This document shows, in pieces, positions 1 through 40,553 of a stretch of 40,553 bases of DNA. The stretch is from an uncultured Parvularculaceae bacterium (GTDB taxonomy: Bacteria > Pseudomonadota > Alphaproteobacteria > Caulobacterales > Parvularculaceae), in NCBI GenBank assembly GCA_938010655.1, contig CALLVA010000077.1, positions 1 to 40,553 of the forward strand, in the 5' to 3' direction. Positions within the stretch are counted from its first letter, which is position 1, and each line of letters opens with the position of its first letter. Made by a program: the position numbers and the translations under genes. Below the pieces are notes generated by a model that was not told the DNA's origin, made no database searches, and saw only the letters and a program-made list of their open reading frames with translations.

Positions 1-1052
1 TGCATGAACATAAAATTGATCACATTGCCCATATTGGCCCGTCAGCAACGGCAGGGATTGGCGCGTTGATGGGATTGGACAAAGAGACGATTTATCAATC
101 TGTACAGCAAGGTCTGCATTGCACGGTAACGACACGCCAATCGCGCAAAGGCGAAATTTCCACATGGAAAGCTTTTGCCCCGGCCTATGCGGGCAAAACC
201 GCGATTGAGGCTGTGGACCGTTGCATGCGCGGCGAGGGGGCCCCAAGCCCGATTTATGAAGGGGAGGATTCCGTGATCTCCTTTATTCTGAATGGCCGAA
301 CCGCAAGAGACCAAGGCAAATCGCCATATGAGCCGACTTATATTGTGCCCCTGCCGGGCAAAGGCGAGCCGAAGAGGGCGATTTTAGAGACCTACACAAA
401 AGAACATTCTGCAGAATATCAATCTCAAGCATTAATCGATTTAGCGTTTAACATGGGCAAGAAAATTGATGACTTTGATAAGGTTAAATCTATTGTTCTG
501 CATACGTCGCACCACACTCATTATGTGATTGGGACAGGCGCGGGCGACCCGCAAAAAATGGACCCTCATGCGTCTCGTGAAACTCTTGATCATTCGATAA
601 TGTATATTTTTGCTGTAGCGCTGCAAGATGGTCGTTGGCACCATGTAGATAGCTACGCGCCGGAACGGGCACAGCGCGCGGATACGGTTCGCCTTTGGCA
701 CAAGATTTCCACTACAGAAGACCCAGAATGGACACGGCGCTATCACTCTCACGATCCAAAGGAAAAAGCCTTTGGTGCGCGGGTCGTCATTACCATGGAA
801 GATGGCTCTGTGATTGAAGATGAAATGGGCATCGCCAATGCGCACCCTTTAGGGGCGAAACCTTTTGCGCGGGCCGAATATATCAACAAGTTTAAAATTC
901 TAACCGATGATATTTTAACGCCTGAAGAATCTGCACGATTCTTGGAATTGGTTCAGCGCTTGCCTGATTTAACGGCAGAGGAAGTGCGGGCTTTGAACCC
1001 CGTTGCGCCAAATGGGTATTTGATTGAAAATCCAGCAAAGGGATTATTTTAA
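1..1052 (+). CDS. prpD: MmgE/PrpD family 2-methylcitrate dehydratase, 5'-truncated by the window edge
   Basis: The reading frame of ORF 66..1052 stays open to the window start ([32 protein letters not shown]...). Contains [38 protein letters not shown], typical of PrpD, and is directly followed by prpB. Confidence 0.9.
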
Positions 1053-1963
1053 TGCTCTTTACCAAGAAGACTTCTCCGGAAAAACGGATTGCCTTTCGTG
1101 AAATGCTGGCTGACGGCAAGTTACATCAATTTCCGGGCGCGTTTAACCCGCTTTGCGCGCAATTGATTGAGCGCAAGGGGTTTGCTGGATCATATATTTC
1201 TGGCGGGGCGATGGCGGCAGATTTATGTTTGCCTGATATTGGGATTGCGACGCTCTCTGAATTTGTGGATCGGGCGCGGCAAATTGCACGGGTGACGGAT
1301 CTTCCTGCTTTTGTGGATATTGATACTGGCTTTGGCGAGCCGATGTCTGCGGCGCGCAGTGTTCGGATGATGGAAGAAGCGGGGCTGGCTGGGTGTCATA
1401 TTGAAGATCAAGTGATGCCAAAACGATGTGGACATTTGGATGGGAAAGAAATCGTCGATACATCTGAAATGGTTCAGCGGGTGCGCGCTGCCTCAGATGC
1501 GAAAATGGATTCTAATTTTGTTTTAATCGCTCGGTCTGATGCGCGCGCAATTGAAGGGTTAGATAAGTCTATCGACCGGATGAAAGCTTATGTGGATGCT
1601 GGAGCGGATATGATTTTTCCCGAGGCGATGAAATCTGAAAAAGAGTTTGAAGCGGTTCGCGCGGCATTGGACGTGCCGATCCTGGCAAATATGACTGAGT
1701 TCGGCAAAAGCAGGCTTTTACATAAAACCGAGCTGGAAAATTTGGGGTTTAATGTCGTGATTTATCCCGTCACAACGTTGCGCCTTGCCATGGGCGAAGT
1801 CGATCGCGGCTTGGATGCGATTTTGCGAGATGGCGACCAGAACGACATTCTTGATAAGATGCATCATCGCAAAGATCTCTATGATCTTCTGCGCTATGAA
1901 GAATACTCAAAATTTGATCAGGCTTTATATAATTTTGAGGTTGGCGACACGCCAATGAAATAG
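1052..1963 (+). CDS. prpB: Methylisocitrate lyase
   Basis: Isocitrate lyase/PEP mutase family motifs: FPGAFNPLCAQLIERKGFAGSYISGGAMAA, DIDTGFGEP, EDQVMPKRCGHLDGKE. Start codon overlaps the prpD stop by one base. Confidence 0.93.
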   Translation: MLFTKKTSPEKRIAFREMLADGKLHQFPGAFNPLCAQLIERKGFAGSYISGGAMAADLCLPDIGIATLSEFVDRARQIARVTDLPAFVDIDTGFGEPMSAARSVRMMEEAGLAGCHIEDQVMPKRCGHLDGKEIVDTSEMVQRVRAASDAKMDSNFVLIARSDARAIEGLDKSIDRMKAYVDAGADMIFPEAMKSEKEFEAVRAALDVPILANMTEFGKSRLLHKTELENLGFNVVIYPVTTLRLAMGEVDRGLDAILRDGDQNDILDKMHHRKDLYDLLRYEEYSKFDQALYNFEVGDTPMK

Positions 1964-2280
1964 GCTGAAATAGCGTTTGTTGGCGCTCGAAGCTGGGCGA
2001 GCGCATGTGCCTTCATGGTTAATTTGCCGCAGATTTGGGTGTGCTAATCTTACCGGCTAAAACTTTTGCACGCAAAAATTGCAAATCCAAAAAATATAGT
2101 GAAAACATGATCTTGTGAAGATTTTGATCTTGCGATAAGAGACTTTTTGCCAGTGCCTCACGCGTAATCACAACCTTAAGTAAATGTTCACCTCTAATTA
2201 TCTATATTAATTCAACCCACGGTTGTGCGTGGTGGTTAATGGATAATGGCGTAATCGGCTTTACGTGGAGAGGATGAATT

Positions 2281-3900
2281 ATGACGCGACATATTCGCAT
2301 TGCAGCTGTCTTAGGCGCAGCATCACTTGGGGTTACAGGATGCGTTTCATCGCCTGAAATCTTATCTTCAGAAGAGAATACAGCATTCGCCGCAAGCCTC
2401 AAAAGCGATATTGGCGCGGGACAAGAAAAGATTGTTGCGCCGATTTCTCTTCATGAAGCGATGGCGCGAGCGCTCAAATATAATATTGATCATCGTGTCG
2501 CTATGATGGAGCTCGACCTTGCGCAGAATGATTTTAAATTATCAGGCTATGACATGTTGCCGCAGCTTGTTGCGAATGCGGGATATTATGGTCGGAATAA
2601 TCAAGCTGGCGCGTCTTCCTTGTCGCTTCTTTCAGGTCGACAATCTCTGGAACCTTCCACTTCAACAGAGCGCAATGTCTCAACATCAGACATAACAGCT
2701 TCTTGGAACATTCTTGATTTTGGCCTTTCCTATATGCGCGCGAAGCAGCTTGGGGATGAAGCGTTGATTATGGAAGAGCGCCGCCGCAAGGTTATTATTG
2801 GCATTATTGAAGACGTACACGCCGCATATTGGCGAGCAGTCAGCGCTGAACGATTGACCAAAAGATTGGCGTTGCTTGAGCAAGACGTGAAAAAGTCGTT
2901 TGAAGAGTCGCGCGCGCTCTATCAATCCCGTCAGACATCGCCTTTATCGGCGCTCTCTTATCAACGCGAATTGCTTGATATTAAGCGCGAAGCACAAAGA
3001 ATGCACCGCGAATTAAAAGTGGCGCGCATGGAGCTTGCCGCCTTATTAAATATTCCAGCGGGGCAACGTTTTTCTCTTGAAGTGCCAGAAGAATTTGTTG
3101 TGCCGGGGGCTTTAGTGATGTCGCCTAAGTCAATGATGGAAACAGCTCTTGCCAATCGGCCAGAAATTCGCGAGTCCGCTTATGCCCAGCGCATTGGCGG
3201 GCGTGAAGCCAAAATTGCTATTATGGAAGCGCTCCCAAGTGTGAATTTCTATGCTGGCATCAACACTGATTCCAATGATTTTTTGTTTAATAATGATTGG
3301 CAAGCTCATGGCGCGCGCGCCAGTTGGAATGTGATCAAGGCATTTCAAACACCGCGCCGCCGCGCCAGGGCCAAAGCCTATCAAGCGTTAGAAGAAGAGC
3401 GGGCCCTGGCAGCAGCAGTGGCTGTTGTCACGCAAGTTCAAGTCTCCAGGGCGCAATATGAAGCTTTGACGAGTGAATTCCAAACCGCGCAACGGGGCAC
3501 CGAGGTTCAGTCTCAAATTCTTCAGCAAGTTGAAACTTCATATTCAGCCAAAGCGACAAGTTATCAAACACTCGTTCGTGAGCGGATGAACCTATTGGTT
3601 TCAGAAGCACGGCGCGATATTGCTTATGCAAGTTTGCAACAATCTTTGGCGAATGTGTATACCTCCCTTGGATATGATCCTTTTGCGTCGGATGTGACGG
3701 GGCAAGAAGATTTAAAAACTTTAGCCAAATCCATGAAAGACTTATGGACAGCGAGAAATCGGAAGCCTGCGGCAATGTCTCAGAATGAGTCCAAGGCGGA
3801 CCCAAAAGCGGCGCCGAAATCTATTTCCGAGCGCAAGGGTGAGTCTTCTAAAACGACTGGCCTATCTCAGGAAATGACGAAGAAAAAGAAAACGAGCTAA
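2281..3900 (+). CDS. TolC-family outer membrane efflux lipoprotein
   Basis: N-terminal lipobox (MTRHIRIAAVLGAASLGVTGC), paired long helical repeats (SLHEAMARALKYNIDHRVAMMELDLAQNDFKLSGYDMLPQLVANAGYYGR; ASWNILDFGLSYMRAKQ), Lys-rich C-terminal tail. Ends 82 bp upstream of the giant gene on the same strand. Confidence 0.85.
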   Translation: MTRHIRIAAVLGAASLGVTGCVSSPEILSSEENTAFAASLKSDIGAGQEKIVAPISLHEAMARALKYNIDHRVAMMELDLAQNDFKLSGYDMLPQLVANAGYYGRNNQAGASSLSLLSGRQSLEPSTSTERNVSTSDITASWNILDFGLSYMRAKQLGDEALIMEERRRKVIIGIIEDVHAAYWRAVSAERLTKRLALLEQDVKKSFEESRALYQSRQTSPLSALSYQRELLDIKREAQRMHRELKVARMELAALLNIPAGQRFSLEVPEEFVVPGALVMSPKSMMETALANRPEIRESAYAQRIGGREAKIAIMEALPSVNFYAGINTDSNDFLFNNDWQAHGARASWNVIKAFQTPRRRARAKAYQALEEERALAAAVAVVTQVQVSRAQYEALTSEFQTAQRGTEVQSQILQQVETSYSAKATSYQTLVRERMNLLVSEARRDIAYASLQQSLANVYTSLGYDPFASDVTGQEDLKTLAKSMKDLWTARNRKPAAMSQNESKADPKAAPKSISERKGESSKTTGLSQEMTKKKKTS

Positions 3901-3982
3901 GCCCTTTCGTTTTTTTTCGAAAAAGGCCCAGCGCGTTGAGCGCTGGCCAGACCGCCCTTGACCCAAGTTTACAAGATACGAG

Positions 3983-6900
3983 ATGATCATGCCTATTTTT
4001 CCAAAACTCAATAAATCTAAATTGCTCAACAGTACGAGTGTGACGCATCTTCAAGCTCCATCTCAAAAAAAGGGCTTGGGCCTGCAGGCATTAGAACAAC
4101 GTATTTTGTTAGATGCGGCAGCTTTCGCAACTGGCGCAGAAGCTGTTGATGTTTTAACCCAGCAACAAGCAGAGGCAGCGGCCAATATAGTTTTTGAGAC
4201 AGATCATGCAACCTCTCAAGAACAAGACCCACTTTTAACCGCCTTACGAACAATAAGCACGCAAGAAGATAGCAAAGAGACTCTTGCCTTTTTAAGTTCG
4301 GCGCAAGTAAACCCTTCTCGGGATCCAAGCGGAGATCAATTCACGTCTCTTAAAGTTTCTGACGGATCAATAGGCGGGATGTATATTGATCCTATACGAA
4401 CATTTGGGTTTAACTCTGCTATCGATATAGATAATAGCCCCCTTATCACTGATGGTTATAATACAGAGGAGGGATCGGTCTTTATGGTGGATCCGCCAGA
4501 GCCAGAGTTTGACCTTTCTGGCATTGGAGCGCAGGGCGAAGAATATAAAAGTGTTGTTTTTGTTGATACCGCCATTGATGATTATCAAACTCTGATTGAT
4601 GGATTACCGCTTGGTATTGAGATCGTTTTGATTGATGCAACTCAAGATGGCATCGAGCAAATGGCAGAATGGTTTGTTGTAAAATCAGATTATGATGCTG
4701 TTCATGTACTCTCCCATGGCGGTGTTGGCCAAGTAAACCTTGGAACAGGCCAACTTACCCTTGCGAGCCTTACGGCTGAATATGCCGATGAGATGAGCAT
4801 AATGCAAAATGCCTTAAGCGCAGATGCCGATTTATTGATTTATGGGTGTGATGTCGGCAAAAATACTTCTTTTGTAACGGCACTTGCTGATGCAACAGGG
4901 GCGGATATTGCGGCGTCTACTGATGATACTGGCGCTATTCAATATGGCGGCGACTGGGATCTTGAATTGAAAATAGGTCAAGTTGAGGCAGGTATTATTG
5001 TTTCGGTGGAAGCGCAATCTGCTTTTGAAAATATTCTAGCAGATACCGATGGCGATGGTGTTGATGATTTAAATGACATTGATGATGATAATGATGGCAT
5101 TCTGGATATTAATGAACAGGATGTAGTTGCCCCAACAGGGGTAGACGCCTATTTCACAGGTACTGTTTCTTTATCCGTTGATGGCACCTATGACACAGGC
5201 AATGTGACAATCAACCGGCCAGTTGGTGCGACACTGCTAGCAGCATTTGTTGTCTCCTTCGATTCCCCAGATAATCATAGCAATTCTTCCCCCATCACAG
5301 TGAATAATATTCCTGTCCCACTTCCCAATGTTGAAACATCCTCCCTTGCAAATGGGTTTATCAATAGAAATCTATGGGGTGATGTGACTGGTGAGTTAGA
5401 GGCTGTGTTGAATGCCTTACCAACGGGTGACAGTACACTGACGCTTTCTGAAACCTCTCCAACCCTAGCAAGTGGTTCTGCTTTGGTTGTCGTATGGGAT
5501 AATCCTGCGGTTGTTGATGGGTATATTGCTCTGAATTTTTCTTCTCTCAGAACAAGCCAGGGAAGTAATATATCAATCCCGATTGGCGCTATTAATACGA
5601 CAGATCCAAATTTTTCCCTAACGATGGGACTAGGCATCTCGCATAGCGCGTCAGGGCCTACAGAAATTACAACGGTGAATGTCAATGGTGGAACTGTTAC
5701 GACAACAGCCGGTGGTTTCGATGATGGCGTCCGCACCGTCGGCAGACTCATTACTGTCGGAGGAGAGGGTGATTTAATCGATTCTGGCGCAGAAATATAT
5801 GATGTGTCAGGATTTGTGAGCGACGGTGACACGTCAATTGATATTACCACATCAAGTTCACATGCATTTGACTATTTGGGGCTTACCTGGATCGTGGGTA
5901 CAGGTATTGACCCTATCGTACAATCTAGGGACACAGATTCAGACGGTATAGATGATCATTTGGATCTTGATTCGGATAATGATGGCATTACGGATAATAT
6001 TGAAGCACAAACCACAGCAAACTATATCGCGCCAAACATAGACGACGAAGCGACATTAATAGCAAATGCCGGGTTAAACTCAGCTTATGTTGCCACAAAT
6101 GGTTTGGCACCTGTTGATACAGATAATGATGGGGATGACGATTATCTTGATACAGATTCAGACAATGAAGGCGATAACGATACAACTGAAGCTGGCCTAA
6201 TTGGCGTGACAACGGGTCTTTCAAGTGAGACAACAGACGCTGACGGTGATGGCCTGTTTGATATATTTGATACACAAAATGGGACCCTCGCTGATGATGG
6301 GGTTGATCCAAATGAAAGCCTCGCAGCGGGTGCTGCCGCGCTGCCAGATAGTGATAATGATGCGAATGGCGCGCTGCCTTTCGTTGCGGACGTGGATTTC
6401 CGCGATGCGAATATCGCTCCTTCTGCAATGGATGATGGCGACACAACACCAATTGCCATAACGGGCAATGTGCCACTTAATATTGATGTTTTGATCAATG
6501 ATACGGATGGCGACGGGGACACGCTCACCATTACGAATATTTATGATCCCGTTGCCCCCTCAACAGCCATTTCCATTGCGACTGGCGAAATTGTTACCTT
6601 GGCTTCTGGAACGCAGATTGAATATCTAGTGACAGGCGAATTGCGCGTAACGACGTCTCCATTGGCTATTGGATTGGAAAGTTTCATCTATGAAATTTAT
6701 GATGGCACTGAATCTAATCAAGCAACAGTATCTTTAACACGCTCTCAGGGAAGCCTATTCTCCGTAGCACCGAATGCAACGGGAACGGAAGATACGCCAA
6801 TCCTGATTCCAGTAACAATTGATCCAGCGCTTATTTCAGGGGGTGATCTGCCGAATACAGTGGAAACGGCAATTGGTTTCCATGATGCTAGCGCAGGGAC

Positions 6901-9900
6901 AACACCGACCACTTTTGATATTCCCGCAAATGTCACAGGTATAACGGTTACAGCTATTGGCGGTTATGATAATGGGACTGCTAACGCGACGCAGGAAGAA
7001 TTTATTTCCGGCGTCCTCAATGTGGATTTGGTCGCAGGCACATATTCAGGCCACGACTTTGTAAGCTACGGATATTCGCAAAGAACAAGTGATAATTTCG
7101 CGTTTAGAGATGTCGCCCTTGGAGATGCTGCATCTTCTGGCTTGGTCGCGGGCGAACGCGCGCAAGGTTTAAATAATTTCACCGTTGATGTGAATAATGG
7201 CGTTTTATCGATTGTTTCTACCAATACGCTACTAGACCAGGCTTATCTTGTTGAGTTTCAAACATCTGACGGCTCTTCAATGAATCTGTTGCAAATTTTT
7301 GGCGAAGTCCAAACACCAACAGAATTATCATCAAGTTTCAATGTTGGAACAGATGCGAGTGTTGCTATTATCAATATGCAAGGGGGGCGCGATAGTAGTT
7401 CCACCCGAGACGAAGATAAGGCCATTGGCAGAATAATTGTTGATTATGATACTGGTTTAGTCAGTGGAACGATCTTCTCGCAAACAGGACGTGGGGATAA
7501 TCATAATGTAGCCTATGCTTTTGAAGGATATGACTTAAATTCCGGGCTTTCAATTTTCGACCTCGCAAGTGGCGCGACTATTGTCGGTGATGATAATGGG
7601 TCTAGCTTGAATTTACATGAATTGACCATTACCCAAGTCGGGGATGATTTAACGATCACTCGCGCCTCAAATACAGGGTCACCATTTGAAATTCTATTAT
7701 CGGTTGAAACCTATGAGCGCGTAGATGCTGGCTCTGCAGCATTTACATTAGGCAGTGAAGCGGTCAGTTTTACACATATTCAAAATCCAAATGTTGTGAC
7801 GACGTTTGACCTTCCTGTCGCGCAAGGCGCAGAAACGGCCAATATCACAATGGCCATGTCGGTGGCTGGGAGTTCTACTGCGGATAATGACAATGAAAAT
7901 ACGGGTACTGCTCGAATTATCGTGGATTTCGAAAATGGCACAACATCTGGAACATTCATTGGCACACGGGCAGATAGTCCAGACCTTTTAACATGGTCCA
8001 ATGTGCCCTTCGGGACGCGGTTGTTTGATCATGTTGATACAATTTCAAACCATGCAACCATCGGGGGTTTTACGGATGAATTTGCAGCTGTATTAAGCTT
8101 TGACTTAGTGACAAATCCAGATGGTTCCGTAATTTTGCAAGGGACAGCTCAAGTTGAACCCGGCGCTGGTACTGGTTCCTATGCGAATTATGCTGTTGTG
8201 GCACAGGCTGTTTATTCAGGCCGCGCACCAATTGAAATTTCTGGTTTTGTGCCGGGGGGAACATTTAATGTTGGCAGTCTAAATGCGGAAACGGGCAATT
8301 GGGAAGTGGATGCGGCAGACCTTGCTACTCTCGAGTTTTTGCCGAGTGAGCATTTTTCAGGAAATACTCAAGCCCTCGTTTTTGATTATCGAGGCGATGC
8401 GCAATCTGTGAATGTCGATGTGAGCCGGGTTGCCGATGCGCCAACTCTTGTCACAACAGACTTCTCTGGCACGGAAAATACAACATTTGCCATTCATGAT
8501 GCAGTAATTGCAAGCTTGGTCGATCAAGATGGCTCCGAAACCCTTACTGTGACATTGGAAAATATTTCAATCGGCCATACTGTTTCAGATGGAGTGAATA
8601 GTTTCACAGCAGTATCAGGCAATCAAAATATTGATATCACCACTTGGGATATTTCCGCTTTAACCTATACACCTGCAGCCGATATATATGGTGAATTTAC
8701 ATTAGACGTGCGCGCATCAACATCTGATGTCGATGGCTTCTCGTCAACAGCGGATACGGCAGAAACACTAAGTCGTTTCACCATAAATGTTATCCAAGAT
8801 ACTGACTCGGACGGCGTTGCTGATAATGTTGATATTGATGATGACAATGACGGTATTTTGGATGTTGAAGAAGGCTTCGCCTCTATTGAAAGTCTAGGCT
8901 TATCAACAACTGAATCAACGCTCTCATTCATAAGATCAAATGCAAATATCGTTGATCCTCGTGCTGAATTTAATGATGTACTGAGAATTGTCGATGGCAA
9001 TCAATCAAGTGCAAGCGGCCTTGTCTTTAATGGAACATTGAACCCCGGTGAAGACACAGTCTTTGTATTAGGATTAAATGTTATTGAGGGCGATGTCGTT
9101 GATACATTTGAATTGCGCGCAAGTGTTAGGGGATTAAATGATTTAGACGTTCGTGCGTTTGATTTGAATATACGGGATATGGCTGGAAGCATTGTCTTCT
9201 CAACAAGTGTTCCCGACACAGGGCCCACGGGGACAGCCCCTGCGACGGTGACAGGATTTTCTTTGACGGAAGGATTTTATACAGTCGAATTTATACCGCA
9301 GACACATGGTGCTTCGAGTAGCACGGTAAGTCGATCAGAATTGATCGCTGCTGAAATTGCAGAACTAAGCTTTGTAGGCGTTACTAATACAGGCATGCAA
9401 ATTGCGGCTCTGCATCAAGATACAGATAATGATGGTATTGCCGATCATCTTGATCTTGATAGTGATAATGACGGCATAACGGACAATATAGAAGCGCAGC
9501 GTACAATTGGATATATTGCGCCAAACGCTGATGACATTGCGACATATAGTGAAAATAGTGGCTTGAACTCTGCTTATGTTGCAACCAATGGATTAGCCCC
9601 TGTCAATTCTGATATGGATGATACACCAGACTATCTTGATACGGATAGTGATAATGATGGTGAGTTCGATATTGCCGAAGCAGGTTTTGAGATGGCCGAT
9701 GCTGATGGCGATGGTCGAGTTGATATTGGCGACGGCCCAGATATGACGCCAAATACAGGCGATGAGCAATTTTCGAATATTGATGTTGATGGTGATGGTC
9801 TGGCAGATGCGTTTGATACGCAAGGCGGGACATTCGCCGATGATGGGTATAATTCAAATGAAAGTCTTGCGACTGGCGCATTGGCTTATCCTGATAAGGA

Positions 9901-12900
9901 CAATGATGCCGCAGATGATGCGCCGCTGACAGCCGATGTGGACTTTCGGGATGCGGTAACGACAGACCAAGTGCCGAGTCTTGATTTGAACGTTGTTGAA
10001 ACTGCCCCCACGCCCGGACAAGATGGTTTTGCGGCATTTAGCTTTAGTGCCCCAACCATTGTAAATGATGGTCAATCAGAAGTTGCGGATGGTATTGGCA
10101 ATGGCGAGACGGCTCTATACGCAAATGTCGGTTTCTTTAACGGTCAATCTGTAGATTTGCGCGCGACTGTTATTGAAAATAATGCAAATACAAATCCGAC
10201 ATTTGGATTAAGCGGTGCAAGCGATAATGCGAATGTAAATATGGATGACGCATCAAGCGGCAATTCCAATATATCAACAGTGCGTTGGGAAATCATTGAA
10301 TCTATATCAGGCGTTCCAGTCGCCGCTAATTTTACGCTTCTGATCACAGACCTTGATAATACAGCAACAGGCAATGATGAATTTGAAGGGGAGAGAATCA
10401 GTATTTCCGAAGGCGCGATTGACGGATATGTCTTAGAGGACGTTACTGATATTGTGGCAACGCTGAGCAATGGTGTTATTACATTCCAACCAACCGATAA
10501 TGATCCGGGAACAGCGGGCCAAGACCCGACAAATGCAGTCCAACTTGTTTTTTCTGCGACTTCATCATTTGAAATTACATATGATCGATCAGGCGCAGCA
10601 AACTTTAGTTTTGATGGGAATTTTACCCCCATCTTCAATAATGCCGAGACGGTAGACACAAATGTCGATTTCCTTTCAGTCTTTACTGAAAATGGTGGGC
10701 CCGTCAATATTGCCGCGCAAAATGCGACAGTGGATGATTTCACGGAAAATGATCTGACTTTATTGACGATCACGCCAGGAAATATCTTTGATGGTACAGA
10801 TGAGAGACTTATTTTTAATGGAGATCAAAACACATCGGTGATATTGCCACTAGATGGCTCTAATACAGATGCACAAACTCTGACGATTGATAGTGTTGAA
10901 GTTTCAATTCAATATACTAATGGTACGATCGAAATTTCACCAATAGTTGGATCAACCATCAATCAAACTATTTTGAACACTTTGCTTCAAACAGCGACAT
11001 ATGAACATATTTCAGAAAATCCAACAGGTGGCTTAAACACAGATCGTTCATTTACATTCCAAGTAACGGATGTAGCAGGTCAGCTTTCTAACACTGCCAT
11101 TTCTGTACTGACAGTTCTACCTTTGAATGATGCACCATCGCCAGAATTGGTCGCTGACCCTTCAGGCACAGTTGTCATTGCGGGAACAGGCAATCCGACT
11201 GCTGCTATCACCCTTGACCAAGCTGGTTTTGCGGCGACGGCGGAACTGACAGGGGAGATGGTCCGCACTGCCTTTTCAGAAGGGCAAACGGCAAGCGATC
11301 TAGGCTTGATTTCAGTGGCAGATTTGTTGGCGGATTTTAATATTGAGGATATTGAAGATAGTGAATTTGGTATTGCAATTGAACTAGCCGATGAGACGCA
11401 AGGGCGTTGGCAATATTTACGGACGGATCTTCCAACTCATGAATGGACAGATTTCCAGCTTGGAGATGTGAATAATACGGATGTCAATCCCGTTCCAGAA
11501 GGACAGGTTCTTTTGATGGATGCCGATGCGGTCTTCCGTTTTGTGGCAGATCCAACCTTTACGGGAGAAACTGTTATTGATTTTAGAGTGTGGGACACAA
11601 GCGAGGGAATCGCTTCTAATCCGCCATCCACATTTGGAAGTAGCGTCAGTAATTCAAGTTCTTTTTCTTCAACGGTGTTTTCAACCATGGCCGCCTCTGC
11701 AGGCGTCGATACTGATGGCGATAGCATTCTTGATGTTGATGATCTTGATGATGATAATGATGGGATTTTGGACAGTATTGAAAGTCCTGCACCCAATTCA
11801 GTCATTCAATATGATACCGTTGGTTGGTTTTATAATGATTTTCCAAATATTAGTCGGACTCCGGTTTTTGATCCAAGTTTTATTGTGTCTGCAAACCCGG
11901 CCTTTAGTGGTCCTGGTGTTATAGACACACTCACAACATCGCCAAGTTCATCCATGCGCGTTGATGGGGCGACTGCTACGAGTTACTCCGGCGCAAGAGC
12001 ATCCGAAGATTATGTGCAGTTTGAATTTACAACTGGAAATCTTAATCCAAATACGACCGTCAATAATATTTCAATCTTTATTGAAAGCGCAATTGGGGGC
12101 GACGGCACGGCAGCTTTATACTTCCCCTATGAGTTTGCCATTGAAATTTCTGCAGATGCGAATTTTTCTAATGCCCAAACAATCTTAACCGATGCAGAAG
12201 CTATTCTGCAGGCTAATAGAGCGTTGATTGAGTACCCTACGGATGAGTTTGCTTTAGAAGATAATACACAATATTTCATTCGTGCTTATATCTATAATGT
12301 TGCGAGCCCGTCTTCAGCGGTTATTTTCGATGATTTCATTGTTCGATTTAACGAGAATGATGCGCCTCTAACCCGCGACACTGACGGTGATGGCATTGCG
12401 GATCATTTGGATTTAGATTCGGACAATGACGGCATTTCGGATTTGGAAGAAAGTGGCCAAAATGCAGATATTGTCGATACCAATAATGATGGTATTCGCG
12501 ATGATATGGCGACGCCTGCTGATCAAATGCTCAACGATCTTAATGATGATGGTATTTCAGACGCTGTTGCGGAAGGGAGTCAGGACCAAGTCATACCGAG
12601 ACAAACAGATTCAGATGGTGTCGCCGACTATCGTGATTTAGATTCAGATGCTGATGGTATCGCAGATGCGATTGAAGCCCGTCTAACGACTACTGGGAAT
12701 GTTATTACCACAGGCGGCGCAGCCGGGGATACGGATAGAGATGGCGTGCTTGATCATTTCGATACAAGCTCAACATTTGGTGGCACATTCGTCGCGCCTA
12801 TTGATACAGATAGTGCCAGTAGTCTGAATAATAATCCAGATGGAATTGCGGATTATATCGATACGGATAGTGATGGAGATGGCATTTTAGATAGTGTTGA

Positions 12901-15900
12901 AAGTGGTTTAACGGCTCTTCCGACAAACGTTACTTATATGGATGCAGATGGAACTCTTGTGCCCGCATTGGGTCTTGCTAACTTTGTCGGCAATACATCT
13001 GAAGTTGCTTTTCGCGAGTTGAATGTCGCCCCTATTGCTGACCTAAATGATGACACAACCACTGCGGCCCGCGACCATATTGTCACGGTGGAAACCAGTG
13101 CGGCAATCTCGGTCAATCCGATTGCAGCAAATGGCGGTGTTTTCGATACGGATAGTTCGTCCATTTCTCAACTCATTATTGAGATTGAAGAAGCTGGATT
13201 TGTGAATGCATCCGATGAGTATTTTGTGATTGGAGGCGAAGATATATCTCTTGATTCAGATTCCGTCACGGGGTCCGTTACGACAGATGTCGCGATTACG
13301 ATTAATGGCAATAATTATACCATTCGAACCACAAGAGTGAATAGTGCTGATCCTATCTCAGGGGGGCCAAGTGTTGTTATCAATATTCTGCAAACAACGG
13401 CTCAAGGCGACGGTCAAATTCCTCTGGCTGACATGAATGCTATTTTGCAAAGCCTAACCTATCGCAATGATGCAGGGCTAAATGCAACATCAGGAAATCG
13501 AGTTTACACGGTTCGCGCCATTGCGGATCAAGTTGCGCCTAGCACGAATAGTAACATAGCCACAGGCACAATTGCGGTCACGAATCCTGATCCTGTTATT
13601 GATTTGAACGATGATAACACAACAGCGAATTTGAATGTCGCAAATATCTTCACAGAAGGCGACGCGCCCCTCGCTATAGCGAATATGGGAGAAGTGCTTG
13701 ATGAAGAAAACGATATTATCGAATTAGAAATAGTTGTAGGCGGATTGGTCGACGGCAATGACGAAGTGATTACGCTGTCTGGAGAAGAATTTTCTTTAGG
13801 CACGGATAAAACCGTCACGATTACGAATCCGACTGGCGATAATGTCGAAATTGCTTATGTCAATGGCACATTCACGATCACTAATATCAGTTCTCCAGGG
13901 GAAGCAATTCCTGTCTCCTTATTGACCAATTTCCTACAAACCATGACCTACAATCATGAATCGGATGATCCGACAATTGGCAACCGGACATTGACCTTTA
14001 CAGCAGAGGACAAGGACGGGAACAGCACAAAGACTTCGGCTGTTGCGACAATTACCGTTCGCGAGGTGAACCAAGCGCCAGCGGGAGCCGACGCGACCAT
14101 AACAGCCACGGAAGATACGAATTATACATTCGCAGCGGCAGATTTTGGCTTTACTGACATAGATAATAACATGTTGGAAAGTATCACTATTCAACCTCTA
14201 ACGGGGAACGGTACATTATCCTTGAATGGAACAGAAGTGTTAGCTGCAACCACAATCGCCGTGGCGAATATTAGTAATCTTGTCTATGCACCAGATGAAA
14301 ATGATACAGGCGCGAACGCGGCAAGTTTCGATTTTGTTGTCACGGATAATGGGGGAACCGACAATAGTGGTCATGATACGGATCAATCAGCCAATAGAAT
14401 TACAATTAATATCAGTGCTGTTGATGATAATCCCGTCATTGATTTGAACGATAATAATACGACCGCAAATCTCGATTTTGCTTCAAGTTTCTCAGAAGGG
14501 GGCGGCGCTGTTGCGGTATCTGATAGTGATGCGGATATTTTTGATCCTGAAAATGATATTACTACGCTGACTATCATCATAGGCGGCGTGGAAGATGGTG
14601 CTTCTGAGGTAATTTCAATTGCGGGCCAAGCCTTCCCGGCCAATGCCGATGCAACGCTCAGCAATGTAACCGTGGGCAGTTCTTCTGTGAATATCGCTTA
14701 TATTGCTTCTACTGGACGTTTCACGATTACGAACACATTGGGGACGACAACCTCGATAGATCAAGCTGATCTTGATGTTCTGCTTCGCGGCATAACATAT
14801 GAAAACACATCACCAGACCTGACAGAAGGCAATCGGACACTCACTTTTTCTGCGACAGATACAGCTGGTTTGATGACCGTGACGAATGCGGTCGCAACGA
14901 TCTCCGTTGCTGCCGTGGATAATCCAATTGTCATTGTTGATCCAAATACGGGCCAACCGGCATCAAACTCTAATGATGTTGTTCCAGCACAAATGGGGAC
15001 AGATAATATCCTTCAGGGGGATTTGGACATATCTCCTTATTTCCAAGATTTAGATGATACATTGTCCTTTAGCGCTGCGAACTTGCCGGATGGTTTGACG
15101 ATTGACGCCGTGACCGGGGTTATCTCCGGCATGATATCGACTGATGCTTCTGTAGGCGGGGACGACCCGGCAGTGGCCCCTGGCATTTATACTGTTGTGG
15201 TAACGGCGGATGATGGTCATGGTGGTACTGCATCAACTAATATAACTTATACAATCTCAAACCCAACGCCAATTGCCTTAAATGATCCTTATACGACAAA
15301 CGAGGATACAGCATTCACAATTGATGTTTCTGGCGTTCTTGATAATGATACGGACCCTGATGGGGATACGCTCTTTGTTTCTGCCGTGGCGGGTTTGCCG
15401 TCCAATGTGGGAGAAGAGGTGACGGGCTCTAATGGCGGTGTCTTTACGATCAATCCTGATGGGTCGATTGCGTTTGATCCGGCTGGGGATTTTGAAAATC
15501 TTACAACGGGCCAGAGCGAAACCACCTCCCTTGAATATACCGTTTCCGATGGTCAGGGCGGAACTCAGGTTGCGATGGTCACTGTGACCGTCGATGGTGT
15601 TGATGATCCAGCATTTGTGACTGGGCCTCTGGGGACACAAACCGGGGTTGAAAATGGATCGATTGCACCGATTGACACTTCAACGATCTTTAACAATCCA
15701 AATGGTGAAACGCTCACCTATACAGTGGAGAACCTACCACCGGGATTGAATATTGATCCTTCAACCGGGATTATCTCAGGCACCATTACGCATACAGCGT
15801 CTCTTGGCGGGCCTTACAGCGTCACGGTTACTGCAACAACGCCAAGTGGCGAAACATCGTCTACAAACTTTGTGTATAATGTGAGCAACCCTGCGCCAGA

Positions 15901-18900
15901 GGCCAATGACGATAGAGTGACGACATTGCAGGACCAAAGCGTTATTTTAAATCCTTTGGTCAATGATAATGATCCTGATGGGGATGCCTTGATGGTTTCA
16001 GGCACAGGCGCGACCAGCAATGGGGGGACAGTGACAGTCCATCCAGATGGGACGCTAAGCTATACGCCTGCGACAGGATTTACTGGAACTGATATCTTTA
16101 CATATACAGTGGATGATGGCCAAGGCGGCACAGATATAGCGACGATTACCGTCACTGTAGGCACGCCGCCAGCGGACGCGCCAACGACTATTGGTGTCTC
16201 TGATCAGATGAATATTGATGGCGAGAATGTCAATTTTGATCCGACATCAAGCTTTAACGAGCCTAACGGTCAGGCGCTCACTTATGGCGCGATTGATTTA
16301 CCCCCGGGACTTTCTATGGACCCTGTGACCGGGTTGATCACGGGAACTATTGACCCAAGTGCCTCTCAGGCGGGGCCATACAATGTTACATTGACGGCAA
16401 CGGACCCTGATGGAAATACGATCAGTACCCAGTTTGTTTGGAATGTTAGAAACCCAGCGCCAGAAGCAGGGGACGATAATATCTACACGCCGGAAAACAC
16501 AGCGCATACACTAACCCCTCTTGGCAATGACGGGGATGTTGATGGCGATGCCTTGTCTATCCGTTCTATCGACACAGTTTCAGCCAATGGCGGAATGATC
16601 ACATTAAACCCAGATGGGTCTGTGACATATACACCGCCGGCTGGTTTTGTGGGGACTGACAGTTTTACTTATATTGTCAGTGATGAAAATGGCGCGACAG
16701 ATACGGCGACTGTAACTGTTGAAGTTGGACCAGCAATGCCGGCTGGTTATCCAGAAGTCACCTCAACACCGATGACCAATCAGACAGGGAATGATGGAGA
16801 AGGGATTTCGCCGCTTGATGTCACGGGGTCATTTATGGACCCGGATGGTGATCCGCTGATTTATGCAGCTTCAGGTCTGCCTGAAGGGTTGGAAATTAAT
16901 CCTAATACGGGGTTGATTTCTGGGACAATCGATCCTTCGGCGAGTCAGTCTGGTCCGTATACGGTTACAGTGACAGCGACAGACCCAGACGGCAATACAG
17001 CGACAACGCAGTTTGTCTACGCCGTGTCAAATCCTGCGCCAATGGCAGAAAATAACACCGCCGCAACGCTGCCGGGCGCACCGGTCGTGTTGAATGTTTT
17101 GAACAATGATACAGATATTGATGGAGACATGTTGACAGTGACGTCCGTCACGGCGCCGCAAAACGGCACTGTTGTGATTAATCCAGACGGGACATTAACC
17201 TATACACCAAATGCCGGATATGAAGGCATGGATCAGTTCACCTATACCATTCAGGATGGCCAAGGGGGGACGGATACTGCGACAGTCAATATTGAAGTTT
17301 CCGCAACGCCTTCTGCTTTTGGCGCAACTGGCAGTGTCGTCAATCAATCGGAAAATGATGGCGCGACAATTACGCCAATCAATCTATCCAATTTTGTGAC
17401 AGACCCCGAAGGCGGCACGTTGACTTTTGCCGTAACCAATCTGCCAACGGGATTGAATTTTGATCCTTTAACAGGCGTTATTTCCGGTACGATTGATCGT
17501 TCTGCATCGCGAGGGGGGCCGAATAATGATGGTATCTATCCTGTTGTCGCGACAATTACTGATCCGAGTGGAAATGAAACACCGATCACTTTCTTGTATA
17601 CGGTTACAAATACAATCCCGAATGCGATGGATGATGGCGTTATCAATGTGAATGAAGATACATCAACGCCTATAACAGTATTGGTCAATGATACTGACGC
17701 AGATGGTGATCCTATAATCGTAACCGAAATTAATGGGACGGCTATTGCGCCCGGCGGTGAACTGACTTTGCCAAGTGGCTCAGTTGTTCGCCTTACTGTT
17801 GGGGGGTCTATCACATATGAACCCGCCACAAACCTCACTGGGCCGGACAGCTTTACCTATACTATTGATGATGGGGAAGGCGGGACAGATACGGCGACGG
17901 TGAATTTGGCACTGGTCGGCGTGAATGATGGTCCGCAAACGGATATTGCTATTTCAAACCAGATGAATGTTGATGGAGATATTATTAGTTTAGATATTTC
18001 CGGGAATTTCTCTGATATAGATGATACAGATCTTTCCTATTCAGCCACTGATCTTCCGCCAGGTCTCTCGATTAACCCTGATGCAGGGATTATTTCCGGC
18101 ACATTGCCGGGAGATGCTAGTGTTGGTGGTCCGTATACAGTTATTATTACTGTAACGGATCCAGATGGCTTATCAGTTTCTGAGCCCTTTATTTGGGATG
18201 TTGATAATATCACCCCTGTCGTCGTGGCGCTGCAAGCGAACCAAACTAATAATGATGGGGAAAGTGTTGCAATCGATATAACGGGGGTCTTTAGCGAGCC
18301 AAGCCCTGATTCAGATATTTTAACTTATGCCGCTTCCGGGTTGCCGGAAGGATTGTCGATTGATCCGGCAACGGGGATTATCACGGGCACTATTGCTTCG
18401 GACGCATCTTTGCAGGAACCTTATACGGTCACTTTGACAGCTGATGATGGCCAAGGCGGTATTGCAACAGAGAGTTTCATCTGGAGTGTGAATAATACCA
18501 ATCCCGGTCTCCTCAGCCAGCTTGGCAACCAAGCTCATCAAGATGGGGAAACGATTAGTCCTGTAAATGTCTCAACATCTTTTGAAGATGTAGACGGTGA
18601 TCCACTCACCTTCACAGCGATGGGCTTACCGCCGGGGGTAAGTATTGATCCAAATACAGGAATCATCACAGGTACATTGCCAAAGGATGCGAGTCTTACA
18701 GGTCCGTATACGGTGTTAATTACTGCGACAGACCCGCAAGGCGATTTTATTGTTGATACATTTGTATGGGAAGTCAGTAATACGCCGCCAGAAGTTGTAA
18801 ATCCGCAAATCAATTTGACTTTGAATGATGGAGAAGTCTTCAGTCTAAATACGGCACCAAACTTTGATGATGGAGCGGATGATACAGATGTGATCACATA

Positions 18901-19975
18901 TACTGCAACCGGGTTGCCAGCGGGTCTTCGGATTGATCCGATGACGGGCGAGATACAAGGTACTATTGATAGCAGTGCATCGTTAAATGGACCGTTTACG
19001 GTTGAAGTCACGGCGACGGACGAGCAGGGGGATTCAACGAGCGATGTATTCGTCATCAATGTTGAAAATATCAATCCTGACGTTCCAACATTGCCGGAAG
19101 TGTCAGGAGAGGCAGCGCGCATTGGTGCGCCATTCTTCCTATCCGTTGCGACGACGGACCCGGATAATGATCAGCTCACCTATCGTGCTGAAGGCTTGCC
19201 GGATGGGCTAACGATTGATCCTGCCACAGGGGAAATCTCTGGAACACCCACAGGCCAAGATCAACAAGATGAGCCATATAATGTGACCATCACTGTTGAT
19301 GATGGCGAAGGCGGCGTGGTGAATTATCGCGTCGGGATTAGCGTTCTCCCTGATGATGCTTTGCCGATCATCCCATCTGGTGGAGAATTCCCATCTCTTG
19401 GCGATCTTTTTGAAAGGAAAGATACAGATGATGGGGGAGCTACTGATGGTTATTATCGAGAGAGCAATATTGGTCAGGATGATATCTTTGCCGCTCATCG
19501 GTCTACGGAATATGATATGCCGCGGCATGACTTTATAGGCGGTGTCTTGCGGTTCCAGGCACCGGGCTATCAAGGGGAGTTGGTCTTGGAAGGTGTTGCC
19601 ACCAATAAGGCTGTATATCTTGAATTATCCGAAACACTGAGCCAGCAAGATAATGTCACTGTTGTAAAATGGCATGTCGCTGCGCACCATCATGATGGAG
19701 AGGGATTGCCAAGTTGGATTGATCATGATGCAGCAACAGATGTCGTGGTTCTAAACCGCATCATCGGCACAGAGAGTTATGTCTTGCATATTCATGCGTT
19801 GACGACAGACAATCGTGTGATCTCTGGTGATTATGAAGTAAATCTGCGCACAGGCGATGTCAGTCTAGTGGGGCAGGCCACAACGAGAGTGGCTAGTTTT
19901 GCCGAGCAGCTAGAAATCCAACGACTTGCTGAACATGGGGAGGAAAGAGCTTTATTTGCAGCACTTGGCGAATAA
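3983..19975 (+). CDS. Giant (5330 aa) DUF4347 / cadherin-like / putative Ig (He_PIG) repeat surface protein, adhesin-like
   Basis: Single uninterrupted ORF. N-terminal LEQRILLDAAA motif (LEPR-XLL-like), DUF4347 (YKSVVFVDTAIDDYQTLIDGL...HVLSHGGVG...LLIYGCDVG...GADIAASTDDTGA...GGDWDLE), TSP3-type DxDxDGxxD repeats, cadherin-like NDxDxDGDxL/FTYxVxDGQGGTDTATVTV repeats and GLPxGLxIDPxTGxISGT He_PIG repeats. Confidence 0.9.
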   Translation: MIMPIFPKLNKSKLLNSTSVTHLQAPSQKKGLGLQALEQRILLDAAAFATGAEAVDVLTQQQAEAAANIVFETDHATSQEQDPLLTALRTISTQEDSKETLAFLSSAQVNPSRDPSGDQFTSLKVSDGSIGGMYIDPIRTFGFNSAIDIDNSPLITDGYNTEEGSVFMVDPPEPEFDLSGIGAQGEEYKSVVFVDTAIDDYQTLIDGLPLGIEIVLIDATQDGIEQMAEWFVVKSDYDAVHVLSHGGVGQVNLGTGQLTLASLTAEYADEMSIMQNALSADADLLIYGCDVGKNTSFVTALADATGADIAASTDDTGAIQYGGDWDLELKIGQVEAGIIVSVEAQSAFENILADTDGDGVDDLNDIDDDNDGILDINEQDVVAPTGVDAYFTGTVSLSVDGTYDTGNVTINRPVGATLLAAFVVSFDSPDNHSNSSPITVNNIPVPLPNVETSSLANGFINRNLWGDVTGELEAVLNALPTGDSTLTLSETSPTLASGSALVVVWDNPAVVDGYIALNFSSLRTSQGSNISIPIGAINTTDPNFSLTMGLGISHSASGPTEITTVNVNGGTVTTTAGGFDDGVRTVGRLITVGGEGDLIDSGAEIYDVSGFVSDGDTSIDITTSSSHAFDYLGLTWIVGTGIDPIVQSRDTDSDGIDDHLDLDSDNDGITDNIEAQTTANYIAPNIDDEATLIANAGLNSAYVATNGLAPVDTDNDGDDDYLDTDSDNEGDNDTTEAGLIGVTTGLSSETTDADGDGLFDIFDTQNGTLADDGVDPNESLAAGAAALPDSDNDANGALPFVADVDFRDANIAPSAMDDGDTTPIAITGNVPLNIDVLINDTDGDGDTLTITNIYDPVAPSTAISIATGEIVTLASGTQIEYLVTGELRVTTSPLAIGLESFIYEIYDGTESNQATVSLTRSQGSLFSVAPNATGTEDTPILIPVTIDPALISGGDLPNTVETAIGFHDASAGTTPTTFDIPANVTGITVTAIGGYDNGTANATQEEFISGVLNVDLVAGTYSGHDFVSYGYSQRTSDNFAFRDVALGDAASSGLVAGERAQGLNNFTVDVNNGVLSIVSTNTLLDQAYLVEFQTSDGSSMNLLQIFGEVQTPTELSSSFNVGTDASVAIINMQGGRDSSSTRDEDKAIGRIIVDYDTGLVSGTIFSQTGRGDNHNVAYAFEGYDLNSGLSIFDLASGATIVGDDNGSSLNLHELTITQVGDDLTITRASNTGSPFEILLSVETYERVDAGSAAFTLGSEAVSFTHIQNPNVVTTFDLPVAQGAETANITMAMSVAGSSTADNDNENTGTARIIVDFENGTTSGTFIGTRADSPDLLTWSNVPFGTRLFDHVDTISNHATIGGFTDEFAAVLSFDLVTNPDGSVILQGTAQVEPGAGTGSYANYAVVAQAVYSGRAPIEISGFVPGGTFNVGSLNAETGNWEVDAADLATLEFLPSEHFSGNTQALVFDYRGDAQSVNVDVSRVADAPTLVTTDFSGTENTTFAIHDAVIASLVDQDGSETLTVTLENISIGHTVSDGVNSFTAVSGNQNIDITTWDISALTYTPAADIYGEFTLDVRASTSDVDGFSSTADTAETLSRFTINVIQDTDSDGVADNVDIDDDNDGILDVEEGFASIESLGLSTTESTLSFIRSNANIVDPRAEFNDVLRIVDGNQSSASGLVFNGTLNPGEDTVFVLGLNVIEGDVVDTFELRASVRGLNDLDVRAFDLNIRDMAGSIVFSTSVPDTGPTGTAPATVTGFSLTEGFYTVEFIPQTHGASSSTVSRSELIAAEIAELSFVGVTNTGMQIAALHQDTDNDGIADHLDLDSDNDGITDNIEAQRTIGYIAPNADDIATYSENSGLNSAYVATNGLAPVNSDMDDTPDYLDTDSDNDGEFDIAEAGFEMADADGDGRVDIGDGPDMTPNTGDEQFSNIDVDGDGLADAFDTQGGTFADDGYNSNESLATGALAYPDKDNDAADDAPLTADVDFRDAVTTDQVPSLDLNVVETAPTPGQDGFAAFSFSAPTIVNDGQSEVADGIGNGETALYANVGFFNGQSVDLRATVIENNANTNPTFGLSGASDNANVNMDDASSGNSNISTVRWEIIESISGVPVAANFTLLITDLDNTATGNDEFEGERISISEGAIDGYVLEDVTDIVATLSNGVITFQPTDNDPGTAGQDPTNAVQLVFSATSSFEITYDRSGAANFSFDGNFTPIFNNAETVDTNVDFLSVFTENGGPVNIAAQNATVDDFTENDLTLLTITPGNIFDGTDERLIFNGDQNTSVILPLDGSNTDAQTLTIDSVEVSIQYTNGTIEISPIVGSTINQTILNTLLQTATYEHISENPTGGLNTDRSFTFQVTDVAGQLSNTAISVLTVLPLNDAPSPELVADPSGTVVIAGTGNPTAAITLDQAGFAATAELTGEMVRTAFSEGQTASDLGLISVADLLADFNIEDIEDSEFGIAIELADETQGRWQYLRTDLPTHEWTDFQLGDVNNTDVNPVPEGQVLLMDADAVFRFVADPTFTGETVIDFRVWDTSEGIASNPPSTFGSSVSNSSSFSSTVFSTMAASAGVDTDGDSILDVDDLDDDNDGILDSIESPAPNSVIQYDTVGWFYNDFPNISRTPVFDPSFIVSANPAFSGPGVIDTLTTSPSSSMRVDGATATSYSGARASEDYVQFEFTTGNLNPNTTVNNISIFIESAIGGDGTAALYFPYEFAIEISADANFSNAQTILTDAEAILQANRALIEYPTDEFALEDNTQYFIRAYIYNVASPSSAVIFDDFIVRFNENDAPLTRDTDGDGIADHLDLDSDNDGISDLEESGQNADIVDTNNDGIRDDMATPADQMLNDLNDDGISDAVAEGSQDQVIPRQTDSDGVADYRDLDSDADGIADAIEARLTTTGNVITTGGAAGDTDRDGVLDHFDTSSTFGGTFVAPIDTDSASSLNNNPDGIADYIDTDSDGDGILDSVESGLTALPTNVTYMDADGTLVPALGLANFVGNTSEVAFRELNVAPIADLNDDTTTAARDHIVTVETSAAISVNPIAANGGVFDTDSSSISQLIIEIEEAGFVNASDEYFVIGGEDISLDSDSVTGSVTTDVAITINGNNYTIRTTRVNSADPISGGPSVVINILQTTAQGDGQIPLADMNAILQSLTYRNDAGLNATSGNRVYTVRAIADQVAPSTNSNIATGTIAVTNPDPVIDLNDDNTTANLNVANIFTEGDAPLAIANMGEVLDEENDIIELEIVVGGLVDGNDEVITLSGEEFSLGTDKTVTITNPTGDNVEIAYVNGTFTITNISSPGEAIPVSLLTNFLQTMTYNHESDDPTIGNRTLTFTAEDKDGNSTKTSAVATITVREVNQAPAGADATITATEDTNYTFAAADFGFTDIDNNMLESITIQPLTGNGTLSLNGTEVLAATTIAVANISNLVYAPDENDTGANAASFDFVVTDNGGTDNSGHDTDQSANRITINISAVDDNPVIDLNDNNTTANLDFASSFSEGGGAVAVSDSDADIFDPENDITTLTIIIGGVEDGASEVISIAGQAFPANADATLSNVTVGSSSVNIAYIASTGRFTITNTLGTTTSIDQADLDVLLRGITYENTSPDLTEGNRTLTFSATDTAGLMTVTNAVATISVAAVDNPIVIVDPNTGQPASNSNDVVPAQMGTDNILQGDLDISPYFQDLDDTLSFSAANLPDGLTIDAVTGVISGMISTDASVGGDDPAVAPGIYTVVVTADDGHGGTASTNITYTISNPTPIALNDPYTTNEDTAFTIDVSGVLDNDTDPDGDTLFVSAVAGLPSNVGEEVTGSNGGVFTINPDGSIAFDPAGDFENLTTGQSETTSLEYTVSDGQGGTQVAMVTVTVDGVDDPAFVTGPLGTQTGVENGSIAPIDTSTIFNNPNGETLTYTVENLPPGLNIDPSTGIISGTITHTASLGGPYSVTVTATTPSGETSSTNFVYNVSNPAPEANDDRVTTLQDQSVILNPLVNDNDPDGDALMVSGTGATSNGGTVTVHPDGTLSYTPATGFTGTDIFTYTVDDGQGGTDIATITVTVGTPPADAPTTIGVSDQMNIDGENVNFDPTSSFNEPNGQALTYGAIDLPPGLSMDPVTGLITGTIDPSASQAGPYNVTLTATDPDGNTISTQFVWNVRNPAPEAGDDNIYTPENTAHTLTPLGNDGDVDGDALSIRSIDTVSANGGMITLNPDGSVTYTPPAGFVGTDSFTYIVSDENGATDTATVTVEVGPAMPAGYPEVTSTPMTNQTGNDGEGISPLDVTGSFMDPDGDPLIYAASGLPEGLEINPNTGLISGTIDPSASQSGPYTVTVTATDPDGNTATTQFVYAVSNPAPMAENNTAATLPGAPVVLNVLNNDTDIDGDMLTVTSVTAPQNGTVVINPDGTLTYTPNAGYEGMDQFTYTIQDGQGGTDTATVNIEVSATPSAFGATGSVVNQSENDGATITPINLSNFVTDPEGGTLTFAVTNLPTGLNFDPLTGVISGTIDRSASRGGPNNDGIYPVVATITDPSGNETPITFLYTVTNTIPNAMDDGVINVNEDTSTPITVLVNDTDADGDPIIVTEINGTAIAPGGELTLPSGSVVRLTVGGSITYEPATNLTGPDSFTYTIDDGEGGTDTATVNLALVGVNDGPQTDIAISNQMNVDGDIISLDISGNFSDIDDTDLSYSATDLPPGLSINPDAGIISGTLPGDASVGGPYTVIITVTDPDGLSVSEPFIWDVDNITPVVVALQANQTNNDGESVAIDITGVFSEPSPDSDILTYAASGLPEGLSIDPATGIITGTIASDASLQEPYTVTLTADDGQGGIATESFIWSVNNTNPGLLSQLGNQAHQDGETISPVNVSTSFEDVDGDPLTFTAMGLPPGVSIDPNTGIITGTLPKDASLTGPYTVLITATDPQGDFIVDTFVWEVSNTPPEVVNPQINLTLNDGEVFSLNTAPNFDDGADDTDVITYTATGLPAGLRIDPMTGEIQGTIDSSASLNGPFTVEVTATDEQGDSTSDVFVINVENINPDVPTLPEVSGEAARIGAPFFLSVATTDPDNDQLTYRAEGLPDGLTIDPATGEISGTPTGQDQQDEPYNVTITVDDGEGGVVNYRVGISVLPDDALPIIPSGGEFPSLGDLFERKDTDDGGATDGYYRESNIGQDDIFAAHRSTEYDMPRHDFIGGVLRFQAPGYQGELVLEGVATNKAVYLELSETLSQQDNVTVVKWHVAAHHHDGEGLPSWIDHDAATDVVVLNRIIGTESYVLHIHALTTDNRVISGDYEVNLRTGDVSLVGQATTRVASFAEQLEIQRLAEHGEERALFAALGE
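4547..5020 (+). other. DUF4347 domain of the giant protein with putative His245/Cys289 dyad
   Basis: YKSVVFVDTAIDDYQTLI ... VHVLSHGG (His codon 4715-4717) ... ADLLIYGCDVG (Cys codon 4847-4849) ... ADIAASTDDTGAIQYGGDWDLE. Confidence 0.75.
5042..6414 (+). repeat. Cassette module 1: TSP3 pair flanking a variable insert, ending in VDFRDA
   Basis: DTDGDGVDDLNDIDDDNDGILD + ~270-aa insert + DTDSDGIDDHLDLDSDNDGITDNIEAQ...GLNSAYVATNGLAPV...DADGDGLFDIFDTQNGTLADDG...ADVDFRDA. Confidence 0.8.
8798..9955 (+). repeat. Cassette module 2: TSP3 pair flanking a different insert, ending in VDFRDA
   Basis: DTDSDGVADNVDIDDDNDGILD + ~180-aa insert + DTDNDGIADHLDLDSDNDGITDNIEAQ...GLNSAYVATNGLAPV...DVDGDGLADAFDTQGGTFADDG...ADVDFRDA. 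Confidence 0.8.
11708..13023 (+). repeat. Cassette module 3: TSP3 pair flanking a third insert
   Basis: DTDGDSILDVDDLDDDNDGILD + ~200-aa insert + DTDGDGIADHLDLDSDNDGISDLEESGQ...DTDSDGDGILDSVESG...EVAFREL. Confidence 0.75.
13024..14935 (+). repeat. Three related cadherin-like modules beginning ADLNDDTTTA / IDLNDDNTTANL / IDLNDNNTTANL
   Basis: Shared ends such as LLTNFLQTMTYNHESDDPTIGNRTLTFTAEDKDG and DLDVLLRGITYENTSPDLTEGNRTLTFSATDTAG. Confidence 0.7.
15080..19290 (+). repeat. Ten He_PIG-type Ig modules; first five alternate with cadherin-like modules, last five in tandem
   Basis: Motif GLPxGLxIDPxTGxISGT starts near 15080, 15731, 16294, 16874, 17438, 18050, 18338, 18623, 18911 and 19193 (spacing ~560-650 bp, then 288/285/288/282 bp). 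Confidence 0.8.
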
Positions 19976-19994
19976 GCTCTTTCTGAGAGAAGAA

Positions 19995-20022
19995 AAGCCC
20001 CGCTATAAGCGGGGCTTTTTTT
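19995..20022. terminator. Rho-independent terminator, probably bidirectional between the convergent giant gene and manD
   Basis: AAGCCCCGC-TATAA-GCGGGGCTT followed by a T run, preceded by an A run on the other side. Confidence 0.9.
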
Positions 20023-20037
20023 ATATCTTACAGGTCG

Positions 20038-21246
20038 CTACCAATTCCACATCGTCCCGTCTTCAAGACGCGCCACGGGTAGTTGTTTTGGATCATAAGG
20101 ATATTTTGCAGCCAATGTCTCATCAATATCCACACCAATGCCGGGGCTTGTGCCGGGGTGAAGGTAGCCATCTTTAAAACTATAGCTATGGGGAAAGACC
20201 TCGTCTGTTTCTGGCGTATGCCGCATATATTCTTGAATGCCAAAGTTTGGCACCCAAAGATCAAAATGAAGCGCTGCGCCCATACATGCTGGGGACAAAT
20301 CTGTCGCGCCGTGGCTGCCTGTGCGCACTTGATATAAGGATGCCAGCGCCGCAATTTGCCGCAAATGGGTTATGCCGCCTGCATGCACGACTGTGGTGCG
20401 AATATAATCAATCAACTGATTTTGGATCAACTCACGACAATCATGGATGGAATTGAAAATTTCTCCAACTGCGAGAGGTGTTACTGTATGCTGACGAACA
20501 AGTTTGAAGGCTTCCTGGTTTTCCGCTGGCGTACAATCTTCCATCCAGAAGAGGCGATAAGGTTCCAAAGATTTGCCCAAGCGTCCTGCCTCAATCGGGG
20601 TAAGGCGATGGTGCACATCATGGAGGAGTTCAACCTCATTGCCATGGTCGCGCCTTAAGCGATCAAAAAGCTGCGGCGCAAAATTAAGATAAGCGCTGGT
20701 GTTCCACAAAGTTTCAGTCGGCAAGGTGCCATCAGCTGGTTCATAATAAAGATCACCGCGACCAACCCCATAAGCCCCCTTCACGCCGGGCACGCCAGAT
20801 TGCGCGCGGATCGCTTTGTAGCCTAATTCAATATACCGCCCGACAGCATCAGTCGTTTCTTCAATATCGGCCCCATTGGCGTGGCCATAAACGAGCACGC
20901 CCTCGCGCGAAGCCCCGCCCAGCAATTCATAGACAGGCATATTCGCGGCTTTGCCTTTGATGTCCCAAAGCGCAGTGTCCACCGCGGCAATGGCAGACAT
21001 TGTCACCGGGCCGCGCCGCCAATAGGCCCCGCGATAGAGATATTGCCAAATATCCTCAATGCGATTGGCTTCTTTGCCGATCAATACGGGGATCACATGA
21101 TCCTCCAAATAGGCCACAACCGCTTTTTCCCGGCCATTCAGGGTCGCGTCCCCAATACCGTGTAGGCCTTCATCTGTTTCAATTTTAAGAGTAACAAAAT
21201 TTCGGCCAGGGCAGGTGACGATAACGCGAGCATTGGTAATTTTCAT
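20038..21246 (-). CDS. manD: D-mannonate dehydratase family protein (enolase superfamily, ManD/RspA-like)
   Basis: [114 protein letters not shown]; 402 aa. Confidence 0.85.
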
Positions 21247-21349
21247 TAGGGTGTCTCCACTCTCATCTTCTTTTATGCTACGTTATCAGGGGCGTATATT
21301 ATTTTGACAAGGGCTGAATTATTTCGTCTATTAGAGCCTCGTTTAACCG

Positions 21350-22378
21350 ATGATTCGAAGGACCAACCCAATGAGTAATGCCTCTTTTTCAAGACGACGG
21401 CTGTTGCAAACAGGGGCTTTAGCGGGGGCTGGCCTCTCATTGGCGGGATGTGAAGCCAAAAGCGGTAAAGTTATTCGCTCCCACGATGTTCAACCATCCG
21501 ATTATCCGACCGTCATCGGCCTGAAAGCCATTGGCGATCGGTTATCCGAATTGACCGATGGGCGGTTTAGAACAGATGTCTATTCCGGCGGTCAGCTTGG
21601 ATCGGAAAAAGACAGTCTTGAGATTACAATTTTTGGCGGCATTGATATTAACCGCGTCAGCTTGTCGCCGCTGAACTCTTTTGCTGCCCAAACGCGCGTA
21701 CCATCTTTGCCTTTCATGTTCCGGTCTATCGGGCATATGCGCGAGGCGATGGACGGGGCACCCGGCCAAATGATTTTAGACTCACTGGAGTCCCACGGGC
21801 TGATCGGCTTATGTTTCTATGATAGTGGCGCACGGAGTTTTTATACGACGGAACGCATGGTCAAAGAGCCAGATGATTTGATCGGCCAAAAAATTCGCGT
21901 GCAAAATTCTGATTTGTTCGTGTCCATGGTGGAAGCCTTGGGCGGGGACGCAACGCCCATGGCTTTTGGCGAAGTTTATCAAGGCCTCGTGCAAGGTGTT
22001 ATTGACGGCGCAGAAAATAATATCCCGTCTTATGAAAATACAGGGCATTGGGAAGTGGCCGGAAATTATAGTTTAACGCGGCACGTGCTGGCGCCAGAAG
22101 TTGTCGTCATGTCGTTGAAAACATGGAAAGGCCTTTCTGCGCAAGACCGCGACTTCGTGATTCAAGCTGCACGCGAAAGTGTGCCGGTGATGCGGGCTTC
22201 TTGGGATGCGCGGGTCGAACGCTCTTTGGAGATTATCTCAACTGGGCCGAAAAAAGTTGAAATCTTCGAGCCAGATACAGCGCCATTCCAGCAAAAAGTA
22301 TTGCCTCTCTGGGAAAAATATCTGGACTCGCCAGAGTTGCAAGATGTTGCTGACGCGATTCAAGCTGTGAAAGTTTAG
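21350..22378 (+). CDS. TRAP transporter solute-binding protein (DctP family) with Tat-type, lipobox-containing signal; likely start 21371
   Basis: SRRRLLQTGALAGAGLSLAGC; YPTVIGLKAIGDRLSELTDGRFRTDVYSGGQLGSEKDSLEITIFGGIDINRVSLSPL; LPFMFRSIGHMREAMDG; GVIDGAENNIPSYENTGHWEVAGNYSLTRH. Confidence 0.88.
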   Translation: MIRRTNPMSNASFSRRRLLQTGALAGAGLSLAGCEAKSGKVIRSHDVQPSDYPTVIGLKAIGDRLSELTDGRFRTDVYSGGQLGSEKDSLEITIFGGIDINRVSLSPLNSFAAQTRVPSLPFMFRSIGHMREAMDGAPGQMILDSLESHGLIGLCFYDSGARSFYTTERMVKEPDDLIGQKIRVQNSDLFVSMVEALGGDATPMAFGEVYQGLVQGVIDGAENNIPSYENTGHWEVAGNYSLTRHVLAPEVVVMSLKTWKGLSAQDRDFVIQAARESVPVMRASWDARVERSLEIISTGPKKVEIFEPDTAPFQQKVLPLWEKYLDSPELQDVADAIQAVKV

Positions 22379-22423
22379 ACTTTTCCGCAGCTTGATCGCG
22401 CTTATTATAGAAGCTCTACAATT

Positions 22424-23659
<1,236 letters not shown>

Positions 23660-23801
23660 TTAGGCTTTTGGGGGCGGGACGCAAGAGGGATTGCGCGGTT
23701 TTTCTTCACTTGAGCGTGCTTATTCGGTTCGCCTTGCTTCTTGGCTGAGAGCGCTCTAGCTTTTTAGTCAAAGAGACACACACATAAGCGAAGAGGATAA
23801 A

Positions 23802-25184
23802 ATGGCGATTTCACTTTTCAAGACGACCTTCGGGGCGACGGCAATGTTCGCGCTCAGCATGAGCGGATCAGCCTTCGCGCAAAAAGTGCCACCTTCAGAA
23901 GTGCTGGACCTTTATGAAATTGCCAATGCGCCCTCGCCGGACAGATTGCAGGCGGATATTCAAACCCTCTCAGACTTTGGCACAAGACATACTTTGTCAG
24001 AGACGGAAAGCGATGTGAGAGGGATTGGCGCTGCAAGGCGTTGGATTTTTGAAGAGTTCAAGAAAATATCCAAAGAGTGCGGTGGCTGTTTGGAGGTGAT
24101 GTATGTCTCTGATTATGTTGAAGGCGAAACGAGAATCCCAGAGCGAACAGAAGTTGTAAACGTTATTGCCATTCAGCGTGGCAAGCTCGATCCCAACCGC
24201 TATGTGATGATGTCAGGGGACATTGATAGCCGCGTTACGGACCCTTTGAACGGTACAGATGATAGCCCCGGCTCAAATGATAACGCTTCTGGTATGGCCG
24301 GGACGATTGAAGCGGCGCGCGTGCTGTCCAAGCGCCAATTTGCAGGATCAATCATTTATGCCGGGCTTTCTGGCGAAGAGCAGGGCTTGTTTGGGGGGAA
24401 GATTTTTGCCGCTCATGCCAAAAAAGAAGGCTGGAATCTTGAAGCTGTTTTGAACAATGACATGATTTCCAACATTGCGGGGATTGATGGCGTGATCGAC
24501 AATTCAACGGTCCGTGTTTTCTCCGAAGGGACAAGAGCTGTCGAAACCGAAGAAGAAGCACGTATCAGACGGTTTACCGGCGGGGAGGTGGATAGCGCCT
24601 CGCGGAATGTCGCTCGATATATCGATCAATTATCTGACCAATATATGACCAATCTGGATGTAATGATGGTCTATCGGTTGGACCGATATCGGCGCGGGGG
24701 CCATCATCGACCTTTTAATCAAGAGGGGTTTCCCGGTGTCCGGTTAATGGAAGTGCATGAGCATTATGATCGCCAGCACCAAGATCTGCGTGTGGAAGAC
24801 GGGCGGGTCTATGGGGATACGATGGAGGGTGTAGATTCTGTCTATGCGGCGAAAGTCACGGGGCTGAATGCGATTACCTTGGCCAGTATGGCCGGTGCGC
24901 CACCCATCCCTGCGGATGTAGAAGCAGAAGGCGCAGTGTCGCCGTCGACTACGTTGAAATGGACCCTGCCAAAGGGCAAGGCCGCTCGAAATCTCGCGGG
25001 ATATCGCGTTCATTGGCGCCTCACAACAGCGCCGCAATGGACCTATTCTCGCTATGTGGGCAAGGTGGACAGCTATACTTTGGAGAATATAGTCATCGAC
25101 AATTATTTCTTCGGGGTCTCCGCTGTTTCCAAAGATGGGTATGAGACACCCGTCGTCTTTCCCGGGCCAGCAGGGCGGTTTTAA
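23802..25184 (+). CDS. Secreted M28-family metallopeptidase with a C-terminal fibronectin III-like region
   Basis: Signal peptide MAISLFKTTFGATAMFALSMSGSAFAQ; DDSPGSNDNASGMAGTIEAARVL; GLSGEEQGLFGGK; C-term TLKWTLPKGKAARNLAGYRVHWR...YFFGVSAVSKDGYETPVVF. Confidence 0.85.
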   Translation: MAISLFKTTFGATAMFALSMSGSAFAQKVPPSEVLDLYEIANAPSPDRLQADIQTLSDFGTRHTLSETESDVRGIGAARRWIFEEFKKISKECGGCLEVMYVSDYVEGETRIPERTEVVNVIAIQRGKLDPNRYVMMSGDIDSRVTDPLNGTDDSPGSNDNASGMAGTIEAARVLSKRQFAGSIIYAGLSGEEQGLFGGKIFAAHAKKEGWNLEAVLNNDMISNIAGIDGVIDNSTVRVFSEGTRAVETEEEARIRRFTGGEVDSASRNVARYIDQLSDQYMTNLDVMMVYRLDRYRRGGHHRPFNQEGFPGVRLMEVHEHYDRQHQDLRVEDGRVYGDTMEGVDSVYAAKVTGLNAITLASMAGAPPIPADVEAEGAVSPSTTLKWTLPKGKAARNLAGYRVHWRLTTAPQWTYSRYVGKVDSYTLENIVIDNYFFGVSAVSKDGYETPVVFPGPAGRF

Positions 25185-25201
25185 GCCTCATTTAAGTGGA
25201 T

Positions 25202-25522
25202 TTAAAAATCCCGTTGGCGATCATCGCTAAACGGGTCATCACTTTCTAGTGTGCGCGGGCGCACTTTGCGGCATTCATGATACCCCCGGCGCCAGCCTGC
25301 CCGATATCCCGCGTCATTTTTGAAGAGGGATTTGTCGCGGTAAATAGCTGTGGAGAAGGCCTTGTCGGATTCCGTCGATGTCCGGCAGCCATCAGCATAT
25401 CCTTCTGAAAAATATGTACTATTTTCATGATCGATGCCATCTGTGCTCGCGCATCCAGCCAAGGCGCTGGCGCTGAGCAAGGTGCTGAGAAATGCGATTT
25501 TGGCTTTAGCAAAATGTGACAT
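25202..25522 (-). CDS. Small putative lipoprotein, unknown function
   Basis: MSHFAKAKIAFLSTLLSASALAGC lipobox; 106 aa; EGYADGC...DAGYRAGWRRGYHEC segments. Confidence 0.7.
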   Translation of the reverse strand: MSHFAKAKIAFLSTLLSASALAGCASTDGIDHENSTYFSEGYADGCRTSTESDKAFSTAIYRDKSLFKNDAGYRAGWRRGYHECRKVRPRTLESDDPFSDDRQRDF

Positions 25523-25593
25523 GACGTGAATTCTCCATTGATCGCCCTGATCTACACGGTTTTATCGCGTTCCAAAAGGGCAAAGCGGGGTTT

Positions 25594-26856
25594 GTGAATA
25601 TCAATCATGCGTTAACCGCCTTTTGGTATGGTTCGACCCTGTGTTTTATTAGGGGAAGTCCTTCCATGCCGATGCCATTGTTACATGAAGATTCTGAAAA
25701 CGACGATTTCGTAGTGGAAACGATGGAAAATCCGCGGCTAGAATTGGTGCGGCGTTTGACAGATTTGATTGCCCTGCCGCCGGGCCAAATGAGTCCGAAT
25801 GATCGCGAATTTGTCGCAGATATTCTTGTCTCAACATTAGAGCAAGTTACTGATGCGATTAGAAAAGAAGCATCAAAACGCCTTTGTGGTTTTGCTGAAT
25901 TGCCATTGCCGCTCTTGCGGTTGCTGCTCACGGATGAGCCAGAAATCGCCGTGCCGCTCTTGCGTAATGTGAGCGAAATTCCTGAATATTTATTGGTGGA
26001 GGCCGTTGCCCGTTCTCCTGAGCACCGCAAAGAAATTGCCTTCCGGAAAGACCTAACGCCGAATGTCGTGGATGCGATGGTCAATACGGCGGAAATTCCC
26101 ATATTGCGCCGGATTATTGAAAATATGGATGTCGCTTTTTCAGAAAGCTCTTTGATTACGATTGTGCGCCGTTGCCAATTTGAAACTGAGATTCGCGAAG
26201 CCGTGTTGAAGCGCCCAGAGCTTCGATTGAACCATGCTTATAGTATGTTTTGGTGGTTGGATTCTAAAGGGCGCAAAACTGTGCTGTCCCGTTTTTCAAC
26301 AGATCGCTCGCGCCTGCAAGAAGCATTACAAGATTTATTTCGCGAAACCTTCACCAGCTCGACCCCGGACCCAGTAGTTATGTCCATGTTGAAGTTGATT
26401 GATCGTCGTCACCGCCCTCGGGGCAAAGACGGTGAGATGGTCACCATGGATGTTGTGAAAAAGACGCTTGAAGTCGCGCGCATCGCGCCAAATGATGAGT
26501 TGGCTCACGCGGTCGGCTTATTGGCTGGTATCACGACGGAGACTGCAGCGCGCATTTTACAAGATTTCAGCGGCGAAGCTTTTGCCATTTTGTGCAAAAG
26601 CATTGGCTTGGCGCGCAGCGACTTTTTTGACCTTTACAATCTTGAGGGGCAATCGGAAGAATTGGCACAGCTTGCGCCTGATCATGATGAAGAAAAAATC
26701 GATCAGCTCCAAGGCGTTTTTGATTCGATTTCAAGGGATTATGCCAGAACTGTTCTGAGATATTGGGATTGGCGCGGCAAAGACATCGCGGTTCTGTCAG
26801 ATATCAACCCAGAGTTTGAAGAAACTGACGACGCTGTTTATCTCGGCGCTGTGTAA
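25594..26856 (+). CDS. DUF2336 domain-containing protein (likely start 25666)
   Basis: Helical HEAT-like protein: RKEASKRLCGFAELPLPLLRLLLTDEPEIAVPLLRNVSEIPEYLLVEAVARSPEHRKEIAFRKDLTPNVVDAMV. RBS-like AGGGGAAG precedes ATG at 25666. Confidence 0.75.
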   Translation: MNINHALTAFWYGSTLCFIRGSPSMPMPLLHEDSENDDFVVETMENPRLELVRRLTDLIALPPGQMSPNDREFVADILVSTLEQVTDAIRKEASKRLCGFAELPLPLLRLLLTDEPEIAVPLLRNVSEIPEYLLVEAVARSPEHRKEIAFRKDLTPNVVDAMVNTAEIPILRRIIENMDVAFSESSLITIVRRCQFETEIREAVLKRPELRLNHAYSMFWWLDSKGRKTVLSRFSTDRSRLQEALQDLFRETFTSSTPDPVVMSMLKLIDRRHRPRGKDGEMVTMDVVKKTLEVARIAPNDELAHAVGLLAGITTETAARILQDFSGEAFAILCKSIGLARSDFFDLYNLEGQSEELAQLAPDHDEEKIDQLQGVFDSISRDYARTVLRYWDWRGKDIAVLSDINPEFEETDDAVYLGAV

Positions 26857-27124
26857 AACTTTCTCTGCCTCCAGCTGAAAAAGTATGAGGAAAGAGCCTA
26901 GTTTAAGCGTGTTTTAAGCTATTTCTGTTTTAGTGCGAAAGACACCGGCTGCGGCTTTGCGTATTTTAGACGTGGTCGGTGATCTCTTTTTCTTTGCATA
27001 ATCATCTGTTTTTTTGCGAAGAAGGATTGATTTTGCCGCAAAATCTGTGATTTTCTCGCCTCAATCTAAATCGGAGCTAAGGTGCTTTTGCTGCCATAGT
27101 CCATTTACTATCGGCGAGGCCTCC

Positions 27125-27628
27125 ATGTTACGCTCACTGCGTTTTATTCTAGGACGATATTTCGCCCTCGCTGTGGTGCTCGCCATTTTGTGGCTTTTGC
27201 TTTCAGGCTTTTTCGACAAAACTGTTTTGCTGGTCTTTGGGGCGCTGACCGTTCTTTTCTCGATCGCCTTGTCGCATCGTGCCGGCATGCTGGATAGTGA
27301 AGGCATTCCGACCAAAGTGTTTCCAGGTATTTTGGGATATATGGTATGGCTGACATTTGAGATTGGAAAAGCAAATTTAATTGTTGCGAAACAAGTTTTT
27401 TCGCCCAATCTCAGCCCCAAAATGATCCGCGTGAAAACAGATCAAAAAAGCGATATTGGCAAAGTCATCTTCGCGAATTCCGTAACGCTTACGCCGGGCA
27501 CGGTTTCGGTGGATTTGGCGGACGGGTCATTGTTAATCCATGCTCTAACGGAAGATTTGGCAGAAGAAGAGCCAATTTTGGCGATGGGCGAGCGCGTGTG
27601 TAAATTTGACCGGACAGGTGACGCATGA
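27125..27628 (+). CDS. mrpE: Na+/H+ antiporter subunit E (MnhE/MrpE); ORF track start 27014, likely real start 27125
   Basis: LAILWLLLSGFFDKTVLLVFGALTVLFSIALS...GYMVWLTFEIGKANLIVAKQVFSPNLSPKMIRVKTDQKSDIGKVIFANSVTLTPGTVSVDL. Confidence 0.88.
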   Translation: MLRSLRFILGRYFALAVVLAILWLLLSGFFDKTVLLVFGALTVLFSIALSHRAGMLDSEGIPTKVFPGILGYMVWLTFEIGKANLIVAKQVFSPNLSPKMIRVKTDQKSDIGKVIFANSVTLTPGTVSVDLADGSLLIHALTEDLAEEEPILAMGERVCKFDRTGDA

Positions 27629-27912
27629 TGTTTGTTGTCGCCTCAATCGCCGTCTTGGTTTCAATGGCGCTTGTTTTGGCCCGGGCAATCCTCGGCCCAA
27701 CGCTTTATGATCGTGTGCTGGCGGGCAATAGCTTTGGCACAAAGACTGTGTTGCTGCTGGGGTTGATGGGCTATGTCACAGGTCGCCCTGATTTTCTGGA
27801 TATTGCGCTTTTATATGCCTTGATCAATTTCACGGGCACGATTGCGATTCTGAAATTCTTCCGCTATCGGACGATGGCCGGCAGCATGGACGACATGCGA
27901 GGCCAGTCATGA
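27625..27912 (+). CDS. mrpF: Cation/H+ antiporter subunit F (MrpF)
   Basis: LVLARAILGPTLYDRVLAGNSFGTKTVLLLGLMGYVTGRPDFLDIALLYALINFTGTIAILKFF. Confidence 0.88.
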   Translation: MMFVVASIAVLVSMALVLARAILGPTLYDRVLAGNSFGTKTVLLLGLMGYVTGRPDFLDIALLYALINFTGTIAILKFFRYRTMAGSMDDMRGQS

Positions 27913-27925
27913 AGCGGGGTGTGGC

Positions 27926-28291
27926 ATGAGTTGGGACGTCATTTCAGATTATATTGCTTGGGGCTTTTTCATCATTGGCGCGCTGTTTGTGATTGTCGGC
28001 GCGCTTGGTATTTTGCGGTTCCCGGATTTTTACACGCGCATTCATGCGTCTGGGTTGACGGATACGCTGGGGGCAGAATTTATTTTAATCGGCATGGCGA
28101 TTCAGGCCCCATCATGGCTGATCGCCGCGAAAATCTTGATGATGATGATCTTCCTCTTATTGACCAGCCCCGTGGCGACCCATGCTGTGGCCCATGCGGC
28201 TTGGGTGGGAGGATTAAATCCGTTGACGGGCAAAGACCTCACTTATGATGAAGTGACCCCCACCGAAGAAGAACCGGAGGGCCGGGTCTAA
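27926..28291 (+). CDS. mrpG: Cation/H+ antiporter subunit G (MrpG)
   Basis: FFIIGALFVIVGALGILRFPDFYTRIHASGLTDTLGAEFILIGMAI. Confidence 0.88.
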   Translation: MSWDVISDYIAWGFFIIGALFVIVGALGILRFPDFYTRIHASGLTDTLGAEFILIGMAIQAPSWLIAAKILMMMIFLLLTSPVATHAVAHAAWVGGLNPLTGKDLTYDEVTPTEEEPEGRV

Positions 28292-28953
28292 TGGCTGATT
28301 ATCAAACGACGCTGTCGCCTATTCTGATTATTGATCTGACGCTGCTTGCCTTGCTGCTGGTGTGTGCTGTGGCGATGGTGCGGGTGCGCCGTCTGTTCGC
28401 TGTGGTGATGTTGTCTGGTATTTATTCGCTATTATCTGCTGCGTTTTTCGTTTCAATGGACGCGGTTGATGTGGCGTTTACAGAAGCGGCCGTTGGCGCT
28501 GGCATCTCCACTGTGTTGATGCTTTCCGGTATGTTGCTAACGGCCAAACGCGAAAAGCCGATTAAGACGGGCCGCGCACCTATTGCGATGTTTGTCTGTT
28601 TGATTGTGGGCGCAGCATTGGTCTATGCCTCAATTGATGCGCCAGCCTTTGGCGACCCGAACGCCCCGGCAAATGCTTATCTTGGCAAAATGTATGTCGA
28701 AAATAATTGGGCGGATACTCAAGTCCCCAACATTGTGACCTCTGTCCTCGCCAGCTATCGGGGCTTTGATACTTTGGGTGAAACTTATGTTGTTTTCACC
28801 GCAGCTTTGGCCGTGATGCTCCTCTTGGGGATCGCGACAGAGCGGGGCGGCAAGAAGAAGCTGGACGCCCGGGCGATGGAAGCGCAAGCGCGCCGGGAAT
28901 ATTTGGAAATGCAAGCTGAGAAAGAACGCGTTATATCAGGGGGCAATGACTAA
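28291..28953 (+). CDS. DUF4040 / MbhD-like subunit (equivalent to the MrpA C-terminal region) of the antiporter
   Basis: VRVRRLFAVVMLSGIYSLLSAAFFVSMDAVDVAFTEAAVGAGISTVLMLSGMLLT, plus a second membrane region NIVTSVLASYRGFDTLGETYVVFTAALAVMLLLG. Confidence 0.8.
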   Translation: MADYQTTLSPILIIDLTLLALLLVCAVAMVRVRRLFAVVMLSGIYSLLSAAFFVSMDAVDVAFTEAAVGAGISTVLMLSGMLLTAKREKPIKTGRAPIAMFVCLIVGAALVYASIDAPAFGDPNAPANAYLGKMYVENNWADTQVPNIVTSVLASYRGFDTLGETYVVFTAALAVMLLLGIATERGGKKKLDARAMEAQARREYLEMQAEKERVISGGND

Positions 28954-29393
28954 TGGGCCATCTGATTTTACGCGTGACGATTAAACTCCTCTTTGCGCCA
29001 ATTATTTTATTTGCGCTATATGTGCAGTTCCACGGGGATTATGGCCCGGGCGGTGGTTTTCAGGCCGGGGTTATTTTTGCTGTTGCATTTATTCTCCATG
29101 CGCTTGGGTTTGGCATTGATCAAACCAAGAAGGCTTTGCCGCCGGAGATTTTGCCTTGGATCATGGTGGTTGGCTTGATGCTTTATGTAGGCACAGGCTG
29201 GTTCACGATGATGATGGGCGAGAATTTTCTTTCTTATGATGTGATTGTGCCAGGCTCTCACCATCAAGCCGGGCAGCATGTCGGCATTATTCTTGTCGAG
29301 CTTGGGGTTGGGGTGGCTGTTGCCTCCAGCATGTTGATGATTTTCTTCCACTTTGCCAGCCGCGAGCCGGAAGTGGCGGATTCGGATTGGTAG
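28953..29393 (+). CDS. mrpB: Na+/H+ antiporter subunit B (MnhB-type)
   Basis: LFAPIILFALYVQFHGDYGPGGGFQAGVIFAVAFILHALGFG...GILVELGVGVAVASSML-type membrane protein. Confidence 0.87.
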   Translation: MGHLILRVTIKLLFAPIILFALYVQFHGDYGPGGGFQAGVIFAVAFILHALGFGIDQTKKALPPEILPWIMVVGLMLYVGTGWFTMMMGENFLSYDVIVPGSHHQAGQHVGIILVELGVGVAVASSMLMIFFHFASREPEVADSDW

Positions 29394-29401
29394 GATAGAC
29401 A

Positions 29402-30172
29402 ATGCTAGAATTTATCCTTGAGCGGTATAATTATTGGATCAGCATCTGCTTGATGTTGACCGGGCTCTATATCGTGATCAGTCGCGGCAATCTCGTGAAA
29501 ACTCTGATTGGCCTCAATCTGTTTCAAACCTCTGTGTTCATCTTCTATATTTCGATCGGCAAAATTGCCGGGGCGACGGCGCCGATCTTGCTCAAGCAGG
29601 ACCAAAAAGGCGGGCATCATGGCGATGGCCACGGCGGTGAACATGACGGCGACCACGGCGATGGCCATAGCGAAAAAGCGGCCCATGGGGACCATGCAGA
29701 CGCCGCTCACGCTAGCAAAGATTACCCAGCAGGCAGCAATGATTTAAACGCTGTTGCTGGCAGCGGTACCGATCATGAGAATGCTGATCACGATGCCCTG
29801 CACGGCGTGGCTGATCATGCTGGCGCGGGCAATAGTGTATTGGTGGAAACAAAATCTGCCAATGACGGCTATGGTGTTGAGACCCATACTGATCTTCATG
29901 CTGGCCCAGAAACTCATACTGAAGCAGCCGATGCGACAGTAGGGGTGGCGTCAAAAGCCTATGATTTGGCTGACGTTGTTTATACCAATCCTTTGCCCCA
30001 TGTCTTGATTCTCACAGCGATTGTGGTGGGCGTTGCGACAACGGCGGTGGGCTTGTCCCTCGCGGTTCGGATACGTGAAGCTTATGGCACAATTGAAGAA
30101 GATGAATTGGAAATGGCGGATCTGAAAGCAGAATTTGGCGATGATCTTGAAGCTGATGGAGTGATCGCCTGA
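29402..30172 (+). CDS. mrpC: Antiporter subunit C (MrpC/NuoK-like) with a long His/Asp-rich insertion
   Basis: NYWISICLMLTGLYIVISRGNLVKTLIGLNLFQTSVFIFYISIGKIAGATAPIL and YTNPLPHVLILTAIVVGVATTAVGLSLAVRIREAYGTIEEDEL, separated by ~120 residues GGHHGDGHGGEHDGDHGDGH.... Confidence 0.87.
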   Translation: MLEFILERYNYWISICLMLTGLYIVISRGNLVKTLIGLNLFQTSVFIFYISIGKIAGATAPILLKQDQKGGHHGDGHGGEHDGDHGDGHSEKAAHGDHADAAHASKDYPAGSNDLNAVAGSGTDHENADHDALHGVADHAGAGNSVLVETKSANDGYGVETHTDLHAGPETHTEAADATVGVASKAYDLADVVYTNPLPHVLILTAIVVGVATTAVGLSLAVRIREAYGTIEEDELEMADLKAEFGDDLEADGVIA

Positions 30173-31704
30173 TGGAGCATTTCTTCTCGCAATTGCCGGT
30201 GTTGCCGATTGTTACACCGATGATCCTTGCGCCTTTCGCATTGCTTATGCCAGCGGGTCGGACCCCATGGCTCTGGGCCACCCTTGTGAGCTGGGTGACA
30301 TTTTTCCTCTGCCTCTTATTGCTAGAACGCGTCTGGCTTGATGGGGTAATGGATTATAATATGGGTGACTGGAAAGTGCCCTTCGGGATCGCCTATCATA
30401 TTGATCTATCCAATGCGCTGGTGATGACTTTGGTCTCCGGCATGGCAGCTGTGGTTTTTCCATATTCGCTACGCAGCGTCGAATCTGAGATTGATATTCG
30501 TCAGACCCCGGCCTTTTATACAGCTTTGATGATCTGCATGACTGGCTTGCTTGGGGTGACGGCCACAGGCGACGCCTTCAATGTTTTCGTCTTCCTCGAA
30601 GTGTCTTCCCTCGCGACTTATGCGTTGGTGGCTATGGGCGCGCGCCATGATCGCCGGGCTTTAACAGCGGCATTTAACTATCTGGTGATGGGCACCCTCG
30701 GCGCGACCTTCTTCGTGATCGGCATTGGCCTGCTTTATCAAGCGACAGGCACGCTGAATATGCTGAATATGCATGATCGGTTGGTCGAACTTGAAAGCGG
30801 CAATCGTTCTGTGCAAGCAGGTTTTGCCTTTATCATTACAGGCATTGGCTTGAAATTGGCGATGGTGCCGGTTCATCTCTGGTTGCCGAATGCATACACA
30901 TTTGCGCCATCTGCGATTACAGCGTTCCTCGCGGCGTCTGCCACGAAAGTCGCCGTCTATGTGATGCTGCGCTTTATCTTCTCGGTCTTCGGAGTTCAAT
31001 TTGATTTCCTCAATGTCGCGCTAAACGGTTTCTTGCTGCTCGGTTTGGTGGGCATGGTCTATGCTTCTTTCGTTGCGGTCTTCCGGGATGATGTGAAGCA
31101 ATTGCTGGCTTATTCTTCGGTCGCACAGATCGGCTATATGCTGCTCGGAATTTCCATTGGCACTGTCGATGGTGTCAGTGCGTCGCTGGTGCATTTATTC
31201 AATCATGGCTTGATGAAAGCAGCATTGTTCATGTCTGTCGGCTGTGTGATGTTGCGGGTTGGCTCGCATCAATTGAAAGATTATTCAGGCCTCGCCCGGC
31301 AAATGCCATGGACCACATGGGCTTTCGTGATTTCCGGCTTGAGCCTTGTGGGCGTGCCCGGCACGGCAGGCTTTATTTCCAAGCTCATGTTGATGCGCGC
31401 GGCTCTTAATATTGAAACCAATATTCCTTTCGTATCCGGTGGTTTGGTCATCGCGATTATTCTGTTCAGCTCATTGCTCGCAGTGATCTATGTGGGCCGC
31501 ATTCTTTTCACGCTGATCCTTGGACCTGTCTCTGAATATGCGACCCATGTGAAAGAAGCGCCTGCATCCATGTTGGTCCCGATTTATATTATGGTGGCGG
31601 CGAATATCTGGTTTGGTTTGCAAAGTAGTGTCTTGGTCAATGTCGCGGTGAAAGCGGCACAAACCTTAGACCCCGGTGGCTTTGGTTTGGGGGGGGCATA
31701 TTAA
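30172..31704 (+). CDS. mrpD: Antiporter subunit D (NuoM/MrpD-like proton-conducting subunit), paralog 1
   Basis: FVFLEVSSLATYALVAMGARHDRRALTAAFNYLVMGTLGATFFVIGIGLLYQATGTLNM; KLAMVPVHLWLPNAYTFAPSAITAFLAASATKVAVYVMLR; DDVKQLLAYSSVAQIGYMLLGIS. Confidence 0.9.
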   Translation: MEHFFSQLPVLPIVTPMILAPFALLMPAGRTPWLWATLVSWVTFFLCLLLLERVWLDGVMDYNMGDWKVPFGIAYHIDLSNALVMTLVSGMAAVVFPYSLRSVESEIDIRQTPAFYTALMICMTGLLGVTATGDAFNVFVFLEVSSLATYALVAMGARHDRRALTAAFNYLVMGTLGATFFVIGIGLLYQATGTLNMLNMHDRLVELESGNRSVQAGFAFIITGIGLKLAMVPVHLWLPNAYTFAPSAITAFLAASATKVAVYVMLRFIFSVFGVQFDFLNVALNGFLLLGLVGMVYASFVAVFRDDVKQLLAYSSVAQIGYMLLGISIGTVDGVSASLVHLFNHGLMKAALFMSVGCVMLRVGSHQLKDYSGLARQMPWTTWAFVISGLSLVGVPGTAGFISKLMLMRAALNIETNIPFVSGGLVIAIILFSSLLAVIYVGRILFTLILGPVSEYATHVKEAPASMLVPIYIMVAANIWFGLQSSVLVNVAVKAAQTLDPGGFGLGGAY

Positions 31705-33203
31705 TGTTTGATGTTCTCAATCCCCAAACCGCAATGCTCATTGCGCTCTTGCTGCCTTTTGCGGGTCTGTTCGGTATTAAGTTTTTCGGCGAGCGTATGC
31801 CCAATGGGCGCGAAGCGACAACGCTAATCACAGGCCTTGTGGTTTTATATTGTGTGCTGACGGTTTTCACGGCGACAGCCAATGATGTGCCTATTCGCTT
31901 AGAGCTTCTTGAGATTATGCCGGGCATGGCGCTGGCGTTTGAAGTGGAGCGCCTCGGGGCGATGTTTGCCCTGATCGCCAGTGGTCTTTGGGTCGTTAAT
32001 TCGCTCTATTCCATTGGCTATATGCGCGGCACAACAGAAAAATGCCAGACGCGCTTTTATATGTGTTTCGCGGTGGCAATTTCTGCAGCCATTGGGGCAG
32101 CCTATGCCGCCAATTTGCTGACGCTCTTTTTGTTCTATGAAGTGCTGACGCTCTCGACCTTTCCTTTGGTCACACATAAAGGCGACGAGAATGCCCGTCG
32201 CGGCGGCACGGTCTATCTTGGAATTTTGCTCGGCACGTCCATCGGTCTTTTCTTACCTGCCGTCGTACTCACCTACGCGATCACTGGCGGCAATGGGGAT
32301 TTCGTCCTCGGGGGGATTTTGCAAGAGCATCGCGCTGCGACGGATCTTGTCATTGGCGTTCTCTTATTGCTCTTTGCCTATGGCATCGGCAAAGCGGCCT
32401 TGATGCCGATCCATCCTTGGCTGCCCAATGCGATGGTCGCCCCGACGCCTGTTTCTGCCTTCTTGCATGCGGTGGCTGTGGTGAAAGCGGGCGTGTTCGC
32501 CTTGTTGAAAGTCGCGGTTTATATTTTCGGGATTGATTATCTCAAAGAAATCCCGATGCATGAAGTCATTATGTGGCTCGCCGCAGGGTCGATCTTGCTG
32601 GCCTCTGCTATTGCCATGACCAAGGATAATCTGAAAGCGCGCCTCGCTTATTCCACCGTGTCCCAACTATCTTATGTGACCCTGGGCGCCATGATGGCGA
32701 CCTCTATGGGGGCGATGGGCGCAGGGCTTCAAATCGCGGCTCATGCTTTGGGCAAGATGACCTTGTTTATGTGCGCGGGCGCGATTTATGTGGCGCATCA
32801 TAAGGCGTTGATTTCGCAAATGCGTGGCCTTGGCCGCCAAATGCCATTTACGTTTATGGCGTTTTTGATTGGGGCTTGTTCGATCATCGGCTTGCCGCCG
32901 CTTGCTGGATCATGGCCGAAATTTTTCTTGCTCTGGGGCGCGGCAGATGCAGGCCAGCAAATTCTCTTTGCGGTGCTGATCGTCTCTTCCCTGATGAATA
33001 TCATCTATCTGCTCACACCGATTATTCGCGGGTTCATGGACCCACGTCCTGAAGATGTCGGCAAGGGTATTTCTGAAGCACCGCTCTTCTGCTTGGTCCC
33101 TGCATGGATCACGGCAACAGGCTGTCTCATTCTTTTCTTCAACACAGATGCACTGGTCACTTATTTGACGCCAGTCTTCGGCCAGATCAGCATAGGGGGC
33201 TAA
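31704..33203 (+). CDS. Antiporter D-type proton-conducting membrane subunit, paralog 2
   Basis: FLFYEVLTLSTFPLVTHKGDENARRGGTVYLGILLG; KAALMPIHPWLPNAMVAPTPVSAFLHAVAVVKAGVFALLK; DNLKARLAYSTVSQLSYVTLGAMM. Confidence 0.88.
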   Translation: MFDVLNPQTAMLIALLLPFAGLFGIKFFGERMPNGREATTLITGLVVLYCVLTVFTATANDVPIRLELLEIMPGMALAFEVERLGAMFALIASGLWVVNSLYSIGYMRGTTEKCQTRFYMCFAVAISAAIGAAYAANLLTLFLFYEVLTLSTFPLVTHKGDENARRGGTVYLGILLGTSIGLFLPAVVLTYAITGGNGDFVLGGILQEHRAATDLVIGVLLLLFAYGIGKAALMPIHPWLPNAMVAPTPVSAFLHAVAVVKAGVFALLKVAVYIFGIDYLKEIPMHEVIMWLAAGSILLASAIAMTKDNLKARLAYSTVSQLSYVTLGAMMATSMGAMGAGLQIAAHALGKMTLFMCAGAIYVAHHKALISQMRGLGRQMPFTFMAFLIGACSIIGLPPLAGSWPKFFLLWGAADAGQQILFAVLIVSSLMNIIYLLTPIIRGFMDPRPEDVGKGISEAPLFCLVPAWITATGCLILFFNTDALVTYLTPVFGQISIGG

Positions 33204-33207
33204 CGCG

Positions 33208-33546
33208 ATGGATCATCACGATATTAAGCCGGAAGAAATGAGCTGGTTTGAAAAGCCCGGCTCTATCAAATTAATGTGGATCATCTTGATCGGACTTTGC
33301 GTGCTGAGCGCCGTTGCGGGCGTTGTCGCCAGCTTCATGCATTTGATGCACCCTTATACAATCGCCGATAAATTCCCTGTCTTTTATGGTGTCTATGGCT
33401 TTGCCGCTTTCATGTTCATCGTGCTAGCGGGTCAGCATTTGCGCAAAATTCTGATGCGCGACGAAGATTATTATGACACGGCGCAAGAGCGCATGACCCG
33501 CGAAGAAATTGAAGATGCGGCAACGCAAGAGGAGGGCAATCAATGA
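33208..33546 (+). CDS. Small two-TM membrane protein embedded in the antiporter cluster, unknown function
   Basis: MDHHDIKPEEMSWFEKPGSIKLMWIILIGLCVLSAVAGVVASFMHLMHPYTIADKFPVFYGVYGFAAFMFIVLAGQHLRKIL; 4-bp ATGA overlap with the next gene. Confidence 0.75.
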   Translation: MDHHDIKPEEMSWFEKPGSIKLMWIILIGLCVLSAVAGVVASFMHLMHPYTIADKFPVFYGVYGFAAFMFIVLAGQHLRKILMRDEDYYDTAQERMTREEIEDAATQEEGNQ

Positions 33547-35315
33547 GTGTTGATCCGTTCTTGCCTTCAAACCTTTCGCCGGGCGTCATCCTTATTCTTG
33601 TTGGTTTATTTGTCGGCTTTTTGCCGGGCAAATCCGTTAGAGGTCTTGTCTCGCTTGGGGCTGTGGCCGTGGCGATCTTGCACCTCTTATCATATGGCTC
33701 TGCCCCCATGGGCGCCCCTGTCCTGCATGGGGTTGGCGAAATATTCGGCCTTGAGACGATTAGTGTCAGGATTGACAAATTAGGCATTATCTTTGCCCTG
33801 ATCTTCTTAATCGCTGCGGGGATCAATGCGATTTATGGCTGGCTCCACGCGACCCGTGTCGAGGTGTCCACTGGCTTGGTCTATGCGGGCGCTGCCGTTG
33901 CCGGGGCTTTAGCGGGGGATTTCCTCACGCTCTTTATCTATTGGGAACTCGCCGCGCTTTCTTCTGTCTTCATCGTTTGGGCAGGCGGCTCTCATGCTTC
34001 CTTCAAAGCGGGCATTCGCTATCTCGTCGTTCAAGTCCTGTCTGGTCTCTTGCTGCTTTGTGGCATTGTGATGCGCATTTCAGATGGGCAGGGGATCTAT
34101 TTTGGGGATCTGAGCTTATTTGACCAAGAAGGGCAGATGATCCTTTCATCGCTCCTGATCTTGATTGCCTTTGGCATTAAAGCAGCCTTCCCGTTCTTGC
34201 ATAATTGGCTGCAAGATTCTTATCCAAAAGCCACAGCCGTTGGCGCGGTGATGCTCTCCGCTTTCACCACCAAATTGGCGGTTTATACATTGGCGCGGTC
34301 TTTCGCAGGCACAGAAGTGTTGATTTATATCGGCGCGACCATGACGATCTTCCCGGTCTTCTTTGCGCTGATTGAAAATGATTTACGTAAAGTGCTGGCC
34401 TATTCCCTCAATAACCAAGTGGGTTTCATGGTCTGCGCAGTGGGCATCGGCACGGAACTCGCGATTAATGGCGCAGCCGCCCATGCTTTTGTGCACATTA
34501 TTTATAAAGCGCTGCTCTTCATGAGTATGGGGGCCGTGTTGGTCCGCACGGGCACGGCCAAGGCAACTGAGCTTGGGGGCTTACATAAATCCATGCCCTG
34601 GACGACGATTTTTTGTATCATTGGCGCGATGTCGATTTCCGCCTTCCCGCTCTTTTCGGGGTTTGTTGCAAAATCTTTGATCGTTTCTGCCGCGGCAAAA
34701 GAACATATTTTTCTCATCTGGGGCGTGTTGATTTTCGCCTCCGCGGGTGTGCTGGAACATTCAGGAATCAAAATTCCGTATTTCGCTTTCTTCGCCCATG
34801 ATCAATTCGCGCCGTCCAAAACCGGCAAGCCGCGGCCAAAAGAAGCGCCGATGCCAATGTTGATTGCGATGGGGATCGCGGCTTTCTTATGTATTGCTGT
34901 GGGGGTCTTCCCCGGGGCGCTCTATTCTTTGCTGCCATATGATGTGAAATATCAGCCTTATACAGTGGATCATGTGGTCACGCAGATGCAGCTCTTATTA
35001 TTTGCGATTCTGGCCTTTGGTTTGTTGATCCGCTTCAAGCTTTATCCGGCTGAAATTCGATCGCAAAACCTTGATACCGATTGGCTATATCGTGTGCCCG
35101 GCAAGGGCATGCTGATGGGGCTTGTAGGCGGGATTGCCTTACTTTGGCAAAATATTTGGACAACGCTGCAACGCTTCTTCGCGTGGTGGGTCCGAAGATT
35201 ATATGCGACCCATGGTCCAGAAGGGGCGTTGGCGCGCTCTTTCCCGATTGGGTTCATGGCTTTAATGACAGCTGTGCTTCTGGCGATTGCGCTGGTCATG
35301 ACGCTCATCGTCTAA
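33543..35315 (+). CDS. Antiporter D-type proton-conducting membrane subunit, paralog 3 (590 aa)
   Basis: FLTLFIYWELAALSSVFIVWAGGSHASFKAGIRYLVVQVLSG; IKAAFPFLHNWLQDSYPKATAVGAVMLSAFTTKLAVYTLAR; ENDLRKVLAYSLNNQVGFMVCAVGIG. Confidence 0.88.
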   Translation: MSVDPFLPSNLSPGVILILVGLFVGFLPGKSVRGLVSLGAVAVAILHLLSYGSAPMGAPVLHGVGEIFGLETISVRIDKLGIIFALIFLIAAGINAIYGWLHATRVEVSTGLVYAGAAVAGALAGDFLTLFIYWELAALSSVFIVWAGGSHASFKAGIRYLVVQVLSGLLLLCGIVMRISDGQGIYFGDLSLFDQEGQMILSSLLILIAFGIKAAFPFLHNWLQDSYPKATAVGAVMLSAFTTKLAVYTLARSFAGTEVLIYIGATMTIFPVFFALIENDLRKVLAYSLNNQVGFMVCAVGIGTELAINGAAAHAFVHIIYKALLFMSMGAVLVRTGTAKATELGGLHKSMPWTTIFCIIGAMSISAFPLFSGFVAKSLIVSAAAKEHIFLIWGVLIFASAGVLEHSGIKIPYFAFFAHDQFAPSKTGKPRPKEAPMPMLIAMGIAAFLCIAVGVFPGALYSLLPYDVKYQPYTVDHVVTQMQLLLFAILAFGLLIRFKLYPAEIRSQNLDTDWLYRVPGKGMLMGLVGGIALLWQNIWTTLQRFFAWWVRRLYATHGPEGALARSFPIGFMALMTAVLLAIALVMTLIV

Positions 35316-35341
35316 TTTGCTGGATAAAATGCTGTAATTTA

Positions 35342-35371
35342 CCCGCCTGACGTGTATCAGGCGGGTTTTTT
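35342..35371 (+). terminator. Rho-independent terminator of the antiporter operon
   Basis: CCCGCCTGA-CGTGTA-TCAGGCGGG followed by TTTTTT. Confidence 0.9.
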
Positions 35372-35532
35372 AACGCGTATTGGCGCCTATTCAGAATTCA
35401 TTAATCGTATGTTCGTCGCGTGTTCTTTTTTTTAATCATTTTAAGTATTTTATCCCCACCCCATAAGCCTGTGGCATTATGGGGGTGCGGAGATATCGAA
35501 ATGGTTGCTTGGATTAAAGGGGGTGCCGACCG

Positions 35533-35997
35533 ATGGAGATGTCTACTAACTTGCGCCAGGGTCATGCCTGGCAGGAGGCTTGTGTGCATGCCACACAGGA
35601 AATTGTTGCGGAGGCTTTTGAAGTATCAACGAGGAGTTTAACAGCTGCGGGTCGTTCAAGAGCGAATATTTCAATGGCGCGGCAGACGGCGATGTATCTA
35701 AAACATATTGTCTGTTGCCTGCCATTGGCCACTATTGCGCGGATCTATAAGCGGGACCGCACAACAGTTGGATATGCCATAAGGAAAATCGAAGATATGC
35801 GAGATGAAGCTGCCTTTGATACTTTAGTGCATAAAATTGAACAAAAGTTGCAGCGCCGTTTGGAAGCCTTGGAATTTCAAATGTTGCTGGATCAAAAATC
35901 GACTTATGTCGTGCCGGAAACGAAGATGTTGCCGGTGGAAGAGATAGCTGCTTATGAGGACAGTAATGTCACTTTTGTGCAGTTCGGGGGCCGCTAA
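35533..35997 (+). CDS. Stand-alone DnaA domain IV-like (DnaA C-terminal) DNA-binding protein
   Basis: RSRANISMARQTAMYLKHIVCCLPLATIARIYKRDRTTVGYAIRKIEDMRDEAAFD matches the DnaA domain IV pattern (ARQxAMYL...L..IG..F..RDHTTV..A..KIE); no AAA+ domain. Confidence 0.82.
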   Translation: MEMSTNLRQGHAWQEACVHATQEIVAEAFEVSTRSLTAAGRSRANISMARQTAMYLKHIVCCLPLATIARIYKRDRTTVGYAIRKIEDMRDEAAFDTLVHKIEQKLQRRLEALEFQMLLDQKSTYVVPETKMLPVEEIAAYEDSNVTFVQFGGR

Positions 35998-36028
35998 ATA
36001 TAGGGGGGGTGCCTGTCCATCACATATG

Positions 36029-36064
36029 AGCGGCGCTGGAGTTTTTTCAGCGCCGCTTTTTTTG
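36029..36064 (+). terminator. Rho-independent terminator downstream of the DnaA-IV-like gene
   Basis: AGCGGCGCTG-GAGTTTTTT-CAGCGCCGCT followed by a T run. Confidence 0.85.
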
Positions 36065-36150
36065 TATTTTTTTTGACCAAAAGCCGCTTACGAAACGATC
36101 TCTTTTTAACCATGCGCGGACAGATGCGTGGCGCACTGTTTGCGCACAAA

Positions 36151-36166
36151 TTAACGCTCTATTAAC
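36151..36166. promoter_or_regulatory. CtrA-box-like site TTAA-N7-TTAAC upstream of nrdA
   Basis: TTAACGCTCTATTAAC read directly; matches the alphaproteobacterial CtrA consensus TTAA-N7-TTAAC. Confidence 0.55.
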
Positions 36167-36219
36167 CAAAAAGTTGTGCAATCGGGATAACTTCATATTG
36201 ACGAAAACGACCACTCTAA

Positions 36220-36235
36220 TCACTATATGTTGTGT
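36220..36235. promoter_or_regulatory. NrdR-box-like site upstream of nrdA
   Basis: TCACTATATGTTGTGT matches 14/16 of the NrdR consensus acaCwAtATaTwGtgt. Confidence 0.6.
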
Positions 36236-36426
36236 TGAGGGGCAATATTTCGGCTTTTCAACACCCCAAAAGAGCTCATAAAACACCGTTTCGACTCATG
36301 TAAAAGATGTATGTGAGATATGCGTGTTTCGCGCTGTTTTGCTGGGGAAGAGAGACACGAAATGAGACCCTGGCTTTGGGCCAATAAATTTGATCGATAT
36401 TATTCGATGTTGAGGGATGGAAGACT

Positions 36427-38307
36427 ATGTCACTGAATGAAAATACCGCTGCCGCCGCCAAAACTTCAGCATTGGAGAATGTGACCCCTCTTCAACGCCC
36501 CGAATTAAAGGTTGTGCGAGAAGTTGTGGTTGATCATTCTCGCGATGCGCTGCTGACAGAATTTGGCAAAAAAACCATGGAAGACCGATATCTCCTTGAG
36601 GGCGAAAACTTTCAGGATATGTTTGCCCGGGTCGCAACCGCCTATGGCGAAGATGCAGACCACTCACAGCGGATTTATGGCTACATCTCAAAACTCTGGT
36701 TCATGCCAGCCACCCCTGTGCTCTCTAATGGCGGCGCGAAGCGTGGCTTGCCAATTTCCTGCTTCCTTAATGGTGTGAGCGATAGCCTCGATGGGATCGT
36801 TGATACGTGGAACGAAAATGTTTGGCTCGCGTCGAATGGCGGTGGCATTGGCACATATTGGGGCGGCGTGCGCTCTATCGGTGAGAAGGTTAAAGGAGCC
36901 GGCGCAACATCCGGGATCATTCCGTTCATCCGTGTGATGGATAGTTTGACCCTCGCCATTTCCCAAGGCTCGCTCCGCCGTGGCTCCGCAGCCTGCTATT
37001 TGGATGTGCACCACCCGGAAATTGAAGAATTCCTCGAAATGCGCAAGCCATCAGGGGATTTCAACCGAAAGTCACTAAACCTGCATCATGGCATCAACAT
37101 CACTGATGAGTTCATGGAAGCTGTTGCGGCTGATTTGGAATTTGGTCTTCGGTCTCCGAAGAATGATGAAGTGCTCCGTATGGTGAGTGCTCGGAAACTA
37201 TGGCAAAAAATTCTCGAAATTCGCCTGCAAACGGGGGAGCCCTATTTGGTCTTCTCAGACACAGTGAACCGCACCATGGCGAAGCACCAGCGGGATCTGG
37301 GCCTGAAAGTATCAACATCGAACCTGTGCTCAGAAATTATGCTGCATACGGGCAAAGACCATCTGGATAATGACCGGACAGCCGTTTGCTGCCTGTCTTC
37401 TGTCAATGCCGTGAAATATGATGAGTGGAAAGATGAGCCACTCTTCATTGAAGACATTATGCGCTTCTTGGATAATGTGCTTCAGGACTTTATTGATACC
37501 GCGCCAGAAGAAATGTCTAAAGCGCGTTATTCTGCAATGCGTGAACGCTCTGTTGGATTGGGCTTGATGGGCTTCCATACTTTCTTGCAGGACCGGAACA
37601 TTCCGTTTGAATCTGCCATGGCCAAAAGCTGGAACAACCGCTTGTTCAAACATATTCGTATGGGCGCAGATGCGGCTTCCGTGGCGCTCGCGGAAGAAAA
37701 AGGCCCGTGCCTCGACGCCGAAGAGACAGGCCACATGCAGCGCTTTTCTCACAAATTGGCGATTGCGCCGACAGCGTCGATCTCCATCATTTGCGGCGGC
37801 GCATCCCCTTGCATTGAGCCGATCCCGGCCAACATTTTCACCCATAAAACATTGTCCGGCTCTTTCACCGTGAAGAACCAATCCTTGGAGAAATTGTTAG
37901 AGGCCAAAGGCGTGAACGATGAGGACACATGGATGTCTATCCTCGAGCATGAAGGCTCTGTCCAACATTTGGATTGTCTGACGGCGGATGAAAAAGATAT
38001 TTTCAAGACTGCTTTTGAAATCGACCAAAGATGGGTCATCGAACTCGCCGCAGACCGCTCCCCCTTCATCTGCCAAGGCCAAAGCGTCAACGTCTTCATT
38101 CCCGGCGACGTCGACAAATGGGACCTCCACATGCTCCACTGGACAGCATGGGAAAAAGGCGTGAAGAGCTTATATTACTGTCGTTCAAAGTCTGTGCAGC
38201 GCACAGGTTTCGCTGGGCAAGAGACAAAAGAAGACGTCTCCGCCGAAGAAGCCATGATGGCAGATGCAGCGCCTACGGATTATGATGAATGCCTGGCTTG
38301 TCAGTAA
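36427..38307 (+). CDS. nrdA: Class I ribonucleoside-diphosphate reductase alpha subunit
   Basis: MPATPVLSNGGAKRGLPISCFLNGVSDSLDGI; NGGGIGTYWGGVRS; SNLCSEI; SVGLGLMGFHTFLQ; APTASISIICGGASPCIEPIPAN; C-terminal redox Cys pair CLACQ. Confidence 0.93.
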   Translation: MSLNENTAAAAKTSALENVTPLQRPELKVVREVVVDHSRDALLTEFGKKTMEDRYLLEGENFQDMFARVATAYGEDADHSQRIYGYISKLWFMPATPVLSNGGAKRGLPISCFLNGVSDSLDGIVDTWNENVWLASNGGGIGTYWGGVRSIGEKVKGAGATSGIIPFIRVMDSLTLAISQGSLRRGSAACYLDVHHPEIEEFLEMRKPSGDFNRKSLNLHHGINITDEFMEAVAADLEFGLRSPKNDEVLRMVSARKLWQKILEIRLQTGEPYLVFSDTVNRTMAKHQRDLGLKVSTSNLCSEIMLHTGKDHLDNDRTAVCCLSSVNAVKYDEWKDEPLFIEDIMRFLDNVLQDFIDTAPEEMSKARYSAMRERSVGLGLMGFHTFLQDRNIPFESAMAKSWNNRLFKHIRMGADAASVALAEEKGPCLDAEETGHMQRFSHKLAIAPTASISIICGGASPCIEPIPANIFTHKTLSGSFTVKNQSLEKLLEAKGVNDEDTWMSILEHEGSVQHLDCLTADEKDIFKTAFEIDQRWVIELAADRSPFICQGQSVNVFIPGDVDKWDLHMLHWTAWEKGVKSLYYCRSKSVQRTGFAGQETKEDVSAEEAMMADAAPTDYDECLACQ

Positions 38308-38313
38308 CCGCAA

Positions 38314-38378
38314 TTTTCGCGTAGCGAAAAATACGGACCCCGCGAAAGCGCTTTGGCGTAAGCCAAACGCGTGCGGGG
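38314..38378. repeat. Pair of hairpins between nrdA and the SIR2-like gene
   Basis: TTTTCGC-GTA-GCGAAAA (38314-38330), and nested CCCCGC(38338-38343)...TTTGGC-GTAA-GCCAAA(38352-38367)...GCGGGG(38373-38378). Confidence 0.75.
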
Positions 38379-38390
38379 AGGGGGATGTAG

Positions 38391-39473
38391 TTGTTTCTAA
38401 AAAAAACTGTATTTGTTGTGGGTGCTGGTGCAAGCTATGAAATTGGCTTGCCATTAGGAAGTGGTTTAAAAGAAAATATCATTCAATCATTTAAGCTTCG
38501 TCAAGGCGCTAGCCAGAATACACTTGCTTTCAATTCTGTAGAACTAAATAGAGCACTTCGTGAATTGGCTAATGTGTTGGGCAAGACACACAATGAAGTA
38601 GTTGCGAAAATTGATGACTTAAAAAAAGGACTTCGTACATCAAATTCTATTGATGATTTTTTAGATACCCATCGAAATGATGAACTTATTGTAAGGCTAG
38701 GAAAATTAGCTATTGTAAATTGCATTTCAGGATCAGAAAGGTCATGTCTTACAAATTTGGTTGGCCATCAAAAAATATACACAGATTCTCAGCTTAAAAA
38801 TCTTGAAAAAACTTGGTTCCAGTGGTTGATATCAAATTTATCACAGGGTGCCACGCTGGAAGAAGTAGAAAAATCTGCAGCGAACCTTTCTTTTATAATT
38901 TTCAATTATGATAGGTGCATTGAACATTTTATTTTCCATGCGCTGTCAGTTCGTTATCCACAAGCAACGGCAGAACAAATCTCTAGTATTGTAGAAAAAA
39001 TAAACTTTATACATCCATACGGGTCGTTAGGTGATTTAAATTCAATTTCACCATCATTAGGTGATCCAAATAATGCTATTGGATATCTGAGTTCATCTGA
39101 AAATATACGCCTTTATACCGAAGGAGTTTTTCAAGATAATATCGTTGAGGAAATTTCAAGCGTGTTGAAAAGCTGCCGTACCCTAATATTTTTAGGTTAT
39201 GGATTTCATGTACAGAATAATTCGTTGTTAAATTGTATAGTAGATAGCATGGGAGTGATTCCATATATTGGAGGAACTGTATATAAAATTGCGCCTGCAA
39301 ATATTGAGGCTATTAAGAATGAGCTATCAGATAAATTATATTCGTTAAGTCGAGATAAACATTTTCTAATGTCAGATCATATTGAATTTCAAAAAGTAGT
39401 TAGAAAAAATATTACTTTTGCAAACCAGTCTTGTGTCGAATTTCTTTCATCTAATGAACGTGCCTTTTTATAG
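38391..39473 (+). CDS. SIR2-like domain protein (putative NAD-processing, defence-associated), TTG start
   Basis: N-terminal Rossmann motif VFVVGAGASYEIGLPLGSGLKENI, FIIFNYDRCIEHF (NYD motif), INFIHPYGSLGDL, LIFLGYGFHVQNNSLL. Visibly more A+T-rich than the flanking nrdA. Confidence 0.75.
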   Translation: MFLKKTVFVVGAGASYEIGLPLGSGLKENIIQSFKLRQGASQNTLAFNSVELNRALRELANVLGKTHNEVVAKIDDLKKGLRTSNSIDDFLDTHRNDELIVRLGKLAIVNCISGSERSCLTNLVGHQKIYTDSQLKNLEKTWFQWLISNLSQGATLEEVEKSAANLSFIIFNYDRCIEHFIFHALSVRYPQATAEQISSIVEKINFIHPYGSLGDLNSISPSLGDPNNAIGYLSSSENIRLYTEGVFQDNIVEEISSVLKSCRTLIFLGYGFHVQNNSLLNCIVDSMGVIPYIGGTVYKIAPANIEAIKNELSDKLYSLSRDKHFLMSDHIEFQKVVRKNITFANQSCVEFLSSNERAFL

Positions 39474-39487
39474 AAACCATCTCCGAC

Positions 39488-39569
39488 GTAGGGCGGGTGC
39501 CAACCCGCCATTCGGACTCTTAATATGAAACTATGCTGGTGGGTTGCGCTGCGCTCCACCCACCCTACG
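39488..39569. repeat. REP/BIME-type repeat, copy 1 (82 bp)
   Basis: GTAGGGCGGGTGCCAACCCGCC...GGTGGGTTGCGCTGCGCTCCACCCACCCTACG; contains GGCGGGT-GCCA-ACCCGCC and GGTGGGT...ACCCACC stems; 77/82 identical to copy 2. Confidence 0.85.
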
Positions 39570-39604
39570 AACTCTCCTCCGCAAGGCGGGTGTTTATTCA
39601 CTCC

Positions 39605-39803
39605 CTAAAAATACTCTCCACGGTTGGTCCCATCAAATTTGCCACTCTTCATGCAACATTTTTTGAAATGACCTCCGAGAACCGCACGGGCACGGATCAT
39701 TTCGGCCCAGCTTTTCGACAAGCTCAACCTCGCCGCCGCGAATTTCACGGTAGCCTCGTTTAACATTGGTTTCAGATGGGAAGCCCTTACGCCGCTTCGA
39801 CAT
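39605..39803 (-). pseudogene. SEC-C motif ORF disrupted by one frameshift
   Basis: Minus strand ATG at 39803: [46 protein letters not shown], then in a shifted frame [19 protein letters not shown]-stop (TAG at 39605-39607). Unshifted frame stops at 39633. Together they give the SEC-C pattern [18 protein letters not shown]. Confidence 0.75.
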
Positions 39804-39921
39804 GACCTCGAAAGCTTGGCAGAGAGTCGGTATTTGTATATTTTGGCATGATACCCTCCATTGTTATATGCGCGGGCAAATAAGCTTAGTCATGACTATG
39901 TGTCAAGCAATCGCCCCCAAT

Positions 39922-40003
39922 GTAGGGCGGGTGCCAACCCGCCATTTGGATTCTTAATACGAAACTATGCTGGTGGGTTGCGCTACGCTTCACCCACCCT
40001 ACG
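39922..40003. repeat. REP/BIME-type repeat, copy 2 (82 bp)
   Basis: GTAGGGCGGGTGCCAACCCGCCATTTGGATTCTTAATACGAAACTATGCTGGTGGGTTGCGCTACGCTTCACCCACCCTACG. Confidence 0.85.
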
Positions 40004-40490
40004 TGTTGGTTTTTGTGTTTGTGTTGGCGGCTTTCCATTTTCGATATGTGGAATGAGGCCACTCTTCGGGGTTTTTAACGAGTCCATGCTTCACCGGATT
40101 AAAATGGACGTAATTTATTTGGGCATCAAAATCTTCTTCATCGCGGATTAAATGTTCCCAAAATCGTTTCTGCCAAATGGCCCGTTCGCCTCTGGCATTG
40201 GCCGGGGGCAACTCAATTTTGTGTTTAATTGCTTTAGTGAACCCGGTCTTTATCTTTTTCCACCGCGTTGAAAAATCATCTTCCCCTTCTGGCAACCGCC
40301 AGACCGTATGCAGATGATCTGGCATGATGGTAATAGCGAGTGTTTCAAACGGCAGTTCTTTTTGGATAAGGGAATAACTTTGCCAAAAATCATCAATGAA
40401 CCGTACAAGATAATCTTGTCGCCGATCCTGCAAAGTGACGACAAAAGCGTAAGTCCCACCGGGAACATAAAGGCGTCTATAGTTTGGCAT
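39999..40490 (-). mobile_element. REP-associated tyrosine transposase (RAYT; Y1_Tnp/IS200-like)
   Basis: MPNYRRLYVPGGTYAFVVTLQDRRQ; HUH motif IMPDHLHTVWRLPEGEDDFSTRWKKIK; FWEHLIRDEEDFDAQINYVHFNPVKHGLV with putative catalytic Tyr. Confidence 0.9.
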
Positions 40491-40553
40491 CGCTTATCAT
40501 ATCAATCTCGGAATAAGAGTTAAGGCTATAATCATCCTTCCTCGAAATTAACC

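Follow-up and report, generated by a model that had tools for sequence, protein, structure and literature searches.

A clade-restricted, selected acidic and histidine-spaced insert in MrpC of a Parvularculaceae Mrp-type antiporter operon

The MrpC protein of an uncultured Parvularculaceae bacterium carries, between helices TM2 and TM3, an insert of 130 amino acids that is confined to one order-level clade and is kept by purifying selection. The gene lies in a window of 40,553 nucleotides (contig CALLVA010000077.1), to which all coordinates refer unless another source is named. Our preferred reading, held tentatively and at somewhat less than even confidence, is that the insert is a selected, probably flexible, acidic periplasmic loop that acts locally at the proposed Na+ exit, carries docking motifs in the window's family, and does not serve mainly to buffer metals. 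MrpC is a known subunit that appears here in a new variant, and the functions discussed below are proposals. A search of the open-access literature turned up no account of a His-rich insert in MrpC.

The mrpC ORF (29402-30172, + strand) codes for 256 amino acids and matches profiles for the NuoK-like subunit of multisubunit cation/proton antiporters. It scores 72.9 bits against Pfam Oxidored_q2 (PF00420), above the curated cut-off of 26.1, and 120.3 bits against NCBIfam NF005624, above the cut-off of 95. Residues 1-63 (29402-29590) make up the TM1-TM2 half, in which HMMER alignment to solved MrpC chains predicts a cytosolic loop at about residues 28-34 by homology (PMC9568556). Two histidines of A. 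flavithermus MrpC, H37 and H40, have been described as conserved in Mrp (PMC7419157), and the alignment to 6z16_C places T43 and F46 of the window MrpC at these positions. Within this segment (residues 42-46, 29525-29539), the pair Gln42-Thr43 shows no variation among 13 close relatives, both insert-bearing and insert-less. The only plasmid matches to the window MrpC come from haloarchaeal plasmids (H1-H12) and reach no further than residue 63, with identities of 40-53%.

The insert is held in a ten-gene operon (27125-35315, +) whose profile matches give the order MrpE-F-G-(MbhD/E-like)-B-C-D1-D2-S-D3, and this order is nearly the same at 15 comparison loci. The mrpC gene sits between those for MrpB and MrpD, and the B-C-D1 arrangement is found at 14 of the 15 loci. 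Gene set and order are essentially identical in insert-bearing and insert-less genomes, with no insert-correlated gene gain seen in the operon across the 15 loci, and therefore MrpC is the only component that is visibly changed. The operon departs from the canonical seven-subunit (group I) Mrp type, which has a fused MrpA together with MrpB-G. No fused MrpA is present; the operon instead codes for three MrpD-like subunits and a small unannotated protein, and its MbhD/E-like subunit is a separate one. A profile search of the neighboring ORFs found no hydrogenase or sulfur-reductase catalytic subunit beside the operon.

The small protein (33208-33546, +) has 112 amino acids, lies between two MrpD-like genes, and has no Pfam or NCBIfam match. 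It occupies the same operon place at 13 of the 15 comparison loci, including loci from a different class, and probably represents a subunit of this kind of antiporter that has escaped annotation. Immediately after the operon is a gene (35533-35997, +) whose 154-amino acid product contains a DnaA C-terminal helix-turn-helix domain. Other features of the window include a single ORF of 5330 codons (3983-19975, +), with DUF4347 and bacterial Ig/cadherin-like domains in its first 3006 residues, and an adjoining outer membrane efflux protein gene (2281-3900). Near the contig end, positions 39999-40490 (- strand) weakly match an IS200-like Y1 transposase.

The insert comprises residues 64-193 (29591-29980), from the TM2 end at TAPIL to the TM3 start at YTNPLPHVLILTAI. 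Relatives outside the order have 6-7 residues at this place, or 15 in a single case, and the insert therefore adds about 124 amino acids. The initial annotation had described a His/Asp-rich insertion of about 120 residues in a NuoK-like loop, with 16 His at 29606-29968, between flanks that are normally close together in MrpC. The short loops of the relatives bear out the last point, and the insertion is indeed a real TM2-TM3 insert restricted to one lineage. The His count is exactly 16, all within that interval, and the extent needs a slight correction to 130 residues. The insert also has 17 Asp, 25 Asp or Glu in total, and six Lys or Arg, for a net charge of -19. Nucleotide shuffling predicts 3.7 +/- 1.9 His with a maximum of 13 (n=5000). 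Among 217 ORFs sampled from the same genome, a draft that is 78.5% complete, His makes up 1.8% of residues, and the insert is level with a ZIP zinc transporter as the most His-rich 60-residue stretch. The ZIP protein, encoded at L192 5558-6115 (-) of this genome, has a classical dense His loop, HHHGVDDDHDHHH.

Four elements can be recognized along the insert. Proximal to TM2 is a His-Gly-Asp tract (29609-29716, +), GGHHGDGHGGEHDGDHGDGHSEKAAHGDHADAAHAS, in which successive His spacings are 1, 4, 4, 4, 4, 6, 3, and 5. An Asn-Asp-Leu motif follows (29738-29746, +), which is a case of a family-specific N-x-L motif supported by motif statistics and retention. Motif statistics also define a first Leu-His motif (29798-29842, +), LHGVADHAGAGNSVL, and the enrichment of LH..P marks a second, the Leu-His-x-x-Pro sequence LHAGP (29894-29908, +).

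Aligning MrpC homologs, a check suggested in the initial annotation, established that the insert is clade-restricted, near-universal in the window's family, and shorter in two sister families. The window MrpC query was matched in 60 of 62 genomes of its family, where the insert spans 88-233 amino acids (median 136) at the 57 loci measured. In the two sister families of the same order, the TM2-TM3 loop has 33-136 amino acids (median 53 among 30 sampled), and two further families of the order gave weak matches to the query or none. Elsewhere in the class and phylum, 6-7 residues separate the same flanks, apart from one family with a loop of 15 residues that is not rich in His, and MrpC proteins at a greater distance have loops of 5-12 residues. 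In a tree of the core (108 columns), whose root is unresolved and whose outgroup branches are very long, the insert labels cluster strongly, with 4 changes compared to 57 when shuffled. This clustering agrees with a single origin in the order, short of proof.

The sequence of the insert evolves quickly but under constraint. In the 34 close pairs for which a value could be computed (with insert identities from about 0.55 upward), dN/dS of the insert is 0.09-0.32, where the pairs have members in common and thus are not independent, and insert dN is several times core dN. Residue retention was measured in 11 disjoint close pairs, with an overall value of 0.74 for aligned insert residues. His (0.90), Leu (0.88), and Tyr (0.91) are well retained, and Asp (0.75), Glu (0.67), and Gly (0.70) less so. 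Context also counts, as His in LH is retained at 0.96 and other His at 0.84, and Asn in N-x-L is retained at 0.95 versus 0.62 for other Asn. Since His has only two codons, without selection it would be expected to be retained no better than Gly or Ala, which are four-fold degenerate. Neutral drift of the loop among close relatives, which the initial annotation had named among the grounds for giving up its proposal, is therefore rejected, given the low dN/dS and the preferential retention of His and other residues.

Loop statistics were compiled for 87 loops with 9578 residues, and because these sequences are related, the ratios of observed to expected counts given here overstate significance. 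In the window's family, HG occurs 201 times versus 79 expected from composition, and H-x3-H 76 times versus 39. Conversely, HxH is strongly depleted (3 versus 39 expected in the family, 1 versus 23 in the sister families), as is HxxH (5 versus 40 and 4 versus 23, respectively). The sister families agree with the window's family in this pattern. The window's loop itself has no HxH and one HxxH. Tyr obeys the same rule, such that [HY]-x3-[HY] is found 101 times versus 51 expected, and a Tyr separated by one residue from a His or Tyr twice versus 13 expected. The loop spaces His (or Tyr) by 4-5 residues, with Gly after. Net charge is negative in each of the 87 loops, and loop length correlates more closely with net negative charge (r = 0.84) than with His count (r = 0.61). 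Four of the 87 have fewer than three His, some of them 1-2, yet are acidic. By charge-hydropathy, the window's loop and 65 of the 87 fall on the disordered side.

The Leu- and Asn-containing motifs are specific to the window's family. There, LH occurs 126 times versus 38 expected, LH..P 61 times versus 2.0, and N[DEASQP]L 81 times versus 9.7, whereas no LH..P and no N[DEASQP]L are present in the sister families sampled. Leu-His-x-x-Pro and Asn-x-Leu recur within single proteins and are the best-conserved sites of the insert. In genus g6 they make up a recognizable module of 65 residues, which is found with significant E-values once per genome in 28 of 28 genomes and in MrpC only; no paralogous copies were detected elsewhere in the genomes at significant E-values. 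Matches in genus g2 are weak (E 0.02-0.4). That motifs recur in individual proteins and that retention depends on the residue holds despite the kinship of the sequences.

Homology provides a prediction for the location of the insert in the complex. The region after it, TM3 and the C-terminal tail (29981-30172, +), contains a segment, residues 196-212, that HMMER aligns with residues 66-82 of B. pseudofirmus MrpC (7qru_C). In that complex, a cavity opens to the cytosol near MrpC Arg27, and residues 66-82 surround a proposed periplasmic sodium exit tunnel (PMC9568556). Since the segment directly after the insert aligns with the exit-tunnel segment, the TM2-TM3 loop is expected to be periplasmic. 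We infer that the insert probably lies in the periplasm and would run straight into the part of TM3 lining the proposed Na+ exit. The near-absence of Arg from the 87 loops (59 among 9578 residues, along with 2 Cys) agrees with this placement. A low-confidence AlphaFold prediction from the single sequence (mean pLDDT 51), taken as weak support, shows helices on the flanks and residues 70-174 without structure.

The high His content had led to the suggestion that the loop resembles the metal-buffering loops of zinc and nickel proteins and might couple antiport to metal or pH sensing. In the metal version, the His/Asp cluster would bind Zn, Ni, Co, or Cu and gate antiport. The 16 His and 17 Asp of the window's loop and the preferential retention of His are in keeping with this idea, and disordered His-rich transporter loops are able to bind zinc (IRT1, PMC12203963; ZIP4, PMC7949119). 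However, HxH and HxxH are avoided in the 87 relatives, opposite to the H162/H164/H166/H168 series of IRT1 (PMC12203963), and Tyr is subject to the same spacing grammar as His. Furthermore, species with 1-2 His still keep the loop, Cys is almost absent, no metal genes were recognized among the window's annotated ORFs near the operon, and the ZIP protein of the same genome has a dense His pattern instead. The spacing statistics and the contrast with this ZIP protein weaken a metal-buffer reading drawn from composition alone. Metal sensing by the 16-His loop of the window is possible, but we consider metal buffering or sensing distinctly unlikely as the explanation for the loop. We give even less credence to a tolerated low-complexity expansion, whose composition would be maintained solely by mutation bias and the general rule against Arg and Lys in periplasmic loops. 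Lengths of 33-233 amino acids among relatives, repeat-like tracts such as AAHGAADAAHG, and an insert dN far above that of the core are what such an expansion would produce. This scenario is difficult to reconcile with the dN/dS values, with retention that is specific to residues and motifs, and with the presence of the insert in essentially the whole family.

Another explanation assigns the function to the motifs: LH..P and N-x-L would attach to the cell wall or to a distinct partner in the periplasm, with the His/Gly/Asp tract serving just as a flexible spacer. Motif counts far above composition expectation, repetition within single proteins at the best-conserved insert sites, and the module of genus g6 all speak for docking. 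Nevertheless, we regard this explanation as unlikely, as the sister families keep an insert without the motifs, the binding partner is only hypothetical, and retention also favors the His tract (0.84 for His outside LH versus 0.74 overall). The reading we prefer, a selected acidic loop acting at the proposed Na+ exit, would make the insert a mobile, negatively charged surface at the periplasmic exit mouth, with titratable spaced rings. Such a surface might tune cation release and proton supply at the mouth, and the Leu-His and Asn-x-Leu motifs found in the window's family may dock the loop on the complex to which it belongs, at the periplasmic face. For the small Mrp subunits, the periplasmic side has been mapped as positive, which is said to favor cation release (PMC7419157), and an acidic loop there might hinder this step instead of helping it. 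Likewise, the several-fold variation in length and the sister families without Leu-His motifs leave a single function for all loops unproven.

The insert could be a selected, disordered periplasmic regulatory domain, in which a spaced His/Tyr-acid tract and a repeated LH..P/N-x-L docking motif control ion exit or tether the complex. We consider this proposal less likely than not. If true, the domain would be a regulatory module not described for CPA3 antiporters. It is still debated how Mrp complexes couple cation release to proton uptake, a question that extends to complex I. A clade-restricted insert beside the proposed Na+ exit offers a natural comparison with relatives that have 6-7 residues at this site in the same operon, and this comparison bears on whether control over antiport resides in the periplasmic exit mouth. 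The MrpC loop also serves as a reminder that a high His count alone does not equate to metal binding.

Among solved chains, the top match of the window MrpC is 6u8y_G (7.4e-18), subunit C of a related complex that we take to be the Pyrococcus MBS complex, and this chain is without the insert. The solved CPA3 Mrp chains of MrpC/MnhC (6z16_C and 7qru_C) share with the window protein a three-helix NuoK-like fold by sequence, the same flanking motifs, and an Mrp-type operon. The window MrpC differs in adding the acidic, His-spaced TM2-TM3 insert of about 124 residues. The His-rich loops of ZIP4 and IRT1 are similar in being disordered, His/Asp-rich, and located between TM helices of a cation transporter (PMC7949119, PMC12203963). 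Like them, the MrpC insert places many His between TM helices, but it has neither their dense HxH/HxxH pattern nor, among the window's annotated ORFs, a genomic link to metal homeostasis. Whereas IRT1 carries consecutive HxH (PMC12203963), the MrpC loop avoids both HxH and HxxH.
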